Notes under the pieces: model-generated
Told to the model about the DNA's origin: nothing
Database searches by the model: none
What the model saw: the letters and a program-made list of their open reading frames with translations, nothing else
Made by a program: the position numbers and the translations under genes
From: Petroclostridium sp. X23
GTDB taxonomy: Bacteria > Bacillota > Clostridia > SK-Y3
Length of the DNA: 64,000 nucleotides
Direction: 5' to 3'
NCBI RefSeq assembly: GCF_030013905.1
Contig: NZ_CP124862.1
Span: forward strand, 2,669,051-2,733,050
Shown: piece by piece, positions 1 to 64,000 of the stretch
How positions within the stretch are numbered: position 1 is the first letter of the stretch
Layout: every line of letters starts with the position of its first letter

Positions 1-168
1 ATTTAACATAATTATCTATATTTAGTGTCAAGATTGTTACCATAAGAATATATTATTAGTGTAAACCAATTGAAAATTTCATACTGCATAAATTATATAA
101 ACAAATTTTTTCAGACTTCCCGTGATACTTACAGGTATACGAATCCGACAAACGTGGAGGTGAGCAAA

Positions 169-612
169 ATGCCAATGTCTGCAAGAGAAATGTTTGCAAG
201 AATGATACGATGTGAAGCTGAAGGAGAAGGCCTCGAGGGAATGCAGGCTGTTGCCACAGTAATAATGAATAGAGTGCATGTAGCTTATGGGGAATACCTG
301 CGGTTAGGCCAAGGAGACTTACGCAAGGTATTATCACAGATGTGCCAATTTACTTGCTATAAAACTTCTATTGGCGGTCAACCTAATACTCAAAATATAT
401 GGTCAATGACACCTGAGGAAATTCATTATCAAGTAGCCGATTGGGCTTTAGCAGGAAATGTTCATGCGCTATTAGGAGAAAGTCTATGGTATATGAATCC
501 ATTCAGACCTGAATGTCCACCCAGGTTTCCTTATAATGGCACAGGTTACTGGCATCACCGCGTACGTGAGCATTGCTACTTTAATCCAACATCACTTTAC
601 GCGCAAACATAA
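169..612 (+). CDS. cwlJ: Cell wall hydrolase of the SleB/CwlJ family
   Basis: The protein has 147 residues and matches the Hydrolase_2 (SleB/CwlJ) catalytic fold: it opens with MSAREMFARMIRCEAEGEG, where the Glu pair is the conserved catalytic region, then AVATVIMNRV, and a distal FNPTS motif near the end. These enzymes degrade spore cortex peptidoglycan during germination. There is no signal peptide or binding domain, which fits CwlJ, deposited in the coat from the mother cell, rather than exported SleB. The ATG at 169 follows a GGAGGTGAG site; an upstream TTG at 70 has none. The next gene encodes GerQ, the partner that CwlJ needs in Bacillus, and cwlJ-gerQ pairs are known there. The CwlJ rather than SleB assignment is inferred from this context. 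Confidence 0.88.
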   Translation: MPMSAREMFARMIRCEAEGEGLEGMQAVATVIMNRVHVAYGEYLRLGQGDLRKVLSQMCQFTCYKTSIGGQPNTQNIWSMTPEEIHYQVADWALAGNVHALLGESLWYMNPFRPECPPRFPYNGTGYWHHRVREHCYFNPTSLYAQT

Positions 613-706
613 AACAGTATACGGACGAAGATTCAAATAAAAAACAAGTCTAAAATTTGTCTTGGCAAACCATTTTAATTGAAAATTTTGAACAGGAGGA
701 GATTTT

Positions 707-1204
707 ATGTATAATTTCATACAACAAGCACCCGAGCAATATTATCAGATGCCCGAAAGACAAGATATGATGTATCCCGAATATCCCGAAACCTATAGAC
801 CATTGACACCGGGGTACCCTTCCTACGACATGCAGCCTACTCCCATGTATCCGACAACGCCGGTATATCCTGAATACCCGCAAACAGGCTATCCCCAGAT
901 GGGTTATCCTCAACCGTCACCTTATGGCCAGACTCCATCAGTGCAGCCTATAATGCCTCCGGATGTGGGCTTTGAAGAAGGCCCCCCTACATTAACAGAT
1001 ATAGGCTACACACCGGCATATCTGAGAACTCAAATCGGCAGAAGAGTAAAAATTGAATTTTTGCTTGGAACAAACATGTTGGTAGATAGAGAAGGTACAT
1101 TGGTAAGTGTCGGCATTAACTACGTTATTATTCAGGAAGCTGAAACAGATGACCTATTACTATGTGACTTATACTCTATCAAATTCGTGAAGTTTTTCTA
1201 TTAA
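707..1204 (+). CDS. gerQ: Spore coat protein GerQ
   Basis: The protein has 165 residues. Residues 1-95 are Pro/Tyr/Gln/Met-rich and low-complexity, with repeated YPEYPET, MYPTTPVYPE and GYPQ-type units. Residues 100-165 form the conserved GerQ domain (TPAYLRTQIGRRVKIEFLLG, then VGINYVIIQEAETDDLLLCD). In Bacillus, GerQ is an inner-coat protein crosslinked by transglutaminase and needed to localise CwlJ. The Gln-rich N-terminus would suit crosslinking, but that is inference. The start is set by AGGAGGAG seven bases upstream. It lies 94 bp behind the cwlJ-like gene and ahead of a stem-loop, so the pair is probably one sporulation transcript. Confidence 0.9.
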   Translation: MYNFIQQAPEQYYQMPERQDMMYPEYPETYRPLTPGYPSYDMQPTPMYPTTPVYPEYPQTGYPQMGYPQPSPYGQTPSVQPIMPPDVGFEEGPPTLTDIGYTPAYLRTQIGRRVKIEFLLGTNMLVDREGTLVSVGINYVIIQEAETDDLLLCDLYSIKFVKFFY

Positions 1205-1232
1205 TATTGACTATATCCCCTCTACTTTTTTA

Positions 1233-1264
1233 ATGGAGGTCATTTATTTGACTTCCATTTTTTG
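1233..1264 (+). terminator. Intrinsic terminator after gerQ
   Basis: Ten-base arms (1233-1242 and 1249-1258, with one G-T pair) close a six-base loop and are followed by a T-rich run. It would end the cwlJ-gerQ transcript. Confidence 0.75.
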
Positions 1265-1288
1265 TTCTTTTTTGTCATATCAATGTCA

Positions 1289-1297
1289 TGGTATAAT
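1289..1297 (+). promoter_or_regulatory. Extended -10 promoter for the DUF3048 lipoprotein gene
   Basis: TGG-TATAAT is an extended -10 element about 60 bp ahead of the start codon. The nearest -35-like hexamer, TTGTCA at 1272, is only 14 bp away, so the promoter probably relies on the extended -10. No repressor site is obvious. Confidence 0.5.
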
Positions 1298-1357
1298 AGT
1301 AGAAACAAAATAATCTTTATGTTTCATGCATTCATATTAATTATCGGGGGTTATTAA

Positions 1358-2431
1358 ATGAAAAAATTACTACATATCACTACAGCATTTTTGTTATTTG
1401 CTATGCTCTCAGGATGTACCGGCACTAAGACCAATGAACCGCCTACGCAGCAGCAGCCTGCTCCAAAGTCTGAAACTGCTATATCAGATAGTAAACCCGA
1501 CCCTGCACCTTCATCTCCGCCTACCGATCCTATAAAACCTTCAAAAAAATTTATGAATACTACCAATGAACGTCCTATTGCTGTCATGATTGACAATGAC
1601 AATTCTGACGCATGGCCTCACGCGGGCCTTGAAGAAGCATATGTTATCTATGAAACGATTGTAGAAGGCGGTTCCACAAGATTTATGGCGCTATTTAAAG
1701 GCACCGATACAAAAAAAATCGGCCCGGTTAGGAGTTCCCGTCACTATTTTCTGGATTATGCCATGGAAAATGATGCAGTATATGTCCATTACGGCTGGAG
1801 TCCAAAGGCCAGAAAAGATATTCCCGCTCTTAAGATTAATAATATCAATGGGGTTTTGGGTGGAGATGACTGGATTTTTTGGCGCGAACCGAAACGAAAG
1901 TGGGACTATCATGACGTATATACCAGCATTGAAAAAATAAAAGAAATGATGAAGCAAAAAAAATACAGGGACACATCGGAAGTACAAAATTTTCAATATG
2001 CATCGTCAGAATTAACGCTTGCTGATGGAGCGAGCGCTAGAAAAATTGAAATACCCTATTCCCGGTATCACACTACCGCATATGAATATGATGAAACCGC
2101 AAAGCTGTACAAAAGATGGATGCGCGGCACGCCCCATGCGCTATCAACTTCTGACAACGCTGTTTCTACTAAAAACATCATTATACAGTATGTAAAAAAT
2201 TATTATCTCGGTGACGGAGAACCTAATATCGGCCGGCAGCAGCTAGATACTGTAGGTACCGGAACAGGCTACTACATTACCAACGGAAAAACGGTTAAAA
2301 TCAATTGGAAAAAGGATAAACGCTCTTCAAAAACATTGTATACTGATGAACAAGGTCATGAGATACAGCTGAATGACGGCCAAACCTGGATACAAATTAC
2401 ACCCATAAATGCCAATGTTGTTTTTGAATAA
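1358..2431 (+). CDS. yerB: DUF3048 family lipoprotein (YerB-like)
   Basis: The protein has 357 residues. The N-terminus is a lipoprotein signal, hydrophobic residues 8-18 and then the lipobox LSGC, so it is predicted to sit on the outer face of the membrane. A Pro/Thr/Ser-rich linker (about 25-65) leads into the YerB/DUF3048 domain: RPIAVMIDND, EAYVIYETIVEGGSTRFMALF, GPVRSSRHYF and VYVHYGWSPKA. The C-terminal part, ending with the GQTWIQITP element, is the second conserved region of the family. The biochemical function is not established. GGGGG precedes the ATG. It is monocistronic, between its own promoter and a strong terminator. Confidence 0.88.
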   Translation: MKKLLHITTAFLLFAMLSGCTGTKTNEPPTQQQPAPKSETAISDSKPDPAPSSPPTDPIKPSKKFMNTTNERPIAVMIDNDNSDAWPHAGLEEAYVIYETIVEGGSTRFMALFKGTDTKKIGPVRSSRHYFLDYAMENDAVYVHYGWSPKARKDIPALKINNINGVLGGDDWIFWREPKRKWDYHDVYTSIEKIKEMMKQKKYRDTSEVQNFQYASSELTLADGASARKIEIPYSRYHTTAYEYDETAKLYKRWMRGTPHALSTSDNAVSTKNIIIQYVKNYYLGDGEPNIGRQQLDTVGTGTGYYITNGKTVKINWKKDKRSSKTLYTDEQGHEIQLNDGQTWIQITPINANVVFE

Positions 2432-2440
2432 ATTACATTT

Positions 2441-2470
2441 AAAAAATCGGCCAATAACGGCCGATTTTTT
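2441..2470. terminator. Bidirectional terminator
   Basis: Perfect 12-bp arms (2441-2452 and 2459-2470) begin with an A run and end with a T run, so the hairpin can stop transcription from both the yerB-like gene and the converging spore-protein gene. Confidence 0.9.
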
Positions 2471-2478
2471 TGTATTCA

Positions 2479-2709
2479 TTATTTCATCTGTTCTTCATAT
2501 GCATGGATCATTTTCTTAACCATCATGCCGCCAATAGGGCCGCCCTGCTGTCCATTGACTTTCGCCGGAACATCTCCTTTATAATGATCATTGTTTTCTT
2601 TTACCCAATCCAGATGTCCAATTTCTTCAGCGCATTCCATCTTAAACTTAGTCATTGCATCATAAGCTTCCGGAACTAATAATTTTGACTTTCTTGAACC
2701 AGCCATCAT
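2479..2709 (-). CDS. Small acid-soluble spore protein, alpha/beta type
   Basis: The 76-residue protein has both signature regions of alpha/beta SASPs: KFKMECAEEIG, which holds the germination-protease cleavage site (after Glu in KMEC-A-E), and GPIGGMMVKKMIHAYEEQ at the C-terminus. These proteins coat spore DNA and protect it from UV and heat. The clostridial MVKKMI form replaces the bacillar TKRLV. GAGGTGATAA precedes an ATG-ATG pair, so the first or second Met may be used. It ends nine bases from a shared terminator. The N-terminal MAGSRKSKLLVPEA is typical of clostridial members. Expression in the forespore under sigma-G would be expected from the family. Confidence 0.93.
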   Translation of the reverse strand: MMAGSRKSKLLVPEAYDAMTKFKMECAEEIGHLDWVKENNDHYKGDVPAKVNGQQGGPIGGMMVKKMIHAYEEQMK

Positions 2710-2904
2710 TTATCACCTCAATTATCTGTTGTTGATGTTTTTATAATTCATAAACACACGTTGCAGCGGATAATGATATATTATCTGCCTGCAATCATAG
2801 TATTTACATTTCCCGGTCTATTTTTACATAGCAAATAATTGAAATTATGTTAATCGGGCTTTAAAAATCGACATATTTCCCGGGAAATGCGACAATAATA
2901 CCCG

Positions 2905-3870
2905 TTATACTTCCTTTTTAATGATTCGAGCCGCTTCTTCCGGCGAAATAACACTTATACATGCTCCGGTAGCTAACTCAAATCCGGCATGGTATGTAAC
3001 ACGTGGAATTAATTCAATATGCCAATGATAGTATTGATCGGTAAAATGATATGGAGCCGTATGCACTCCAAGGTTATATGGAAATTCTCCCAGAATACTT
3101 GTAAACATTTCCATTATCTTTTTATAGATACTTACTAATGATATTATCGACGTATCGTCGGCCTCAGAAAACACAGCCTGGTGATCCAAAGGAATTATCC
3201 ATGTTTCATATGCAAACCTGGGAGCGAACGCCAATACCGCAATGAAATGCTCATTTTTACAGAGCAGTCTTTGCTGGTACCCTATCTCCTTTTTGATTAT
3301 TTCACAATATGCGCATTTGCCGTCACTTTGATAATACCTATGGGCACCTTCCAACTCCAACTGAATCCTTGGAGGTATAAACGGCATGGCTACAATCTGA
3401 GAATGAGAGTGTCGAATAGACGCTCCTCCGTTTCTTCCATGGTTCTTAAAAATCTGAACATATTTTATATCTTCTATTCTAGATAATTCAACAAACCTCT
3501 CCTTGAATGCAAAAAAAACATCAAAAATTTTTTCATCTTCCATATGGTGCAGCATCTGTTCATGTGACGCAGTTTCCACCACTACCTCATGTCTGCCCGG
3601 TGCTTCACACATAGCGTAAAATAATGTATCCTCATCCATCAATCCGTCCTGAGCACAAACTGCAGGATACTTATTGGGTACTACCCGCATTTTCCAACCA
3701 TGCTCATCTTCTTTCCTCATTATCTCATTTGGTGTCATATGCTCATTTCCCGGACAGAAAGGACAAGCATTCTCCTCCTCATGTTCTCCATATTGATAAG
3801 GACGTCCTTTTCTTTGTTCAGAAATAATCATCCACTCACCGGTTATTATATCTCTACGGAACTGCGACAC
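2905..3870 (-). CDS. galT: Galactose-1-phosphate uridylyltransferase
   Basis: The 321-residue enzyme exchanges UDP between glucose and galactose 1-phosphates in the Leloir pathway. Visible features are the N-terminal RRDIITGEWMIISEQR motif, a CPFC zinc-type pair near residues 36-39, and the HSHSQ active-site motif (154-158) whose second His is the UMP-accepting nucleophile in the family; the usual form is HPHGQ. A second Cys pair (CAYC, about 186) and the C-terminal HWHIELIPR are also family features. The start is a GTG seven bases after GGGGG; an ATG one base upstream is out of frame, and an upstream TTG lies in repeat DNA. No galK or galE is adjacent, so the role could be in polysaccharide precursor supply. 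Confidence 0.93.
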   Translation of the reverse strand: MSQFRRDIITGEWMIISEQRKGRPYQYGEHEEENACPFCPGNEHMTPNEIMRKEDEHGWKMRVVPNKYPAVCAQDGLMDEDTLFYAMCEAPGRHEVVVETASHEQMLHHMEDEKIFDVFFAFKERFVELSRIEDIKYVQIFKNHGRNGGASIRHSHSQIVAMPFIPPRIQLELEGAHRYYQSDGKCAYCEIIKKEIGYQQRLLCKNEHFIAVLAFAPRFAYETWIIPLDHQAVFSEADDTSIISLVSIYKKIMEMFTSILGEFPYNLGVHTAPYHFTDQYYHWHIELIPRVTYHAGFELATGACISVISPEEAARIIKKEV

Positions 3871-3891
3871 ATCAAAACCCCCAATAAAAGC

Positions 3892-3926
3892 AATTAACAA
3901 TTAATAATTAATAATTAATAATTATT
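3892..3926. repeat. Heptamer tandem array (AATTAAT unit)
   Basis: One AATTAAC unit, three exact AATTAAT units and a degenerate unit run in strict 7-bp register immediately upstream of galT. The remaining sequence to 4143 is AT-rich with a second loose 7-bp pattern (about 4066-4090, containing TTGTCCATTG twice); no gene or promoter was recognised in it. Confidence 0.7.
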
Positions 3927-4143
3927 AAACCAATCACACGAAGCATAAGATATTAAACAAAAATACAGCTTCATCAAAAGCAGACGCAGTAGGTTCGTCC
4001 CCATATTCGGCTTCCACTATGTGCTAAGACACACGTTCATATTCGAGTACCCTACCATATTGTCCATTGTACCTTGTCCATTGTACATTTTATTAACTGT
4101 TCACTACTTAGTATAGCACGTTATTATACCAAATAAAACTGCA

Positions 4144-4182
4144 CAAAAAAAGAATAAATTCTTAAATATAAAAAATTTATTC
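4144..4182 (-). terminator. Terminator after the HD-GYP gene
   Basis: Nine-base arms GAATAAATT (4152-4160) and AATTTATTC (4174-4182) are followed, on the minus strand, by a run of seven T. Confidence 0.75.
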
Positions 4183-4229
4183 TCTTGAAACACTGTATTT
4201 ACAATTACTATAGTTTCCTATAAATTTTA

Positions 4230-5285
4230 TTAAGCGGTTTCATCTACGATTCCGGTAATCTCTATTCTTTTATTTTTTGATAAATCAACAAATCTATCCT
4301 CTATTTTTACAATCGGTTTGGAAATACTCTGGGGCAGTATGGATACAATCTCACCTATCACACCGGTACTCATTTTTACTTTTGTTCCTATGTAGTAGTT
4401 CGATATACGCGCTAGAAAAGTCATTAAGATTTTCGGATCAAAATATATTAAGCCTTGTTTATTAAACTCTTCAATCGCTTCAAACGGTGTATTGAATCTT
4501 TTACCTTTTCTCTGACACATCAATGAGTCATATGCATCCGCTAGTGATATAATTTTAGCAAATGCATTGATTTTATCTCCTTTTACACCTAAAGGATACC
4601 CGCTGCCATCTTCCCTTTCATGATGCATGAGGATCGCTTGTCGGACATCCCCACTTATGTTGGGAATGGTTTTTGAGATTTCATACCCGTAAGCAGCATG
4701 CTTCTTGAATATTGCAGCTTCCTCAGATGTTAGAGGCTCATTTTTCCTTAAAATCTCTAAGGGTATTTTTGTCTTTCCAATATCATGAAGAACACCTGCT
4801 ACCATTAGTTCTTTTGTCTCTTTCTCAGAATATCCAAGCCATTTTCCTATGAGCATCGAATACATAGAAACATTCATGCTATGTGTATAAGTCATATCAC
4901 CGATAGATTTTATTCGACTCATTAATTGAACCACATCATAACTGCTGGTTACCTTACTATACATAAAATCTGTTATGTCATTGACCTTCTCACTATCCAT
5001 ATCCTTACCATTGGCGAGATCCTCCAGCAGCATTTTGATCTGCTGTGTCTTTTGCCCATAATTGGTCTTTAGCTGCTGAATCGCGCTGCTGTTTTCATCT
5101 TCCTCCCTATCTTCGGGTATTAATATCATAACATCCATAATCTTAAAACTGCTCAATCTATCTTTTATCGAATCACTTATCACTGTTTTAGCGGGCATGA
5201 CTAATGTACCCATTTTATTTAATACATCTTCTGCCAGTATATCTCCATCTTTACATTTCGATACGGAAACCATCTTTCTTTTCAT
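4230..5285 (-). CDS. HD-GYP domain protein, probable c-di-GMP phosphodiesterase
   Basis: The protein has 351 residues. The N-terminal ~100 residues (KCKDGDILAEDVLN, MPAKTVIS) match the DUF3391-like segment common ahead of HD-GYP domains. The HD-GYP domain (about 130-290) shows HSMNVSMYS, GVLHDIGKTKIP with the HD pair at 167-168, HHEREDGSGYPLG and SLADAYDSL, so metal ligands and the GYP loop are intact. Such enzymes hydrolyse c-di-GMP, promoting motility. A C-terminal ~60-residue beta-rich segment (GEIVSILPQSISKPIVKI) is often seen in clostridial members. Its place beside the late flagellar genes, transcribed in the same direction, fits a motility role, but a 349-bp gap and terminator separate them. 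GAGGTGATAGT precedes the ATG. Confidence 0.9.
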   Translation of the reverse strand: MKRKMVSVSKCKDGDILAEDVLNKMGTLVMPAKTVISDSIKDRLSSFKIMDVMILIPEDREEDENSSAIQQLKTNYGQKTQQIKMLLEDLANGKDMDSEKVNDITDFMYSKVTSSYDVVQLMSRIKSIGDMTYTHSMNVSMYSMLIGKWLGYSEKETKELMVAGVLHDIGKTKIPLEILRKNEPLTSEEAAIFKKHAAYGYEISKTIPNISGDVRQAILMHHEREDGSGYPLGVKGDKINAFAKIISLADAYDSLMCQRKGKRFNTPFEAIEEFNKQGLIYFDPKILMTFLARISNYYIGTKVKMSTGVIGEIVSILPQSISKPIVKIEDRFVDLSKNKRIEITGIVDETA

Positions 5286-5611
5286 ACTATCACCTCAAAT
5301 ATACCTTTCTATCACTTAAACATTTCCAGTTATGTTCACGGATAAATTTACTTAAATGTCGCCACCATTGATTACTTATACTACACTATTATATAAATGC
5401 TATTTATGTTATATTATTACATATAAACATATTACTATGTTCTTACACATAATTCAACATTCTATCTCATTATTTTGTATCTTTTCCAGAGTTTAATAAT
5501 TATTAATAGATATTTACTTGTCCAATATGCAAAAAACAAGTCATAATATATGTATTAAAGCTTACTGTTATACTTTGGGATAGCTTATCGATGTGAAAAA
5601 AATGTAGATAA
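5286..5611. other. Gene-free AT-rich stretch
   Basis: This stretch lies between the HD-GYP gene and the flagellar cluster and should hold the HD-GYP promoter on the minus strand. No convincing sigma-A or sigma-D hexamers, ORFs or repeats were seen. Confidence 0.5.
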
Positions 5612-5643
5612 AATAAAATCCCGGCAGATTCCTGCTAGGATTT
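5612..5643 (-). terminator. Terminator at the end of the flagellar cluster
   Basis: Eleven-base arms with one mismatch (5616-5626 and 5633-5643) are followed on the minus strand by TTTATTTT. The upstream arm overlaps the stop codon of the last flagellar gene. Confidence 0.6.
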
Positions 5644-6099
5644 GCTTTTCTTATAGTCATTCATTCTTTTGTACCGTAACACTTGCTCACTCCTGTTTGC
5701 CATGGAATGATTAATAGAAACCATCATATCCAATAGTACTTTTTTGTACACATCTTTATTCCTAAGTTCTAAATCTTTTATGGTTTCCATCTCCTTGGCC
5801 ACTTGGATCACAACACTTTGGAGCTCTCTTAACGACTTTTCTTTTGAAAACACTTCAACAAATATATGTCCGTCAGTTGATTTCTTTAATAAGTCATACT
5901 GCTTTTCAAATTTTTCATCCAAAGCATTGATTTTATCAATAATCTCTTGCTTCTCAGCAGCTAAAGAAAAAAAATCTGTCAGATGCTTGTCAGAAATCAT
6001 TTCCGCCTGCTTTGATGTTAGTTCATGTATCTCCTGTACAAGATGATATTTTTCTTTTGCAATATCTAACAAATGCTGAGATAGAAGTTTTATATCCAT
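5635..6099 (-). CDS. FlgN/FliT-like flagellar export chaperone
   Basis: The 154-residue protein is almost entirely helical and charged (SQHLLDIAKEKYHLVQEIHELTSKQ, then AAEKQEIIDKINALDEKFEKQ), with the heptad pattern and the E-KQ-IIDKI segment seen in FlgN and FliT chaperones. These bind hook-associated proteins or the cap protein before export. The ATG at 6099 has AAGGG seven bases upstream inside the fliS tail, so it starts right after fliS with a short overlap and is probably translationally coupled. Which cargo it serves cannot be told; this cluster has three such helical proteins for FlgK, FlgL and FliD. Confidence 0.65.
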   Translation of the reverse strand: MDIKLLSQHLLDIAKEKYHLVQEIHELTSKQAEMISDKHLTDFFSLAAEKQEIIDKINALDEKFEKQYDLLKKSTDGHIFVEVFSKEKSLRELQSVVIQVAKEMETIKDLELRNKDVYKKVLLDMMVSINHSMANRSEQVLRYKRMNDYKKSKS

Positions 6100-6109
6100 T
6101 ATAAATCCC

Positions 6110-6622
6110 TTAACCTTTTTTTGCAATTTTCATGGCCTGCGCCCATGTTTCACGCAGTTCTCGGGTAAAAGTTATCATTTCTCTTAATAAATCAGTATCT
6201 TTCTTAATATTTGCTTGCATCAAGCTATTATTTATGAATTCATATAGGCTATATAAATTTTGGGACATCTCATAGTCCATGTTTAAAGTACTCATTAACT
6301 CTGTAAAAATATCTTGAGCTCTTACGATTGTCATATGGGACTTCTCAATGTTTTTCATCTGTATATGGATAATCGCTTGATTCATGAATTTTAACGCACC
6401 GTCATACAGCATTAGGGTTAGCTCTTCAGGAGATGCTGATAGTACCGCATTCTCTAAATATTGGTTCGCTCCGTTAGCGGTGTTTGTAGTTTGTATAGAA
6501 TTCACAGGCTGCGTTGTTGTAGTTCTATATGTTTCCTGATTGTTAACAGCTTGTTGATTGGTCTGCGTTTTTTTTACTGTAGCATATCTTTGGTATGCTG
6601 CATAGGGATTATTCAATGCCAT
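6110..6622 (-). CDS. fliS: Flagellin export chaperone FliS
   Basis: The 170-residue protein begins NNPYAAYQRYATV and has the FliS core from about residue 52: ENAVLSASPEELTLMLYDGALKFMNQA, then AQDIFTELMSTLNMDYEMSQNLYSLYEFINNSLMQAN. FliS caps the C-terminal helices of cytoplasmic flagellin. It is about 40 residues longer than usual because a Gln/Thr/Asn-rich insert (13-51) separates the N-terminal motif, which in known structures lies in the flagellin-binding groove, from the helical bundle. GAGGTG six bases ahead fixes the ATG at 6622. Next in the operon is an overlapping FlgN-like gene. Confidence 0.93.
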   Translation of the reverse strand: MALNNPYAAYQRYATVKKTQTNQQAVNNQETYRTTTTQPVNSIQTTNTANGANQYLENAVLSASPEELTLMLYDGALKFMNQAIIHIQMKNIEKSHMTIVRAQDIFTELMSTLNMDYEMSQNLYSLYEFINNSLMQANIKKDTDLLREMITFTRELRETWAQAMKIAKKG

Positions 6623-6672
6623 TGTATACACCTCATTCAACTTTTTACTTTATATATCCCTGTGTTATCAAG

Positions 6673-7077
6673 TTATCCTCTTCGATCGACAATAATACCT
6701 GCCATCTCCCACAGCTTCGCAACCATGTCCAAAGTCTTTTCCGGCGGAATCTCTCTAATCACTTCTTTCGTTTCCTTATTAAGCACCTTAATCATAATTT
6801 CTCGTGTCTTTTCATGAATAGAGAATTCAAAGGATGTATTAATCCCTTGTACCGCTTTATTTGCTTTTTCAATGGCGTCAATAATTGCTTTTTCTGAAAT
6901 AGAAAGAAAATTATAACTCGTATCTTTCTTCTCCAACAACTCTTTCGAAGAAGGTAAACTCTGTATTTTTTCTGTATACTCACTCATGTTGACTTTAGTG
7001 TCAATAGCACTCTCTGTACTTTTAGAAGGATATGCCGTATAGTTTGGCTGATTAATGCTACTGATTTCAATTCCCAT
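6673..7077 (-). CDS. flaG: Flagellar protein FlaG
   Basis: The 134-residue protein has a variable N-terminal half and the FlaG domain at about 60-130: FEFSIHEKTREIMIKVLNKETKEVIREIPPEKTLDMVAKLWEMAG, including the REIPPEK signature. FlaG affects filament length in several bacteria but its mechanism is unclear. GGGGG precedes the ATG. It lies between the FliT-like gene and fliS, in the usual Bacillota order fliD-fliS-flaG permuted. Confidence 0.92.
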   Translation of the reverse strand: MGIEISSINQPNYTAYPSKSTESAIDTKVNMSEYTEKIQSLPSSKELLEKKDTSYNFLSISEKAIIDAIEKANKAVQGINTSFEFSIHEKTREIMIKVLNKETKEVIREIPPEKTLDMVAKLWEMAGIIVDRRG

Positions 7078-7100
7078 AAATTTTCCCCCAATACGCTAAA

Positions 7101-7505
7101 TTATTTTTTCTTATCTAAAAAATATCCGTAAGCAGATATGTTTTGTTTCATATACCCATTAGACATTGCTTCTTTTGAATGCTTTACTTGCTGAATACGG
7201 TTAAAAGTCTCTTCTTTTATCTTGGCTAGATTTTCAGCATTTTCTTTATCCAATTCATATATTTGTTTAAAAAAATTTATGATGTCCAATTCAAGTGTCT
7301 GTAATTTTCCTGCATTTCTCTGATACTGTTCCATACCTTGATCTATTCCAGCAATCCTATCTAAAAGCTTCTGACGACTTTCAACTAAGATCAATAGATT
7401 CTCAATATTTTCATCAGCAATGCTTTCACTCTGAGCGAGTGTATTTTTATATATCTTCTCGGAGAGTTCTTTTTTCTCCAGCAGTAGAGTATTCCTATCC
7501 TCCAT
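7101..7505 (-). CDS. FliT-like flagellar chaperone
   Basis: The 134-residue all-helical protein (LEKKELSEKIYKNTLAQSESI, LVESRQKLLDRIAGIDQ, FFKQIYELDKENAENL) begins one base after fliD ends. The E-RQ-LLDRI segment is the same signature as in the cluster's other FlgN/FliT-like proteins. FliT is the FliD chaperone and is normally encoded directly after fliD, so that role is inferred from position. Two alpha-helical hairpins and no membrane segment or signal peptide are visible. Sequence identity to characterised FliT proteins is expected to be low. Confidence 0.65.
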   Translation of the reverse strand: MEDRNTLLLEKKELSEKIYKNTLAQSESIADENIENLLILVESRQKLLDRIAGIDQGMEQYQRNAGKLQTLELDIINFFKQIYELDKENAENLAKIKEETFNRIQQVKHSKEAMSNGYMKQNISAYGYFLDKKK

Positions 7506-7506
7506 A

Positions 7507-9504
7507 TTAACTACCCATCCCCAACTGAGCCAATAGTGAATTTGTTTGGTTATTCAACTGGTTCATTGCTGTTTCCAGATTCGCATACTTTTTATATAGA
7601 CTGTCTTCCTTGCTATAGTAATTATCCCACATTAAATCCATGCGTTTTTCATAACCTAATATTTCATTATAGATCATATTATTAGTATAAGAACGATCTG
7701 CCTGAATTCCGGCTTTCTCAAGGAGTACCCCTTTACGCCCGCCACTATCGCTAAAAGTGGATATATTATCTTCAATAATATCGTATAACCGTTGGAACAA
7801 TCCCTCTTCATCGTATCGAATTTCCCTCTGTTCCTGTGATAACGTCCTATAATAAGCAGGTTCACTTGATGACTTCTGGCTGAATAAATTCATTACAGCA
7901 TCCGAATCATTCTGTATTGCATTTTTAAGCTTGGTTTCATCGATATTCAGCTTACCCTTCTCTGTATAAACCCCGGTAGTGATGCCAATACTGGTCAGAT
8001 TTATATTTACACCTTCAATAGGATCAAAAAGCGCCCTTCTCATATCCATTACGATTTTTTCTAAAATAGCATCATTTCTTAATAGACCCGTCTTTGCCTG
8101 TTCCTCCCAATTCTCTATTTCTTTTTCGCTCATGGCCTCTTTCTGCTCATCTGTAAGAGGGACATAATTGCGATCATATTTTTCCGATAGCCTGTTATTA
8201 ATGGTCGTTATCATCTCATTATACTTTTCTACGAACTTCTGAATATTTTCATAAATACCGTCTACATCCAAATCTACAGTAACATTTTGAATTGTATCTA
8301 CTTCTGTATCTTTCGGATCTCGCAGCAATGTATAGGTAAGATCATTTACGCTTAAAGAATTTGTGCTTCGGGTAATCTCCTGCTCATCAATCAGTGCCTT
8401 CGCATCCTTACCATAGGTCACCCCGTCTACATCACCGCTGTTTGGTATGACATTGTTTACTGAGATAGCACTTACAAAATTATATCCCGGATCTTCTTCA
8501 TTAATTATAATTGCCCCTGCGGCACCGGTCTCTTTAGAGGCTATTACAAAATGATCGGTGGTTTCATCATATCTCATGGTCACATTGGCAGTTTCATCGC
8601 CATTAATGGTGCTCATCATGTTGCTTAGAGACGTTGTTCTATCAAACTCAAAGGTTTTATTATTAATGGTAAATTTGAGCTTATCATTTTCATCAAATTT
8701 CCATGCAGTTTTCATTTTTGGTACAATGTTCTCTAAGGAATCATAGATATTAATACGGTTACTGGTACCTGGCGTAATTCTCAATATGCTTGTCGCATCT
8801 TTTGTCTCGGAACTACCGCTATATATTGATAGTTTTGTAGCTCCACTTACGGTAGAAAATTTAATCTTATCATCTGTTCCCACTTGTAGTACCTCAATTT
8901 TATCTGCTCCAAAGGCTTCATTAATTAGTTTTTGAAGTCCCTTCTTTGCAGGATCGCCTCCTCCGGTTATCAGGTCATCTGTCGTTGAATAGTCGGCATC
9001 AAAAGTGATCTCTTTTGTAACACCATCCAATGTAAGTGTTATACTTTTACCTTTAAGCTTCGCTGATGATAAATTCATATCTCGCGTACTAATCAGTTCC
9101 TGGGTAACATTTTCAGTGCTTTGTGCTTGCGCTGCTGAAGCCCTCTGCAGCACTTTAACACTATGGCTGCCCGACATCGCATTTACCGTGCCACTGACAG
9201 AAACTAATGTACTGGTTTGTCCTGTAGCGCTATCCACAGTAGAAGCCGTATATTTTTTATAATTGGATTGAGACAGCATATTGGTTGATGGTTTCAAAAC
9301 ATCCATATACTCGCTTTTAATCCCTCTTAATAGGTTGGTAACCTCTCTGTATTGATCACGTTTCCACTCGGCAACTTGTTTTTTTTGTGATACGACATCA
9401 ATACGCATTCTCTCAATACTGAGGGTATTTTTGATAATCGAATCAGTATCCAGTCCTGTAGCCAGTCCTGTCAACCTCATACTGTTAATCCGCGAAATCG
9501 TCAT
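7507..9504 (-). CDS. fliD: Flagellar cap protein FliD (HAP2) with an inserted module
   Basis: The 665-residue filament cap protein has the FliD_N motif (RLTGLATGLDTDSIIKNTLSIERMRID, residues 10-36), a helical D1 (to about 95), and the FliD_C region in the last ~250 residues (YEKMDLMWDNYYSKEDSLYKKY-like end with a Tyr/Asn-rich coiled coil and terminal LLAQLGMG). Residues ~149-243 form a beta-rich module (SITLTLDGVTKEITFDADY, LINEAFGADKIEV, IKFSTVSGATKLSIYSG) that resembles modules in this locus's flagellin and FlgL. FliD is longer than many (450-550). AAGGAGTGG precedes the ATG. A sigma-D-type promoter lies about 90 bp upstream. Confidence 0.95.
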   Translation of the reverse strand: MTISRINSMRLTGLATGLDTDSIIKNTLSIERMRIDVVSQKKQVAEWKRDQYREVTNLLRGIKSEYMDVLKPSTNMLSQSNYKKYTASTVDSATGQTSTLVSVSGTVNAMSGSHSVKVLQRASAAQAQSTENVTQELISTRDMNLSSAKLKGKSITLTLDGVTKEITFDADYSTTDDLITGGGDPAKKGLQKLINEAFGADKIEVLQVGTDDKIKFSTVSGATKLSIYSGSSETKDATSILRITPGTSNRINIYDSLENIVPKMKTAWKFDENDKLKFTINNKTFEFDRTTSLSNMMSTINGDETANVTMRYDETTDHFVIASKETGAAGAIIINEEDPGYNFVSAISVNNVIPNSGDVDGVTYGKDAKALIDEQEITRSTNSLSVNDLTYTLLRDPKDTEVDTIQNVTVDLDVDGIYENIQKFVEKYNEMITTINNRLSEKYDRNYVPLTDEQKEAMSEKEIENWEEQAKTGLLRNDAILEKIVMDMRRALFDPIEGVNINLTSIGITTGVYTEKGKLNIDETKLKNAIQNDSDAVMNLFSQKSSSEPAYYRTLSQEQREIRYDEEGLFQRLYDIIEDNISTFSDSGGRKGVLLEKAGIQADRSYTNNMIYNEILGYEKRMDLMWDNYYSKEDSLYKKYANLETAMNQLNNQTNSLLAQLGMGS

Positions 9505-9594
9505 AATTTTCCACTCCTTTTACACATCCACGCTGTCAATGAATCAATTTTTTGTAGTAAGCTATAACATATCTGTTGTAACCTTCTAAGTATT

Positions 9595-9622
9595 ATATCG
9601 TCAATTTAGATTAAATTATTTA
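9595..9622 (-). promoter_or_regulatory. Sigma-D-type promoter for the fliD operon
   Basis: On the minus strand TAAATAAT (9615-9622) and GACGATAT (9595-9602) are 12 bases apart. They match TAAAGTTT and GCCGATAA in the core TAAA and CGATA positions. The same 12-nt spacing occurs ahead of flgM and the flagellin gene. Confidence 0.7.
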
Positions 9623-9712
9623 TATACTAATAATATATTTCAGAATTTTATTATCAAAATTAAAGAAAAGATCCTTCTTAGGATCTTTCATTTATTCTAA
9701 ACAAGCATCTTT

Positions 9713-9940
9713 CTAAGACAATAGGATACTTTCACCGTTTAGAAGCCTCACCTGCTCTTCAAGGTCTTTCAACTGCTCATTAATCTTTTTGGTTTCTTCA
9801 ACAGATAGATCTTGATTAATTACTTTTTGAGCTAACTCTCTCATTTTAATAATACTATTATAGGTAGTAACTCCTAGCTTTGGTTGTATTATATCACATT
9901 GGTCATTATATGCTATAGACACTATTGTTTTGAATTGCAA
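9713..9940 (-). CDS. Small protein resembling the D1 helix of flagellin/FlgL
   Basis: The frame encodes 75 residues. From residue 28 it reads SIIKMRELAQKVINQDLSVEETKKINEQLKDLEEQVRLL, which lines up with flagellin 83-124 (MRELAVQSAS, then IQKELDQLKSEVDRI) and even better with FlgL (RELTVKASNGVLSVDDTLKI). Nothing else of flagellin is present. Its C-terminal 40 residues also match the 77-residue gene at 10731. The start is doubtful: 9940 is a TTG without a ribosome site, and an ATG at residue 33 lacks one too, so this may be a remnant with a broken 5' end. No function is known to me for such a protein. Confidence 0.45.
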   Translation of the reverse strand: MQFKTIVSIAYNDQCDIIQPKLGVTTYNSIIKMRELAQKVINQDLSVEETKKINEQLKDLEEQVRLLNGESILLS

Positions 9941-9981
9941 TAAGTTAATATATGTTAAGTGTCCGTGAAATCTATTCTTTA

Positions 9982-10605
9982 CTATTCCTGCTCATCTACC
10001 TCTGGAAGAACCCCAACAAATCTAGCCAGTGATATAACCGTCATAATAATTCCAGAAATCACCTCAAGAACTGCAATACTATGTAAGATACTAAATGTAT
10101 CTCCAAAATCTGATACAAGCTCACTATATTGAAAGGTAGCCATGCACAGGAAATTCTTTACTACATACTCTAGCCATGATCTAGACATAGGCTGATTTGC
10201 AATGGCAATGATCGAAATAATCACAGCACTATACCAAAATATAACTTCTATATAGTTATGAAGAAGAGCTAATACCATCCTCCGAATAGATTTTATCTTA
10301 TATTCTTTACCAATTTTCCAAGATCGATAAGAATCAAACAGCAGAACATTGATTTGATAGATAATTACTTCAAAAACCCGAATACTTCCGTAAAATATAA
10401 CCAGGAACATCAATTCAGGAACCGATTTTCCTATTCTGAACACCAAATAGGAGCTAACAATAGATCCTATCAGATTGCCTAAAACCCATCCATCCACAAA
10501 AGTATGGGTAATCTCTTTTTTAAAAGCGTTTTTTATAATGCTACATACGAGACTAAACATGGATACTTGCCTTAAAAAGCCAAATATAGATTCCCAAAAA
10601 TCCAT
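9982..10605 (-). CDS. Unrecognised membrane protein with channel-like architecture
   Basis: The 207-residue product has four or five hydrophobic segments (IGSIVSSYLVFRIG, ELMFLVIFYGSIRVFEVIIYQI, YIEVIFWYSAVIISIIAIA and a last IAVLEVISGIIMTVISLARF). Between the last two lies a polar re-entrant-looking stretch with FQYSELVSDFGDTF, which recalls the pore loop of two-TM potassium channels but has no TVGYG filter. I do not recognise the family. The ATG at 10605 follows AGAAGG; an ATG at 10641 behind GGGGG is an alternative. It lies between the two flagellin-D1-like small genes in an accessory island between fliC and fliD, so a motility link is only positional. Confidence 0.6.
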   Translation of the reverse strand: MDFWESIFGFLRQVSMFSLVCSIIKNAFKKEITHTFVDGWVLGNLIGSIVSSYLVFRIGKSVPELMFLVIFYGSIRVFEVIIYQINVLLFDSYRSWKIGKEYKIKSIRRMVLALLHNYIEVIFWYSAVIISIIAIANQPMSRSWLEYVVKNFLCMATFQYSELVSDFGDTFSILHSIAVLEVISGIIMTVISLARFVGVLPEVDEQE

Positions 10606-10730
10606 CAAAAATCCTTCTGATTTTCCTCTCAGTTTTTCCATATATTTTGTATACCCCCGATAATTTCCCAACGCAATACTGTCTACATGCGTAGGATCTT
10701 TGGCAGGTTTTGAAATAGAAATACTTTTCC

Positions 10731-10964
10731 CTAGGACAACTTAGTACTCTCACTGTCCAGTAGTCTCACCTGCTCTTCTAGGTCTTTCACGTTTTTGTCG
10801 ATCTTTTGCATTTCTTCATCAGTCACGTTTTCATTTGCTACCCACTGAGCTAGTCCTTTCATTTGAAGGAGTTTCTCTTCGATCATATCAAGGATTTGCA
10901 ATCGTTGTTTCACTCGCTCCAACTGTTCTTGTAGCTCTTTCTTCGCATGCTCTTGTTCTTTCAT
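10731..10964 (-). CDS. Small coiled-coil protein resembling the flagellin D1 helix
   Basis: The 77-residue protein is highly charged and fully helical (KEQEHAKKELQEQLERVKQR, then MKGLAQWVANENVTDEEMQKI and KDLEEQVRLLDSE). Residues ~33-70 match the 75-residue frame at 9713 and the flagellin/FlgL D1 helix pattern (M-x2-LA-x10-EE-x-x-KI-x7-L-x3-V-x-LL). The N-terminal third is an extra coiled coil. A weak GAGATGATG precedes the ATG. It follows the YjfB-like gene by 21 bp, so the two are probably co-transcribed. Unlike the frame at 9713 it has an ordinary start and looks intact. Function unknown. Confidence 0.65.
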   Translation of the reverse strand: MKEQEHAKKELQEQLERVKQRLQILDMIEEKLLQMKGLAQWVANENVTDEEMQKIDKNVKDLEEQVRLLDSESTKLS

Positions 10965-10985
10965 GTCATCATCTCTTTTTCTTCT

Positions 10986-11183
10986 CTACAGTCGAACATC
11001 TATATTTTTTCCAAGGTAAGGGGTGACAGATTGATCCATTATCTTAGTATTGTGCTGTACCATTTGTACCATATCATTCATTTGTATTTTTCCTGCATCC
11101 ATTACCATCTTCATGACTGAAATGCTTGCTTGCTGGGCTACTTTCATTTGGCTTAGTCCCATTGATAATGCTGCTATATCCAT
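10986..11183 (-). CDS. YjfB-family putative motility protein
   Basis: The 65-residue protein matches the YjfB_motility family: MDIAALSMGLSQMKVAQQASISVMKMVMDAG at the start and the terminal TPYLGKNIDVRL. AAAGGAGG gives a strong start. The family is found near flagellar genes in Bacillota but has no established function. Its last residues GKN-I-D-V-R-L are almost the same as the end of the DUF6470 protein in this cluster (GKN-V-D-I-R-L). Confidence 0.85.
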   Translation of the reverse strand: MDIAALSMGLSQMKVAQQASISVMKMVMDAGKIQMNDMVQMVQHNTKIMDQSVTPYLGKNIDVRL

Positions 11184-11201
11184 GGTATTGCCTCCTTTCT
11201 C

Positions 11202-11567
11202 CTATGATAATATTAGAGGTTTCATGATTTCTCCCAGTTCGTCTTTCCAGTTCTTGAAAGTTGGTTCTAATGTAAACTGCATGATTTCATAAACTTTTTG
11301 TCGATTTGTGCTTTCGTATTCTTTTACCATGATGTCAAAAGCTGTGCTTAGTTTTCCAGCTTTCTCTATTATCTTATTCTCAGGTAGTTTTTCTAGCATT
11401 GAAGATATGCTTTTTTCTATTTCTATAAAGGCAGATGTTAAATCTGTAAGAACAGTTATAGTTCCTTCTATATTAAGTTCTTCTAGTTTTTGTTTTACAT
11501 AGTCCATTCCCTCTTCCATAGTTTCTAAAAGGTCTAATATTTGTGCTATGACTTCTTGATTTGGCAT
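11202..11567 (-). CDS. Uncharacterised helical protein of the flagellar locus
   Basis: The protein has 121 residues from the ATG at 11567, which AGGTG precedes; an earlier in-frame start at 11642 lies in AT-rich leader. It is acidic and helical (AQILDLLETMEEGMDYVKQKLEELNIEGTI, AFIEIEKSISSMLEKLPEN, YEIMQFTLEPTFKNWKDELG). It resembles short proteins of clostridial flagellar regions, possibly those now grouped as DUF8042, but I cannot confirm this. It is the first gene after the flagellin terminator and starts a set of three or four small genes before fliD. It may bind a flagellar subunit; that is inference from location and size only. Confidence 0.6.
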   Translation of the reverse strand: MPNQEVIAQILDLLETMEEGMDYVKQKLEELNIEGTITVLTDLTSAFIEIEKSISSMLEKLPENKIIEKAGKLSTAFDIMVKEYESTNRQKVYEIMQFTLEPTFKNWKDELGEIMKPLILS

Positions 11568-11680
11568 ATTATCACCTACTTTCTTAATTTCGTTATATAT
11601 TCTGTATTTTAAAATCTTTAATAACAACTTTATACCTAACATAAGAATACAACACTATTCTTCCTTACCTATAAAGTATG

Positions 11681-11716
11681 CAAAAGAGCCAGAGGAAATA
11701 TTCCCCTGACCCTCTA
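11681..11716 (-). terminator. Flagellin gene terminator
   Basis: An imperfect stem (11685-11697 with 11702-11716) followed on the minus strand by TTTTG lies about 20 bp past the flagellin stop codon. Confidence 0.65.
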
Positions 11717-11737
11717 CTGTTATTGCTAGGTATTCAA

Positions 11738-14485
11738 TTATCTTAATAACTGAAGTACTCCTTGAGGCGCTTGGTTCGCTTGGGCTAGCATTGCTTGCGC
11801 TGCTTGTTGAAGAATGTTGTTCTTAGTGAATTCCATCATTTCCTTCGCCATATCTACATCTCTGATTCTTGACTCAGATGCTTGTAGGTTTTCAGAGGAT
11901 GTATCTAAGTTCTTGATTGTATGTTCTAATCTGTTCTGAAGAGCACCAAGCTTAGATCTTTCTGCTGACACAGATTCGATTGCATTATTGATTACAGTAA
12001 TTGCAGACTCTGCACCTTTTTGTGTTGTTACATCAATATCTCTTACTTTTAATGCACTACTGCTCATTTCATTTAAGTCTACTGCCAATGTTTGACCTTC
12101 ATTTGCTCCGATATGCATTGCTAAAGATGCATCGCTTTTTGCATCTTGAGCCTGTTGCGTAACAGTCATATCATTGAAAACTCTGTTAAATGCACCAACT
12201 TCAGAGCTATCTGTTGCTGATTTTACAGCATTAAATTTCATGTTACTTAAATCTTTTGAAGCTCCTGCTTCACCTTCGATATTCAGTTTACCTGTATCTG
12301 TATCTAAGGTAATATTGGCATTTTTTAATTCATCAACTTTCTTCATTTCATTAAATAAATCTTGTACTGTTGTATCATTTGTAACAGTAACAGATGTTGA
12401 GAATGCCTTGCCATCTTGTGTTCCACTGAAAGTGATTACATTTCCTGCTTCAATTCCTAAACTGTTTCCATCTGTATCTGCTAAAGTAATAAGCTGAGCA
12501 GAGTTTCCTAAACTACCATCTATGTGGTCTGTTCCAGCATTATCAACATTATTTGGTGCTGTGCTTACTGTAGCTGTATTAGTGGCATTTCCAATATATT
12601 GAGCAGCTCCATTTCCAGTGATTGTAAAGGCGGAAGCCCCTGCATTCGGTGTAAATTGAAGATACTCTGCTCCACCATCCGTTACTATGTTCACTGTAAC
12701 GGCATCCTTGCCAAATTCAGTATCTAAATGCTCTTGAATAACCTTAGCTAAAGTATTACTGGAAACATCCTTAGAAGCTGTGATTTCAGCTGCACTTGTT
12801 AAATCTAAAGAGGTTGCTTTTGTACCTAAGGTAAAGGTCAGGGTATTATCTGTTGCATGGGCACTTATTCCTCCAGCAAGGTCTACTGTACTGGTTATCG
12901 TTCCTGCTGTAGCAGCTCTTCCAATTGCTGTTTGTGCTGTTCCTGCAACCGCTACGCTAGAATCTGCGCCCTTTGTAGCTGATGTGAAGACAATTTTATT
13001 ATTATCATCTAAAGAGGCTTCTACTTTCCCCTTTAGGGCTGCATTTCCATCTATTTTCGTATTGATTTCATCTACTAAGTCTTGGCGAGTCTTATAGGTT
13101 CCAGCCTCTAAAGTAATGTTTTGGGCAGTTCCTCCGTCTACTGTTAAGTTAAGGACATCATTAACACCTGTGGAGATCACAGTTCCTTCTGCCCTTGCAT
13201 TGATATGGTCTACCCCTGATGTAGCACTTGCAGCCCCTACAGTGGTTGCTGCAGCTGATGTAACTGTACCAACATTAACTGCACCATTTGTTGATGTATC
13301 TACAGTCAAAGCATTTGCACGCAATCCTTCTGCCAAGGTAAATGTCATATTGTTACTACCATTGAGACCTACAGTTAATGCACCTGCACCAAATGCAGTA
13401 TTTATCTTTCCTTGAATATGAGTTACATAGTCTTCTCTAGTATAGGTACCTGCATCCAAAGTAATCGTTGCTGTCTTACTACCTATAGTAATATCTATTT
13501 GATCACTTGCACCAGCCGCTACTGTATTTGTAGTTGCATGTATCGTACCATCTCCTGCACCGGTTGTACGATATTCGTCTCCATATCCCATGGTTGCAAG
13601 TGCGTCCCCTTCTGTTCCAGCAGAAGTAGCAGCGGCAACTGTAATACTTGTACCTGAGCCGTCATCTCTTGTTTGGATGACCAGTTTATTATTATCATCT
13701 ACAGTTACATTTACTTGCTTATAATATTCATTCGCTGAAGCAGCTGTCAACGCATCATTAATTGCCGTTTGAACAGCTGATGCAAAGTCTTCTCTAGAGT
13801 AGCTGCCTGCAGCAATGGTAACATCTGCCAATGCTTCACCATTGATCGTAATATCAAAGGCATCATTTACGTCAGATCTAATCACTGTGGTTTCAGCCAA
13901 TGCGATAGAGCCAGTTAATTTATATCCCTGTCCTTCTTGTCCAGCAATGGCTTCTTTGATAGCTACTGCACCTCCTGCTGTAGCTGTACCTGCTGCAGCT
14001 TGAACATCCATTGCATTGAATTTATTGGAAACTGCTTTTGTACCTTGTAATTCTCTTGATGAACTTAAACTACCATTTAGTAGCTTCTTCGTATTGAATT
14101 CAGTAGTGAAGGCAATTCTATCCACTTCACTTTTTAATTGATCTAGCTCTTTTTGTATTTCTCCACGGTCAACACCTGCATTAGTGTCACTCGCTGATTG
14201 AACAGCAAGTTCTCTCATTCTTTGGAGAATCGCTTGAGTTTCTCCAAGAGCACCCTCTGCTGTTTGAATTAAAGAAATGGAGTCTTGTGCATTTCTAGAA
14301 GCTTGATTTAAACCTCTAATTTGTCCTCTCATTTTTTCAGAGATTGCAAGACCTGCTGCATCATCTGCTGCGTTGTTGATTCTAAAGCCTGATGATAATT
14401 TTCCCATTGACTTTGCACCATTAGCACCAGCAGTACCCAACTGTCTGTGGGTGTTCATTGCCATTAAGTTGTTGTTAATTCTCAT
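11738..14485 (-). CDS. fliC: Flagellin, 915 residues with five surface modules
   Basis: The filament subunit has complete D0/D1 ends: residues 1-145 (MRINNNLMAMNTHRQLG, RINNAADDAAGLAISEKMRGQIRGL, MRELAVQSASD) and about 815-915 (AIESVSAERSKLGALQNRLEHTI, then ESRIRDVDMAKEM and a final GVLQLLR). Ordinary flagellins have 270-500 residues. Here the centre holds five beta-rich modules of ~80-100 residues (about 199-296, 314-412, 434-524, 543-632 and 664-745) with a shared plan: DxITIxG.., a TI-x-L-x-AGTY stretch, R-x-D-x-x-x-x-I-x-x-x-I, then a DDNNK-type turn and a final beta strand. The last module resembles the flagellin hook IN motif. AAGGAGGAG gives a strong start; regulation is by a sigma-D promoter and probably by CsrA at the leader. 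Confidence 0.95.
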   Translation of the reverse strand: MRINNNLMAMNTHRQLGTAGANGAKSMGKLSSGFRINNAADDAAGLAISEKMRGQIRGLNQASRNAQDSISLIQTAEGALGETQAILQRMRELAVQSASDTNAGVDRGEIQKELDQLKSEVDRIAFTTEFNTKKLLNGSLSSSRELQGTKAVSNKFNAMDVQAAAGTATAGGAVAIKEAIAGQEGQGYKLTGSIALAETTVIRSDVNDAFDITINGEALADVTIAAGSYSREDFASAVQTAINDALTAASANEYYKQVNVTVDDNNKLVIQTRDDGSGTSITVAAATSAGTEGDALATMGYGDEYRTTGAGDGTIHATTNTVAAGASDQIDITIGSKTATITLDAGTYTREDYVTHIQGKINTAFGAGALTVGLNGSNNMTFTLAEGLRANALTVDTSTNGAVNVGTVTSAAATTVGAASATSGVDHINARAEGTVISTGVNDVLNLTVDGGTAQNITLEAGTYKTRQDLVDEINTKIDGNAALKGKVEASLDDNNKIVFTSATKGADSSVAVAGTAQTAIGRAATAGTITSTVDLAGGISAHATDNTLTFTLGTKATSLDLTSAAEITASKDVSSNTLAKVIQEHLDTEFGKDAVTVNIVTDGGAEYLQFTPNAGASAFTITGNGAAQYIGNATNTATVSTAPNNVDNAGTDHIDGSLGNSAQLITLADTDGNSLGIEAGNVITFSGTQDGKAFSTSVTVTNDTTVQDLFNEMKKVDELKNANITLDTDTGKLNIEGEAGASKDLSNMKFNAVKSATDSSEVGAFNRVFNDMTVTQQAQDAKSDASLAMHIGANEGQTLAVDLNEMSSSALKVRDIDVTTQKGAESAITVINNAIESVSAERSKLGALQNRLEHTIKNLDTSSENLQASESRIRDVDMAKEMMEFTKNNILQQAAQAMLAQANQAPQGVLQLLR
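12251..13891 (-). repeat. Five diverged modules inside the flagellin gene
   Basis: This stretch encodes flagellin residues ~199-745. The modules are diverged at DNA level but keep the same secondary-structure plan and spacing. Composition is richer in G and C than the flanks, with Ala, Thr, Asp and Gly dominating. The boundaries are judged by eye. Confidence 0.65.
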
Positions 14486-14492
14486 AATATAA

Positions 14493-14530
14493 CTCCTCCT
14501 TGATAAATATTTCGGGCATCCATGCCCCTA
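14493..14530 (-). promoter_or_regulatory. Flagellin leader: CsrA-type hairpin and ribosome site
   Basis: On the minus strand a hairpin GGGCA-TGGA-TGCCC (14513-14527) presents ATGGAT in its loop region, close to the CsrA SELEX core CA-n-GGAUG. Twelve bases downstream the Shine-Dalgarno AAGGAGGAG (14493-14501) holds a second GGA. Bacillus hag has the same two-site arrangement. The genes for CsrA and its antagonist FliW are directly upstream. Binding itself is inferred. Confidence 0.6.
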
Positions 14531-14537
14531 CTTTTTT

Positions 14538-14565
14538 AATGGACAATGGACAATGGACAATGGAC
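14538..14565. repeat. Heptamer tandem array (AATGGAC unit)
   Basis: Four exact 7-bp units lie in the flagellin 5' leader, just upstream of the CsrA-type hairpin. Confidence 0.85.
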
Positions 14566-14612
14566 AATATAAAATTGCCGACCGTTCAAAGCAATTGTCC
14601 GATATTAACATT

Positions 14613-14628
14613 ATGGTTGGCCAACCAT
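14613..14628. promoter_or_regulatory. 16-bp perfect palindrome in the flagellin leader
   Basis: ATGGTTGG-CCAACCAT lies about 15-30 bases downstream of the predicted transcription start. It could be a repressor operator or a small RNA hairpin. No protein is known to me for it. Confidence 0.5.
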
Positions 14629-14650
14629 TTGTTTTTAGATTTCAATATAT

Positions 14651-14678
14651 ATATCGATTTAAATCTTCAAATACTTTA
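14651..14678 (-). promoter_or_regulatory. Sigma-D-type promoter for flagellin
   Basis: TAAAGTAT (14671-14678) and ATCGATAT (14651-14658) are 12 bases apart on the minus strand. The leader would be about 155 nt. Confidence 0.7.
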
Positions 14679-14687
14679 GCGAAAAAC

Positions 14688-14720
14688 AAAAAAATTCTAC
14701 AGGTTTTGTAGAATTTTTTA
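14688..14720 (-). terminator. Terminator after csrA
   Basis: Stem AAAATTCTAC (14691-14700) with GTAGAATTTT (14708-14717), preceded and followed by A/T runs, separates the flgM-csrA operon from the flagellin promoter. Confidence 0.8.
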
Positions 14721-14747
14721 TAATCTCTAGATAATTCAATAATGATA

Positions 14748-14966
14748 TCACTTTTTAAATAGTCCATAAAGATCTGTAGGCTTACTGTCAGCTGCTTTTT
14801 TATTTTCTTCTTGAATTTCAAGGAATACTTCCTTCCTATGTATGGTTATATTACGAGGAGCACTAATGCCAAGGCGTACTTGGTCTCCCTGGATATCAAT
14901 AATAGTAATTTCGATATTATCTCCGATGATGATGGACTGGGTCTTTTTTCTAGATAGCACGAGCAT
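14748..14966 (-). CDS. csrA: Carbon storage regulator CsrA
   Basis: The 72-residue RNA-binding protein shows the CsrA fold: [47 protein letters not shown], including the Arg that contacts GGA RNA in R-L-G-I-x-A-P and R-K-E-V. In Bacillota, CsrA represses flagellin translation and is titrated by FliW. The ATG at 14966 follows GGTGG and lies four bases past the fliW stop codon, so the two are coupled. The longer GTG frame from 14978 only adds four residues read from the fliW end. The C-terminal tail (from about 52) is variable. The likely target is the hairpin in the next gene's leader. Confidence 0.95.
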
Positions 14967-14970
14967 GGTT

Positions 14971-15420
14971 TCATCCACCTGCCTTTTGCTGGAATTGTTC
15001 CATAAAATAGTACTTGATGGGATAATCGCCTTTTTCCATTACAACCTGCTTGCCTTTATTATTATCAGCATTAATCAATACAGGCGCTTTTAAGTTAGCT
15101 GTCATTTTAGCCAGTTCTTCGGGTACTACTACAATAGAATAAATGTTTACTTTTGCAGTATCTTTGATCTCTAGAACTTCTATCTCACTATCATCAATAT
15201 CTATCACATAATTTGGAGTGATAAGTCTTGGGTCAATGATTACAAAGGCAAGTTCCGGCATGTCCACTCCTTGGAGCCAGCTAAAAGGAAGGGTCTCATC
15301 TTCGCTATGGATAACTATAAACTTTTTAATTTGCTCAAAACCGGGGATGCCTTCCGGGAAATCAATGATATTTTTTTCATCTATTTCAATTGTACCAAAG
15401 TACTTTGTATGTAACTTCAT
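14971..15420 (-). CDS. fliW: Flagellar assembly factor FliW
   Basis: The 149-residue protein has the family pattern: [58 protein letters not shown], and [17 protein letters not shown]. FliW binds either flagellin or CsrA, so it senses unassembled flagellin and relieves CsrA repression. GGAGG lies nine bases before the ATG at 15420. It sits between the DUF6470 gene and csrA, as in Bacillus subtilis (yviE-fliW-csrA-hag). All three parts of the switch (fliW, csrA, flagellin leader) are present within 1 kb. Confidence 0.95.
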
Positions 15421-15501
15421 AAACTTCCTCCTGCATTCATTATACATTGTTTCCATTTTAGTTAAACTTTAAATAGGATAATTAAGAATTATTTAAATAT
15501 C

Positions 15502-15527
15502 TGGGGTAGACACAAGGCCTACCCCTA
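15502..15527. repeat. GTAGGG-type hairpin repeat
   Basis: On the minus strand it reads GTAGGGGTAGGC, loop, GTCTACCCC, a member of the GTAGGG-headed hairpin family. It lies between fliW and the DUF6470 gene. Confidence 0.6.
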
Positions 15528-15563
15528 CCATACAATATTGCTGAATTAAAAGAGTGTAGAAAT

Positions 15564-16118
15564 CTACAACCTGATATCAACATTCTTGCCTGCATATTTA
15601 AATTGAATGGATGCTTCTTGTTCCAGATATATATTTATTTCAGGACGTGAAGCTTGTATATCTACCTGACCCGGCTGATAATCGTATTGAACTGCACCGG
15701 GTTGGTAGTTAAACTTTATATCTCCTGTCACTTCTATTTTAGGTCTGCTTTTAGGTATAAACCCAATGTTAAATTGTTTTTCCGGATACGCGTCGCGTAC
15801 CGCCATGTTCGGAATAGGGTTACTGCCGTTTTCTATTGATGCCAGCGTATGTCCGTCTGCGACCGTTTTAGAAATATATTGCATCACCTGCTGTGATGCC
15901 AACTGAGATGCTTCCTTCAAAAGATCCATATTGTTCTTTAATCCAGCTTCCGCGAAACACTGATACTGGTCTATCTGCACTTTAGGAAGCTCTGACTCTA
16001 TCTCAACTTTAGCATTCTCTTGGCGTATATCTAATCTAGGAGGTGTTGATTTCATATTAAGCTGTGTATTTTTTGTTTCAATCCCTATTCGTGCATAGGT
16101 CTGGGTTATCTGCAGCAT
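15564..16118 (-). CDS. DUF6470 family flagellar protein (YviE-like)
   Basis: The 184-residue protein matches the YviE/DUF6470 family: it starts LQITQTYARIGIETKN, repeats short beta units (PPRLDIRQENAKVEIE; PGAVQYDYQPGQVDIQASRPEINI) and ends KYAGKNVDIRL. The family is encoded next to flgL and fliW in Bacillota; its job is unknown. The end is shared with YjfB-family proteins. GGGAGG precedes the ATG. It overlaps none of its neighbours and is 12 bp after flgL, in the same operon. Confidence 0.85.
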   Translation of the reverse strand: MLQITQTYARIGIETKNTQLNMKSTPPRLDIRQENAKVEIESELPKVQIDQYQCFAEAGLKNNMDLLKEASQLASQQVMQYISKTVADGHTLASIENGSNPIPNMAVRDAYPEKQFNIGFIPKSRPKIEVTGDIKFNYQPGAVQYDYQPGQVDIQASRPEINIYLEQEASIQFKYAGKNVDIRL

Positions 16119-16130
16119 AATATCCTCCCA

Positions 16131-18155
16131 CTACTTAATAAAGTCAACTAATGTTGGTTGGATCACTCTGGCACCGGTTGATAACGAAGCGCGATATACG
16201 CTTTCTTCCATTTGCAGGCGAATGATGACTTCCGCCATATCTGCATCTTCATTTTTACTCATAAGTCCGGTAAAACTAATGTTATCATCTTTTAACCTGT
16301 TATCTGTAAGTTCAATAAAATTCATTCTCCCGCCTACATCAGCTCTCACTTTAAGTAAGCGATTCATATCTTTATCCAAGTCGGCAAGCATATCGTCTAT
16401 CTCGAATTCATAGTTGGTAACAACTAAAGTTCCCGAATCATCCGTAATTGTCTTATACGATGTTTGTCCCTCCAGCGCCATCTCAAGTTTTGTAAAGGTT
16501 TCAAATAACCCTTCGGTACCTTGTCCAAATATATCTGTTCCTTCCACATTAATCTTGATATTGTTACCAACACCTATTTCGTACACAATTTCCTGTTTTT
16601 GATTGGTTGTTGATTGTGCTCCATCGGTAAAGCCTAGGGTAGTTAACGTATCCGGTTTTGAATCGCTTATTGTAAACTCCTGTCCGGCGGCAGCTTGTAT
16701 TTGAATAGTACCTCCTGCCCCTTCTGTTACGGTGAATACGCCCGGGTATGTACTGTTAAGCTGAGGTATGAGTACATCATTAATAATATTCTCCCCGGCT
16801 GCGGGAGTTTGTGAAGGCAGCTTATATGTAACACCATCCTGTAATTTTATGGTTGTAGGTGTACCCCCGTCTAACGTAATATTAAAAAACAGATCCGGTA
16901 CTGCAGCAGTAAAGGATGTGAAAGCCGAACTTTCAAGCATTCCGCTGCTGCTTTTCCCCCCACTGCTAAAACCTAGCGAAGATACATCAAAATCACCAGC
17001 ATTATTTACCTTAATATTTTCTCCCTGGAGCACTGTAAACTTTAATCGCCCATTCTCACTGCTTGCTTTGACTTTGTCAGGCCCGAAAGCGGTATCAAGC
17101 TGCAGATTCAACTCGGTTACCATAAAATCAAGATCATAATGAGTACCTTCTGTTAAACTTATGCGTTCTACAGTGCCATCTAGCGATATATCAAAATACA
17201 GATCGGGAGCCTGCGCGGTAAACTCTTCAAATTTCCCCATCATCAGTTCAGGCTGTCCATATACTTTATCCATATTCTCATTATAAAATATTTCATACAT
17301 CGCGTCGGTAACAGAACCGGAAACCGGCCCGCCAATGCCCGAAAACTTGCCTTTATAACTAAGTTTTTCCATTTCAGCCTCTACCACAGACTGCTCTTCG
17401 ATTTTCATAAAGTTCAACGCATTGATGCCCGGAGGTGTATCCGGACCAATGGTAATTTCTTGCGTACCTGCTTCCGCTGCAAAGGTTAAATATCCGGATG
17501 TATCAACAGTAGCTTTTATCTTGTCCGCGCCAAAAGCAGTATCCAGCTCCGGTTGCAATGCCGCTATAAAATCTGCCGGCGTACCGTAATCCGCGGTCAA
17601 TGTAATAGCCGTTTCAACACCATCTACATTTAAAACAAACTTTGATCCCGTTTCATCTCCTGACAAATCTATTGGCGCAATACTTTTTAGTGCCGGAGGA
17701 AGCGTGATCTTTTCAGCTTTATACGGTGGCTCATCTGTTTTAAAACCCGCAAAAACGTATCTTCCGGCATAAGCAGTATTACCGATTTCAACAATACTTT
17801 TTTTAAGCTGAGAAATTTCTTCTTTTATCTTTAATGTATCATCAACGCTTAACACACCATTTGATGCCTTCACTGTCAATTCCCGAACCCTTTGGATAAC
17901 ATCCCCCAAATTGCTTAAAGCACTTTCAGTTACTTCCGTCCACGATAACGCATCGCTGGTATTCTTTTGGAACTGCTCTATCTCAGAGACATCGGTCCGG
18001 AATTTCAACGCCCTTGAAGCAATAATAGGGTCATCAGAAGGCCTTGATATCTTCTTTCCCGTAGACATTTGCTGCTGCGCCTTTTCCATCCTGCCAAGAT
18101 TGTTATTTAAATTTATCATCATATTCCGAACCAGCATATTATTCGTGACTCTCAT
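16131..18155 (-). CDS. flgL: Flagellar hook-filament junction protein FlgL, enlarged
   Basis: The 674-residue FlgL (HAP3) has the usual ends: MRVTNNMLVRNMMINLNNNLGR, MSTGKKISRPSDDPIIASRAL and RVRELTVKASNG in the N-terminal D0/D1, and DADMAEVIIRLQMEESVYRASL at the C-terminus. Typical FlgL has 300-500 residues. The excess is three beta-rich modules, about 168-250, 313-397 and 415-509, each with D-L-x-F-x-I-x-L-D-G, LNxxLDTAFGxDKVKA-type helix and a strand ending in LGF. They resemble modules in FliC and FliD here. GGGAGGG sets the ATG at 18155; the earlier in-frame start adds ten unlikely residues. Confidence 0.94.
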   Translation of the reverse strand: MRVTNNMLVRNMMINLNNNLGRMEKAQQQMSTGKKISRPSDDPIIASRALKFRTDVSEIEQFQKNTSDALSWTEVTESALSNLGDVIQRVRELTVKASNGVLSVDDTLKIKEEISQLKKSIVEIGNTAYAGRYVFAGFKTDEPPYKAEKITLPPALKSIAPIDLSGDETGSKFVLNVDGVETAITLTADYGTPADFIAALQPELDTAFGADKIKATVDTSGYLTFAAEAGTQEITIGPDTPPGINALNFMKIEEQSVVEAEMEKLSYKGKFSGIGGPVSGSVTDAMYEIFYNENMDKVYGQPELMMGKFEEFTAQAPDLYFDISLDGTVERISLTEGTHYDLDFMVTELNLQLDTAFGPDKVKASSENGRLKFTVLQGENIKVNNAGDFDVSSLGFSSGGKSSSGMLESSAFTSFTAAVPDLFFNITLDGGTPTTIKLQDGVTYKLPSQTPAAGENIINDVLIPQLNSTYPGVFTVTEGAGGTIQIQAAAGQEFTISDSKPDTLTTLGFTDGAQSTTNQKQEIVYEIGVGNNIKINVEGTDIFGQGTEGLFETFTKLEMALEGQTSYKTITDDSGTLVVTNYEFEIDDMLADLDKDMNRLLKVRADVGGRMNFIELTDNRLKDDNISFTGLMSKNEDADMAEVIIRLQMEESVYRASLSTGARVIQPTLVDFIK

Positions 18156-18232
18156 CTTTACCCTCCCAAACTTCAAAGTCAACAATAATTATTTTTCATT
18201 AATCCAATTTTTTAATTGTCAATTGTTATTGG

Positions 18233-19750
18233 CTAAACTCCTACTCTATTAATTAACGTATCATAGATCTCATCCATCACCGTGATCATCTTTGCTGCTG
18301 CATTATAGGCGTGCTGATATTTTACCATATTTGCCATTTCTTCATCTACAGACACACCGGATAACGATAATCTCCGATTGTCGATCTGCTGTACAAGATT
18401 CTCCTGATTTCCCGAAACTCTTACTGCTTGTTGGGCGTCTACCCCTAACATCGCTACTAGTGATTTCATAAAGTCTTCCGGTGCACCTTCATTGAACATC
18501 TTGCTTTCGTGGCGTAGTTCCAGTAAACTTGCGATATTTCCGTTATTTCCTGCTTCTCCGCCTACAGATGCTGTAGCTATTTTATAAATATCACTCTCTA
18601 CATCCGAAGAGATAGAGATATTTGCTGCTGTGAGCTTATCGTAACCGTTTTCTACAAGTTGGGCAGAAGACTTGTTCTCATAAGAGAAAAATCTTACGCC
18701 AACAGAACCATCCAATCCCACACCTCCTGCATGTCCCGCATAGTGCTGTTCGCCATCTTTCAATATTCCTTCATTAAATGTTTTTGCAAAACTTTGTGCG
18801 AATTCATCCAGCTTTTCGAGGTAATAGGGTATTCCTTTATATTGTCCTGCTTCTCCATTTCCATCACGAACATCCAAATATCCTTTTAGTTCTCCACCCT
18901 TTGGAATCATCTCATTACCGCTCTTTGCCCACTGTATGCCATACATGCCGTCCCTATGGGAACCTTCATCGATTTCAAAAGTTTCCAATTCATATGTATC
19001 AAAATGATTAACAAGGTATGAGCCATTTATAGTTACTTGAAAGCGGCGGTCTTCCTTTCCGTTAGGCAACTTTCCGACAACAACTTCACTGGCCTGTATA
19101 TTAGCTAATTTAGACAGTTTGTCAAGAAGCAGCGTTCTTTGGTCTCTTAAGTCGTTAGCTGCATTACCGTCTAATTCGGACTTATAGATTTGTTCGTTCA
19201 AATCTTTTATTTGCCGGGTGTAAGAGTTTAATTCATCTACTTTAATTTTTAATGAATAATTATTGTCGTCTCGCATTTTTTGAAGATGGGCGGCTGTGCT
19301 GTTTAAATATTTGCATAATGATACACCTTTTTGTTTCACTGATGCTCGTGCCGCTTCACTACTGGGATCCTTTGATAGTTCCTGCAAGGATGCAAAAAAC
19401 TCGTCCATGACTGTTGTAAAACCGGTGTCGGACGGTTCATTAAAAATCGCTTCAAGATCCTCCATCGCATTGCTTTTGGTTTCCCATTCACCAAAAGAAA
19501 CATTCTCACTCCAGTATTTAAAATCCAAAAAGTCATCCCGAACGCGGTTTACTGCGGTAATCTCGGTACCGGTACCCACCATTCCCGTACCATCAAGCAG
19601 TCCGACCGGGCGCGTTGCTTTCTGTACCCCTACCTGTCGGGAATAGCCCGGTGTATTTACGTTATTAATATTATGGTTTGCGATATCCAATGATCTCTGA
19701 CTGGCAAACAACCCACTTATCGCAACATCTAATCCGAAAAAAGAACTCAT
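18233..19750 (-). CDS. flgK: Flagellar hook-associated protein FlgK, copy 1
   Basis: The 505-residue HAP1 has the N-terminal rod-hook motif (GLDVAISGLFASQRSLDIANHNINNVNTPGYSRQ, residues ~8-41), a central region with GNAANDLRDQRTLLLDKLSKLANI, and the C-terminal SGVSVDEEMANMVKYQHAYNAAAKMITVMDEIYDTLINRVG. FlgK joins hook to filament with FlgL. AGGAGAGA gives the ATG at 19750. It lies next to a second FlgK of similar length, which is unusual; both have intact ends. Confidence 0.93.
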   Translation of the reverse strand: MSSFFGLDVAISGLFASQRSLDIANHNINNVNTPGYSRQVGVQKATRPVGLLDGTGMVGTGTEITAVNRVRDDFLDFKYWSENVSFGEWETKSNAMEDLEAIFNEPSDTGFTTVMDEFFASLQELSKDPSSEAARASVKQKGVSLCKYLNSTAAHLQKMRDDNNYSLKIKVDELNSYTRQIKDLNEQIYKSELDGNAANDLRDQRTLLLDKLSKLANIQASEVVVGKLPNGKEDRRFQVTINGSYLVNHFDTYELETFEIDEGSHRDGMYGIQWAKSGNEMIPKGGELKGYLDVRDGNGEAGQYKGIPYYLEKLDEFAQSFAKTFNEGILKDGEQHYAGHAGGVGLDGSVGVRFFSYENKSSAQLVENGYDKLTAANISISSDVESDIYKIATASVGGEAGNNGNIASLLELRHESKMFNEGAPEDFMKSLVAMLGVDAQQAVRVSGNQENLVQQIDNRRLSLSGVSVDEEMANMVKYQHAYNAAAKMITVMDEIYDTLINRVGV

Positions 19751-19797
19751 ACTCACTCTCTCCTATATCTCTATATAAAATCTCAAGAAGAAAAAAA

Positions 19798-19825
19798 CAC
19801 TATTCACTATTCACTATTAATTATT
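19798..19825. repeat. Heptamer tandem array between the two flgK genes
   Basis: Three exact CACTATT units plus one AATTATT unit in 7-bp register fill the short gap between the two flgK copies. Confidence 0.8.
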
Positions 19826-19832
19826 GACTAAA

Positions 19833-21347
19833 TTACCTTCCCACAATTCCCATTCTATTTATAATCTGATCTATCATCGCATCTATAGTATTCATAACTC
19901 TCGAACTGGCATTATACGCATGCTGGAACTTCATCATATTCGTCACCTCTTCATCCATCGATACACCAGATATAGACTCTTTCTTATTCTGTATCTGACT
20001 CACAAGCACATTCTGGTTTTCAGTAACTCTTGCAGCTTCCTGCCCGGTGGTTCCTATCCACGTGATAATAGAACGGTAAAAATCATCAATCCCTACCGTC
20101 AGATTTGTTGTTCTGTACAGTTCATCACGGCGGAATTCCACTATTTTTTGAGCAATGGTGTTATCACCCTTTTCGCCTGTGGCAGACGATGCTATCAAAT
20201 CCAAATCGTTGAATTCGGGATTTACCTGGATATTTCCCATCTCAAAAGACAGTGAATCATCCATCTTAGTAAAGAAGTCAACCCCGGTACTGCCATCTAT
20301 ACCTACACCACTGTTATGAATCTCGTTAATCTTTCTGGCCATAAGGCTAACCATGGTATTAAGCCCTCTACGGATTTCCGGAATCAAACTATTGGAAGCA
20401 GGATCGAATTTATAGGTATCCGAAGCCGCATCGGCATCCACATCATCTGTTTCAATGACTGAGCCGTTTTCTACACTTCCTTTATACCCTGCTACATCCC
20501 CTCTTGCCTCTATCAAGCCGAATAGGGTACCGCTTGTCAACTGTACAATCTTATCTGACTTCTCCCATTTGGCCGTTACAAACATACTATTGTCTTTATT
20601 ATAATCCGCCTTGATGGTTTCGGTTTTTTCTCCATTAACGAGGTATACACCCCCTATGGAAACATAAACCATCCCGTTATTTCGCTCGGTGATATCCACA
20701 TTTGCCAGCTTACTTAACTTATCTAAAAGAAGGTTCCGCTCATCACGGTAATCATTCGCAACATCACGCGTCCCTTCATTTTCTATGATTTTTTTATTTA
20801 GCTTAGTAATTTGCTTAGCAGTATCATTGATTTCTTCTATTTTAAACTTGATTTCCGTGTTCAGATCTTCCTGGAGCTTATCTAATTGAGCCCCAATATG
20901 GTTTACGGCATCGGTGAAAGCAATTGCCCTTTGTCTCACCGTGGCTCTGACCGTAAGGCTATCCGGATCTTTCGTAAGTTCCTGCCATCCTTGGAAAAAC
21001 TGGTCAATCACTTGCTGCAGCCCTTCACCGGAAAGATCTCCGAAAATAGCTTCTACATCTTCTATGGTTTTATTTTTACTTTCCCAATATCCCAGAACCT
21101 TGCTTTCATCTCTATACATATTGTCAAGGAATTGATCTCGAATCTGCCGCGTCTGTTGTACATCGACGCCCAATCCTACTTGAAATTTTCCGTAACTTGC
21201 AGGATTATATTCACTCATAATGGTTTGCTGGCGAACATATCCTTCGGTATTGACATTTGATATATTGTGTCCTACTGTATTTAAAGATCGTTGACTTACA
21301 TACATCCCCGATCTTGCGATATCATAACTAGAAAAACTTGACCCCAT
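19833..21347 (-). CDS. flgK: Flagellar hook-associated protein FlgK, copy 2
   Basis: The 504-residue protein starts SSFSSYDIARSGMYVSQRSLNTVGHNISNVNTEGYVRQQ and ends SGVSMDEEVTNMMKFQHAYNASSRVMNTIDAMIDQIINRMGIVGR, so both FlgK end domains are complete. The middle (RDVANDYRDERNLLLDKLSKLANVDI) parallels copy 1. Overall the two are diverged rather than a recent duplication. GGGGG five bases ahead sets the ATG at 21347. It is the copy closer to flgN/flgM, the position of the sole flgK in Bacillus. Both could be assembled, or one could be used under particular conditions; this is inference. Confidence 0.92.
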   Translation of the reverse strand: MGSSFSSYDIARSGMYVSQRSLNTVGHNISNVNTEGYVRQQTIMSEYNPASYGKFQVGLGVDVQQTRQIRDQFLDNMYRDESKVLGYWESKNKTIEDVEAIFGDLSGEGLQQVIDQFFQGWQELTKDPDSLTVRATVRQRAIAFTDAVNHIGAQLDKLQEDLNTEIKFKIEEINDTAKQITKLNKKIIENEGTRDVANDYRDERNLLLDKLSKLANVDITERNNGMVYVSIGGVYLVNGEKTETIKADYNKDNSMFVTAKWEKSDKIVQLTSGTLFGLIEARGDVAGYKGSVENGSVIETDDVDADAASDTYKFDPASNSLIPEIRRGLNTMVSLMARKINEIHNSGVGIDGSTGVDFFTKMDDSLSFEMGNIQVNPEFNDLDLIASSATGEKGDNTIAQKIVEFRRDELYRTTNLTVGIDDFYRSIITWIGTTGQEAARVTENQNVLVSQIQNKKESISGVSMDEEVTNMMKFQHAYNASSRVMNTIDAMIDQIINRMGIVGR

Positions 21348-21360
21348 AGCAACCCCCAAT

Positions 21361-21424
21361 GAATAGTTAATAATGAATAATTAATAGTGAATAGTGAATA
21401 GTGAATAGTGAATAGTGAATAATT
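21361..21424. repeat. Heptamer tandem array upstream of flgK copy 2
   Basis: About nine units run in exact 7-bp register: degenerate TAATAAT/GAATAAT/TAATAGT units and then five perfect AGTGAAT units. It lies between the FlgN-like gene and flgK inside the operon. Confidence 0.85.
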
Positions 21425-21470
21425 ATAATAAAGAAATTCAAACGACACTATCATTTGTTACTATTAATAT

Positions 21471-21971
21471 TTATAATTTTATGTCAAACAGGTTTTTACC
21501 GCCTTTTGTTTCTCTTGCAGTTCCTTTGCCTTCATAGTTGTTTCCCGCCGCCGATGTACCGGCGATTACATTCATGGAAAACTCAATATATTCTAAAGAT
21601 TGTTTGATAAGCTTTGCGTTTAGTTGATTGGTATCTTTTAATTCTTCGAGAATTTCCAGCATTCTTTGTTCAAAGCTTTTAAGTTTTTTTTGCTGTACCT
21701 CATCCATATATCCCATCAAGGTAGATATTGTAATATCTTGTTTACCCAAATTTAATTTTTCCGCAAGATGCTCGGCAATCGTTCCCCGCAGCTGTTCCAA
21801 CCGTCCGACTTGCATCACTAATGCTTGTTCCAGTTTCACAACGTTTTCAAGCTCTGTCACCTTACCCGAAACCACCAGTTCAGTTTTATCTTTTGACAGC
21901 TTTAAAATTTTCCCATATACCCGTTCCTGCTGCTCAAGAATATCGAATAACTCCTTGATCATATCTTCCAT
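21471..21971 (-). CDS. flgN: FlgN-family chaperone (YvyG-like)
   Basis: The 166-residue helical protein (IKELFDILEQQERVYGKILKLSKDKTELVVSGKVTELENVVKLEQALVMQVGRLE) shows the FlgN pattern of two long helices with a Q-x-L-x-x-x-x-x-LE-x-E-Q-x-x-x-x-Q-x-x-x-LE spacing. FlgN binds FlgK and FlgL before export and sits between flgM and flgK in Bacillus (yvyG). The C-terminal ~35 residues are disordered and basic, the expected cargo-binding end. GGTGG six bases upstream chooses the ATG at 21971. Confidence 0.82.
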   Translation of the reverse strand: MEDMIKELFDILEQQERVYGKILKLSKDKTELVVSGKVTELENVVKLEQALVMQVGRLEQLRGTIAEHLAEKLNLGKQDITISTLMGYMDEVQQKKLKSFEQRMLEILEELKDTNQLNAKLIKQSLEYIEFSMNVIAGTSAAGNNYEGKGTARETKGGKNLFDIKL

Positions 21972-22005
21972 ACTAATCCACCGCACCTTTACTTATCACA
22001 ACTTA

Positions 22006-22293
22006 TTATATCTTCTTATCAATGATTTTCTGCGCCATCTTATCCGCTACGTCCGCACCGGATACGTTATATGTCCCGCCGGCGTATTGCCTCTCCAATT
22101 CGCTGATCTTTTCTTTACGGATATCCGACACCTGATGAACCGCTTTAAAAGCCACTTGGTAGTCCTTTGCCTGATTGGATAATGTCATCGTATCTTTTTT
22201 GCTTTCAACTCCCGAAGCACTATTTATTTTAGAAATCTTCTTATCTTTATTGTATACGCCCATAATTCTGGAAAAGTCACCCGGTATGCGCAT
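22006..22293 (-). CDS. flgM: Anti-sigma-D factor FlgM
   Basis: The 95-residue protein matches FlgM: MRIPGDFSRIMGVY at the start and DTMTLSNQAKDYQVAFKAVHQVSDIRKEKISELERQYAGGTYNVSGADVADKMAQKIID, the sigma-28-binding region. FlgM holds sigma-D inactive until the hook is built. AAGGTG precedes the ATG. A very good sigma-D-type promoter lies about 40 bp upstream, so FlgM is probably part of its own feedback loop. It starts the flgM-flgN-flgK-flgK-flgL-yviE-fliW-csrA run. Confidence 0.93.
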   Translation of the reverse strand: MRIPGDFSRIMGVYNKDKKISKINSASGVESKKDTMTLSNQAKDYQVAFKAVHQVSDIRKEKISELERQYAGGTYNVSGADVADKMAQKIIDKKI

Positions 22294-22332
22294 AGTCCTA
22301 CACCTTCTTTTTGATTTTTTATGCTATTATTA

Positions 22333-22360
22333 TTATCGACAATAAACAGAAGATAATTTA
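22333..22360 (-). promoter_or_regulatory. Sigma-D-type promoter for flgM and the flgK-csrA operon
   Basis: TAAATTAT (22353-22360) and GTCGATAA (22333-22340) are 12 bases apart; the -10 matches GCCGATAA at seven of eight positions. It is the best of the three sigma-D matches here. Confidence 0.78.
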
Positions 22361-22372
22361 TACCATTATTGA

Positions 22373-22400
22373 TAAAAAAAAAGAAAAGCCTGCGCTTTTC
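22373..22400 (-). terminator. Terminator after yvyF
   Basis: GAAAAGC and GCTTTTC arms (22383-22400) close a four-base loop and are followed on the minus strand by nine T. It separates comFC-yvyF from the flgM promoter. Confidence 0.85.
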
Positions 22401-22411
22401 CCTTTTCTTGT

Positions 22412-22843
22412 TTACCCTCTAATATTATCTTTTCTCAAGAAACGCATTTTTGCTGTTTTTTTGCTTGCGTCCCCATCAGAATGAATATGTTCTTTATTCG
22501 CTGCCTTGTTGGATACGCCCTTAAGGTCATTCATCAGCTCTATGGTACATGCTTCACAGTATTGACCACTCTTTATAGAAGCTCCGCACCGTTCACACTG
22601 CAATACGAAATTTCCATCCTCAATAATTTCGATTCGTCCTTCTTTTAAAAACCGCTTTATTTTACTGATTGAAACATCCAACACTTCCGATATTTCCGTC
22701 ATTGTAGCGCCGCGGTGTTCATACAGGTATTCTTTAACCCTTTTATAATCTTCTTCATCCTGCTGACGACAGTCAGCACATAGAGGCGGACCCGATAAAT
22801 GACTAAACAATTTTCCACACCTTGCACAATTCTTTGCATACAT
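22412..22843 (-). CDS. yvyF: TIGR03826/YvyF family flagellar operon protein
   Basis: The 143-residue protein has an N-terminal zinc-ribbon (NCARCGKLFSHLSGPPLCADC), a winged-helix-like middle (VKEYLYEHRGATMTEISEVLDVSISKIKRFLKEGRIEI) and a second Cys set (QCERCGAS and YCEACT). This is the YvyF layout. GGAGGG before the third codon of the longer frame makes the ATG at 22843 the likely start. It follows comFC and precedes flgM, the Bacillus order. Function is not established; the HTH suggests regulation. Confidence 0.85.
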   Translation of the reverse strand: MYAKNCARCGKLFSHLSGPPLCADCRQQDEEDYKRVKEYLYEHRGATMTEISEVLDVSISKIKRFLKEGRIEIIEDGNFVLQCERCGASIKSGQYCEACTIELMNDLKGVSNKAANKEHIHSDGDASKKTAKMRFLRKDNIRG

Positions 22844-22858
22844 GAGCATCCCTCCACA

Positions 22859-23608
22859 CTAATATATACCCTTACCTATAGCAGCAGTAACAACATAGAT
22901 TTCTTTTGCACCCGCTTTTTTCAATAATCTTGAGCATTCATTGACTGTTCTTCCTGTCGTATATATATCATCTACCAATAATATGATCATATCTTTTATT
23001 GAATATTTATCATTCACCATAAAAGCATTTTTTATATTACGCTGTCTTTCACCTCGGTTCAGTGTGCTTTGAGGTGGTGTATCCTTTACCTTCCACAAAA
23101 CGTTCTCGCTTATGGGAAAGCTTAGCTCTTCTGCTATCACACTGCACAGCAGCTTAGATTGATTATACCCTCTTTGTGCTAATCTTTTTTTCGACAGCGG
23201 TATATAGGTAATTATATCAAATTTCGGCAAACTTGTCATTTGTTTTATTTTATCTGCCATTAATATGCCAAGTGTTCTTGCATAGCGCTTTTTATTATAA
23301 AATTTCAGCTTCATGATGGCTTGCCGCACAATCCCTTTATATTCATAAACAGGGAGGTTTTGAATAAAATACAGCGTGGTTTTTCTGCAATCCAGGCACT
23401 GCTCAGGCCCATAGGGTGTTTCCATTGGCTGTCCGCACGTTTCACATACCTTTCCGCCCACCATAGGCATCTTCTCATAACAAATATCGCATATTTCCAA
23501 CTTTGTGCCTACAGGCAACACAATCCCACAGAAGATACATCTGGGCGGATAAAGCAAGTCCAATATATAGCTTGTAACACGCTTAAAATATGATTTAAAA
23601 CCATCCAT
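22859..23608 (-). CDS. comFC: ComF family amidophosphoribosyltransferase-like protein
   Basis: The 249-residue protein has an N-terminal four-Cys zinc finger (LLYPPRCIFCG, EICDICYEKMP, CETCGQP, CLDCRK) and a C-terminal PRTase domain with the PRPP loop ILLVDDIYTTGRTVNECS. ComFC is needed for DNA uptake in naturally competent bacteria, probably at the single-strand DNA handling stage; no comFA gene is adjacent. GAGGT precedes the ATG. It starts the comFC-yvyF pair before the flagellar operon. Confidence 0.9.
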   Translation of the reverse strand: MDGFKSYFKRVTSYILDLLYPPRCIFCGIVLPVGTKLEICDICYEKMPMVGGKVCETCGQPMETPYGPEQCLDCRKTTLYFIQNLPVYEYKGIVRQAIMKLKFYNKKRYARTLGILMADKIKQMTSLPKFDIITYIPLSKKRLAQRGYNQSKLLCSVIAEELSFPISENVLWKVKDTPPQSTLNRGERQRNIKNAFMVNDKYSIKDMIILLVDDIYTTGRTVNECSRLLKKAGAKEIYVVTAAIGKGIY

Positions 23609-23656
23609 GATGTCATACCTCAGCTAAAATGTAAATCTATAATCATTCCCTGCAAC

Positions 23657-23682
23657 GGAACGCCACAGGGGGCGTTCCCTAC
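23657..23682. repeat. GTAGGG-type hairpin repeat
   Basis: Minus strand: GTAGGGAACGCC, loop, GGCGTTCC. It has the same head as the other copies but the stem sequence is different and still paired. Confidence 0.55.
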
Positions 23683-23724
23683 GCAACACGAGTAGACTCC
23701 GATACTCGCTCAATTTCCCGGATT

Positions 23725-25953
23725 CTATTTCTGTGAACTGTGAACCGTGAACTGTGAACTAATTCTCAATTTATCCGCCAGCCCCGAATACCTTCTCATT
23801 TCCCTGTTATTATCTACCATCGCCCTAATGGAACCTTCTTTTCCTACCAGCACCACAAGTTCTTTAGCCCTGGTTAGTGCAGTATAAAAAAGATTGCGTG
23901 ACATCAGCATAGGCGCTCCGGGAAACACAGGCATCACCACAGCAGGGAATTCACTTCCTTGGCTTTTATGAACAGTCATCGCATACGCAAGTTCCAATTC
24001 ATCCAATTGACTATAGTCATATTCCACCCTTTTATCTTCATCGAATACAATGGTCATACTGCTGCTCTCATCATTTATTTTTTCGATGCATCCTACATCC
24101 CCGTTGAATATGCCGGTTCCCTCTTCACTGCTATCCAATCTATCCCATACTATATTATAATTATTTTTAATCTGCATCACCTTATCTCCTTCACGAAAGA
24201 TCATCTCACGGTAGCTTTTTTCTTTTTTACTCTTCGAAGGAGGATTCAGCACTTTTTGTAACTCCTTATTAAGGTTCGATACTCCTATAGGTGATTTTCT
24301 CATAGGCGTTAATACTTGGATGCCCTGAACAGGGTTATATCCGTAAAACCCGGGAAGTCTGAATTTACACAGTTCTACAATGGATGATACAATTTCCCCT
24401 GCACTATCCCTATTCATAAAGTAAAAATCTTTATCTTTCATATTTAAGATAGGATAGCTGCCTTGATTTACTCTATGCGCATTTACAATAATCATACTTT
24501 CCTGCGCCTGCCTGAATATTTCTGTTAGTTTAACAATCTTCACCATACCGCTTTCAATAATATCTCTAAGTACATTTCCTGGCCCGACAGACGGCAGCTG
24601 ATCCACATCACCCACCATAATCAGGCGGGTTCCGGGCGCAATCGCTTTTAATAATCCATTCATCAATAGGATATCTACCATAGACGTTTCATCAACAATG
24701 ATTATCTCCGCTTCCAGCGTATTGGACTCGTCTCTTACGAAATGCAAATCGTCTCTCTCATCGGCATATCCTATTTCAAGCAGTCTGTGAATAGTCCTGG
24801 CTTCCCTGCCGGTCATCTCCGACATCCTTTTGGCTGCTCTCCCGGTAGGAGCCGCAAGCTCAATCGAATAACCTTTTCTCTCCATCAGTTTGATAATGGT
24901 GTTTAGTGTAGTAGTCTTCCCCGTACCCGGCCCTCCGGTAATCACCAGTACTCCGTTGCGCAAGGACTCTTTTACAGCCTCTTTTTGCTGTACTGCCAGC
25001 GTGATCCCTATTTCTTGTTCTATCTCAGCAATATCATCGCCAATACCGTCCATTTCCATTTGCCGTTGTGCAAATGCGATGCTCATCAACCGGCGTGCCA
25101 CACCTATCTCTGCATGATGAAAAGGAACCAGGTATACTCTTTCCATATCTTCTGATTTCTCTACATATATAGACTTGTCCACCATCATTGAAATAGCAGC
25201 ATATTCCACTTCTTGCTCAGAGACCTGCAGCAGCTCCGATGCCTGTTGTACCAAGATACTCTTAGGCAAAAATGTATGCCCCCCCGAGCTATTAAAAGCC
25301 AATACGTGCTTAACCCCCGCTTTAATGCGTTCCACATCATTCAGCTCAGTCCCCATACTTAAAGCAATCTTATCCGCAGTCTTGAATCCTATTCCATATA
25401 TTTCTTCCGAGAGAATATATGGATTTGCTTTAATACGGTCTATAGCCTCACTGCCAAATTTTCTATATACTTTTACTGCATAATTGGGTGTAACGCCATA
25501 CTGCTGCAGAAACATCACTACCTTACGAACTTCCCTCTGCTCTTCAAAATTTTGTCCGATTTCCTCTGCTTTCTTTACGCTAATACCTTTTATCTCCGCC
25601 AGACGCTCAGGCTCATTTTGTATAATTTCCAGTGATTGATCCCCAAACTTATCAACAATTTTTTGTGCAGTAGCCTCACGTATTCCTTTTATAACTCCCG
25701 AAGCCAGATACTTAAATATCATAGTAACAGTACACGGCAGCACCTTCTCAAAGTATTCCACCTTGAACTGCTCTCCATACTCATGATGGGTTACCCAACT
25801 GCCCATAAACTTCACCGTTTCTCCGGCACTCAAATAAGGCATATATCCAACAGCAGTGACCAAATCATTGTTATAGCTAATATCGCAAACGGTAAAGCCG
25901 TTGCCTTCATTTGTAAATATGATCTCTTCCACCGTACCTTCAATTGTTAGCAA
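23725..25953 (-). CDS. recD2: ATP-dependent RecD-like DNA helicase RecD2
   Basis: The 742-residue SF1B 5'-3' helicase has the RecD2 N-terminal OB/HhH region (EGTVEEIIFTNEGNGFTVC, EIKGISVKKAEEIGQNF, GIGFKTADKIALSMG), Walker A GGPGTGKTT (about 338), Walker B-type IIVDETSMVD, VGDVDQLPSVGPGNVL and the C-terminal TVHKSQGSEFPAVV and FYTALTRAKELV. RecD2 works without RecBC in Gram-positives. The start is a TTG behind GGGAGG. The last 11 residues (SSQFTVHSSQK) are encoded by a heptamer array, so the array has been fused to the reading frame. Confidence 0.94.
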   Translation of the reverse strand: MLTIEGTVEEIIFTNEGNGFTVCDISYNNDLVTAVGYMPYLSAGETVKFMGSWVTHHEYGEQFKVEYFEKVLPCTVTMIFKYLASGVIKGIREATAQKIVDKFGDQSLEIIQNEPERLAEIKGISVKKAEEIGQNFEEQREVRKVVMFLQQYGVTPNYAVKVYRKFGSEAIDRIKANPYILSEEIYGIGFKTADKIALSMGTELNDVERIKAGVKHVLAFNSSGGHTFLPKSILVQQASELLQVSEQEVEYAAISMMVDKSIYVEKSEDMERVYLVPFHHAEIGVARRLMSIAFAQRQMEMDGIGDDIAEIEQEIGITLAVQQKEAVKESLRNGVLVITGGPGTGKTTTLNTIIKLMERKGYSIELAAPTGRAAKRMSEMTGREARTIHRLLEIGYADERDDLHFVRDESNTLEAEIIIVDETSMVDILLMNGLLKAIAPGTRLIMVGDVDQLPSVGPGNVLRDIIESGMVKIVKLTEIFRQAQESMIIVNAHRVNQGSYPILNMKDKDFYFMNRDSAGEIVSSIVELCKFRLPGFYGYNPVQGIQVLTPMRKSPIGVSNLNKELQKVLNPPSKSKKEKSYREMIFREGDKVMQIKNNYNIVWDRLDSSEEGTGIFNGDVGCIEKINDESSSMTIVFDEDKRVEYDYSQLDELELAYAMTVHKSQGSEFPAVVMPVFPGAPMLMSRNLFYTALTRAKELVVLVGKEGSIRAMVDNNREMRRYSGLADKLRISSQFTVHSSQK
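23733..23760. repeat. Heptamer tandem array inside the recD2 3' end
   Basis: Units GTGAACT, GTGAACC, GTGAACT, GTGAACT run in 7-bp register. All of it is translated as the tail of RecD2. Confidence 0.85.
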
Positions 25954-26029
25954 GTTTTCATCCTCCCGTTTACCAGTAAATCCAATTAATCTAAGTATAT
26001 CGTATTTAACCGCTGTAGTGAAGAAGTTT

Positions 26030-26386
26030 TTAGCGCATTAGATTTTGAAGTATCTTCGAATATCCTTCACTGTCAGTCACTTGAATAAAATCATATTCCG
26101 TACAAAGTTTATTCAGTATATTTACAGTCTCATCCGTAGAACCCATATCGACTACCAGAATATTAGGAACCATACCACTCTGCGTATTATTCAAGCTCTT
26201 CCAAACTACCGAGCGTATGATCCCTTCTATCGTCTCCTGCTGGTTTTTAACAGTAATGATTATGTAAATATCATCTTTTTTCAGCTTAAAATTATGTAGG
26301 ATATTGTATATATTTACTCCCATCTGAATAATACCATATACAGCAAAGAAACAAAAAAGCGATTGTATAAAAATATCCAGCATCAT
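26030..26386 (-). CDS. Short GT2-like membrane protein
   Basis: The 118-residue protein has an N-terminal membrane helix (IFIQSLFCFFAVYGIIQMGVNIYNIL) followed by a fragment resembling the start of family-2 glycosyltransferases: IYIIITVKNQQETIEGIIRSVVW and NILVVDMGSTDETVNILNKL, with the D-x-GSTD-x-T nucleotide-binding motif. The rest of a GT2 (acceptor half, DXD) is absent, so it is either a small stand-alone family or a remnant. GGGGTG precedes an ATG-ATG pair. It is separated from metK by a terminator and two repeat arrays. Confidence 0.6.
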   Translation of the reverse strand: MMLDIFIQSLFCFFAVYGIIQMGVNIYNILHNFKLKKDDIYIIITVKNQQETIEGIIRSVVWKSLNNTQSGMVPNILVVDMGSTDETVNILNKLCTEYDFIQVTDSEGYSKILQNLMR

Positions 26387-26443
26387 TTATCACCCCATTA
26401 TCACTATATGCGAAAATGAAAAGATAAGTGAGGGAAATCAATG

Positions 26444-26508
26444 AACAATTAATAGTGACTAGTGGATAGTTAATAATTAATAGTGAATAGTGAATAATTA
26501 ACAGTGAA
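26444..26508. repeat. Heptamer tandem array, degenerate
   Basis: Nine 7-bp units in register, such as AATAGTG, AATAATT, GATAGTT and AACAGTG, lie upstream of the GT2-like gene. The rest of this 406-bp gap holds a terminator, another array and no gene. Confidence 0.75.
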
Positions 26509-26649
26509 CCGATAAAAATATATTAAATCGCAAATGCAGCAGTAACTTAGGATATAATTAAAACCTAATATAGGGAACTTAAATATGCTCTACCCTGTCA
26601 TTATATTGTCTAAAGAAATTTCGAACAAGCTATCTCTTCAATGATAATA

Positions 26650-26698
26650 AAAACAACCTAGCATTAAAGAACTAGTTCTTCAATACCAGGCTGTTTTT
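26650..26698. terminator. Bidirectional terminator downstream of metK
   Basis: A long imperfect hairpin is centred on AAGAACT-AGTTCTT, with outer arms AAACAACCTAG and CTGGCTGTTT-like ends. T runs lie on both sides. Confidence 0.65.
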
Positions 26699-26716
26699 CA
26701 TTTAGAAGCTCAAAAA

Positions 26717-26805
26717 TAATTAATAATTATTCACTATTCACTATTCACTATTCACTATTCACTATTCACTATTCACTATTCACTATTCACTATTAATTAT
26801 TAATT
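26717..26805. repeat. Heptamer tandem array with nine exact units
   Basis: Nine perfect TCACTAT units (26731-26793) are flanked on both sides by TAATTAT/TAATTAA units in the same register. The far flank encodes the last three codons and the stop codon of metK. Confidence 0.9.
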
Positions 26806-27983
26806 GCCTTCCTAAGTGTTTGCGCTTTATCGGTTCTTTCCCATGGCAAATCAATATCTGTTCTGCCAAAATGTCCATAAGCGGCTGTTTGCTTATAAAT
26901 CGGTCTTCTTAAATCAAGGCTCATTATAATGCCGGCAGGTCTCAAGTCGAAGTTTTCAGCCACCAACTCCTGAATTTTTTCGTCTGCAATTTTTCCTGTT
27001 CCAAAAGTTTCTACCAATATGGATACCGGTTTCGCTACCCCTATCGCATATGCGAGCTGTACCTCGCACTTTTTCGCCAAGCCGGCAGCTACGATATTTT
27101 TAGCAACATATCTTGCTGCATATGCCGCGGAACGATCCACCTTGGTGGGGTCTTTTCCGGAAAAAGCACCGCCGCCGTGCCTGGCGTATCCCCCATAAGT
27201 ATCAACAATAATCTTTCTTCCTGTCAGGCCGGCATCCCCTTGAGGTCCACCTACCACAAACCTTCCGGTCGGATTGATAAAATATTTGGTTTTTTCATCG
27301 AGCAGCTCTGCAGGAACGATAGGCTTTATCACTAGTTCCATCATATCTTTTTCGATGGTTTCATGTTCCGCCTCAGCACTATGTTGGGTGGATATAACGA
27401 TCGCATCTATCCTAACAGGCTTATCATCTTCGTATTCTACTGTTACCTGGGTTTTTCCGTCCGGACGGAGATATTCTAAAGTATTGTCTTTCCTTATTTC
27501 CGAAAGCCTTCTGGCTAATTTATGCGCAAGGGCGATGGGCATAGGCATCAATTCGGGTGTTTCGTCACACGCAAATCCAAACATCATTCCCTGATCTCCA
27601 GCTCCTATGGCCGCAATTTCTTCTTCGCTCATCTCACCTTTTTTCGCTTCCAGCGCTTTATCAACACCCATCGCAATATCCGGAGACTGCTCATCAATAG
27701 CAGTCAGCACCGCGCAAGTTTCGCCGTCAAACCCGTATTTCGCTCGATCATACCCTATGCCTTTAATGGTTTCACGTACAATCTTAGGGATATCTACATA
27801 ACACTGGGTAGTAATCTCTCCCGCCACCAATACCATACCGGTTGTAACCGATGTTTCACATGCTACTCTCGCCATTGGATCTTTTTGAAAAATCGCATCT
27901 AATACCGAATCGGAAATCTGGTCGCAGATTTTATCCGGATGCCCCTCGGTAACTGATTCTGAAGTAAATAATTTTCTAGCCAT
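26793..27983 (-). CDS. metK: S-adenosylmethionine synthetase
   Basis: The 396-residue enzyme makes SAM from methionine and ATP. Family motifs are [46 protein letters not shown] (ATP binding), [26 protein letters not shown] and [25 protein letters not shown] precedes the ATG. A SAM-I riboswitch with terminator lies directly upstream, so expression falls when SAM is plentiful. The last residues (INN) and stop codon overlap the edge of a heptamer array. No other methionine gene is adjacent. Confidence 0.97.
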
Positions 27984-28030
27984 ATCACGTTTCTCTCCTT
28001 TAATAACACTTTAAGTTTTGTAAAATATCA

Positions 28031-28178
28031 CAAAACCCCTCTTTCCGACAGAAAGAGGGGTGATTTACCACTATTCTCCTCATCTTTCAGAATACAAATT
28101 CCGAAGGAATTGGCACCTTTTCTAACGCAGGTTGCCGGGTTTCATAGGGCCCTGTCCCTCCACCTCTCTTGATAAGGA
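28031..28178 (-). ncRNA. SAM-I riboswitch (S box) controlling metK
   Basis: The aptamer runs from CTTATCAAGAGAGGTGGAGG through the conserved GGCCC, ATGAAACCCGGCAACC and AAAGGTGCCAATTCC segments to the P1 partner GATGAG near 28082. An expression-platform terminator follows, ten-base arms CCCCTCTTTC and GAAAGAGGGG (28036-28060) with TTTT. This is a transcription-off switch with excess SAM. Confidence 0.96.
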
Positions 28179-28261
28179 ATATCTTCTATTAACTTATTTT
28201 ATAATATAGCATATATTGACAAAATAGTCAACATACCCACTCATCAAAATTCTTCTGCCAT

Positions 28262-28732
28262 TTAAAAAACATGGTAGCTTATGGTCATCACAAGTGCCCC
28301 GGCGGCAATAACACCTAAAAATATGGAAGGTATCGCATATTTCATTCTCATATCCAACATAGACGCCACCATCGCACCTGTCCAAGCACCTGTTCCCGGC
28401 AGGGGAATAGCAACAAGCAAAAACAGCCCTAAAGCACTGTATTTCATCATAGTTTCAGCCTTTTTCATTGTTCTATTCTCAACCCAATGAATAAGCCCTT
28501 GAAAATACTTTGTCTTTCTTAAAAAAGCAAATACCGGACGCATAAATAAAATGATAAACGGTATTGGTATTAAATTTCCCAAAACACTCAGTATATATAC
28601 GAACTTCCAATCCATAGCCATAGCCATACCAAACGGAATAGCCGCCCGCAATTCCAAAACAGGCGTCGCAGCAAGACCTACAATAAGTAATTCATTGTGT
28701 ATCTGACCAATCCACTCACTTAAAAAACCCAT
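28262..28732 (-). CDS. Small multidrug export family protein (COG2426)
   Basis: The 156-residue membrane protein matches the Sm_multidrug_ex family: ATPVLELRAAIPFGMAMAMDW, GNLIPIPFIILF, and ALGLFLLVAIPLPGTGAWTGAMVASMLDM, with four or five membrane segments. The E-L-R-A-A-I-P and PLPGTGAWTG re-entrant-type motifs relate it distantly to DedA-like transporters. The substrate is unknown despite the name. The ATG at 28732 follows GAGGT; one base triplet earlier is only a TTG. It stands alone between metK's riboswitch and ribU. Confidence 0.85.
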   Translation of the reverse strand: MGFLSEWIGQIHNELLIVGLAATPVLELRAAIPFGMAMAMDWKFVYILSVLGNLIPIPFIILFMRPVFAFLRKTKYFQGLIHWVENRTMKKAETMMKYSALGLFLLVAIPLPGTGAWTGAMVASMLDMRMKYAIPSIFLGVIAAGALVMTISYHVF

Positions 28733-28816
28733 CAAAATACCTCTTAATCATTTCTAAAGATTTTTTACCTACCCTTTAACATTTTATTATATGCAAAACA
28801 AAAAAGCAATTAGAAT

Positions 28817-29419
28817 TTATTTATGCAATATTGGTGATAATTTTTTATAAATGAATAATGTGACTGTAGAGATTATAATGCTTTTAAGCAAATTAAACGG
28901 AATGAATGCAAATACGATCAATGTCTTTAAGTCTACAATAGCTGCATTTGCCTTAGTTCCCATACCAATGATAGCATCCATTGGTAAGCCCAATACTGTC
29001 TGATAAAGCGGTATCAATACAAAATAATTAAGTATTGAAGCAAAAGTCGTCATGCAAATAGTTCCTGCAACCAAACCTAAGATCGCACCATTCCTATTTT
29101 TCTTGGCTCGATAGATATATCCGGCAGGTATAATAAAAGCAATACCAACAAAAAAATTAGCGATTTCACCTATAAACGACGTACTTGTGGATGGCATGTG
29201 CACAAGATTTTTGATAAGTTCAATGACCACACCTGCAGCCGGCCCGAGTGCGAACGTTCCTATCAAAATAGGTATTTCACTTAAATCCATTTTTAAGAAC
29301 ACAGGCATCATGGGAATCATAAATTCAGCGTACATGACAATGGACGCTATTGCAGCAAGTAAAGCAATCTTCACCAGAGAATGTACCTTGACTTGTTTTA
29401 CGGTTTGCGTTTTCATCAT
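28817..29419 (-). CDS. ribU: Riboflavin ECF transporter S component RibU
   Basis: The 200-residue protein has five or six membrane helices and the RibU pattern: LVKIALLAAIASIVMYAEF, MIPMMPVFLKMDLSEIPILIGTFALGPAAGVVIELIKNLVH, NFFVGIAFIIPAGYIYR and LLKSIIISTVTLFIYKK. It binds riboflavin and works with a shared EcfAAT module, not encoded here. The start at 29419 is set by AAGGAGG; an in-frame ATG at 29509 gives a 30-residue extension but lies in riboswitch and terminator RNA, so it is rejected. An FMN riboswitch directly upstream agrees with the function. Confidence 0.93.
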   Translation of the reverse strand: MMKTQTVKQVKVHSLVKIALLAAIASIVMYAEFMIPMMPVFLKMDLSEIPILIGTFALGPAAGVVIELIKNLVHMPSTSTSFIGEIANFFVGIAFIIPAGYIYRAKKNRNGAILGLVAGTICMTTFASILNYFVLIPLYQTVLGLPMDAIIGMGTKANAAIVDLKTLIVFAFIPFNLLKSIIISTVTLFIYKKLSPILHK

Positions 29420-29443
29420 TTTTTGTTCCTCCTTAAATAAAAA

Positions 29444-29629
29444 ATAATTCCCGAAGATATCTTCGGGAATTATGATATGTTTCATGCGCATGTTAAACAC
29501 TTTACTCATCTTCTTTCATCCAGACTGTACTGTCGGCTTTGGATTCTAACCAAATCTGCCTTTCGGCTCGTGGGCTTAAAGCACGTAGCTTGTCACCACC
29601 GGTCGGGAATTTAACCCTGCCCTGAAGAT
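29444..29629 (-). ncRNA. FMN riboswitch (RFN element) with terminator, controlling ribU
   Basis: The aptamer (29629-29508) has the conserved ATCTTCAGGGCAGGGT, AATTCCCGACCGGTGGT, GACTACGAG-like GCTCGTGG turn region and final CAGTCTGGATGAAAGAAGAT. A perfect 30-bp palindrome (29444-29473) followed by six T is the terminator. The 5' strand of P1 (ATATCTTCAGGG) can pair with the terminator's first arm (CCCGAAGATAT), which gives the antiterminator. FMN would stabilise P1 and allow termination. Confidence 0.95.
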
Positions 29630-29736
29630 ATCCTGGCATACTATATTCGGTTTGATAATATTTTATCATACTCTATTGGTTTATTCAATAACAAATTCAA
29701 ATATAAACGAATTTTTTAGATATTAAGCTAACTGTT

Positions 29737-29812
29737 GTAGGGGCGGACGACTCTGTCCGCCCGCATATCATACACATTATGAATTCGGGTGGACACGGTC
29801 GTCCACCCCTAC
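29737..29812. repeat. Double GTAGGG hairpin element
   Basis: Two hairpins, each about 27 bp, point inward from outer inverted ends GTAGGGGCGGAC and GTCCACCCCTAC. A spacer of about 22 bp separates them. The same layout recurs at 46626-46699. It lies between copA and ribU. Confidence 0.8.
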
Positions 29813-29842
29813 TGTAGAAATACTCAAATATATTACTCTTCA

Positions 29843-32308
29843 TTACTTATAAGGCTTAAATCGTTTTAATCTCAATGCATTAGCTAATACCGATACTGAG
29901 CTCAATGACATTGCAGCGGCCGCAAAAATCGGATTGAGTTTTGGTCCGCCAAAGGCATATAATATACCGGCAGCTAAGGGAATCCCAGCCGTATTGTACG
30001 CAAATGCCCAGAAAAGGTTTTGTTTGATATTTGTAATGGTACTCTTGCTCAACTGTATGGCTGTAGGAACATCCATCAGGTCACTCTTCATTAATACAAT
30101 ATCTGCCGATTCCATCGCTACGTCGGTTCCCGATCCGATGGCAATCCCAATGTCCGCCTGCGCCAATGCAGGAGCATCATTAATTCCATCACCCACCATC
30201 GCTACTTTCTTCCCTTCACCCTGGAGCTTCTTCACTTCACTTGCCTTATCCTGAGGCAGCACCTCTGCCAGTACTCTGTCGATTCCAACTTGTTTCGCAA
30301 TCGCTTCGGCAGTTCTTCTGTTATCTCCTGTAATCATGGCTACTTCTATACCCATTTCGTGCAGCTTCTTGATAGCCCGGGCACTGCTTTCTTTTACTAC
30401 ATCGGCAACTGCAATAATTCCTGCCAGTTGATTGTCAATGGCTATATACATGGGGGTTTTCCCTTCGGATGCTAACCGATCCGACTCATTTTCCAATTTG
30501 GACAACTCTATATTTTTTTCAAGCATCAGCTTACGGTTACCTAGATACATCACTTTTCCATCTAACTCTACTTCTATACCGTGACCGGGAATAGCGGCGA
30601 ATCTATCCATTTTCAATATGGTTAGATTTTCTTTGTCTGCGCCTCTTACAATCGCTTCTCCCAGTGGATGTTCAGATCCTTTTTCCGCCGAAGCAGCCAA
30701 TTGTAAAAGCTTTTGTTTATCAGCTATACCTGTAGTGACGATATCCGTTACTTCCGGCCTGCCTTCTGTAATAGTACCGGTTTTATCAAATACGATGGTC
30801 TGTATCTTATATGTTGATTCAAGCGCCTCTCCGCCTTTTATCAGCACTCCGTATTCTGCACCCTTACCCGTTCCTACCATAATCGCCGTCGGTGTTGCCA
30901 GTCCCAGCGCACACGGGCACGCAATCACAAGTACTGCGATAAATATCGTCAGCGCAAACACTTCACTTTGTCCGGTGAAATACCATGCCAGTGCTGATAC
31001 CACCGCAATAATAAATACAACGGGTACAAAATAACCTGAAACAATATCCGCCATCTGAGCGATAGGCGCTTTAGAGCCCTGTGCATCCTCTACCAGCTTG
31101 ATAATCTGTGCCAGCGCCGTATCACTGCCAACCTTTGTTGCCTTAAACTTGATAGAGCCGTTTTTATTAATACTTGCACCGATCACCTTATCGCCGGGCT
31201 TCTTCTCCACAGGAATACTTTCTCCCGTTAACATAGACTCGTCAATAGATGTATTCCCTTCTATTACTTCTCCATCTACCGGGATCTTCTGCCCCGGTCT
31301 TACCAAAATAATATCGCCAGCCTCAACTTCTTCGATAGGAATCTCTATCTCTTTTCCATCTTGTATGATCAATGCTGTCTTAGGCGCCAGTCCCATCAGC
31401 TTTTTAATGGCTTCTGATGTTCTTCCTTTAGATACCGCTTCAAGGGATTTCCCTAAGAGAATCAGTGTGATGATTACACCGGCAGTTTCAAAATACAAAT
31501 CATCCACATGCATGGATTCACCCATAGAAATTCTATAGATTGAGTATATACTGTAAATAATGGCTGCTGATGTTCCCATTGCGATGAGCGAATCCATATT
31601 TGGATTTCTGCGGATAATCGCTTTGAATCCTACAGTATAGAACCTGTACCCTGCAATCACTACCGGTATGGTAAGAGCCAGTTCAACCAGCGCATATCTC
31701 ATCGGATAATGCATGGGTTCCAGCCATTCGGGAATAGGAAGGCTGATCCATGGAAGCATCGGCGCCATGGCAATATACAGCAATGGTATTGAAAATACTG
31801 CCGATACGATAAATTTTGTCCATAATGTCCTGATTTCTTTTCCTTTTCTCTCTTTATCCTCATCTACTTTACTGTTCGCTTCAATCTCAAGGGCCCTATA
31901 TCCCGCCTTGGAAATCGACTGTTTGATTTCAGACAGCCTGGTTTGCTGAGGGTCATACTGCACATTGGCCTTTTCAGTTGCAAAATTAACCGCTACACTT
32001 TCTACCCCTTCAAGCTTGCCTACTACTCTTTCAATGGCTTTTGCACATGCTGCACAGGTCATGCCTTCAATGGGAATAGCGATTGCCTTTGTTGTTTTTT
32101 CTTCCAATGCCTCATATCCGGCTTTGGATACGGCGGCTTTTATGCCTTCTATATTTACTTTTCCCTCGTCATATTCTACACTTAACTTTTCGGTTGCGAA
32201 GTTAACATTTGCTTGCGCAACTCCCTCCAGCTTGTTTACAGCTCTTTCTGCTGCTTTCGCACATGCTGCGCATGTCATACCAAGTACTTTAAGTTGTTCT
32301 GATTTCAT
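29843..32308 (-). CDS. copA: Copper-exporting P1B-type ATPase CopA
   Basis: The 821-residue pump has two N-terminal heavy-metal domains, both GMTCAAC (Cys 13/16 and 85/88), eight membrane helices, the TGES actuator motif (361-364), CPC at 464-466 in the sixth helix, DKTGT at 508-512, and HPLGEAI plus [10 protein letters not shown] in the nucleotide domain. It exports Cu(I) from the cytoplasm. It is last in the copZ-csoR-copA operon, 15 bp behind csoR, so it is induced when CsoR releases DNA on binding copper. Confidence 0.95.
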
Positions 32309-32323
32309 TCCTCACTCCTCCTT

Positions 32324-32590
32324 CTACTTGGCGTATTTGTCAATAATTTCTATGATTTCATCGATCTTTTCGTCCCCATGTCCTTCTTCAAATGCCCGCT
32401 TTACACAGCTTTTAATATGCCCATCGATAATCTTTAAGTTCGCCTTCTTTAAGAGAGCTTGCACCGCAAGAATCTGCTTGGATATATCCACACAATAGCG
32501 CTCATCTTCTACCATCTTTATAATACCTTCTATTTGCCCTTTTGAAGTTTTTAATAAATTAAGTATTTGCTTGCTATCATTTTTAACCAT
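32324..32590 (-). CDS. csoR: Copper-sensing repressor CsoR
   Basis: The 88-residue helical repressor has the Cu(I) site C-x-H-x-x-x-C pattern: Cys in ERYCVDISKQI (about 33), His in GHIKSC (58) and Cys 62. The start LNLLKTSKGQIEGIIKMVEDER fits the family. CsoR tetramers bind G-tract inverted repeats and release DNA when loaded with copper. Its likely operator is ahead of copZ. It is 12 bp after copZ and 15 bp before copA. Confidence 0.94.
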   Translation of the reverse strand: MVKNDSKQILNLLKTSKGQIEGIIKMVEDERYCVDISKQILAVQALLKKANLKIIDGHIKSCVKRAFEEGHGDEKIDEIIEIIDKYAK

Positions 32591-32602
32591 TATGCCTCTC
32601 CA

Positions 32603-32812
32603 TCAGTCTATTTTGACAACATCATAGCCTACATCTTCTATCGCGGCCTTTAATGCATCATCACTTACTTGACTGTTTAACCTTACTTCAGCAAATTTAC
32701 CTTCTAAACTTACCGAGACACTGCTCACGCCACTCACTTCTTTCAATGCTTCCTCCACGTGTTTCACACAGTGTCCGCAGCTCATACCTTCAATAAATAT
32801 TTTCTTTGTCAT
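32603..32812 (-). CDS. copZ: Copper chaperone CopZ
   Basis: The 69-residue protein is a single heavy-metal-associated domain: KKIFIEGMSCGHCVKHVEEALKEVSGVSSVSVSLEGKFAEV, with the Cu(I) ligands in MSCGHC. The loop is SCGHC, as in clostridial CopZ. It carries copper to CopA and to CsoR. AAAGGAATGG precedes the ATG at 32812; a start three codons earlier would overlap the ribosome site. It is the first gene of the copZ-csoR-copA operon, below a strong promoter and an operator. Confidence 0.93.
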   Translation of the reverse strand: MTKKIFIEGMSCGHCVKHVEEALKEVSGVSSVSVSLEGKFAEVRLNSQVSDDALKAAIEDVGYDVVKID

Positions 32813-32886
32813 AAAAACCATTCCTTTCTTTTTGTTGTGATATTATAATTTTTGTTTATATATCGCAGAATATACTCCTACCATTA

Positions 32887-32945
32887 ATCCCACCCCATAT
32901 GGGGTAGGATTAATTATATTATACCATACTATTCCGGGTTGTCAA
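32887..32945 (-). promoter_or_regulatory. copZ promoter with CsoR-like operator
   Basis: The minus strand carries TTGACA (32940-32945), a 16-bp spacer and TATAAT (32918-32923) with an extended TGG. Just downstream lies the inverted repeat ATCC-n-ACCCCAT/ATGGGGT-n-GGAT (32887-32910), which has the G-tract and AT-centre pattern of CsoR operators. A repressor there would block clearance. The -35 box overlaps the edge of a 68-bp palindrome. Confidence 0.85.
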
Positions 32946-33010
32946 CTATAAACAAAAGAATGCACAAAATCGTAAATTTACGATTTTGTGCATTCTTTTG
33001 TTTATAGTTG
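32943..33010. repeat. Perfect 68-bp palindrome
   Basis: Two 34-base arms (32943-32976 and 32977-33010) are exact reverse complements without a loop. It starts three bases inside the copZ -35 box and ends two bases from the deoR stop codon. It lacks a T tract, so it is not a standard terminator, although its RNA would fold into a long hairpin. Confidence 0.95.
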
Positions 33011-33012
33011 AT

Positions 33013-33783
33013 TTAATCCAATATCCGAACCCCATACTTTTCTGCCTCGGCTTTGATATCAGCAGGCAGCGGCCTTTCACACACCAATACATCTATATCT
33101 TCAAGATTGGCATATGTGAAAGTCATGTTTTTATTGATCTTGCGGGAATCAAGTAAAATCACAACTTTTTTGGCCCGCCGGACCACCTTTTTTTTCACTT
33201 CACATTCATAAACATTGGAAACCGTCAAGCCGCTTTCCGGTGATAAGCCGGAAGCGGACATAAACGCTATATCTATATTAATGCTATCGAGGTAAGATAC
33301 CGCATTCGGCCCGGATACCGACAAAGTATTCGGGTTGACATGTCCTCCAAGAGTGATAACGGTACAGTTTTGTTTTTTTAATAATTCCAAGGCAATATTG
33401 GCACCGCTTGTTACAATTGAAAAGCTTTCATCGGGAATCAGCTTCGCCAAACACATAATGGTGCTTCCAGCATCAAAATAAATGGACCTTCCTCTTTCAA
33501 CCAACGGCACTGCTTTTTCAGCTATTTTCAGCTTTGCTTCAATATGCTCGGCAGCCCGTCTTGAGTATTCATCTTCTTCGCCGGTGATCGCAGCTACCTT
33601 TTTGGCACTGACAGCTCCCCCGTGGGTTCGTATGAGATAACCTTCATTTTCGAGACTAATGAGGTCTCTCCTTAAAGTCATTACCGAAACCTCAGGAAAA
33701 AAGTCTTTTAGCTGCTGAAGTTGAACCTCACCTTTTTGTTCGAGCATTTCCAGTATCTGCTGCTGCCTTTCATTATTCACGTA
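33013..33783 (-). CDS. DeoR-family transcriptional regulator
   Basis: The protein has an N-terminal winged HTH (NNERQQQILEMLEQKGEVQLQQLKDFFPEVSVMTLRRDLISLENEGYLIRTHGGAV) and a C-terminal DeoR sensor domain with the IYFDAGSTIMCLAKLI and LGGHVNP motifs, which binds phosphorylated sugars or related ligands. I place the start at a GTG (33783) preceded by GGAG; an ATG at 33801 adds six residues. It is the last gene after the E2-E3-E1 operon in the same direction with an 80-bp gap, so it may regulate that operon. Confidence 0.88.
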   Translation of the reverse strand, partial: YVNNERQQQILEMLEQKGEVQLQQLKDFFPEVSVMTLRRDLISLENEGYLIRTHGGAVSAKKVAAITGEEDEYSRRAAEHIEAKLKIAEKAVPLVERGRSIYFDAGSTIMCLAKLIPDESFSIVTSGANIALELLKKQNCTVITLGGHVNPNTLSVSGPNAVSYLDSINIDIAFMSASGLSPESGLTVSNVYECEVKKKVVRRAKKVVILLDSRKINKNMTFTYANLEDIDVLVCERPLPADIKAEAEKYGVRILD

Positions 33784-33883
33784 ATCACTCTCCATAGCCA
33801 TGCAATATTATCACTTATTGACGATATTATTTTAGCATATTTTTGTCAATATGCAACATGAAGTTCACAGTAAAGGCAATTAT

Positions 33884-36355
33884 TTATACACCCAGTTTGT
33901 TGATTCTGATCTGTTCATTGGATGTAAAGTTATTATTCGCTACATGACCTTTAAGCGGTAGTATTTTTTCATGAATAGCATCCACGATCCATTCCGGCTG
34001 CGGGAAGAAGTATTCCTCTAATTCAAAGGCCGGAGTGATCCAGTTTCTCGCTCCCACAACTACCGGTGGCGCATCCAGATAGTCAAATGCAAGTTCACTG
34101 ATAGTCTGCGCCATGTCTTTCAGGTGTGAACCACGTTCGCAAGCATCACTGGTTAAAAGAATTCGTCCGGTCTTTTTTACCGATTCAATCACTTTTTCAT
34201 AATTAAACGGAACAATAGATCTTGCATCAATAATTTCAGCAAATATTCCATACTTTTCTTCCAATATCTTTGCTGCATCCAACGCACGATACAAAGTTGC
34301 GCCTATGGTCAGGATAGTGATATCCTTCCCTTCTTTTTTCACATCAGGTTCACCGATAGGAACCTCATAGTACCCTTCCGGTACTCCTTCCGTATGGAAT
34401 AATTCTCCTATATCATAAAGTCTCTGGCTTTCAAAGAATATCACCGGATCAGTTCCTGCCAAAGCGCTGTTCATTAAGCCTTTTGCATCATAAGGTGTAG
34501 CCGGGAATACCAACTTCAGACCCGGGATATGCGCACAGAGAGAAGTCCAATCCTGAGAATGCTGCGCACCGTATTTTGATCCTACAGATACCCTTACAAC
34601 CACCGGCATTTTTAAAACTCCGGCACTCATGGACTGCCATTTTGAAAGCTGGTTGAATATTTCATCACCGGATCTTCCAAGGAAATCGCAATACATCAGT
34701 TCTACTACCGCTCTTCCGCCGCACATGCCGTAACCTACCGCTGAACCGACGATGGCACCTTCTGAAATCGGGGAGTTAAATAGTCTATGGTATGGCAGTG
34801 CTTCCGTAAGTCCTCTATATACCGCAAAGGCGCCTCCCCAGTCTCTGTTTTCCTCACCATAAGCGATGAGTGTAGGATCGGTATAGAATTTATCGATCAT
34901 TGCTTCAAAAATCGCATCTCTGTATTGATACATCTTATTCTTGGAAACCGGGTTTCCATCTTGTACACCTACTCTGATCTTTCTGGCGATCTGCTGTACT
35001 CTTGGATTCTCCTCTTTCGACATGAGTACGTCACATTCACGGTCTTCCATTTTTTCTATCTTTTCGTTGGAGAACATCAGCTCTTCAATCTGTCTTGGTT
35101 TTTCAACCATATTCATTCTAGGGGATACACTGTCATCGGTTGCTAATTTACAGATCTTTGTAATTAATTCAACAGTGCTTTCCTGTATTTCAGCGAATTT
35201 ATCTTCTTTGCCGACTTTTGCGTCTATCAATGCTTTTTTGAAGGTGATGAGCGGGTCATGCTCCATCCATGCTTCGATCTCTTCTTTTGTTCTGTAGCTG
35301 GAAGCATCCGATGGTGAATGTCCTGTAAATCTGTAGGTCAGAGTATCCATTAATACCGGACCTCTTTTTTCTTCCAGTATCTTTTTCTTTCTCTTCATTG
35401 CATCGATCACTGCCAGCGGATTGTATCCGTCAACGCGTTCTGCGTGCATTTGCTCAGGATTTACACCTGCACCCACTCTTGCAAGGATATTATAACCCAT
35501 GGTTTCTCCGGCAGTCTGACCGCCCATACCATATTGGTTATTGAAGAAATTAAGAATAAAAGGAAGTCCTCCTTGATGCTCGCCTTCCCAAAGCGTCTTA
35601 TACTGATCCATTGCAGCCATACATAGACCTTCCCATACAGGACCGCAGCCCATGGCAGCATCTCCGATGTTTGCAATAACAAGACCTTTTTTCTTGTTTA
35701 CCTTTTTGTAAAGCGCAGCACCTACCGCAATATCTCCGGAACCGCCTACCAGCGCGTTATTAGGGTAAATACCGAAAGGCGTAAAGAACGCGTGCATGGA
35801 TCCGCCTAATCCTTTATGGAATCCTGTTGTACGGGCAAAGATTTCCGCAAGGGTACCGTAAACTAAAAAGTCTACTGCCAATTCCTTTACATCGTTCTTA
35901 TTCTTTTGTTTTCCTTCCACCACTTTGAGGATAGCACCATCAAAATACTTTTCCATGGTTTCCATCAGTTCTTTATCACTAAGCTTTTCAATTGCTGAAA
36001 GACCTTTTGCAAGAATTTCTCCATGGCTTCTGTGAGAACCGAAAATATAGTCATCCTTATCCAGGATATATGCCTGACCTACGGCAGAGGCTTCCTGACC
36101 GATTGACAAATGGGCAGGTCCCGGATGATTGTATTGTATTCCATTATACTCACTGGTAGTCTTGATGATATTGATCATACTTTCAAATTCACGTATAATG
36201 GTCATATCTCTGTATATTCTTAAGAAATCTTCTGTAGAGAAATTGTCTTTTTCTTCATCAATACTTTTATTGTATTGATTTACCGGGATGTCATTAAATT
36301 TCACCCATCCGCTTTTTCTGACTTCATTTGGATCAATATATAGTGATTTTGGCAT
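33884..36355 (-). CDS. 2-oxoacid dehydrogenase E1, alpha and beta subunits fused
   Basis: The 823-residue protein joins E1-alpha (about 1-470) and E1-beta (about 475-823). The alpha part has the thiamine-pyrophosphate motif GDAAMGCG (231) ... NN (272-273), [12 protein letters not shown] and the loop [20 protein letters not shown]. The beta part has the [27 protein letters not shown] and [22 protein letters not shown] segments. It decarboxylates a 2-oxoacid and passes the acyl group to E2. The sequence cannot tell pyruvate from acetoin or branched-chain acids. It is third in E2-E3-E1, 14 bp after E3. Separate E1 genes are the more common arrangement. Confidence 0.88.
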
Positions 36356-36369
36356 TTTATTATCCCCCT

Positions 36370-37734
36370 TTAAAATTCAAAAATGGCTTCTCTTATGATT
36401 TCGCATACCGTCGGATGCGGGAATACCAATTCTTTAATATCGTTGACTCTCATCTCGGTCTCTATCATCAAGCCTGCGCCGTAGATGATTTCGGATGCAT
36501 AATTTCCGATCATATGCACACCGATCAGCTTTCTGTGTTTCTTATCGATGAGCACCTTGCATATGCCGTCTCCACCTTCATTTTCAGCTACATACCTGCC
36601 GCTGTACATCATGGAAAGTTTCGCAACCTCAAATTCAATGCCCTTCTGCTTCGCTGTTTCTTCTGTTTCACCTACACAACCCACTTCAGGATTGGTATAG
36701 ATAACCGCAGGGATGGCGTTATATCTCATGATATCTTTTTTACCCAGTATCGTGTTAATGCACACTTCCGCTTCACGATACGCGGTATGGGCCAACATGG
36801 AAGTTCCATTTACATCACCGGCAGCATACACTTCCGGAATGTTTGTCTTTCCCCGTTCATCCACCTTGATGCTACCCCGTTCGGTTTGTACTCCTATTTT
36901 TTCTAATCCTAGACCTTCGGTGACCGGTCTCCGGCCAATACTTAGCAATACCTTATCGGCTTCAACAGTGAAGGTCTGTCCATTGGATTCATATACAACG
37001 GCACCCGGTTTCACTTCAACCACTTTGCAACCCAACTTGAACGCTACACCTTTTTTCTCATAATTCTTCATTAGGATTTCGGAAATTTCTCCATCAGTAG
37101 GACCTGCAATTTTATTCAGCATTTCAATCACCGTAACGCTGCTTCCGGCAGAGTTGTAATAGGAAGCCATTTCAAGACCAATCACTCCGCCGCCCACAAT
37201 CACTAATGATTTAGGCACTTCCTTTAATTCGAGGACTTCCCTATTGGTAAGCACATAGCCATTATCGATTCCTTCTTTCACTCCCGGAATAGGCGGAACA
37301 ATAGGGGCTGAACCTGTTGCTATTAATAAGCGCTTGCCGCTGTAGGTGTCTTTGTCTACCTTTACCTCATATCCTTCGGTATTTTTACCGGTAATTTCTG
37401 CTATACCGTCAACTACTACTACCTTGTTTTTCTTAAGTTTTCCCTTCACCCCGGTTACAAGGGTTTTAATAACTTTGTTCTTTCTCGCCATCACGGCAGC
37501 GTGGTCAAGTGTTACCTTTCCCGCAATAACACCATATTTTGCTCCGTGGCGGGCATTATCAAAAACCTTGGCTGAGTACAGAAGTGCTTTGGAAGGTACG
37601 CAGCCTTCGTTCAAACAAACGCCTCCAACCGACCTTTTCTCAATTAATAATGTGCTCAAACCGGCATGGCCTGCTCTTTCAGCAGCCAAATAGCCCGCCG
37701 GGCCTCCGCCAATAACAATTAAATCGTATGTCAC
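36370..37734 (-). CDS. lpdA: Dihydrolipoyl dehydrogenase (E3)
   Basis: The 454-residue flavoprotein has the FAD motif [16 protein letters not shown], the redox disulphide [13 protein letters not shown], the NAD motif [20 protein letters not shown], the second FAD motif [21 protein letters not shown], and the C-terminal active-site pair [13 protein letters not shown]. It reoxidises the E2 lipoyl group with NAD+. It lies between E2 (14 bp upstream) and E1 (14 bp downstream). The GGGGC-type spacing and GTGATAC before the ATG fit an operon. Confidence 0.95.
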
Positions 37735-37748
37735 AGTATCACCTCTTC

Positions 37749-39119
37749 CTACTTCACCAACATAATGCTGAAGTTTTCAAGATTCTTCTTCAATTCCTGC
37801 AGGAATTTTGCCGCAGGCGCTCCATCCAGTGCTCTATGGTCAAAAGTAAGGGATAATCCCATTGCCGGATAGAACTCATACTCTCCGTCAACCTCTCTTG
37901 CTTTCTGTACGATGGTATTTACACCCAGTATTCCGGTCTGCGGCGGATTAAGTACAGGCGTAAAGCTTTCAACATCCAATGTTCCAAGATTGGTCACCGT
38001 GAAGCTTCCTCCCTTTAACACATCCGGATTGATGGTTCCTGACTGGCAGTCTTTCACCAATTTCTTAGTCTCTTTCGATATTTCATTTAATGATTTCAGG
38101 TTTGCATTGAATATATTAGGTACCATCAACCCTCTTTCAGTATCCACAGCAACACCCAGATTTACATTTCTGAAGTATAACATTTTATCATCCAGAAAAT
38201 GCGCGTTTAGATCTTTATGACTCATCAACGTTCTTGAAACCGCATATAGAATAATATCATTTAACGTAATATTCTCAAGTCCCAGCCTGTCCTTGCCTTC
38301 TTTTAACTTCTTCCTGAAATTAAGGATATCCGTTGCATCAAAGGAAGCATTCAAAGTAAGCTGACAAGTAGAAGTGATGGAATGATGCATTGCTTTCGCA
38401 ATCACCTTTCTGATATTTGTAAGCTTCACTTCTTCGTAAAGAGGCTGCTGAGATTGTTCAGCCTGAACTGCATCTGTATTAGCAGGCACTGCACTCAGGT
38501 CTCCGGTTGTAATTCTTCCGCCTAATCCGGTACCTTGCGGCATTTGTCCCGCGCCGGCTTTCATAAATTCATCTCTTGCCGCGCCCGTCATTACATAACC
38601 GGACTCTTTGAGAGTTATAACATCCTGCTCAATAATTCTACCGTTAGGACCTGTTGGTAAAGCATAGCGGTAGTCCACCCCTGTTTTTTCTGCAAGATTT
38701 TTTGCTCTGGGAGATATCTTAATCTTATCTCCTGTATCTACAGCCATAGATATAATATCTTGGTTTGCAGATTCAGCTTTTTCCTCAACCTTCACTTCCG
38801 CTTGGCTTTGTTCTGATGGAGTTACTGCTTTTTCTTCTGCAACGGCTTGCGCATTAGGATTAAATTCATCGGTACTTTCACCCTCATTTCCTATTACACA
38901 AACATTCATTAAACAAGGGACATCGTCTCCTTCTTCAAAAAACACATCAAGAAGAGTTCCGCTGACCTTCGCCTCTTCATCAAAGCTCGCCTTATCTGTT
39001 TCATATGAAAATAGAACTTCTCCAACCTCAACCGGCTCCCCTTTTTGCTTGTACCATTTTGCTATAATACAGCTTTCTACCGATTGACCTTGTCTGGGCA
39101 TAATTACTACTGTAGCCAT
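37749..39119 (-). CDS. 2-oxoacid dehydrogenase E2, dihydrolipoamide acyltransferase
   Basis: The 456-residue protein has one lipoyl domain (1-80) with the lipoyl Lys in ETDKASF (43), an acidic linker, a peripheral-subunit-binding domain (ISPRAKNLAEKTGVDYRYALPTGPNGRIIEQDV, ~135-170), a second partial copy of that motif (GTGLGGRITTGDLSAV, ~200) and the acyltransferase core (225-456) with DHRALDGAPAAKFL near the end. It forms the multimeric core for E1 and E3. It is first in the operon. Confidence 0.9.
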   Translation of the reverse strand: MATVVIMPRQGQSVESCIIAKWYKQKGEPVEVGEVLFSYETDKASFDEEAKVSGTLLDVFFEEGDDVPCLMNVCVIGNEGESTDEFNPNAQAVAEEKAVTPSEQSQAEVKVEEKAESANQDIISMAVDTGDKIKISPRAKNLAEKTGVDYRYALPTGPNGRIIEQDVITLKESGYVMTGAARDEFMKAGAGQMPQGTGLGGRITTGDLSAVPANTDAVQAEQSQQPLYEEVKLTNIRKVIAKAMHHSITSTCQLTLNASFDATDILNFRKKLKEGKDRLGLENITLNDIILYAVSRTLMSHKDLNAHFLDDKMLYFRNVNLGVAVDTERGLMVPNIFNANLKSLNEISKETKKLVKDCQSGTINPDVLKGGSFTVTNLGTLDVESFTPVLNPPQTGILGVNTIVQKAREVDGEYEFYPAMGLSLTFDHRALDGAPAAKFLQELKKNLENFSIMLVK

Positions 39120-39523
39120 ATTGACCTCCCGTTAAAAGATTATTAATTGATTTGTAAACAACAAGCGATAGGTTCTGTTATTTTATTTCATTTAAATGTT
39201 AACATTTATCATTTATTAATTAAATAATATCATTTAATGTCATATACGTCAATAATAATTTTGTACATATTTACGATAATAGTAGTATTTGCGGACGACC
39301 ACAGGTCGTCCTACATTTTAAATAATATGAAAAAAACCTTAAAATCGAAATGCTTGTTAAAAAATGCTTGGAATCATCCTATATACTAGGAAATGAAAGT
39401 ATTATCCGTAATTTTGTGGCTATTTTTATTTTAAACAAATAGAGAGTATCAAAAACTACTTAAAAAGTAGTTTTATGACACTCTCATATATTTTTATCAC
39501 CTAAACATGATGAATTTTGTATT
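39120..39523. other. Intergenic region upstream of the E2 gene
   Basis: This 404-bp stretch holds a palindrome AAATGTT-AACATTT (39194-39207) in the probable E2 promoter region, a GTAGGG-type half hairpin (39291-39314, GTAGGACGACC / GGTCGTCC), and a long imperfect hairpin at 39441-39485 (GAGAGTATCA ... TGACACTCTC with inner AAAACTACTT/AGTAGTTTT) behind the kinase gene. No gene was seen. Confidence 0.6.
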
Positions 39524-40909
39524 CTACTTTGGTAATATTACTTTAAATTCGGTTCCTATATTCATTTCACTCTTAACTTCTATCCTGCCGCCATGGGCTT
39601 CAGCGATTGCCTTTGCAATTGTTAACCCTACCCCTGAGCCACCGGTCATTCTATTTCTGGATTTGTCCGCTCTATAGAACCTTTCGAAAATATACGGCAA
39701 ATCCTCCTGCCCAATTCCCTGTCCGGTATCTTTAACGATAATTTCTACCATGTCTTTGTTGCTTTCAACATCAACAAATACCTTCCCTTCTTTCGGTGTA
39801 TATTTCAATGCGTTAGAAAGCAAATTGACAAGAACCTGTCTCATTTTATCCGGGTCAGCGTGGATCATTTGTTTCCGTTGGGTATACTCAATGTTTATAC
39901 CTTTATTTCTAAACTGGCCTTGAAAATTTATAATGATTGAATGTATCATATCTCCAACATCAAATGTACTTTGATTCAGGGGAAGCTGTTCCCCTTCAAA
40001 CTTAGCCAAAAGATGCAGATCACCGATCATCTTATTTACTCTTATGATTTCTTCGTGACAGCTCTTTAATCTTTCTACTGTCGGCTTCCATATGCCATCT
40101 ACCATCGCTTCTATATGACTTTGCAGCGTGGTCATGGGTGTTCGCAGTTCATGCGCAACATCCGCAGTCAACCTTTTCCGCAAATTTTCCTGTACCTCAA
40201 GGGTTTTTGCCAGATCTTTCACTGCTGCTGTAAGATCCCGAATTTCCTTTGTATTTGAACGTTCTGCACTTTTTAGTGTATAGTCTCCTTTTGCGATCAT
40301 TTGTGCATCATGAATCACTCTTGTAATAGGTAAACTCAGCTTTTTTGAAATCACTGCCGCAAATAAAAGTGAGATAGTAAGTGCAAAAAGAGTGATCCAC
40401 AGTAATGCGATATTTAAATCATTAATAAAATGAAGGTCACTATCTGTAAAATAGAAGGGACCATAATATCCTATTTCAACACTTCCTACCTGGGTAAGCT
40501 TTCTCATCACAGGATATTCATCCACAACATATCCTCCCTGCCAATTAGGATATCTGCTCATCATGTTTCTAGCCATGTGGTAGATCATCTGCTGGCATAA
40601 ACCACTGTTGTGCTGGGTGGCATCCCAAATAACATCGCCTTGCGAACCTTTGATTTTTAAAATGAGCCCTTCTTCCAAACTACTTATGCCGATGGCTTCA
40701 ATGACATCCATTCGCCACTTATTACTATCGGTGTATTGCTGGCTAATACGCATTACTACTTCAGTATTTTTTTTCTTTTGATTTTCAATCACATATTCCC
40801 TGAAATTCTTTTCAAGCAAAAAATTTGCCAATACACCAATAGAAAGTACCAGCGTCACCGTAATCAACACAAAAGCCAATGATAATTTTGTTCGTAAACT
40901 CATTGTCAT
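39524..40909 (-). CDS. Sensor histidine kinase (ResE/BaeS type)
   Basis: The kinase has about 461 residues: a membrane helix near 5-25 (LSLAFVLITVTLVLSIGVL), an extracytoplasmic domain to about 160, a second helix (NIALLWITLFALTISLLFAAVIS), HAMP, HisKA (LTADVAHELRTPMTTLQSHIE) and HATPase with LLSNALKYTPKEG, DTGQGIG and GGSGVGLTIAKAIAEAHGG. The outer domain holds the Met/His-rich CQQMIYHMARNMMSRYPNW, a possible metal-binding stretch. GGTGG precedes the ATG at 40909, four bases past the response-regulator stop. Confidence 0.88.
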   Translation of the reverse strand: MTMSLRTKLSLAFVLITVTLVLSIGVLANFLLEKNFREYVIENQKKKNTEVVMRISQQYTDSNKWRMDVIEAIGISSLEEGLILKIKGSQGDVIWDATQHNSGLCQQMIYHMARNMMSRYPNWQGGYVVDEYPVMRKLTQVGSVEIGYYGPFYFTDSDLHFINDLNIALLWITLFALTISLLFAAVISKKLSLPITRVIHDAQMIAKGDYTLKSAERSNTKEIRDLTAAVKDLAKTLEVQENLRKRLTADVAHELRTPMTTLQSHIEAMVDGIWKPTVERLKSCHEEIIRVNKMIGDLHLLAKFEGEQLPLNQSTFDVGDMIHSIIINFQGQFRNKGINIEYTQRKQMIHADPDKMRQVLVNLLSNALKYTPKEGKVFVDVESNKDMVEIIVKDTGQGIGQEDLPYIFERFYRADKSRNRMTGGSGVGLTIAKAIAEAHGGRIEVKSEMNIGTEFKVILPK

Positions 40910-40913
40910 GCGA

Positions 40914-41609
40914 TCATCCACCCCCAAATTTATACCCAATACCGTGTACTGTTAGGATATATCTAGGATTCCGTGTGTTTTTCTCCAACTTCTGTCTTAG
41001 GTTTTTTATATGTGTGTCTATTGTCCTGTCATATCCGTCGTAATCTTCCCCTAAAGCCATATTCATCAGTTCTTCCCGGGTAAATACTTTCGAAGGGTAC
41101 TTCACCAATACCGCTAACAATTTATATTCTTTTGGAGTCAGATTCACCAGGCTGCCGTCTTTTCTGACTTCATGCCTGATATTATCAATAATCAGCTCAT
41201 CATTGTTAAATGATAGTACATTAAAAAGCGGCATCGGTTCTTCACCGCTTCTGCGCAGCAGCGCGATCACTCTGGCTACTAACTGCCTTGCACTGAACGG
41301 CTTAGTGATATAATCATCAGCCCCTATATCCAATCCTTTCAATATATCTTCTTCGTCAATCTTGGCTGTAAGCATCATAATAGGTACACGTGACTGTTTT
41401 CGAATCACTGTACAAATCTCTTCCCCTGAAACATCCGGCAGCATCAAATCCAGGATAATTAAAGATGGATGGACCTTTTGAAAAATTGAGAGAGCATCAT
41501 TCCCATTATATGCTTCATAAACATCAAAACCGCTGTTTTCAAGATAGGATTTAACAACTTCAACAATCTTCGGTTCATCATCTACTACAAGAATCTTTTT
41601 ACTGCTCAA
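40914..41609 (-). CDS. OmpR-family response regulator
   Basis: The regulator has a receiver domain (KKILVVDDEPKIVEVVKSYLENSGF; phospho-acceptor Asp in LIILDLMLPDVSG; LTAK and KPFSARQL) and a winged-helix trans-reg C domain (NLTPKEYKLLAVLVKYPSKVFTREELMNMALG, DRTIDTHIKNLRQKLEKN, GIGYKFGGG). The best start is a TTG at 41609 eight bases after GGGAGG; the ATG at 41627 overlaps that site. It precedes its kinase and follows the copper fusion gene by about 80 bp in the same direction, so it may control or be controlled with it. Confidence 0.92.
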   Translation of the reverse strand: MSSKKILVVDDEPKIVEVVKSYLENSGFDVYEAYNGNDALSIFQKVHPSLIILDLMLPDVSGEEICTVIRKQSRVPIMMLTAKIDEEDILKGLDIGADDYITKPFSARQLVARVIALLRRSGEEPMPLFNVLSFNNDELIIDNIRHEVRKDGSLVNLTPKEYKLLAVLVKYPSKVFTREELMNMALGEDYDGYDRTIDTHIKNLRQKLEKNTRNPRYILTVHGIGYKFGGG

Positions 41610-41693
41610 TACTGTTTCCTCCCTCATTTCTCACATAACGCTTTTTAAGGCTCGGACAGAGTATTCCCCCATCCGAACCTTAAGACTTGCTCT

Positions 41694-43547
41694 TCAACCA
41701 CAGCAGCCGCCTGTTCCACCCACAGGCTGAAACTGTTCTATCTCTTTTTTTATCTCTTCAATATTAATATTATTCACATCGTCCACTACTTTAACGTAGC
41801 CATTCAGCATTCGCATCCAGCAGCTAAAAGTAAAATCCGCTTCCGGAGTGAACTCTATGGCGTTTTCTCCATCCTTTAAACTAATGTTGGCATTGTACTC
41901 CGGAAAAATCAAGCGGTTGTTACAGTAATTCAGCTGTTCTCCATTGATATTCCACTTCGTTTTTACACCTTTTTGAAGTATGACAACAGCCGGAATAAAC
42001 CCTTCATCATTGATAGCAATGCTTACATTCTGTACACCATCATTGATTTCTCCTATGGCAATTTCATCGGTGGGTATATTACCGTTGGCAAACTTTTCTG
42101 CCGAACTGCCGGCTGAGCAGCATCCGCCTCCTCCAAACAATCCTGCCCCTCCGCTCTCTTTAGCCTGCTGAATATCAGCATCGGATACCTTGCTGATATC
42201 ATCCACAACTTTGATATTACTTGTAATCATCCCCATCCAACAAGTGTATGGTATATTTCCTTCTTCATCCGGCGTAAATTCAATAATATTATCTCCCGGT
42301 ACAAGTGTTTTTTGAAGACCATACTTTGGAATAGTCACAGGGCTATTACATCCATTTATGCTGTTCGCATCTGCTTGAATGGTCCATTTTACAGGAATCC
42401 CTTTTTGTACGATAATTGGCGAATACCGTCTTGATTGCAGTGTAGTTGTTACTAGCTGTACATCTCCTTCCACAACTGCCACATTTGCTAATTTTGGTGC
42501 TGCAAATGCAACGGAAATACCGGACAGGCTTAACCCTCTATTTAACATAATGACTCCCAGGATCATTACGAGGACGGCGCTTACTTTTAACATCTTATTT
42601 GTAAATTTGCCACTTAAGAAGGAACTGATTGCCCCAAACCCAAACATAAGCGGCACCGTGCCAACGCTGAACATAAGCATGGACAACGCGCCCGCCGCAA
42701 AACTCCCCGTCCCCAAAGCATATAACTGCATGGCTTGAAGCGGCCCGCAAGGCATCAACCCATTTAATAGTCCCACATAAAATGGTCCGTAATTTCCTTT
42801 ATTATTATATATCTTATTACCGAAAAATTTAGGCATTCTCGGGTTCAGTTTTCTAAGCCAGGGAAAAATATTCAGCATATTCAATCCCATAATCACCATA
42901 AATCCACCGGAAGCCACAGCAACAATCCCTTTTGCCGTTCCGGAGAAACTCACCACCGACCCTAATGCTCCAACAATCCCGCCTATTAAAGTATAGGATA
43001 CCACTCTTCCTGAATTATATAACAAGCTTGGCTTTAGCTTTGTAAGGTTTCCTTTCTCATTGCCTGTGTGATAAGCAACACACTGGGATAAATTAATTCC
43101 GCCGCACATTGCTATACAATGTAACGATGTTAATATACCTACCACAAAAAGAATACCATACCCCATAGACTGATCAATTTCCGGAATAAAATTGAACCCT
43201 ACCGTATTATTAATGATTGTATATGCAGCTAATAATAATATCCCAATCCCTAAGAGATGACTAATTTTCATTCTATCATCCGCCGGGTTTCCAGCATTGC
43301 CGTTCCTACCGACTGCAGACACACCATTCTCTTTCACCTTATAATGCAGTTTTTCTATAACACTTATAATGTTAGCAAGGTCTACTTTATCCGCATCATA
43401 ACTAATATCCACTCTGGAACTGCTGAAAGCAGCCTTCACGTATATTACCCCATCTATTTTTTTAAGGCTATTCTCTATCCTCATTTCACAACTGGTGCAG
43501 GTCATCCCATCAATCATAAACGTCTTCTGAATCACTCTTTGCGGCAT
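41694..43547 (-). CDS. Copper-handling fusion: HMA, SafE-type membrane domain, two cupredoxins
   Basis: The 617-residue protein has four parts. (1) An HMA domain (1-75) with GMTCTSC (Cys 17/20). (2) A membrane domain (~95-350) of the UreH/SafE-like sulfite-exporter family with SLHCIAMCGGIN (143-151) and GLMPCGPLQAMQLYALG (264-280), six or seven helices. (3) and (4) Two outward cupredoxin-like domains, ~363-448 (Cys400, CWM 436-438) and ~505-590 (Cys542, CWM 576-578). CC pairs at 475-476 and 615-616 end Gly-rich tails. The ligands suggest Cu(I)/Cu(II) binding; related proteins assist copper export or cuproprotein maturation. GGAGG precedes the ATG. Confidence 0.85.
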   Translation of the reverse strand: MPQRVIQKTFMIDGMTCTSCEMRIENSLKKIDGVIYVKAAFSSSRVDISYDADKVDLANIISVIEKLHYKVKENGVSAVGRNGNAGNPADDRMKISHLLGIGILLLAAYTIINNTVGFNFIPEIDQSMGYGILFVVGILTSLHCIAMCGGINLSQCVAYHTGNEKGNLTKLKPSLLYNSGRVVSYTLIGGIVGALGSVVSFSGTAKGIVAVASGGFMVIMGLNMLNIFPWLRKLNPRMPKFFGNKIYNNKGNYGPFYVGLLNGLMPCGPLQAMQLYALGTGSFAAGALSMLMFSVGTVPLMFGFGAISSFLSGKFTNKMLKVSAVLVMILGVIMLNRGLSLSGISVAFAAPKLANVAVVEGDVQLVTTTLQSRRYSPIIVQKGIPVKWTIQADANSINGCNSPVTIPKYGLQKTLVPGDNIIEFTPDEEGNIPYTCWMGMITSNIKVVDDISKVSDADIQQAKESGGAGLFGGGGCCSAGSSAEKFANGNIPTDEIAIGEINDGVQNVSIAINDEGFIPAVVILQKGVKTKWNINGEQLNYCNNRLIFPEYNANISLKDGENAIEFTPEADFTFSCWMRMLNGYVKVVDDVNNINIEEIKKEIEQFQPVGGTGGCCG

Positions 43548-43637
43548 ACAAATCCTCCCTGACGGCTTTAAAGCCGATATTATGGTGATATCATTATACC
43601 AGCAAGTTGTGAAGATTTTATGAAGAAATTCAGAAGA

Positions 43638-43668
43638 ACAAAAAGAGAAGAGTATCTTACTCTTCTCT
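43638..43668 (-). terminator. Terminator after the VOC gene
   Basis: Perfect ten-base arms AGAGAAGAGT and ACTCTTCTCT (43644-43653, 43659-43668) are followed on the minus strand by TTTTTG. The stem abuts the stop codon. Confidence 0.9.
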
Positions 43669-44036
43669 TATCTTTTAGGTACGATCTCAAGCCAATAATT
43701 ATCAGGATCATTAATAAAATATATTCCCATCGCTTCGTTCTCATAGCAAATGCATCCCATTTTTTTATGTAATTCATGTGCCGCGTCAAAGTCATCCGCG
43801 GTAAATGCAATGTGGAACTCATTGTCTCCAAGATTATACGGTTCTTTTCTGTCTCTCAGCCAAGTCAATTCCAACTTGTGTGGAGTAGTTTCATCGCCTA
43901 GAAAAACTAGTATAAAGCTTCCATCAGCAGCTTCTTTACGCCTTGTTTCTACCAATCCTAAAGCTTCTTTATAGAAAGCAAGACTTTTTTCAAGGTCCAA
44001 TACATTAATATTGTTGTGATTAAATACGAATTTCAT
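43668..44036 (-). CDS. VOC family protein, glyoxalase I-like
   Basis: The 122-residue protein has two beta-alpha-beta-beta-beta halves: FVFNHNNINVLDLEKSLAFYKEALGL and FHIAFTADDFDAAHELHKKMG, ending GIYFINDPDNYWLEIVPKR. His, Glu and the terminal E-I-V match the metal site of glyoxalase I-type enzymes (lactoylglutathione lyase) or relatives. The substrate cannot be stated. It stands alone with its own terminator. Confidence 0.88.
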   Translation of the reverse strand: MKFVFNHNNINVLDLEKSLAFYKEALGLVETRRKEAADGSFILVFLGDETTPHKLELTWLRDRKEPYNLGDNEFHIAFTADDFDAAHELHKKMGCICYENEAMGIYFINDPDNYWLEIVPKR

Positions 44037-44114
44037 CTTATCGCTCCTTCAATATTGTAAAATAAGTGATTGCCTTATCCTTATTATATCATACCAGATT
44101 AGTAATTTATACCA

Positions 44115-45359
44115 TCAATTCTGTAGATCTATCGCTTCTTGCATAAGCAGCAAACCCATATACTTCCCTTTATTCCATACCAGACTATCAAACTTCTCGT
44201 CGGCATGAGGTATATCGGTATTATTAAATGGGGTTAACTCTATACAGAATGCCGGTCTTTTAAATTCAAGTCTGAACCAATTTTCATAGCCTGCCCCATA
44301 AATTGCAGGGTCTTGTGATACAGGCATTTTCTTATATTCGGTAAGCTTTGAAATGCTGTCTGCAATTTTTTCCGCTGAAGGAATCTCTTTGTAAGTTCCG
44401 CTATCGGCCCAGTAAATGACTTCTCCTTTCGAATGAAAAGACGCAGCCAAAAGAAATTCATGCTGTCGGCTAAGTGCCATCATTGCTTGCACCTCAGGTT
44501 CCGATGCTGGGCTATATCCCTTAAACATTTCAGAGCTGGGCACATGGGTATTGCTTTTCTTAACTTCCCATTCCGCAGGATACTGTCTATTTAAATCAAC
44601 GCCGTTAATATTGGCTTTCCATTGTGAGTAGTGCGGCTGCAGCATCGTCATTGCTGCTACTTTTTCAGCATCTTTGACTGCATCAATTCCATTTTGCACC
44701 AAATTCACACCGTCGGGATTGACCATAGGAACAATATATAATGTAACCTCATCCAACAAATCCTTCACATGGTATTCACCGAAGTCTTTAACATCTTTAT
44801 AGTAAGACGAATAAGTTTCTACCATTTTCATAAGATAGGAGGAAGAAATATATTCTCTAGCATGATGGCTGCCACATAATAATATTTCCCTACTGCCCTT
44901 CCCTAATTTTATGAGCAACAGGTTTCGACCTTCTACCGACTGCCCAATGCTGTCCAACTTGATAATATCGGGATATAGTATCTCCAATTGGAGGGCGTCC
45001 TTAGCCATTTGGTCATACCCGTAAGCAACGTAGGGATTTACAACAGATCCTTTGCTGCCGATATCATCTTTTTGCTCCTGTACCGATTGTTCATCTGACT
45101 GTACCTCTTGCTTTTGCCACAACGGTTTATTTGATTGTTCATCGCCTTGCACCGGTTTCTCATGCCCAACGTCCTCAGTCTTCTGCTCAACTTGTTCAAG
45201 CTCTGATTCACTTATAACATCCGACTGATCATTAACTATATTGACTGCCGGAACAGTGCCAATAGTCTCTTGCATATTCTGAGCATAAGAATGAGACACA
45301 CCGGCAGCCAAAAAAGCGATTCCTATCATGCTGCAAAAGATTATCTTCTTTACTTCCAT
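44115..45359 (-). CDS. Exported M14 family zinc carboxypeptidase
   Basis: The 414-residue protein has a Sec signal (KKIIFCSMIGIAFLAAGVSHSYAQ) and a disordered Gln/Glu-rich linker (~40-105, with EQSNKPLWQKQEVQSDEQS). The peptidase M14 domain follows: GSHHAREYISSSYL (zinc HxxE), NPDGVNLVQNG, NGVDLNRQYP (substrate Arg), AASFHSKGEVIYW (third zinc His) and AFCIELTPF, which holds the catalytic Glu. Relatives include peptidoglycan gamma-D-glutamyl peptidases, so a cell-wall role is possible. The ATG at 45359 follows AGGT. It is probably secreted. Confidence 0.9.
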   Translation of the reverse strand: MEVKKIIFCSMIGIAFLAAGVSHSYAQNMQETIGTVPAVNIVNDQSDVISESELEQVEQKTEDVGHEKPVQGDEQSNKPLWQKQEVQSDEQSVQEQKDDIGSKGSVVNPYVAYGYDQMAKDALQLEILYPDIIKLDSIGQSVEGRNLLLIKLGKGSREILLCGSHHAREYISSSYLMKMVETYSSYYKDVKDFGEYHVKDLLDEVTLYIVPMVNPDGVNLVQNGIDAVKDAEKVAAMTMLQPHYSQWKANINGVDLNRQYPAEWEVKKSNTHVPSSEMFKGYSPASEPEVQAMMALSRQHEFLLAASFHSKGEVIYWADSGTYKEIPSAEKIADSISKLTEYKKMPVSQDPAIYGAGYENWFRLEFKRPAFCIELTPFNNTDIPHADEKFDSLVWNKGKYMGLLLMQEAIDLQN

Positions 45360-45397
45360 CACACATACCTACTTACTAAATATAATATACTATAATA

Positions 45398-45555
45398 TAA
45401 CGCATTAAAGTTTTTACAGTGGCAAACGGTTTTGAGGTGGTGTATGTGTCCTTCAGAGACGCGCCCAAACTCACTTCGTTCAAACAGTGGACGGTCTCTT
45501 ACGGAAACATACACCACCCCAAACCTACCGTTACTGTAATTTCTTTAATGCGTTA
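45398..45555. mobile_element. MITE-like imperfect inverted-repeat element
   Basis: About 158 bp with arms of ~65 bp: left TAACGCATTAAAG ... GAGGTGGTGTATGT-n-TCC and right the reverse complement with about 80 percent agreement by eye, including ACAGT and CAGAGACG segments. The centre is about 25 bp. The flanks are AT-rich and end in TATA-like sequence on both sides. It carries no gene. It lies between queG and the M14 gene. Confidence 0.75.
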
Positions 45556-45634
45556 CATATAGGGAAAAATCTCTAATATATTATATTCGACAGGCATGTA
45601 CTTTTCCCTCTTGGGAAATAATAGAACAGGTTAA

Positions 45635-46537
45635 TTAATCATTATTTTTTTCATTTATGACATTAAGATTTCTCAGTATGATCTTTTTTCCTCTCCAACT
45701 GAATGCCCTATTTCCATATCTTTTTTTAAATCCTTTGTTTGAATAACTTTCAACATCCTCTTTACTAATATTATAGACAGTGTCTTGTCCAAACTCTTTT
45801 AAGTTTGTTTTCTCTGCATGCTTATTATGCGGACATACTTGCTGGCAGATATCACACCCAAATATTTTCCCGCTGCGCTTGAGTATCTTAATCTCTTCTT
45901 TAGATAGGTCTTCTTTTTTTTGAGTGATATAGGATGCACACCTGGTAGGGTCCATTTGATAGTTTCCCAGCAAAGCGTTACCGGGACATCTTTTCAAGCA
46001 CTCCTCACATTGCGCACATTGCTTATCTAAAGGCCTGTCAAACTCAAAGAGATAGTTATTTAAAATATATCCTATAAATACATATGAGCCGTATTTTTCT
46101 GTAATAATGCTGTTATTTAATCCGAAATAACCCAAGCCGGCCATATATGCCAAATATCTATCCACTAACGGACCGTTATCAACAAAGGCCAAGTATTCAA
46201 AGCCTTTTATCTGCCCTTTTAAAAACTCACCGATCTTTTGGAGCTTTTCTTGAATAATCAAATGATAATCTATTGAATACGTATATTTTGATATATTGGA
46301 ATTCTCTACTGCATCAGTTAGGTAGGGAAACAAGCATACAATAACCGATTGAACATTCTCCATGGTAAGGCAGGGGCTGATTCTTTTCTCCAAATCTTTT
46401 TCCTCCATACCAGTATAGTAGCCTTTACCTATTCTTTGCGTTAAGATGGCTTCTAAATCGTGATATGGCCCCGGAGGAGCTATGCCTACGGCTTCAATCC
46501 CTATGTCTTTACAAAATTCTTTCAATTTTTCTTTCAA
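45635..46537 (-). CDS. queG: Epoxyqueuosine reductase
   Basis: The 300-residue enzyme reduces epoxyqueuosine to queuosine in tRNA and needs cobalamin and two 4Fe-4S clusters. Cluster motifs are CAQCEECLKRCPGNAL and CDICQQVCPHN, with DPTRCASYITQKK between them. The N-terminal DUF1730 part shows GIEAVGIAPPGPY and VDNGPLVDRYLAYMAGLGYFG. The start is a TTG behind GGTG. No other queuosine gene is nearby. The C-terminal HEAT-like region found in some QueG proteins is absent, so it is the short clostridial form. Confidence 0.93.
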   Translation of the reverse strand: MKEKLKEFCKDIGIEAVGIAPPGPYHDLEAILTQRIGKGYYTGMEEKDLEKRISPCLTMENVQSVIVCLFPYLTDAVENSNISKYTYSIDYHLIIQEKLQKIGEFLKGQIKGFEYLAFVDNGPLVDRYLAYMAGLGYFGLNNSIITEKYGSYVFIGYILNNYLFEFDRPLDKQCAQCEECLKRCPGNALLGNYQMDPTRCASYITQKKEDLSKEEIKILKRSGKIFGCDICQQVCPHNKHAEKTNLKEFGQDTVYNISKEDVESYSNKGFKKRYGNRAFSWRGKKIILRNLNVINEKNND

Positions 46538-46625
46538 ATTTATTCACCAACACTTTATCCCTATGGCCTGTAGATAGCCATATATAGAACTTTGATTTTC
46601 CAACTTATATATCATGCGAGTTTTC

Positions 46626-46699
46626 GTAGGGGTGGACGACTCTGTCCACCCGCAGATTACGCAATATTGCACCGGGCGGACAGAGTCGTCCGCCCCTAC
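46626..46699. repeat. Double GTAGGG hairpin element
   Basis: Same plan as at 29737: outer GTAGGGGTGGAC and GTCCGCCCCTAC, each half a hairpin. The inner halves differ from the other copy by compensating C/T and G/A pairs. It lies between queG and the partner-switching operon. Confidence 0.82.
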
Positions 46700-46820
46700 A
46701 GGAGCATAATTGATAACATGATATATCTTGAAAAAAACTACAAGCATAACTTTCTTTATCTATATTGAGTATTATACCCTATTTCTTATGTAAATTGTAC
46801 AGTACTCTTATATAAAAGAG

Positions 46821-46860
46821 AGCCTTCACTCCTTATATGGAATTCAGGCTCTTGACGGCC
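46821..46860 (-). terminator. Terminator after the STAS gene
   Basis: AGAGCCT and AGGCTCT arms with a partly paired middle, followed on the minus strand by CTTTTATA. It ends the kinase-receptor-STAS operon. Confidence 0.6.
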
Positions 46861-46870
46861 TTTTTTTAAA

Positions 46871-47194
46871 TTAATCTACCACAATGCATTGAGGCAATAT
46901 TTCAAACACTTTATCCAGCCGTGTTAATGTAAATATGCGCATTACCTCCGGCTGAAGGCTGTATAGTTTTAAGCTCCCTCCCTTTTCCATACATTTTTTA
47001 TAAATAGAGATCAACACCCCTAAGCCTGCGCTATCAATAAAGCTGCATTGAGAAAAATCAATATCAAAAGCCTTTTCACCTGCATTTATTAAGTCATACA
47101 TCTGTTTTCTGAACTGGTCCACCTCTTTTATCGCAAAATTTTGGGGAACTTTTATTCTTATTCGGTCATTCCTGTTTTCAGCTGTTATTACCAT
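46871..47194 (-). CDS. STAS domain anti-anti-sigma factor
   Basis: The 107-residue protein is a SpoIIAA-like STAS domain: [58 protein letters not shown]. The Ser in [10 protein letters not shown] is the usual phospho-acceptor, here the target of the RsbW-like kinase two genes upstream. Unphosphorylated forms bind the kinase and free its partner. It overlaps the end of the chemoreceptor gene by 17 bases. No sigma factor or PP2C phosphatase is encoded in this operon. Confidence 0.9.
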
Positions 47195-49196
47195 TGTTGT
47201 CCTCCTGTATTTTAAACTTTGCCACCAAACTTTCCAAGGTGTTTGCCATACTGCTGGTTTCTTCTGCTGTTGCGGCTACTGTCTCTACAGCAGCTGCCTG
47301 CTCCTGGGTAGCTGCTGCTACTTGTTCACTGTTTGCTCCGGTTGCTTCGGTTATGGTAGCAACATTATCGATAAGCTTTATGACTTGCTCAGAACTTGCT
47401 ACTTCATCTTGTGTAATCTCAACCATTTCTTTGATGCTGCTCACTGTTTTGTTAACCGCCTCAATAATCTCTACAAACGCTTGATCAGTCTCGCTAACCA
47501 CTTTGACGCCATTGTCTACCGCTTGTTTTCCATGGTCCATTGACACCACCGCTTTACTTGTCTGCGCTGACATTTCATTGATTAGTACCGCGATTTCATG
47601 AGCCCCTTTATTAGATTCATCAGATAACTTACGTACCTGTTCCGCAACTACAGTAAATCCTCTGCCGTGTTCCCCGGCTCTGGCAGCTTCAATTGCAGCA
47701 TTTAATGCCAGCAAGTTTGTCTGCTCTGCGATGGTATTGATAGTTTTAACGATACCACTGACCTTTTCAGACAGGCTGCTAAGCGCCTGTAATATTTCAA
47801 CCGTTTCTTTTGTATTATAGCTGATAACGTCCATTGCCTTGACGGTTTCCTCTACCTTTGATCGCCCCTGCAATGCGGTATTCATTGTATGATTTGATCC
47901 CTCATTTGCTATAACAGCTTTGTTTTGAGCCAATTGAATCAAACTGGAGAGCTGCACCAGTACTTGAGAAGTTTCAATAATAGCGCTGTTTTGATTAGAA
48001 GAGTCCTTCGCGACTTCATGAATACTTGCGGCAATTTGCTGGGTGGCGGCATTCACTTGTTCAGAAGAAGCTGCCATTTCTTCAGAAGAAGCTGCCAGCT
48101 CCACAGCACCTTCACGTACCTGCCGCACAATCTTAGACTGATTCATGATCATCGTATTAAAGGAATCTCCCAACGCTTGTATCTCATCTTTTGTACGTAT
48201 ATCCGATTTAACTGTCAGATCACCTTCTCCAGCCCTATCCATAAGCATCTGGAGTTTTCTGACAGGTCTTATGATATTACCGGAAGCAATAATATAAGCT
48301 ATCACCATCGCAATGATAATTGCAAGCAGTGCGATTATTATAGTACTATTTCTTATATCAAAGGCTGAAGCCATATAATCCTTATAATTTGCAGTAGTAG
48401 CTACCACCCAGTTTCCCGCAGGCTGAAAAGATACATACTTGTAAACTCCTTCGTATGTATAAAATCCTGAAGAAGTCTCTCCTGCCTTCATTCTTTCAAC
48501 AATCGCTTTCAATTCCGTGTTATCGGTATCTGCAACATTCTCTACAAGGATCTTATCGGCATTAGGATGATATACTACCAGACCATTTGTGTCGATCATA
48601 TACCCATATCCGCTCTCACCTATTTTTATCTCCCCAACATGCTCGGAGATCACCTCAAATCTAACACTCCCGACAAGTACCCCTACGATCCTACTCCCTT
48701 CAAGTAACGGCTGCGCTATCGCGATAACCGGTCGTTTGGTAAAGTTTGATACCACTACCTCACTGATAACAGTTTCTCCTTGCAGTGCTTTTTTGACATA
48801 TTCCCTGTCTCTCAAATCCACATTGGACTGTTTTCCTTCATTGTTAAGAACCGTCCGTCCCTGTTTATCTAGAAGTATCACCATTTCAAGAATCTCAGCA
48901 TTGTCCTGCTGTATGCTTGATAAAAAACGAACAACCGCATCACGGCCATCCTCATTTTCTGCAGATCTTATCAACTCAGCATCTTTAGCTGCTATCTGTA
49001 TATACTTTTTGACAGAATCAACCGTTCTGTTCACCGCTTCAACAGCTTGGCCGGTAGTAGTATTCAATTCTTGCTCAATAGTATTTTGTAATGCATCAGA
49101 TGTCATACAATATGATAGGTAGCCTAAAATCACGACCGGTACAGCAATAAGAACAAAAAAACTTAATAATAATTTGGCTTTCAAACTTACTTTCAT
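47178..49196 (-). CDS. Methyl-accepting chemotaxis protein with a dCache sensor
   Basis: The 672-residue receptor has TM1 (about 8-28), an extracytoplasmic dCache_1-type domain (35-280; [33 protein letters not shown] then [11 protein letters not shown] and [16 protein letters not shown]), TM2 (286-305), HAMP (~306-355) and a methyl-accepting domain with the signalling tip [37 protein letters not shown] (~488-524). The tail ends EDNNGNNS with no CheR/CheB pentapeptide. It starts on the last base of the kinase stop codon and ends inside the STAS gene, so all three genes are coupled. The ligand is unknown. Confidence 0.93.
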
Positions 49197-49597
49197 TAAT
49201 GCTCCCCCTCATTGATAGTTCTGTTTATTTTCTTTTCTACCACTAAAACACCATCAGCAAACTCTATATAATCTGAAACGCACCCAAGTATAAATAATCC
49301 CCTGCCATGCTCATTTAAAACCTGATCATCTGTTATTTCCTTAGGAATAGGGATATGTCCGGATTTAGCACCTCCATTCTTAAATTCAAATCTTGCTATT
49401 GTTCCATCATAATAATATCTTAAATAGATGGGTTCTATCGGGTTTCTGTCATTCCCATGAACAAATGCATTTGTAATCCCTTCTGTTAAAATTAATCTTA
49501 TGTCGTATTCATGATTATTTACCTCCGATACAATTTCATTGATGACGTTCGTATAATGATCTATACCAAATAATACAAACTCCTTTTTTGTAACCAT
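49196..49597 (-). CDS. RsbW/SpoIIAB-like serine kinase (HATPase_c_2)
   Basis: The 133-residue protein matches the anti-sigma kinase fold: [26 protein letters not shown] (N box), [14 protein letters not shown] and a G box [18 protein letters not shown]. Such kinases phosphorylate a STAS partner and bind a sigma factor or another regulator. A UAAUG stop-start joins it to the chemoreceptor. It may act on something other than a sigma factor, since none is near. The upstream 150 bp hold an inverted repeat ATGTAAA-n7-TTTACAT (49624-49644), a possible operator. Confidence 0.88.
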
Positions 49598-49703
49598 TTG
49601 TATCCCTCAGCCCTAATTTTTTTATGTAAATCTAGGTTTTACATTTCTATATTATGGTATATATTTTACCACAATTTTCATATATTTTAAACAAATTTCT
49701 TGA

Positions 49704-49746
49704 AAAAAAAACCTTATTCGACAAAAAAAGCCGAATAAGGTTTTTT
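49704..49746. terminator. Terminator after agcS
   Basis: ACCTTATTCG and CGAATAAGG arms (49711-49720 and 49732-49740) lie inside A and T runs, so it works for agcS on the minus strand and could work the other way. Confidence 0.85.
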
Positions 49747-49768
49747 GAATATTATTTATTAAATACTG

Positions 49769-51157
49769 CTATTTTTTGATAGAAATTACTTCATCGGTGG
49801 ATATTTCATCGATGTTATCATCGAATAAATACTTCTTAGTTTCACTAGCAATAACGCCGCTCAGAAGTAGTAATGAAACAAGGTTTGGTATAGCCATCAG
49901 TCCGTTGGTAAGGTCGGAAAAATCCCAAACGATATTGAGAGAGGTGACAGAACCAATAAAGACAACAAAGATAAATACAATCCTATACGGCATAATCGCG
50001 CTTTTACCAAATAGGTATTCAATCGCTTTTTCAGCATAATATGACCAACCTAGTATCGTGGAAAATACAAATGTGAAAAGGCCGACTGTTAATATCGCAG
50101 GACCAATTACCGGAATAACGGAAAACGCTTCTTTAGTAAGCTCTGCGCCTACTAAGCCTTTTTGCCACGCTCCGGAATTCACAAGAACTAGTCCGGTCAT
50201 GGCACACACGATAACGGTATCCCAAAAAGTACCGGTGGCCGATACCAAAGCCTGCGATACGGGATTCCTGGTTTTGGCTGCTGCAGCTACGATTGGCGCG
50301 CTACCCAAACCGGATTCATTGGAAAACAATCCTCTGGCAACCCCGAATCTCATAGCTGCCATCACACCGGCACCCGCAAATCCTCCAATGGCAGCTTGAC
50401 CGGTAAACGCCGACTTCAAAATGAGCATTACCGAAGCACCCAATGTTTTATACCCCATCGTGAGGATAATAATACATCCCGCAACATAAAACAGCGCCAT
50501 AAAAGGAACCAGTATATTGCATATTTTCGCTATACTATGGATACCACCTATAATAACAACAGCAGTAAGTGCCATCATTACCAATCCGGTTACCCATGTT
50601 GGTATATTAAAAGTTTTTAACGCCATATCGGAGATAGAGTTCGCCTGGGTCATATTTCCGATTCCAAAGGCAGCCATCGCAGTAAAAACGGCGAATAGCA
50701 CACCCAACCATCTCATCTTCAATCCGTATTCCAACACATACATAGGTCCTCCGGCCATTGTGCCGTCGGAAGTTTTGACTCTATACTTTACCGCAAGCAG
50801 CGCTTCAGCATATTTTGTAGATATTCCGAATACACCGGTTAACCATGTCCAAAGCACCGCGCCTGGTCCGCCAAGCGCAACAGCGGTAGCCACCCCTACG
50901 ATATTCCCTGTTCCGATGGTAGCCGCTAATGCAGTAGCAAGAGAACTGAATTGGCTGACATCCCCGGCAGAATCATCATCTTTTGTAATAGACAGTTTAA
51001 TCCCTTTTCCTATGAATCTTTGAATGAATCCCAATCTAAAAGTCAAATATAAGTGCGTACCGAAAAGTAAAATTAATAAGGGCCACCCCCAAATGATGTC
51101 ACGAATATCTGCGATATTCTTACCTAAAACTTCCATCATGCTCGAAAGAGCTTCCAT
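49769..51157 (-). CDS. agcS: Sodium/alanine symporter family protein AgcS
   Basis: The 462-residue transporter has about 11 membrane helices and the family's GDVSQFSSLATALAATIGTGNIVGVATAVALGGPGAVLWTW (Na+ and substrate site), GPMYVLEYGL, GVARGLFSNESGLGSAPIVAAAAKT, and the C-terminal FVFSTILGWSYYAEKAIEYLFG. It imports alanine or glycine with sodium. AGAAGGAGG gives the ATG. It is 76 bp after a CitA/CitB-type pair in the same direction, which may control it. Confidence 0.93.
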   Translation of the reverse strand: MEALSSMMEVLGKNIADIRDIIWGWPLLILLFGTHLYLTFRLGFIQRFIGKGIKLSITKDDDSAGDVSQFSSLATALAATIGTGNIVGVATAVALGGPGAVLWTWLTGVFGISTKYAEALLAVKYRVKTSDGTMAGGPMYVLEYGLKMRWLGVLFAVFTAMAAFGIGNMTQANSISDMALKTFNIPTWVTGLVMMALTAVVIIGGIHSIAKICNILVPFMALFYVAGCIIILTMGYKTLGASVMLILKSAFTGQAAIGGFAGAGVMAAMRFGVARGLFSNESGLGSAPIVAAAAKTRNPVSQALVSATGTFWDTVIVCAMTGLVLVNSGAWQKGLVGAELTKEAFSVIPVIGPAILTVGLFTFVFSTILGWSYYAEKAIEYLFGKSAIMPYRIVFIFVVFIGSVTSLNIVWDFSDLTNGLMAIPNLVSLLLLSGVIASETKKYLFDDNIDEISTDEVISIKK

Positions 51158-51233
51158 AAATTCACTTCCTCCTTCTAATCATTTTGTATCTATTTTAGCA
51201 ACAATCGCAAGTAAAAACAATATCATAATTATC

Positions 51234-51920
51234 CTAATCTTCTTTTAATCTATATCTATTTTTGGGTCGGCCTACATTCCCATATTCAGGCTCTACAATA
51301 ACCTTTTGTTCTTTTTCCAGATAATCCAGATATCTCCTTGCTGTTATTCTGGATACTCCTACTTTTTTTGCAATCTGGTAAGAAGTAAAAGTTTCTCCCT
51401 TCATATCAGAGATGGTCTCAACAATTTTTTTATAGGTGTGAGGGCTAAACCCTTTGATATCTTTTACTTCTTCTTCCAAACCCGTTCTTTTTTCATTTAA
51501 AATATATTTATCGATAATATCCTGTTCTGCACTGTACATCTTCTTCAGATTGTTTTTTCTGTCCTTATACTGCAGCAGCGCTTCTCTAAACCTTTCGAAA
51601 GTAAAGGGCTTAATAAGATAATCCACAACCCCATATCGAAAGGCTTCTTCTACCGTGTTCATATTCTTGTCGGCCGTGATTAAGATGACATCACACCCAA
51701 TATTTTCACTACGAATCCATTTAAGTAAGTCTATTCCTCTGCCTTGAGGAAAAAAAACATCTAACAGTATCAAGTCAGGTTTTTTTTGTTTAATGATTTC
51801 CTTGGCTTTTTCTATGCTATTGACACTGTGCTGCACATGATATCCTTCTATCTTGCTTAAAAATTTTTCATTTATTTCTCTTACCATAGGATCATCTTCT
51901 ACTATAAGTACCTGTATCAT
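51234..51920 (-). CDS. CitB/DcuR-family response regulator
   Basis: The 228-residue regulator has a receiver (MIQVLIVEDDPMVREINEKFL; Asp in LILLDVFFPQGRGIDLL; ITADKN; IKPFTFERFREALLQY) and a C-terminal HTH (FTSYQIAKKVGVSRITARRYLDYLEKEQKVIVEPEYGNVGRPKNRYRL), the CitB/DcuR output. It begins one base past the kinase gene, with AGAGGTGATT as ribosome site. Its target is unknown; agcS downstream is a candidate. Confidence 0.92.
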   Translation of the reverse strand: MIQVLIVEDDPMVREINEKFLSKIEGYHVQHSVNSIEKAKEIIKQKKPDLILLDVFFPQGRGIDLLKWIRSENIGCDVILITADKNMNTVEEAFRYGVVDYLIKPFTFERFREALLQYKDRKNNLKKMYSAEQDIIDKYILNEKRTGLEEEVKDIKGFSPHTYKKIVETISDMKGETFTSYQIAKKVGVSRITARRYLDYLEKEQKVIVEPEYGNVGRPKNRYRLKED

Positions 51921-53495
51921 TTAATCACCTCTTCCCGCCGGGATAAAAATATCCCAAGTAGTTCCGTTATTTGATATCAACTCTATCGTACCTCCTGCAT
52001 TATCAACGATTTGTTTTACAATGCTAAGCCCATATCCTCTGCTCCCTGTTTTTGTTGTAAAGCCCTTTTGAAAGATTTTATCTTTGATATCCTGGCTTAT
52101 TCCCGGCCCATTATCTTCAATCCATATCCTCAAGCCACTATCGTTAGATATTAATTTCACAACAATTTTTCTATCTTCATATTTTACTAACTCATCCATA
52201 GCATTTTCGATCAAGTTGCCGATTACTGAGCATATTTCGTCTTCCGTTATGCTTTCAGGTATTGCGGTTATATTTGAGCTGGAATGGATGACAAGATCGA
52301 TTTTTGATTCTGCTGCTTTATTATATTTTGCCAGTAGTATTCCCGCGATAGGGGCGTTTCTTATTTTATAATTTAAAATTTCTACAATCTCCTGTCTTTG
52401 ACTGGACAAATCGGCAATATACTTGATGGCCTTATCATATTCTTCTAATTGAATAAGACCGGATATGGTATGAAGCTTATTCATAAACTCATGATTTTGA
52501 GCTCTCAGTGCAGAAGTTATTCGCTTGATGCCTGTTAATTCTTCCGCCATCTTCTTCACTTCGGTAAGATCCTGAAAGCTTGATACTACGCCTATGATAT
52601 CGTTTTTATGATTTTTCAATAAAGTATGGCTGCATAGCAATGTTTTTCCACGGCTTATTCTTATTTCCTGATTATACGCCGACTGCTTGCTCTCCAGCAC
52701 TTCCATAATGTAGTTCGCAATTTTCAAATGAAAGTTTGTTATATTCTTACCAATATCATCAGCCTTAAAACCAAAAATTTTCTCCGCTGTTTTATTAAAT
52801 AATATGATTTTCCCTTTTTCATCTATGGCTAAAATACCATTTTTCAAGCTCTGCAGTACATTATCTCTTTGTCCCAAAAGAAGCGCTATTTCTTCGGGCT
52901 CCAATCCAAATATGGTGCGTTTGATGCTAAAAGATAAAATAGCCGCACTGATTATACCAATTAACAGCCCTATTGCCAAAGTGATCTCAATATTCGAAAT
53001 ATAGGGTCGTATTTCTTTATACACCTTGTTGTTCAATAGGCCTACCAAAACAGCCCCTACCTGCTGATCCTCATAATAGATAGGAGCGAATGCCCTGATG
53101 GCGGAAATCAAAACATTCTTATCTTTTGAAACATAAGCTTCTCCCGTTTCAAGAACTCTTTCCTCTCCGCCACTGATATATTTTTTCCCCAGATCATATT
53201 CAATGGGATAAGAATATTTTATCCCATCCATATCCAGTACAATAATGTATTGAAATCTGGTTTTGTGCTTGAAACGTTCGATGGTATTTTGAATCACTCG
53301 ATAATCCTTGGTGGTTGCCAAAGTCTTCTGAATAATATCCATCTCCGCAACAGTTACTGCCAGATCCATCGCATTATTTCCCATCTGGTTTTCTATGGTT
53401 TTTTCCACCTGCTTATACGTTAAGAGACCTATACCTCCGATAACACTAATCAGTATAATGGTCATAAACAACGTTATTCTATGCTGCAACTTCAA
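51921..53495 (-). CDS. CitA/DcuS-type sensor histidine kinase
   Basis: The 524-residue kinase has TM1 (8-28), an outer sCache/PDC domain (RFQYIIVLDMDGIKYSYPIEYDLGKKYISGGEERVLETGEAYVS), which in CitA and DcuS binds citrate or C4-dicarboxylates, TM2 (~168-190), a PAS domain (ILAIDEKGKIILFNKTAEKIFGF), and a dimerisation/His region (LRAQNHEFMNKLHTISGLIQL) with the HATPase (LIENAMDELVKYEDR, DNGPGIS, GSRGYGLSIVKQIVDNAGG). The ligand is probably a carboxylate; that is inference. Confidence 0.92.
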   Translation of the reverse strand: MKLQHRITLFMTIILISVIGGIGLLTYKQVEKTIENQMGNNAMDLAVTVAEMDIIQKTLATTKDYRVIQNTIERFKHKTRFQYIIVLDMDGIKYSYPIEYDLGKKYISGGEERVLETGEAYVSKDKNVLISAIRAFAPIYYEDQQVGAVLVGLLNNKVYKEIRPYISNIEITLAIGLLIGIISAAILSFSIKRTIFGLEPEEIALLLGQRDNVLQSLKNGILAIDEKGKIILFNKTAEKIFGFKADDIGKNITNFHLKIANYIMEVLESKQSAYNQEIRISRGKTLLCSHTLLKNHKNDIIGVVSSFQDLTEVKKMAEELTGIKRITSALRAQNHEFMNKLHTISGLIQLEEYDKAIKYIADLSSQRQEIVEILNYKIRNAPIAGILLAKYNKAAESKIDLVIHSSSNITAIPESITEDEICSVIGNLIENAMDELVKYEDRKIVVKLISNDSGLRIWIEDNGPGISQDIKDKIFQKGFTTKTGSRGYGLSIVKQIVDNAGGTIELISNNGTTWDIFIPAGRGD

Positions 53496-53514
53496 TTGCT
53501 CTCCACCTCTGTCA

Positions 53515-53871
53515 TCATTCCTTTTTGTTTACATAGGCTTTTTCCAGTGCGTCACCAATGGCTTCAATAAGCCCTTCACTGGTATATGTGGCTCCAGCTA
53601 CTACATCTACATCGGCACTATTTGTTTTTATTACTCTTTTAGGAATTTTATCGTAAACAATACTGCTGAGTTCAGGCATTTCATATTCTTCGGTAATCTT
53701 TATCTCAGTAACGTTGTGTTCATCTGTTGTTACCACAACTTTAATAGGCCCATGATGCCCGTTTCCGGAACCTTCATAACTTCCGGCTTTATAATAAACC
53801 TCTTGTGATGCACAGGCTGTCCAAAATACATTTATTAAAAGAACCAGCAATAAAAGTACGGTTCTCTTCAT
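53515..53871 (-). CDS. FMN-binding domain lipoprotein
   Basis: The 118-residue protein has a lipoprotein signal (KRTVLLLLVLLINVFWTAC) and an FMN-binding domain (PF04205): GSYEGSGNGHHGPIKVVVTT, and VDVVAGATYTSEGLIEAI, where the D-x3-GAT-x-T motif is the site for covalent FMN on Thr by ApbE. It would sit on the outer face of the membrane and pass electrons, as in extracellular electron-transfer or Rnf-like systems. The ATG at 53871 follows AAGGGG; 21 upstream in-frame residues come from a heptamer array and are rejected. Confidence 0.85.
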   Translation of the reverse strand: MKRTVLLLLVLLINVFWTACASQEVYYKAGSYEGSGNGHHGPIKVVVTTDEHNVTEIKITEEYEMPELSSIVYDKIPKRVIKTNSADVDVVAGATYTSEGLIEAIGDALEKAYVNKKE

Positions 53872-53896
53872 TTCCATCAGCCCCTTTCTAAGGATT

Positions 53897-53930
53897 AGTG
53901 AGGAGTAGCTAGTGGGGAGTGGGGAGTTTT
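53897..53930. repeat. Heptamer tandem array (AGTGGGG unit)
   Basis: AGTGAGG, AGTAGCT, AGTGGGG, AGTGGGG and AGTTTTT units lie just upstream of the FMN-binding gene. A second array with ACTACCT, ACTATCC and ACTCCCC units in opposite orientation is at 54071-54105. Confidence 0.75.
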
Positions 53931-53979
53931 TCATTCTCTACTATAGAAAACTGTCATAAAGTCGAGTTTAGCACATAGA

Positions 53980-54058
53980 GGAAATCGAACTTGGGGACTG
54001 TCCCTGCTGTTTGCCCGGTTTTGGCACAACAGAGGGACTGTCCACATGTTTGATTTCC
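53980..54058. repeat. Inverted-repeat element with GGACNGTCCC arms
   Basis: About 79 bp with ~28-bp imperfect arms: GGAAATCGAACTTGGGGAC on the left pairs with the reverse complement of GTCCACATGTTTGATTTCC on the right, and both include GACTGTCC. It lies between the two heptamer arrays in this gene-free gap. Confidence 0.6.
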
Positions 54059-54233
54059 GAACAATTAAGCACTACCTACTATCCTCTCCTCACTCCCCAC
54101 TAGTAAAAGCGTCATGTATCTAATATTGCATAAACAATAGAAATATTATACCATCGTTCTGTTTTTCTGTCATTGATCCTTTGAAAAAAGCCTTCTAAAG
54201 CAAATGCTTTAAAAGGCCTCATTTCAAACTATA

Positions 54234-56138
54234 TTAGTCAATATACAAGTACCATTTTTTGACGATCCCTATCTTTTTCCAAATCTTTTTCAAGAATGGA
54301 AGCACATAGTAGTCCAATCCGAAAACACTTCCGGATCCACCGATGAGTGCAACACCACCTGTCAAATACCACAGCATTTCGGTTGGTGCCATCCCGGAAG
54401 CCCAGATCATCATTCCCATCGCCACCGATATGACCGATGCTGCTGCTGAGAACAACCCGGCAATGAGCATCAAACCAACGATCACTTCTGCTATTACCAT
54501 CCCTGCTTGGAAAACTTGAGCTAAAACTGTAAAGCCTCCATCAGGTGTATAGAAAAATATATCCATTGACCATTTTACAATACTGTCTATAAAATCCGGT
54601 ACCGGTAAAGCGTTTCCCCACTGCGATGCAGCTTCTCCAGCAGCTTCCGCTACTTGTGATGCCGCCGATACAGCATCTGCTGCCTGTTGAACAGTCTCTG
54701 CTGCTGCCTGTGATGCTCCTGTCACTGCGTCTGCCGCAGGTGGAGCCGGTATTAAGAATATCTTTGAAGGATCTTTTAAAATACCCGGTAATTTGTGAAG
54801 ACCTTGCTCCACCCATTTGTAACCTATAAAAAGTCTCAATGGTACTAACCAAAAATTAGGAGAAGATTTTGCAAGGTGCCCTCCTACAAGACTTCTTCTA
54901 TCTTTTATATGGAAAATTTCATGCATCATATAAGACCAACATTTATTAAAACCGGCTACCTGGAAAAAATACACCAAGTTGATAAAATGTTTAACAAACA
55001 TCGCAAAGAATCCGGATAAACCGAAGAACCTGCCCGGAAGCCCCAGATGAGCTACACCATAGCGTCCTCCGATACATACCATTACACCGTGGAATTCCGG
55101 TTTATAGGATTTCTTCTGTCCGCCTTTTATATCGGTATATATATTATGCGCTGCAATCGGCGCCGAATGCTCACAGTTTTCTACCATCTGCGGAACAGGT
55201 CTTTCTTCCCCTTCAGGGATATAGAACATGTTATCTCCGACAACATATACATTTTTATAATCCACTGACTGCAGCTTATCATTAGTGACAATTCTTTTTC
55301 TTCCTTTTTGCTGCACATCCATTTTCTCAATGATATCGGCACCTTCAACACCAACTGCCCATATCACGGAATAGGTGTCTACAGTTCCTTTTTCCCCAAG
55401 TGTTACAGAGTCCTTCTTTACTTCAGTAACTCCTGCACCGGTTACTATCTTCACATTCATTTTTTCCAGTCTTCTCTCGGCTTTCTTTATTAAGTTTGCC
55501 GGAAGATTCGGAAGAATTGTAGGCAGCGCGTCTACTACATAAAGCTTCACTTCTTCTTTATCTATATGGAAATCTTCACACAGCCTGTCTTGCCACTCAG
55601 CAAGTTCACCAATCATTTCTATTCCGGTGAAGCCGCCGCCAACCACCACAAAGGTTAATAGTTTTTCTCTTTCTTTTTTATCAGTTTCTTTCATTGCTTT
55701 TCTGAACATAGTAAGAATATGATTCTTCAGATTAGCAGCGTCATCATAAGACCATAACTTCTGAGTATATTCTTCAGCACCCGGAATCCCAAAATAAGTA
55801 GGTTTGCATCCGGTACCCACTACCAGGTAATCGTATTTATAAGAATTGTCTTTCGATTTTAATACCTGGCCTTTAAAGTCTAATTCGGTAATTTCGTCCA
55901 GTACGACATTTACTTTTCTACCTGTGAATATCTTCTTCAGGTCAATTCTAATGGAATCTTCTTCTACTCTGCCCGCCGCTACTTCATGAAGTTCAGTAAG
56001 CATTGTATGGTATGACTGCCTATCGATAAGCGTGATCTCTATACTGTCATCTCTTTTAAACTTATTGGCAAGCTTTTTTGCGGTCAATACACCTGCGTAT
56101 CCCCCACCAAGAACAACTACTTTTTTCTTGCTGCTCAC
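54234..56138 (-). CDS. Type II NADH dehydrogenase fused to a DoxX-like membrane domain
   Basis: The 634-residue protein has an NDH-2 flavoprotein half (1-400): KKVVVLGGGYAGVLTAKKLA (FAD), VVVGGGFTGIEMIGELA (NAD, about 164-180), VYVVGDNMFYIP and VPQMVENCEHSAPIAAHNI. A linking region follows (401-465), then an Ala/Gln-rich stretch (466-507: ADAVTGASQAAAETV and AADAVSAASQVAEAAG) and four helices (~520-610) like DoxX/quinol-binding membrane proteins, ending in a basic tail. It would pass electrons from NADH to a quinone or to the membrane domain. It is an unusual combination that may be common in Clostridia. Confidence 0.86.
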   Translation of the reverse strand: MSSKKKVVVLGGGYAGVLTAKKLANKFKRDDSIEITLIDRQSYHTMLTELHEVAAGRVEEDSIRIDLKKIFTGRKVNVVLDEITELDFKGQVLKSKDNSYKYDYLVVGTGCKPTYFGIPGAEEYTQKLWSYDDAANLKNHILTMFRKAMKETDKKEREKLLTFVVVGGGFTGIEMIGELAEWQDRLCEDFHIDKEEVKLYVVDALPTILPNLPANLIKKAERRLEKMNVKIVTGAGVTEVKKDSVTLGEKGTVDTYSVIWAVGVEGADIIEKMDVQQKGRKRIVTNDKLQSVDYKNVYVVGDNMFYIPEGEERPVPQMVENCEHSAPIAAHNIYTDIKGGQKKSYKPEFHGVMVCIGGRYGVAHLGLPGRFFGLSGFFAMFVKHFINLVYFFQVAGFNKCWSYMMHEIFHIKDRRSLVGGHLAKSSPNFWLVPLRLFIGYKWVEQGLHKLPGILKDPSKIFLIPAPPAADAVTGASQAAAETVQQAADAVSAASQVAEAAGEAASQWGNALPVPDFIDSIVKWSMDIFFYTPDGGFTVLAQVFQAGMVIAEVIVGLMLIAGLFSAAASVISVAMGMMIWASGMAPTEMLWYLTGGVALIGGSGSVFGLDYYVLPFLKKIWKKIGIVKKWYLYID

Positions 56139-56374
56139 GATGATACCCCCTTCTATTTCTACTCCCTGGTAAAACTAACTTCCACTTATTAGACGCCTAA
56201 TTGTTAATTTTTTATCAATTTTTGCCATGAAAAAAGCACGGGTGTTTGTTATTTAACGAACTATCTTTTCCCACGCACATTCATATATACCATTATAACA
56301 TGGCCAAAAAGTCATGTCTATTAAACGCGATTTATGTTCATTTTGACGAGATTTAGTAAGTTTTGTTCACGAAT

Positions 56375-57712
56375 TTATATGCGATTTTTTGGTTTTTCGG
56401 GGTACCAAAATAGAAAATGCTTCTGAATTTTTTTCAATTCCTTCTGATCCAACATGCCGGACTGCTCATTTCCTTCTTTCTTTCCATATAAGCTTTTTTC
56501 AAGTTCAATACTGAGTATGTGTATTAATTTTTTTATATCCTGCTGCTCACAGCCGTTTTGCGGTTGACTTATATCGCTTAGTCTCCTCAGGTATACTCCG
56601 GGGGTTTCTGAGATGATCCGGGGAAAGCCTTTATATTTTCCCAATGTTTCAATGGTTAAAAACATTCCTTCCGGTGTGTATCTGCAGCGTAACCATGATA
56701 ATATAAACTTGAGCTTCCGCCACATTTTTGCGATAAACGCAGCAAATCTTCGCAGCACATCCCACTTCCAATTTCCAGATGATTGCTGCCTTGGAATCAC
56801 CAGCTGTCTTTTAAATAACATATTTTTACGCAATCGCATAAACAACCAAAGGCCTGCCGCTACAACCGATGCCCCTGCAAGGCTCAATAATATCCAAATA
56901 TTCGCTGCCGGGATTTCCTCTTTGATCATTTCTTGTCCATTCATAGGGTCTGATGGTGGAGGTAGAACCATGGGCTCCTGTACCGAATGGTCAAACAGCA
57001 TACTCAGTAATCTGTGTATTTCTTTAAATACCCATACTATGAGGTCAATAAATACCGATATGCCTTTTAATATCCACTCACGGAAAGATGGAGATATAAA
57101 GAGCAGTGTACTGGTAACTAGTCCTACAATGAGTCCTAATAATGTCAGAATAAAAAATGCACCTTGCCACCTTATGGCCTGAGAATTTTTTAACTCTCCC
57201 GTACCGATCCTAAACCTGATAAGCACAAGCATATTCACGACGATCATGATAAACGTCGGCATATTAAATGCCATCGGAACATCAAACGGCCCGGCCTGGG
57301 TGGCAAAGAAGCACCCGGCAGCCAAAAAGGATATCTCGGTACGTATAAGAGCCTGCTGTTCGGAAACTGTTTGCAGTGCAAGATATGCTGACCGGACCCC
57401 GGTAATGATCATCAAAAAAACAGCCCAACAATAGGTCCCGACTCCGTCCATCTGAAAAAAAGAATAAAAACCTGCCAGTATCCACAATGTAATGAGTACA
57501 GTGTTGACGGCAACTAAAAATCCTATTGTTCGTGCCTTACGTAAAATCCGGTCATTAAACAGCAATATGATCATGCTTCCCGCTACCCAAGGTATATAGC
57601 CAATCCACATAATCTTATCGGTTTTATCATAGGAGAAAAACAAAAACATATTATAAAAAAACGTTATCTCGGTTAGTAATGCCGCTCCGAGAGGAATCAT
57701 TCTACTCCACAT
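56375..57712 (-). CDS. DUF4129 domain membrane protein (TgpA-like without transglutaminase)
   Basis: The 445-residue protein has six or seven helices in the first half (MIPLGAALLTEITFFYNMFLFF, WIGYIPWVAGSMIILLF, IGFLVAVNTVLITLWILAGFYSFF, FLMIITGVRSAYLAL), two further helices (~195-220 and 275-295), and a C-terminal DUF4129 segment (YTPEGMFLTIETLGKYKGFPRIISETPGVYLRRLSD). TgpA-type proteins have a transglutaminase domain between these parts; it is missing here. It is third in moxR-DUF58-DUF4129, six bases after DUF58. The role of such operons is not fully known. Confidence 0.8.
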   Translation of the reverse strand: MWSRMIPLGAALLTEITFFYNMFLFFSYDKTDKIMWIGYIPWVAGSMIILLFNDRILRKARTIGFLVAVNTVLITLWILAGFYSFFQMDGVGTYCWAVFLMIITGVRSAYLALQTVSEQQALIRTEISFLAAGCFFATQAGPFDVPMAFNMPTFIMIVVNMLVLIRFRIGTGELKNSQAIRWQGAFFILTLLGLIVGLVTSTLLFISPSFREWILKGISVFIDLIVWVFKEIHRLLSMLFDHSVQEPMVLPPPSDPMNGQEMIKEEIPAANIWILLSLAGASVVAAGLWLFMRLRKNMLFKRQLVIPRQQSSGNWKWDVLRRFAAFIAKMWRKLKFILSWLRCRYTPEGMFLTIETLGKYKGFPRIISETPGVYLRRLSDISQPQNGCEQQDIKKLIHILSIELEKSLYGKKEGNEQSGMLDQKELKKIQKHFLFWYPEKPKNRI

Positions 57713-57717
57713 TTATA

Positions 57718-58977
57718 TCAATCCTTAATTGTCTTTATATTTCTCATCGGGAGGACCGTATAAGAATCTAGTGCAAAGCTATCGAGCTTCATACTTGAAT
57801 GATCTTGATAAGTCAGCACAATATTTTTCCTATTTCCCAATACATTCAAGTTTTCTTTCAGTTTACTTGGGATTACCGCTTGGTACGTTACCCAAAAGAT
57901 ACTTTGGATATCATTATTTATGCTTAAACGCTGTATTTCTTCATATATATTACCGCTGCTTTCAAGCAAAAGCCGCGCAAGGCCTTCCAACAATTCCATC
58001 AAATGATGTTCTCCCGTCCCGGGGGAATAATGAGCCACGGGATATGGACCGGAAGATGGCACTGATAAACCTACAGCAATATTTTTTTCACATAAAGCTA
58101 CCATCGCAGATGCTAAAATACTGAGAGCATCTTCAAAATCCTCTTCCCTGCACGGATTATATAAAAAAGACTGTACATCCACAATAAAATGTATCGCATC
58201 ATATTTCAATGTCTCGTATATATTCACTTGTAAAGGCCTTTGTAATGCCGCCAGCCTCCAATTGATTTTTTTCCAAGGATCACCGGGTTTAAAATCCCTT
58301 ATCCCTTTGTTTAATGTAGGCTCTTCAATAAATCCCTGTGTGCCGAATTTAGTGCCCCATACTTTCCGAAAGAGATTATCCGCATCCACAGGTACCAACT
58401 TTGGATATACAACCATGTGCAGCGGATTTTCAACAATATAGTTTTTTGTCGCAGCTGATAGTCCAAAACCGTCTCCTGAAGCAAGCGTAATGGAATCTAG
58501 TGTATATATCCCGCGACATTGTGCTTTCCAACTACTTTCCCATTGAGCCATACCATGCCACAAAATCCATGCCGTTCTTTTACTATAAAAAAATACCGCA
58601 TTGTTTTCATCAATCTTTTCACTTTCCCATTCTTTTGGGTCACTAGGCACCAGCGCACCTTTGGGCCAAAATATTTGCTTCCACTGGAGCCAGATCAACG
58701 GCCAAACCTTTTTATTATTTACCTGATAATGCATGGTCATCTCTTGCCCGGGAAAGAGCCTGAAATTAGATGTGGTTATTTCAACCGATACCTTCTTTAA
58801 TATGTGTCGACTCCATATCCGGGAAAATAAAGCCATTGAAAACGAGAATAGAAAAAAAGCCATCAGCAGCGCCCGTTGACTAATTACTGCAACCACAAAT
58901 AACACAAACCATCCCACTATCATCCATGGATGTGTCAACCAGCTTGATAAATGGCTTGTCTGCTGCTCACCGTCCAT
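57718..58977 (-). CDS. DUF58 domain membrane protein
   Basis: The 419-residue protein has two N-terminal helices (WMIVGWFVLFVVAVISQRALLMAFFLFSFSMALFSRIW), a beta-rich extracytoplasmic or cytoplasmic part, and the DUF58 motif DGFGLS ... GIRDFKPGDPWKKINWRLAALQRPLQVNIYE (~225-260) in a VWA-like region (HFIVDVQSFLY). It commonly works with MoxR AAA+ ATPases. It overlaps moxR by 11 bases, so translation is coupled, and is followed six bases later by the DUF4129 gene. Confidence 0.88.
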   Translation of the reverse strand: MDGEQQTSHLSSWLTHPWMIVGWFVLFVVAVISQRALLMAFFLFSFSMALFSRIWSRHILKKVSVEITTSNFRLFPGQEMTMHYQVNNKKVWPLIWLQWKQIFWPKGALVPSDPKEWESEKIDENNAVFFYSKRTAWILWHGMAQWESSWKAQCRGIYTLDSITLASGDGFGLSAATKNYIVENPLHMVVYPKLVPVDADNLFRKVWGTKFGTQGFIEEPTLNKGIRDFKPGDPWKKINWRLAALQRPLQVNIYETLKYDAIHFIVDVQSFLYNPCREEDFEDALSILASAMVALCEKNIAVGLSVPSSGPYPVAHYSPGTGEHHLMELLEGLARLLLESSGNIYEEIQRLSINNDIQSIFWVTYQAVIPSKLKENLNVLGNRKNIVLTYQDHSSMKLDSFALDSYTVLPMRNIKTIKD

Positions 58978-59938
58978 TAAACATCGCCTCTTTCCGGGGA
59001 GGCACGGGAATACTTGAAATGATTTCAGAAATAATTCCTTCCACCGTCTTATTGGATAGTCTCGCCTCGGTATTTAAAAGAAGCCGGTGGTTGAGTATAG
59101 GTATCACCAGTTCTTTTATATCATCGGGTGTCACAAAATCTCTTTGATGCATGGCTGCCCACACCTTCCCCGCTTTATATAACGCACGTGAAGCACGGGG
59201 ACTGGCTCCTATCTTCACCATCGGATGTCGGCGGGTTTGCTGTACCAAAGCAACAATATAGTCTACTACATCTTGCGCGATATATACTTCATAAATCTGC
59301 TGCTGTAATTGAGTGATGATTTCAGACGACAATATACTTTGAATATTCCCGAAAGGTATCCTGTCTCCTAGATTGTTCAACATCTGCCCTTCTTCCGAAT
59401 GAGAAGGATATCCCAATGAGATCTTTACTATAAACCGGTCCATTTGGGCCGCCGGCAGTAAAAATGTCCCTTCCGATTCTATGGGATTTTGAGTAGCCAT
59501 TACAACGAACGGCTTTGGAAGATCATATGTGACACCGTCATTTGTAACCTGTTTTTCTTCCATCGCTTCCAATAGCGCAGCCTGTGTACGAGGAATAGCC
59601 CGGTTAATTTCATCAGCTAATAAAATCTGGGTCATGACAGGACCGGGAACGAATTGAAATTCCGATCGTTTTTGATTATATGTATTGACACCTATAATAT
59701 CGGAAGGAAGCAGGTCGGGCGTAAACTGTATGCGTTTATAATCACATCCCAAAACATGGGATAATGTTTTCACCAGTGTTGTCTTTCCCACTCCGGGTAT
59801 ATCTTCCAAAAGAATATGACCCTCTGCCAATATTGCCATTACAAGCAGTCGGATCTGTTGGGACTTGCCTACAATTATTTTCTCTACTTCCTTTATTACA
59901 CTCGCAGCTGCTTCCGAAACAGATATCTTTTGCATCAT
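58967..59938 (-). CDS. MoxR family AAA+ ATPase
   Basis: The 323-residue ATPase has Walker A EDIPGVGKTTLVKTL (47-60), Walker B ILLADEINRAIPRTQAALLEAMEE, the sensor region VMATQNPIESEGTFLLPAAQMDRF and the C-terminal lid (RHPMVKIGASPRASRALYKAGK). MoxR proteins act as chaperones for VWA-domain proteins, here probably the DUF58 protein encoded next. It is first in the operon and has a consensus sigma-A promoter 48 bp upstream. Confidence 0.93.
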   Translation of the reverse strand: MMQKISVSEAAASVIKEVEKIIVGKSQQIRLLVMAILAEGHILLEDIPGVGKTTLVKTLSHVLGCDYKRIQFTPDLLPSDIIGVNTYNQKRSEFQFVPGPVMTQILLADEINRAIPRTQAALLEAMEEKQVTNDGVTYDLPKPFVVMATQNPIESEGTFLLPAAQMDRFIVKISLGYPSHSEEGQMLNNLGDRIPFGNIQSILSSEIITQLQQQIYEVYIAQDVVDYIVALVQQTRRHPMVKIGASPRASRALYKAGKVWAAMHQRDFVTPDDIKELVIPILNHRLLLNTEARLSNKTVEGIISEIISSIPVPPRKEAMFNGR

Positions 59939-59985
59939 AAGCCTCCATACGTTATGCTAAAACGCTTCTACAATTTAATGATAAT

Positions 59986-60014
59986 ATTATAGAATTTGTA
60001 TTTATATTTGTCAA
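59986..60014 (-). promoter_or_regulatory. Consensus sigma-A promoter of the moxR operon
   Basis: TTGACA (60009-60014), a 17-bp spacer and TATAAT (59986-59991) match the consensus exactly. Confidence 0.92.
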
Positions 60015-60070
60015 TTTTGTTCATAATCAATGGACTTTTCTATTATCCTCAATACTGCTGATTACCTATG

Positions 60071-60095
60071 CGGACGGCCAATGGCCGCCCCTACA
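60071..60095. repeat. GTAGGG-type hairpin repeat
   Basis: Minus strand: GTAGGGGCGGCC, short loop, GGCCGTCCGC. A half element with a stem different from the others but still paired. Confidence 0.6.
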
Positions 60096-60198
60096 ATCAT
60101 GCTGTTCACATAAATTTTGTGTGAGCTGTATCCAAAATAATAAAAAATAAGCAGAGGGACACTTTATCATATCCAACTGCTTGCTTTTAAACTAAAGA

Positions 60199-60807
60199 TT
60201 ATTTTACAGGCCAAATAGGAGCCACGGTTTTTCCATAGACCTCATTCAATACTTGGGCCAAACCTGCGTAAATAGCCGAAAAACCACATATAATGCCTTC
60301 ATAACCCGCGATATGCTTGATTGCCTCACTGCCGGTTATATCTCCCAAAGCCAGAAGGAAAAATAATACTGTTAATGAACCAAATACAAACTGTAAAGCT
60401 TTGTTCAATTTTAATGTTCCTATAAACAATACTCCTGTTAAAATCCCCCACATTGCTAAATACGCAGCCATGGCAGTCTCATCAGGCGCCTCGCCCCAGC
60501 CAAGCTTAGGCATTACCAGTAATCCCACCAAACTAAGCCAGAAGAACCCGTAAGACGTAAATGCCGTTGTTCCGAATGTGTTGTTTTTCTTCCATTCCAT
60601 GATACCGGCAATCACTTGTGCTAAGCCGCCATAAAATATTCCCATCCCCAAGATCATTGTGCTTAATCCAAAGAAGCCTGCGTTATGTATGTTTAGCAGT
60701 ACCGTAGTCATTCCAAACGCTAGTAATCCTAATGGCGCCGGATTGGCAGTTGTGTCCTTAATCACAGTCATAGATGATCCCATTTGCATTCCGTTCTCTT
60801 TTTGCAA
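60199..60807 (-). CDS. satP: GPR1/FUN34/YaaH family acetate/succinate transporter SatP
   Basis: The 202-residue protein starts with the family motif [23 protein letters not shown] and has six helices ([95 protein letters not shown]). It carries acetate or succinate. The best start is a TTG at 60807 eight bases after GGGGG; a Met six codons later lacks a site. It is alone, between the moxR operon and an RNA helicase gene. Confidence 0.88.
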
Positions 60808-60997
60808 TACAATAACCCCCTGTATCTTTTGTACAAATATATAAAATTTAAAATACATACCTAAATATTATAACTGCGAATGATGTAAAAAGCCATATAT
60901 ATTTTAAAATTTTGATAATATACAGTATCGTGAAATAAATAAAGGATTGCAAATTTATACTATCTACAATTCTATTAATAATGCTCCTTTAAATAGC

Positions 60998-61036
60998 AAA
61001 AAATCTATTGGCTGTTTTACATCCAATAGATTTTTA
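60998..61036 (-). terminator. Terminator after the RNA helicase gene
   Basis: AAAATCTATTGG and CCAATAGATTTT arms with an 11-base loop end in T on the minus strand, about 16 bp past the stop codon. Confidence 0.8.
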
Positions 61037-61051
61037 CTGAATAATAGTTAT

Positions 61052-62632
61052 TTACTTCCTGTTGGCAGGCTCAATATTTACTTTACTTCCTTTAATAGTA
61101 TTATTCTTCATACTCATTAATACTTCTTTAGCATGTTCTTTGGGTACTTCTACAAAGGTATACTTATCGTAAATATCAATACTTCCGATCAGGTTGCCGG
61201 AAATCCCTGTATTGCCGGCAATGCTCCCAACAATATCTTTTGCTCCGACCCTATGATTGCGTCCTATATTGATAAACAATCTTACCATCCCCGGAGCGGC
61301 ACCGGTATCCCCATAGTTTTCTTCGATTTCCTCTTGTTTGTTTTCAACAGTTGTAGCCATTTTCAGCAATGCTGCCGCAATATCTAAAGTAGTATAATCC
61401 TCTTCCATTAACCGCTCAACCGCATGAAGATATTCACTTAAATGCCCTTTTTCTATTGTATCTTTCACTTTTTCCAAGAATAAGCTTGTCTTTAATTCTT
61501 GCACATCGCTGATAGATGGAACCGCTTGAAGTATGATTTTTGTTTTGGTATACCTCTGAATATCTCTGAGCTTATAAAATTCCTTGCCTACTACAAATGT
61601 AAAAGCGCGGCCTGTTCTTCCCGCACGACCTGTTCTTCCAATTCTATGCACATAATATTCTTCATCCTGCGGAATATCATAATTGAAAACAGCTTCCACA
61701 TCATCAACATCAATTCCTCGTGCAGCTACATCAGTTGCAACAAGGATATCAATGGTTCCATTTCTAAACTTGCTCATCACCTTATCTCTTTGGTTTTGTT
61801 TCAAATCCCCATGCAAACTATCCGCAAAGAAGCCTCTTATTTGCAAGGCACTTACCAGGTCATCCACTCTTTTCTTAGTATTGCAAAAAACCAAAGACAG
61901 CTTAGGATTATACATATCAATTAATCTGCAGAGAATTTCTGCTTTCATCTTTTCTTTTACTTCAAAATATACCTGCTCGATACTAGGAACAGTCAATTCC
62001 TTGTGTACTACCTTCACGATCTGAGGGTTATTTTGATATTTTTTTGTTAACTCCATGATTTCTTTTGCTATCGTTGCGGAAAACAATATCGTTTGTCTTT
62101 CTTCCGGCACCTTTTCCAATATTGTTTCGATGTCCTCTCTGAATCCCATATCCAGCATTTCATCCGCTTCATCTAAAATAATCATTTTTACAGTTTCCAT
62201 ATTTAACGTTTTACGTCTCATATGATCCATTACACGTCCAGGAGTACCGATAATAATTTGTATGCCTTTTCTAAGCGCTTTGATCTGCCTGTCTATGGGT
62301 TGCCCCCCATATATAGGCAAAATCTCTACGCCTCTTTTATACTTAGACAGCCTTTTCATCTCTTCGGCAACCTGAATAGCCAATTCTCTAGTAGGACACA
62401 AAACCACTGCTTGAAGTTTTTTGCTTTGAGCATCTACCATCTCTAAAATCGGAATTCCGAAAGCAGCAGTTTTGCCCGTACCGGTTTGTGCTTGTCCAAT
62501 CACATCTCTGCCTTCTAAAACAAACGGGATAGCCTGGGACTGAATAGGTGACGCTTCCTCAAACCCCATGTCGGCTATTGCTTTATTCATCTCCTCGGAC
62601 AAATTAAGATCTTCAAATTTTAACTTTAACAT
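61052..62632 (-). CDS. DEAD-box ATP-dependent RNA helicase with DbpA-type RNA-binding domain
   Basis: The 526-residue helicase has the Q motif (SPIQSQAIPFVL), GQAQTGTGKTAAFGIPILE, PTRELA, DEAD in ILDEADEMLDMGF, SAT, and the C-terminal helicase motifs LVATDVAARGIDVDDVEAV and HRIGRTGRAGRTG. The last ~75 residues (VRLFINIGRNHRVGAKDIVGSIAGNTGISGNLIGSIDIYDKYTFVEVP) are a DbpA/CsdA-like RRM. These act in ribosome assembly or cold-shock RNA unwinding. Its 5' region on the minus strand (62633 onward) is AT-rich with no hairpin or riboswitch that I could see. Confidence 0.93.
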   Translation of the reverse strand: MLKLKFEDLNLSEEMNKAIADMGFEEASPIQSQAIPFVLEGRDVIGQAQTGTGKTAAFGIPILEMVDAQSKKLQAVVLCPTRELAIQVAEEMKRLSKYKRGVEILPIYGGQPIDRQIKALRKGIQIIIGTPGRVMDHMRRKTLNMETVKMIILDEADEMLDMGFREDIETILEKVPEERQTILFSATIAKEIMELTKKYQNNPQIVKVVHKELTVPSIEQVYFEVKEKMKAEILCRLIDMYNPKLSLVFCNTKKRVDDLVSALQIRGFFADSLHGDLKQNQRDKVMSKFRNGTIDILVATDVAARGIDVDDVEAVFNYDIPQDEEYYVHRIGRTGRAGRTGRAFTFVVGKEFYKLRDIQRYTKTKIILQAVPSISDVQELKTSLFLEKVKDTIEKGHLSEYLHAVERLMEEDYTTLDIAAALLKMATTVENKQEEIEENYGDTGAAPGMVRLFINIGRNHRVGAKDIVGSIAGNTGISGNLIGSIDIYDKYTFVEVPKEHAKEVLMSMKNNTIKGSKVNIEPANRK

Positions 62633-63011
62633 TATCTCTTTTATTTCCTTTCATAACTATTTTCTTTATCATTCTTCTTTTCTATATCTTATGTATTAAT
62701 TATCCACATATTTATATAAAATTATAATACTTATAATATTCATAATAATTATTACCGTCAATATAGCTGTATTTACCCCAGCATGCAAAGTTATTGTATG
62801 CTATCATCAGCGATTTGTCAAAGAAAAAGTGAATATTTTTTCTAGAAATAACGTGTAACTTTAAATGGTATGGAGAAAATGTATAATAATGAAACTTCAA
62901 GCTTATCTTATTTAATAATGATTATTGTACATTTATATAAACTATGATAGACTATAGATAATTTAATATCATGTTATATCACCAGGTAATAATCGTTAAG
63001 GAGAATTGTAT
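62633..63011. other. Divergent intergenic region
   Basis: These 379 bp separate divergent genes (RNA helicase on the minus strand, flavoprotein on the plus strand) and must hold both promoters. It is very AT-rich. AAGGAG just before 63012 is the flavoprotein ribosome site. No repeat, structured RNA or convincing -35/-10 pair was identified. Confidence 0.5.
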
Positions 63012-63959
63012 ATGAAGCTTAAAGAATTAAAAATTGGAAATATTACTGTGCCGGTTCCCATCATACAGGGAGGAATGGCTGTACGTATATCGACAGCTCC
63101 TCTTGCAGCTGCGGTGGCAAATGAAGGCGGTATCGGAATCATCGCAGGTACCGGCATGACACTGGATGAATTAAAAGCCGAGATACGCAAGGCAAGAGAA
63201 ATGACTAAAGGGATTGTCGGAGTAAATGTATTGTTTGCAGTAAGAGAATTTGCCGACTTGGTGAAAGGTGCGATTAATGAAGGCATAGATTTGATTATTT
63301 CCGGCGCAGGATTCTCCCGCGATATGTTTGTTTGGGGAAAAGAGGCTGGAGTGCCTATCGTCCCCATTGTATCCTCTGCAAAATTGGCAATCCTTGCAGA
63401 AAAACTAGGTGCTTCCGCTGTTGTTGTAGAAGGTAAGGAAGCCGGCGGACATCTCGGTACCGATAGACCGATGAGAGAAATACTTCCCGAGGTGTGCCAG
63501 GCTGTTAAAATCCCAGTTGTTGGTGCAGGAGGAGTAATCGACGGTCAAGATATCATTGATACTATAAAGCTCGGCGCCCATGGGGTACAAATGGGAACAA
63601 GATTTGCTGCCAGCAATGAATCTAATGCTTCACAACAGTTTAAGGACTTGTATGTAAAAGCAAAAAAAGAAGACGTTGTATTGGTGAAAAGTCCTGTAGG
63701 CTTGCCCGGTCAAGGAATACGAAACTATTTTTTTGATTTGTTAGAAGGCGGAAACAGCCCTCAGATACAGAACTGTACAGGATGCTTGAAACGATGCTCC
63801 CACAATTTTTGTATTATGGATGCACTGAAAAATGCATGTATATCGGGGGATGATAAAAAGGCGTTGGTTTTTTCAGGCGAATATGTTCATAAGATCAAAG
63901 ACATTCTTCCGGTAAAAACTATATTTAAGAACTTATTAAATGATGTAAAAAACTCTTAA
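63012..63959 (+). CDS. Nitronate monooxygenase / FabK-like flavoprotein
   Basis: The 315-residue TIM-barrel protein binds FMN: PIIQGGMAVRISTAPLAAAVANEGGIGIIAGTG (phosphate and flavin), VVEGKEAGGHLGTDRPMREILPEV, VVGAGGVIDGQDIID and LGAHGVQMGTRFAASNE. It fits the NMO/2-nitropropane dioxygenase family, which overlaps with the FabK-type enoyl-ACP reductases, so the reaction is uncertain. A Cys cluster near the end (CTGCLKRCSHNFC) is typical of clostridial members and could hold an iron-sulfur cluster. AAGGAG lies eight bases before the ATG at 63012; a Met two codons earlier has no site. No fab genes are adjacent within the window. Confidence 0.85.
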   Translation: MKLKELKIGNITVPVPIIQGGMAVRISTAPLAAAVANEGGIGIIAGTGMTLDELKAEIRKAREMTKGIVGVNVLFAVREFADLVKGAINEGIDLIISGAGFSRDMFVWGKEAGVPIVPIVSSAKLAILAEKLGASAVVVEGKEAGGHLGTDRPMREILPEVCQAVKIPVVGAGGVIDGQDIIDTIKLGAHGVQMGTRFAASNESNASQQFKDLYVKAKKEDVVLVKSPVGLPGQGIRNYFFDLLEGGNSPQIQNCTGCLKRCSHNFCIMDALKNACISGDDKKALVFSGEYVHKIKDILPVKTIFKNLLNDVKNS

Positions 63960-64000
63960 TAAAATAAGCAAATAAAAAAAGTTATTCTTATAAAAAAGAA

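Follow-up and report, generated by a model that had tools for sequence, protein, structure and literature searches.

The locus described here raises the question of whether three proteins along the flagellar axis of Petroclostridium sp. X23 carry one and the same outer domain and, if so, what this domain is for. The window, i.e. the 64,000-nt stretch of DNA that was analysed (NZ_CP124862.1, 2,669,051–2,733,050) and to whose positions all coordinates refer, contains fliD for the filament cap protein (7507..9504; 665 aa; Pfam FliD_N at residues 16–124 and FliD_C at 365–652), fliC for flagellin (11738..14485; 915 aa; Pfam Flagellin_N and Flagellin_C), which is the sole flagellin gene found in the genome, and flgL for the hook-filament junction protein (16131..18185; 684 aa; TIGR02550 at 274.8 bits, cut-off 127.2), whose start is either a TTG at 18185 or an ATG (residue 11) at 18155. 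Two flgK copies are present at 18233–19756 (Pfam FlgK_D1) and 19833–21359 (BLASTP to the first copy, E 1e-95). These genes and all features discussed below lie on the minus strand. An earlier note on this DNA had placed fliD, fliC and flgL correctly and had claimed that their products share a surface module.

Among the proteins of the window, BLASTP aligned FlgL residues 180–262 with FliD 152–243 (E 2e-7) and FlgL 331–455 with FliC 330–465 (E 3e-5), while FliC and FliD matched each other directly at only E 0.068. The earlier note had proposed a profile search across the three proteins and their relatives, and this gave significant matches: a profile made exclusively of 11 FliD modules (that of the own FliD and those of 10 relatives; 10 of the 21 aligned FliDs were left out as lacking the module, cut off, tandem or divergent) was run against 1,713 distinct proteins and found FlgL at E 3e-32 and FliC at E 2e-20, the best ORF for any other protein reaching about E 0.1 and the best reversed sequence E 0.23. 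With an iterated profile, three segments of FlgL and four of FliC were matched at E 3e-11 or better. At a threshold of E 0.001 this profile detected the module in none of 1,381 other ORFs, in none of 141 complete FlgKs and in neither FlgK of the window; one reversed control sequence obtained E 0.0085. The whole genome holds ten copies, all in FliC, FlgL and FliD frames: FliC accounts for four, FlgL for three and FliD for one, and the remaining two belong to a second FlgL and a second FliD encoded elsewhere. The next match had E 0.37. Profile-profile comparisons from which the genome's own modules were excluded gave 99.4% for FliD–FlgL, 97.9% for FliD–FliC and 97.3% for FlgL–FliC. Judged by these profiles, FliC, FlgL and FliD carry one homologous module, and the claim of the earlier note thus holds in its core. 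A merely compositional likeness of Ala/Thr/Gly/Asp-rich strands might be suspected from the low identity to FlgL module 1 (12–32% over the collected modules), from the poor direct match of FliC with FliD, and from the fact that, of the 28 possible pairings of the eight modules in the window, just 13 exceed the top score (60) of 400 shuffled pairs. Pair scores that reach 122 where shuffles average 31, the high profile-profile values, and the shuffled, reversed and other-ORF controls nevertheless rule out such a chance origin for practical purposes.

The FliD module (residues 149–246; 8767..9060; iterated profile E 2e-19) is located between FliD_N and FliD_C, at the place of FliD D3, also called Head 2. 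FliC carries module 1 at residues 205–302 (13580..13873; iterated E 2e-13; matched by the FliD-only profile at 190–302 with E 0.003), module 2 at 323–403 (13277..13519; E 4e-16; FliD-only 321–404, 3e-9), module 3 at 438–518 (12932..13174; E 2e-15; FliD-only 441–515, 1e-6), of which a fold model was made, and module 4 at 542–636 (12578..12862; E 3e-11; FliD-only 567–624, 6e-4). In FlgL, module 1 (residues 177–264; 17394..17657; FliD-only 176–264, E 3e-16) occupies a site of its own ahead of an LSYKGK strand, as seen in the alignment with other FlgLs. Module 2 (residues 324–409; 16959..17216; iterated E 1e-20; FliD-only 319–410, 7e-12) marks a second site and groups with the module carried by the other FlgL of this genome, the second one (tree support 98/81). 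Module 3 (residues 428–522; 16620..16904; iterated E 3e-12) stands in tandem with it and escapes the FliD-only profile (427–523, E 0.7).

The counts of three copies for FlgL and one for FliD in the earlier note were thereby reproduced; of the five that it assigned to FliC, four could be demonstrated. The fifth outer domain (residues ~657–780; 12146..12517) is at most a candidate member, with E 15 for the iterated and E 9 for the FliD-only profile; hhalign gives it a probability of 9 against the FliD modules and 34 against those of FlgL. In FliC of Pseudobacteroides cellulosolvens, the last outer domain shares 42% identity with it and is matched by the FliD-only profile at E 0.003 at best. Since this counterpart is itself a row of the FliC set, the hhalign score of 97.7% between the fifth domain and that set is circular.

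FlgL module 1 is most likely of the FliD type, as it scores 66.6 bits with a FliD-only but 41.0 bits with a FlgL-only profile (own-genome modules excluded from both). The particularly close FliD–FlgL link emphasized in the earlier note is borne out in part. The AFG[AP]DK run on which that link was based is indeed common to FliD, FlgL 1 and FlgL 2 and occurs in just these three of the 66 collected modules, a rarity that is not an independent test given that the motif was picked from these same sequences.

Structure prediction, also proposed in the earlier note, yielded two models (pLDDT 73–74) built from alignments sharing no row, and both display the same order of main elements. Over ~85–100 residues, the predicted module comprises two strands, one helix and two or three strands, often with an LGF-type closing turn. 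In FliD of E. coli, Salmonella and P. aeruginosa, both models match D3 (approximately residues 113–233; 91–97 residues aligned) with Z 5.2–7.0, a range that may also reflect no more than a common arrangement, and they match Vibrio flagellins with Z 6.2–6.8. These fold matches are modest, with no Foldseek E below 0.001 and every flagellar Z below 8, and a family missing from the fold list was not counted as excluded. Sequence searches of the PDB ranked P. aeruginosa FliD second behind HPr in one case (E 0.016 and 0.007, respectively) and first in the other (E 0.025). Taken together, there is modest, model-based support for the module being a clostridial form of the FliD D3 (Head 2)/flagellin D2 outer domain.

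Such a likeness between FliD and flagellin has a precedent: according to passages of PMC5072837, Head 2 of FliD resembles flagellin with an RMSD of 2.7 Å at 17% identity. The known FliD D3 domains (5FHY, 5H5V/5H5W, 5H5T) occupy the same place in FliD, and 5FHY is the entry behind the sequence matches at E 0.016–0.025; in contrast to those cases, the module described here also occurs three times in FlgL and four times in FliC, linked by sequence profiles. Likewise, the flagellin D2 domains of Vibrio cholerae (9N8M, 9N8G, 9N8A, 9P7R) and P. aeruginosa (4NX9) are alike in fold (Z 5.8–6.8), whereas four tandem copies are present here. FlgL of Xanthomonas possesses an extra outer domain, D2, which is exposed at the junction; it is described as a beta-sandwich resembling D2 of FlgK, and no parallel to FliD D3 is drawn in the passages in question of PMC6155364. 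A "bulky D2 domain" exposed at the junction is likewise mentioned for Campylobacter FlgL in PMC12221982, and is comparable to our module in being an extra outer domain of FlgL. C. jejuni FlgK (352–465) appears in the fold lists with Z 5.0–5.3; regarding a sequence relation to FlgK-type D2, no FlgK was among the profile matches and hhalign against 25 FlgK2s gave 0.4%.

The earlier note had associated the module with Flagellin_IN. This was right in kind, as we take the general plan of the module to resemble that family, but formal membership has to be rejected. Flagellin_IN (PF07196) is matched by more modules than any other Pfam family, yet these number only four of 48, and its best E of 0.0049 is surpassed by chance-looking families reaching 0.0009. 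No place in the genome lies above the 22.7-bit gathering cut-off, the best score (21.2 bits) belonging to a part of the second FliD outside the module; one place in FliC module 3 gave E 0.087. According to Table 1 of PMC5595980, no other domain is found as often in the variable regions of flagellins.

Among the complete proteins collected, the own ones not counted, the module was found in 15 of 18 FliDs, singly or in tandem, in 21 of 88 clostridial FlgLs and in four of 58 FliCs. In FliD it is the standard D3. Enlargement of FlgL, which had struck the earlier note as unusual, is less so in view of these 21 FlgLs and of the bulky Campylobacter domain. Copy number in FlgL of relatives varies from 0 to 4; Pseudobacteroides cellulosolvens DSM 2933, for instance, carries two modules in FlgL and six in FliC. 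One FlgL from the same family that has no modules shares 70% identity in D0/D1, and the linker between the modules is missing from it as well. A tree of the FlgL core (quick method with one kind of support, fragments and proteins below 285 aa excluded) implies nine changes of module state, at least three of which are forced by well-supported branches. Sequence comparison thus indicates that FlgL gained or lost module copies several times in Clostridia. Long proteins that show no module exist both among the FlgLs (698 and 687 aa) and among the four longest FliCs, where this holds for two (862 and 839 aa); therefore, size alone is not explained by this module.

Based on these data we propose, with a probability of roughly 0.7, that the module is the clostridial FliD D3/flagellin D2 domain and most likely serves as a passive, self-folding cassette on axial proteins. 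By position and orthology, it occupies in FliD the place of D3 of the cap plate. In FliC, the array of four copies is placed between the halves of D1, where it would presumably be exposed and decorate the filament; in FlgL, one copy followed by two at two sites of the D1/D2 region would decorate the junction ring, as solved junctions suggest. The cassette may thicken or brace the axial exterior without touching the D0/D1 core and, as it spares this core, copies could be acquired, dropped or increased in number. At the start of filament growth, the FlgL copies, FliC and the FliD plate might conceivably brace one another. Profile scores suggest that the first FlgL copy most likely came from a FliD-type module, and the copies probably diverged long ago and were not kept alike in this genome. 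The proteins of cap, junction and filament would then share one interchangeable cassette as their outer domain, recognizable by sequence and not by fold alone. A further step, tempting though at this point improbable, is to assume that FlgL acquired a FliD D3-type module in order for junction ring, cap and filament to show the same kind of outer domain, with like-with-like contacts assisting in cap seating and in the folding of the first flagellins. If true, this would extend to FlgL the idea of a "like-structured template" proposed for FliD and FliC in passages of PMC5072837. Across related bacteria, FlgL forms a natural gradation from 0 to 4 copies, which makes the role of its outer domains testable by removal.

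The earlier note favoured a different purpose, i.e. that the module had spread through the proteins of this filament, perhaps for a uniform surface serving, for example, adhesion or glycosylation; a variant of this view has the copies kept alike by selection or gene conversion. The confinement of the AFG[AP]DK run to this genome fits this idea, as does the observation that the best non-FliD match of the own FliD is the own FlgL module 1. Best cross-protein matches within the same genome were, however, found in only three of 31 cases against a shuffled mean of 2.16, a count reached by 187 of 500 shuffles. Although all three belong to the genome studied here, they all point to FlgL 1, the most FliD-like copy, and one comes from the second locus; moreover, FlgL 1 scores higher with Anaeromonas FliD (113) than with its own (101). 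On the tree, modules group by protein (14 label changes versus 28.2 after shuffling) and show no clear grouping by genome (50 versus 52.4, with 22 of 200 shuffles as low). The underlying tree (98 columns) has mostly weak forks, with 16 of 63 starred, and hence it is the scores that speak for a FliD-type origin of FlgL module 1. One module alignment left out 18 of the 66 modules, 13 of them from outside the related-loci set and five short or weak, and two further alignments drew on the same 53. At the DNA level, FlgL 1 and 2 resemble the FliD module no better than codon-shuffled DNA does, FlgL 3 being slightly above the shuffles (31 versus at most 25). All four of the longest FliCs are accompanied by a FlgL of at least 554 aa, and there is a weak correlation in length between FliC and FlgL (rho 0.34, n 56, uncorrected for kinship; second locus left out), but FliC length correlates equally with that of one module-less FlgK (0.34, n 29), and FlgL and FliD show no such correlation (−0.02, n 22). 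Matching of FliC and FlgL lengths is thus discarded, and the same-genome counts, the tree and the DNA comparison of FlgL 1 and 2 all make a uniform or homogenized surface quite unlikely.

A related view, which we also consider unlikely though slightly less so, regards the modules as adhesion domains that carry ligands or glycans, a higher copy number raising avidity. Flagellin outer domains often carry glycans, and Ser plus Thr make up 17–26% of the ten modules of this genome. By contrast, no match to PF01973 (MptE-like), which we understand to be linked to flagellin glycosyltransferases, was obtained at E 0.001, and the two matches to a NeuB profile are partial and weak (E 1e-11 and 1e-9) and, we presume, may reflect other aldolase-type synthases. 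What the copies share looks rather like a fold core than a site.

The module is also reminiscent of a phage tail sheath insertion domain (XM1, 7KH1; DUF3383 sheaths), which aligns to the models with Z 7.3–7.4, phage sheaths matching them as well as flagellar proteins do; unlike the module, the insert sits in a contractile sheath and is single in the proteins examined. Passages of PMC10457771 and PMC12846349 already state the likeness of this domain to FliD, and the former proposes host-to-phage transfer. Hence, the resemblance of FliD to flagellin and to phage sheaths is in print, and the occurrence in FlgL, on which our literature search found no paper, and the sequence link are the additions made here. 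The sheath insert (alignment without four of 15 phage proteins, namely J2-1, SP-15 and two lacking the insert) matched the flagellar modules in hhalign with 96.6% (E 5e-10 for the one comparison), while three other sheath parts gave at most 1.5%, reversed controls at most 2.7%, and 60 column shuffles scored at most 14.3 versus 53.9. A FliD-only HMM matched residues 94–205 of several sheaths (best E 7e-6), a FliC-only HMM found no sheath better than E 3, and two of 14 examined sheath proteins lack the insert. That the module passed from phage tail proteins to flagella or vice versa, with the flagellar copies here as recent imports, is nonetheless very unlikely: identity in the hhalign alignment is 19%, the value drops to 39.7% with the FliC set alone, FlgL modules 2 and 3 have no phage match at E 0.1, and FliC module 3 reaches E 4e-4 at best with an annotated phage. 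The link is deep and says nothing recent about this genome, yet a tie to phage tail sheaths that had been noted from structure now has support from profiles.

The outer module of about 85-100 residues (probably of FliD D3, "Head 2", or flagellin D2 type) is common to FliC, FlgL and FliD. Direct BLASTP comparison linked FlgL to FliD (E 2e-7) and to FliC (E 3e-5), the match between FliC and FliD reaching only E 0.068. A profile built from 11 FliD modules alone, the own FliD included, detected the own FlgL (E 3e-32 over the whole protein) and FliC (E 2e-20), with best values of about 0.1 for ORFs of other proteins and FlgKs and of 0.23 for reversed sequences. The profile search against the three proteins and related genomes that the earlier note had called for thus links all three. 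It covered flagellar loci of relatives collected as 20 genomic stretches, one of them the second locus of the own genome, and 80 named loci found via a FlgL alignment; their 1,831 ORFs gave, with those of the window, 1,713 distinct proteins. After iteration the profile recognized 66 modules in 45 proteins and none in FlgK or the other ORFs of this set; one reversed sequence scored E 0.0085. When modules of the own genome were excluded, profile-profile comparison gave probabilities of 99.4% for FliD-FlgL, 97.9% for FliD-FliC and 97.3% for FlgL-FliC. Among the eight modules of the window just 13 of 28 pairs exceeded the top score of 400 shuffled pairs, and single pairs are therefore often unconvincing alone.

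The positions of fliD (7507-9504), fliC (11738-14485) and flgL (16131-18185), all on the minus strand, were confirmed. They belong to a late flagellar cluster including FliS, FlgN-like genes, FliD, FliC, FliW, DUF6470, FlgL, FlgK and a second FlgK, and 6673-7077 is presumably a FlaG-like gene. In FliC and FlgL, Pfam recognized only the D0/D1 ends, in FliD only FliD_N and FliD_C, and it named no module in any of the three; the identity of FlgL is backed by NCBIfam TIGR02550 (274.8 bits). The iterated profile found three copies in FlgL and one in FliD, as had been read from the sequence, and four instead of the claimed five in FliC. Judged by sequence, the supposed fifth (residues about 657-780, window 12146-12517) is either a strongly diverged domain or one of another kind, whose sole relative in the collected set is a Pseudobacteroides FliC (42% identity). 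The complete 5.51-Mb genome, a single contig, holds two further copies, one each in another FlgL and another FliD, and beyond these ten no match better than E 0.37. Between fliD and fliC lie ORFs 9982-10671 (229 aa) and 11202-11642 (146 aa), for which a Pfam search gave no convincing match. Two different flgK genes adjoin at 18233-21359, an arrangement shared by the second locus and many relatives.

Structure prediction, carried out for two modules, bore out a common element order and gave modest fold matches. The alignment behind the model of FlgL module 1 consisted of FlgL and FliD rows, that behind FliC module 3 solely of FliC rows, and both models are of moderate quality (pLDDT 73.7 and 73.3; pTM 0.65 and 0.68). 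Both show the order strand, strand, helix, strand, strand, strand, short helix, with two short extra strands in FliC module 3. Both align with FliD D3 of E. coli, Salmonella and P. aeruginosa (residues about 113-233, Z 5.2-7.0) and with Vibrio cholerae flagellins (Z 6.2-6.8), although Z values of 5.2-7.0, taken alone, could stem from a common arrangement. Foldseek returned no match below E 0.001 for either model. Sequence searches of the PDB gave the same domain of P. aeruginosa FliD in second place (E 0.016, after an unrelated HPr at 0.007) and, in another search, weakly in first place (E 0.025). The assignment to the FliD D3 fold is based on the agreement of independent models, target and range, place in FliD and the weak PDB match. 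A flagellin-like Head 2 of FliD has been described (PMC5072837), and in searches of the open-access literature we found no publication on the module in FlgL.

Excluding the window's own, complete proteins carry the module in 15 of 18 FliDs, 21 of 88 FlgLs, 4 of 58 FliCs and none of 141 FlgKs (58 + 83), rates that are not population frequencies because the set was picked by likeness to FlgL. Of 196 genomes drawn from across the class, 52 had a match, the own genome ranking highest with ten. FlgLs with the module measure 412-759 aa, those lacking it 307 aa in the median, a few reaching 698. FlgL takes up its inserts at two sites: module 1 precedes the LSYKGK strand, and modules 2 and 3 follow this strand and a linker. 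A FlgL of the same family without any module is 70% identical in its core and lacks modules and inter-module linker alike; one-module members keep the linker and carry the module in the second site. A quick tree of FlgL cores (n=87), which cannot separate gain from loss, implies nine changes of module presence, at least three of them forced by well-supported branches. The module is multiplied in FliD too: Ruminiclostridium papyrosolvens, Anaeromonas and others have two or three copies there.

Modules seem to cross between proteins, because their profile preferences differ from the host protein. FlgL module 1 scores 66.6 bits with the FliD profile versus 41.0 with that of FlgL, and its modules 2 (59.8 vs 51.1) and 3 (28.9 vs 25.7) lean slightly towards FliD as well. 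For FliC, the best-fitting profile is that of FlgL in modules 1 and 3 and that of FliD in module 2. The proposal that the module spread within this filament, perhaps for a uniform outer surface, was not supported. The module tree requires 14 changes of protein label versus 28.2 after shuffling, but 50 changes of genome label versus 52.4 (22 of 200 shuffles needed no more). For 3 of 31 modules the best match in another protein came from the same genome, versus 2.16 in shuffles (at least 3 in 187 of 500). These three all belong to the own genome, one to its second locus, and all point to FlgL module 1. The crossing, as far as such comparisons tell, is not specific to within genomes. It also looks old at the DNA level: FlgL 1 and FlgL 2 match FliD no better than codon-shuffled DNA, and FlgL 1-2, FlgL 2-3, FlgL 3-FliD and FliC 1/2/3 among themselves lie slightly above such shuffles.

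We favour the view that the modules would act as passive decoration or bracing at the surface of junction, cap and filament, the contact part being conjectural, because FlgL D2 is exposed in a solved hook-filament junction (PMC12221982) and in a model (PMC6155364), and in Campylobacter the bulky FlgL D2 and the D4 domain of FliD may alter cap seating on the junction (PMC12221982). Matching of lengths among the axial proteins offers no more than a hint. The length correlation is weak between FliC and FlgL (rho 0.34, n=56, uncorrected), with 0.42 (n=20, p 0.06) for FliC and FliD and -0.02 (n=22) for FlgL and FliD; FliC correlates equally with a module-free FlgK (0.34, n=29), and among the four longest FliCs the profile did not find the module in two (862 and 839 aa). 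Separately, two partial and weak NeuB-profile matches in the own genome (C1:2880507-2881115 and 471427-472005) may represent other synthases of the same fold.

A search of viral contigs with FliC module 3 led to a DUF3383 tail sheath protein. Eleven sheath inserts matched the flagellar modules with 96.6% in hhalign (E 5e-10, referring to this single comparison), reversed sequences and other sheath parts giving at most 2.7%; by set, FlgL reached 96.3%, FliD 95.3% and FliC only 39.7%. This match adds sequence support to what structural papers already stated, namely that the same domain occurs in phage sheaths, nozzles, auxiliary capsid proteins, FliD and flagellin (PMC10457771, PMC12846349); domains of flagellin variable regions include Flagellin_IN and DUF3383 (PMC5595980). 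In DUF3383-type sheaths (phage stretches L185:5629-7128 and L189-L198) the homologous segment is a removable insert, missing from those of Vibrio phage CP-T1 and Klebsiella phage JD001 (L199, L200). SP15_279 of Bacillus phage SP-15 (L187:3938-4507, 189 aa, phrog_19400, function unknown) contains one such module, and phrog_19400 matches FliC module 3 with E 1.6e-9. The putative flagellin FlaA annotated in Brevibacillus phage Sundance (KT151959 47334-47579) matches at chance level (E 2).

The second flagellar locus (L037, C1:5046000-5065999) contains at 4259-13572 a compact set of flgD, flgE, two flgK, flgL, fliD and a 146-aa gene. No flagellin gene was found in this set, and searches of the own genome gave one flagellin and one FlhA. 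Its flgL (467 aa) and fliD (634 aa) products carry one module each, and a transposase gene lies upstream of the set.

Follow-up and report, generated by a model that had tools for sequence, protein, structure and literature searches.

A conserved small-protein family of Bacillota resembling the flagellin D1-N hairpin, with a probable truncated second copy at one flagellar locus

A 77-aa gene in the flagellar locus of Petroclostridium sp. X23 is, to judge from its sequence, an intact and functional member of a conserved family of small proteins, here called HP. The family is new: it is unannotated and is not covered by Pfam or NCBIfam. The protein reads as a stand-alone copy of the D1-N helical hairpin of flagellin (the end of helix ND1a, the turn and helix ND1b) with an N-terminal helical extension of its own. 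A neighbouring 75-aa frame is probably what remains of a second, truncated HP copy and is unlikely to encode a functional protein.

The window analysed is a 64 000-nucleotide stretch of contig NZ_CP124862.1. The gene order on its minus strand is fliW-csrA-fliC-(146 aa)-yjfB-HP-(229 aa)-HP relic, followed on the 3' side of the relic by fliD and then by a FliT-like gene, flaG and fliS (Table 1). Both small frames are present on this strand, at 9713-9940 (75 aa, TTG start) and 10731-10964 (77 aa, ATG start). The yjfB gene lies directly upstream of the HP gene with a gap of 21 nt. Pfam gave no match for the 229-aa protein, and neither Pfam nor NCBIfam gave a family for the 146-aa protein beside fliC. 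Relatives of the latter were seen beside flagellin genes at loci L087, L104, L114, L164-L166 and L169, and it appears to represent another unannotated flagellin-locus family. YjfB ends in GKNIDVRL and a DUF6470-like protein encoded near fliW (15564-16118, minus strand) ends in GKNVDIRL; a C-terminal motif is thus common to two otherwise different flagellar proteins.

Table 1. Features of the flagellar locus (window coordinates).
Feature	Position	Strand	Remarks
fliD, filament cap	7507-9504	-	Sequence reading
Intrinsic terminator after HP relic	9666-9689	-	
HP relic, 3' half of second HP copy	9713-9844	-	43 codons + stop; hmmsearch 41-45 bits
Non-homologous 5' part of 75-aa frame	9845-9940	-	TTG probably not a real gene start
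Probable membrane protein, 229 aa	9982-10671	-	Between HP gene and HP relic
HP, 77-aa D1-hairpin protein, intact family member	10731-10964	-	Predicted helices 2-44 and 49-75
YjfB-type putative motility protein	10986-11183	-	PF14070, E = 1.4e-20
Small flagellin-locus protein, 146 aa, helical	11202-11642	-	Likely start MPNQ at 11567
Flagellin fliC, 915 aa	11738-14485	-	D1-N hairpin, residues ~77-124, is the part resembled by HP

Pfam and NCBIfam searches with the 77-aa protein returned no family, and a limited literature search gave neither a description of the HP family nor a paper on a flagellin-D1 helical-hairpin chaperone. An orthologue with 75% identity occupies the same place in Geosporobacter subterraneus DSM 17957, 23 nt after yjfB. 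A single-sequence scan with HP found relatives at four loci. Related clostridia, named in an earlier note on this DNA as a place to look, do carry the gene: besides G. subterraneus, the profile search placed members in 45 of the 207 genomes of one clostridial family (the search reported 46, but the match in genome G188, E = 9e-4, is to a flagellin and is not counted here). Nine further Bacillota genomes of other families were added by a phylum-wide profile search. The 77-aa protein matched the profile over the whole hairpin, with the conserved residues R21, L25, K31, L32, M35, L62 and E72, and was predicted by AF2 (six sequences) as a confident two-helix hairpin (mean pLDDT 94.4). Relative to the G. 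subterraneus orthologue dN is about 0.12-0.14 and synonymous sites are saturated; the gene appears to be under purifying selection. This selection and the wide spread of the family led us to reject the earlier suggestion of a remnant of a lost axial gene as far as the 77-aa gene is concerned. HP is accessory, since it is missing from most flagellated genomes of the clostridial family (131 of 176). Broken copies were seen elsewhere too, for example at loci L082 and L091.

The earlier note had described both frames as resembling only the D1 helix of flagellin and FlgL. Taken singly, the window proteins gave little: BLASTP against the window flagellin was not significant (E = 0.18 and 0.62), and single-protein comparisons with Pfam, NCBIfam and BLAST gave weak coiled-coil matches only. 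The D1-only resemblance was borne out by family profiles. A six-member HP profile, built without any flagellin input, was run on 391 genomes (E <= 0.01), and 13 of its 18 non-family matches were flagellin or FlgL, at the D1-N hairpin, the remaining five being unrelated proteins. The reversed profile, run as a control, gave ten matches, none of them to flagellin or FlgL. In the phylum-wide search, made with a larger profile and mostly on other genomes than the 391, 19 of the 20 weaker matches with fetched loci were flagellins, most of them matching at profile positions ~25-70; the twentieth was another small protein (93 aa) with the same pattern.

Profile-profile comparison was carried out with hhalign using reference flagellins that had not been selected by the HP profile. 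The alignment was ungapped (HP 26-69 to FliC 81-124) with a score of 34.1, against a maximum of 21.7 in 300 column shuffles preserving the hydrophobic pattern and 19.0 for the reversed profile. With a 23-member alignment the score rose to 41.7 (shuffle maximum 23.0) and the aligned region became HP 22-69 to FliC 77-124, so that the similarity is better than that of a random coiled coil. The first ten matches of a wider profile in a PDB profile search were all flagellins (best E = 2e-5), and Flagellin_N was the Pfam family matched most often (10 of the 23 HP members, best E 1e-4). PF00669 gave 15.1 and 13.3 bits for two HP members, which does not reach the curated cut-off of 26.6 bits, and no match to the window 77-aa protein. 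The likeness claimed for both axial proteins appears in the profile hits but is stronger for flagellin: FlgL scored 22-25 in hhalign compared with 34-42 for flagellin (only 6 FlgL sequences were in the alignment), and one of 300 shuffles reached 22.2 in the FlgL comparison.

That HP could be an unrelated coiled-coil hairpin, its likeness to flagellin being convergent and without functional meaning, was considered. Hairpins converge easily, the single window proteins lack a significant flagellin match, and a Foldseek search of the PDB with the HP hairpin brought up assorted helical hairpins, none of them at E <= 0.001, a mixture that is therefore uninformative on HP ancestry. This explanation is nonetheless very improbable, as the signal is lost in reversed and shuffled profiles, natural coiled coils seldom rival flagellin among the matches from whole genomes, and the HP genes stand in a flagellar context. 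Common descent of HP and the flagellin D1-N segment is likely from the profile evidence; a similar picture would result if HP had converged on the surface of D1-N.

The two window frames share KDLEEQVRLL and LA-x10-EE-x2-KI, as had been noticed earlier. They are not equivalent genes, however: the 77-aa gene is an intact member of a conserved family, whereas the homology of the 75-aa frame is limited to its last 43 codons (9716-9844), the first ~30 codons being unrelated. In a search of the whole genome of the organism (5.5 Mb, one contig) the similarity covered residues 30-77 of the longer protein with 50% identity (E = 3e-8), and the DNA of the two copies is 74% identical over 94 nt. The 75-aa frame fell outside the family as defined by the HP profile, the region of R21 and L25 being absent. 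No recognisable start or ribosome-binding site for the relic was seen on reading the sequence, and promoter-like matches in the 5' region of the frame occurred at chance frequency. In G. subterraneus, which has a single HP gene, a hairpin resembling the terminator at 9689-9666 comes after that gene, and part of the terminator stem remains 3' of the intact HP gene in the window. The remnant reading of the earlier note thus holds for this frame, its origin lying in the HP family and not in an axial gene.

The synonymous difference between the two window copies is 0.71, compared with 0.68 between species, and a recent tandem duplication was rejected on this ground. Since synonymous change is high and non-synonymous change of the 75-aa frame is low (0.23 relative to P0002 and 0.165 relative to G. 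subterraneus), the relic was probably under constraint during most of its existence and became truncated only at a late stage. In the simplest history, we infer, an old second HP copy lost its 5' half when a rearrangement introduced the 229-aa gene. The 229-aa protein has a relative (E = 7e-47) encoded in the HP-bearing flagellar island of another genome (locus L091). In G. subterraneus (L024, 6704-7448) the interval from HP to flaG holds a nucleotidyltransferase/HEPN-like pair of genes in place of the 229-aa gene of the window. This site is possibly an insertion hot spot.

Gene context was collected for 55 HP copies, 46 of them unfused and nine fused to YjfB. Recognised flagellar genes were found within 8 kb of 40 of the 55 copies. 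The yjfB gene stands directly upstream of 24 of the 46 unfused copies, at distances from -10 to +48 nt, and in the fusions, found at nine loci, the YjfB part comes first; in one pair of fusions the hairpin half is strongly constrained (dN/dS about 0.08) and the YjfB half far less so (about 0.7). Flagellin is present in every one of the 45 HP genomes of the clostridial family, and YjfB in 43. Among flagellated genomes of this family YjfB is present in 43 and absent from two of those with HP, compared with 71 and 60 of those without HP (odds ratio 18, p = 6e-8, kinship ignored). At locus L169 (3275-17301) three tandem fliC-small orf-yjfB-HP cassettes were found, the third with a truncated flagellin; this is an amplification of the whole cassette in which HP was co-duplicated with flagellin. 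The flagellar link proposed from the position of the small frames therefore stands, on a context conserved across many families, the fusion to YjfB and the co-duplication with flagellin. Homing-endonuclease-like repeated ORFs were seen opposite HP genes in clostridial islands (L025 3718-4578, L026 6431-6967 and L031 990-1898).

We hold tentatively, with somewhat less than even confidence, that HP is a D1-N mimic handling flagellin or FliS. HP would stay in the cytoplasm, since it has no D0 ends, and would work together with YjfB, handling flagellin before export by offering the D1-N surface in trans. Its target would be either newly synthesized flagellin, at the D1-C helix, or the chaperone FliS, at the site where D1 docks, and HP would thereby tune how a given flagellin folds, whether it assembles too early, or how it is exported. 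The natural partner of the D1-N hairpin is flagellin's own D1-C helix. For a small D1 mimic as a kind we know of one precedent, HP1076. This H. pylori protein resembles flagellin D1, binds FliS at the site of D1 and competes with flagellin, and a strain lacking hp1076 was not impaired in motility (PMC7248283). FliS of B. subtilis contacts the flagellin D1 core, and the flagellin segments contacted or protected by FliS, FliW and FlhA are given in the cited part of that study as residue 57, 50-72 and 61-72 (PMC6070490). The segments named there lie mostly outside the stretch mimicked by HP (~77-124), and binding to D1-C is for this reason as likely as binding to FliS. By analogy, the earlier picture of a decoy or chaperone-like mimic is plausible. 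A wider proposal, in which YjfB and HP would form a widespread two-part system acting on flagellin folding or export in trans, each copy matched to the neighbouring flagellin, is more doubtful.

The surroundings of the gene also suggest a helper in flagellin modification, presenting or recognizing D1 and so directing the glycosyltransferases of the island to the correct flagellin ahead of export. Glycosylation-type genes (glycosyltransferase or nonulosonic-acid type) lie within 8 kb of 27 of the 55 copies, and some HP genes directly follow a TPR-bearing glycosyltransferase. Many clostridial copies are situated between fliD/fliC and flgB, that is, in the hypervariable flagellar region described for Clostridium in a paper whose main text does not contain YjfB (PMC13317340). 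We consider this role unlikely: in the window, in G. subterraneus and at most deep-branching loci HP stands beside fliC and no glycosylation gene is recognised in its vicinity, and flagellin and YjfB are the neighbours conserved best. Flagellin modification sites, moreover, are usually in the outer domains and not in D1.

A decoy acting on the FliW-CsrA switch, in which HP would bind FliW and free CsrA to repress flagellin translation, appears improbable. It would fit the position of fliW-csrA just upstream of fliC-yjfB-HP at several loci and the extra csrA genes found directly before HP-linked second flagellin genes (L085, L089, L097 and L099). FliW protects the N-terminal flagellin segments 11-34 and 50-72 in the cited part of the study (PMC6070490), but the HP-like segment aligns to residues ~77-124, outside the FliW sites mapped there.

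Export of HP, with YjfB, as a kind of mini-flagellin forming a minor component of the axial structure or of a junction, is quite unlikely. The resemblance to the D1-N hairpin and the coding of these small ORFs among late flagellar genes would agree with it, and in the YjfB-HP fusion the hairpin is preceded by a segment predicted to be helical, much as D1-N is preceded by D0-N in flagellin. HP nevertheless lacks D0-N, D1-C and D0-C, all of which are required for filament packing; the lack of D0 ends had been pointed out in the earlier note and is confirmed. YjfB as a hidden D0-N segment was rejected, its alignment having no detectable profile relation to flagellin N-termini (hhalign 9.1, probability 0.1). 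The AF2 model of YjfB was poor (pLDDT 59).

The HP family amounts to a piece of flagellin encoded as a gene of its own. The two-part system, if correct, would supply the uncharacterised YjfB family with both a role and a partner. YjfB, a conserved flagellar protein that has no assigned function, was called "an uncharacterized small protein" in a 2024 paper (PMC11607428). It is tied to HP by adjacency, fusion and co-occurrence, and through this link its role becomes testable.

Among known systems, flagellin (PF00669) is the closest to HP. The ungapped alignment takes in the last part of ND1a, the turn and ND1b, and both have the core L-x2-M-[RK]-x-L-A. HP is not a flagellin, because D0 and D1-C are absent: its 77 residues begin in helix 1 and end after helix 2. 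It has its own conserved start of helix 1 (ELqWVkYR..mLDiiE.KL) and stays below the curated Pfam cut-off wherever a score was listed. FlgL, whose D1 is among the non-family matches of the HP profile, is a weaker relative; HP has neither its D0 nor its C-terminal parts. No HP match was listed for the Pfam and NCBIfam models of the flagellar chaperones FlgN and FliT. YjfB_motility (PF14070), encoded by the adjacent gene or forming the N-terminal part of the fusions and found in the same genomes (43 of 45), is a separate family, HP matching neither this model nor the YjfB profile. HP1076 (PF16522) is a small helical protein that sets the precedent for a D1 mimic with FliS binding (PMC7248283). 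It is a possible structural analogue only, as there is no significant sequence relation (one of 11 HP members at E = 0.048) and HP is predicted to be a two-helix hairpin. HP1076 is described as restricted to H. pylori and its relatives (PMC7248283), whereas HP is found in Bacillota, and the comparison suggests by analogy that mimicry of flagellin D1 by small proteins may exist in Bacillota too.
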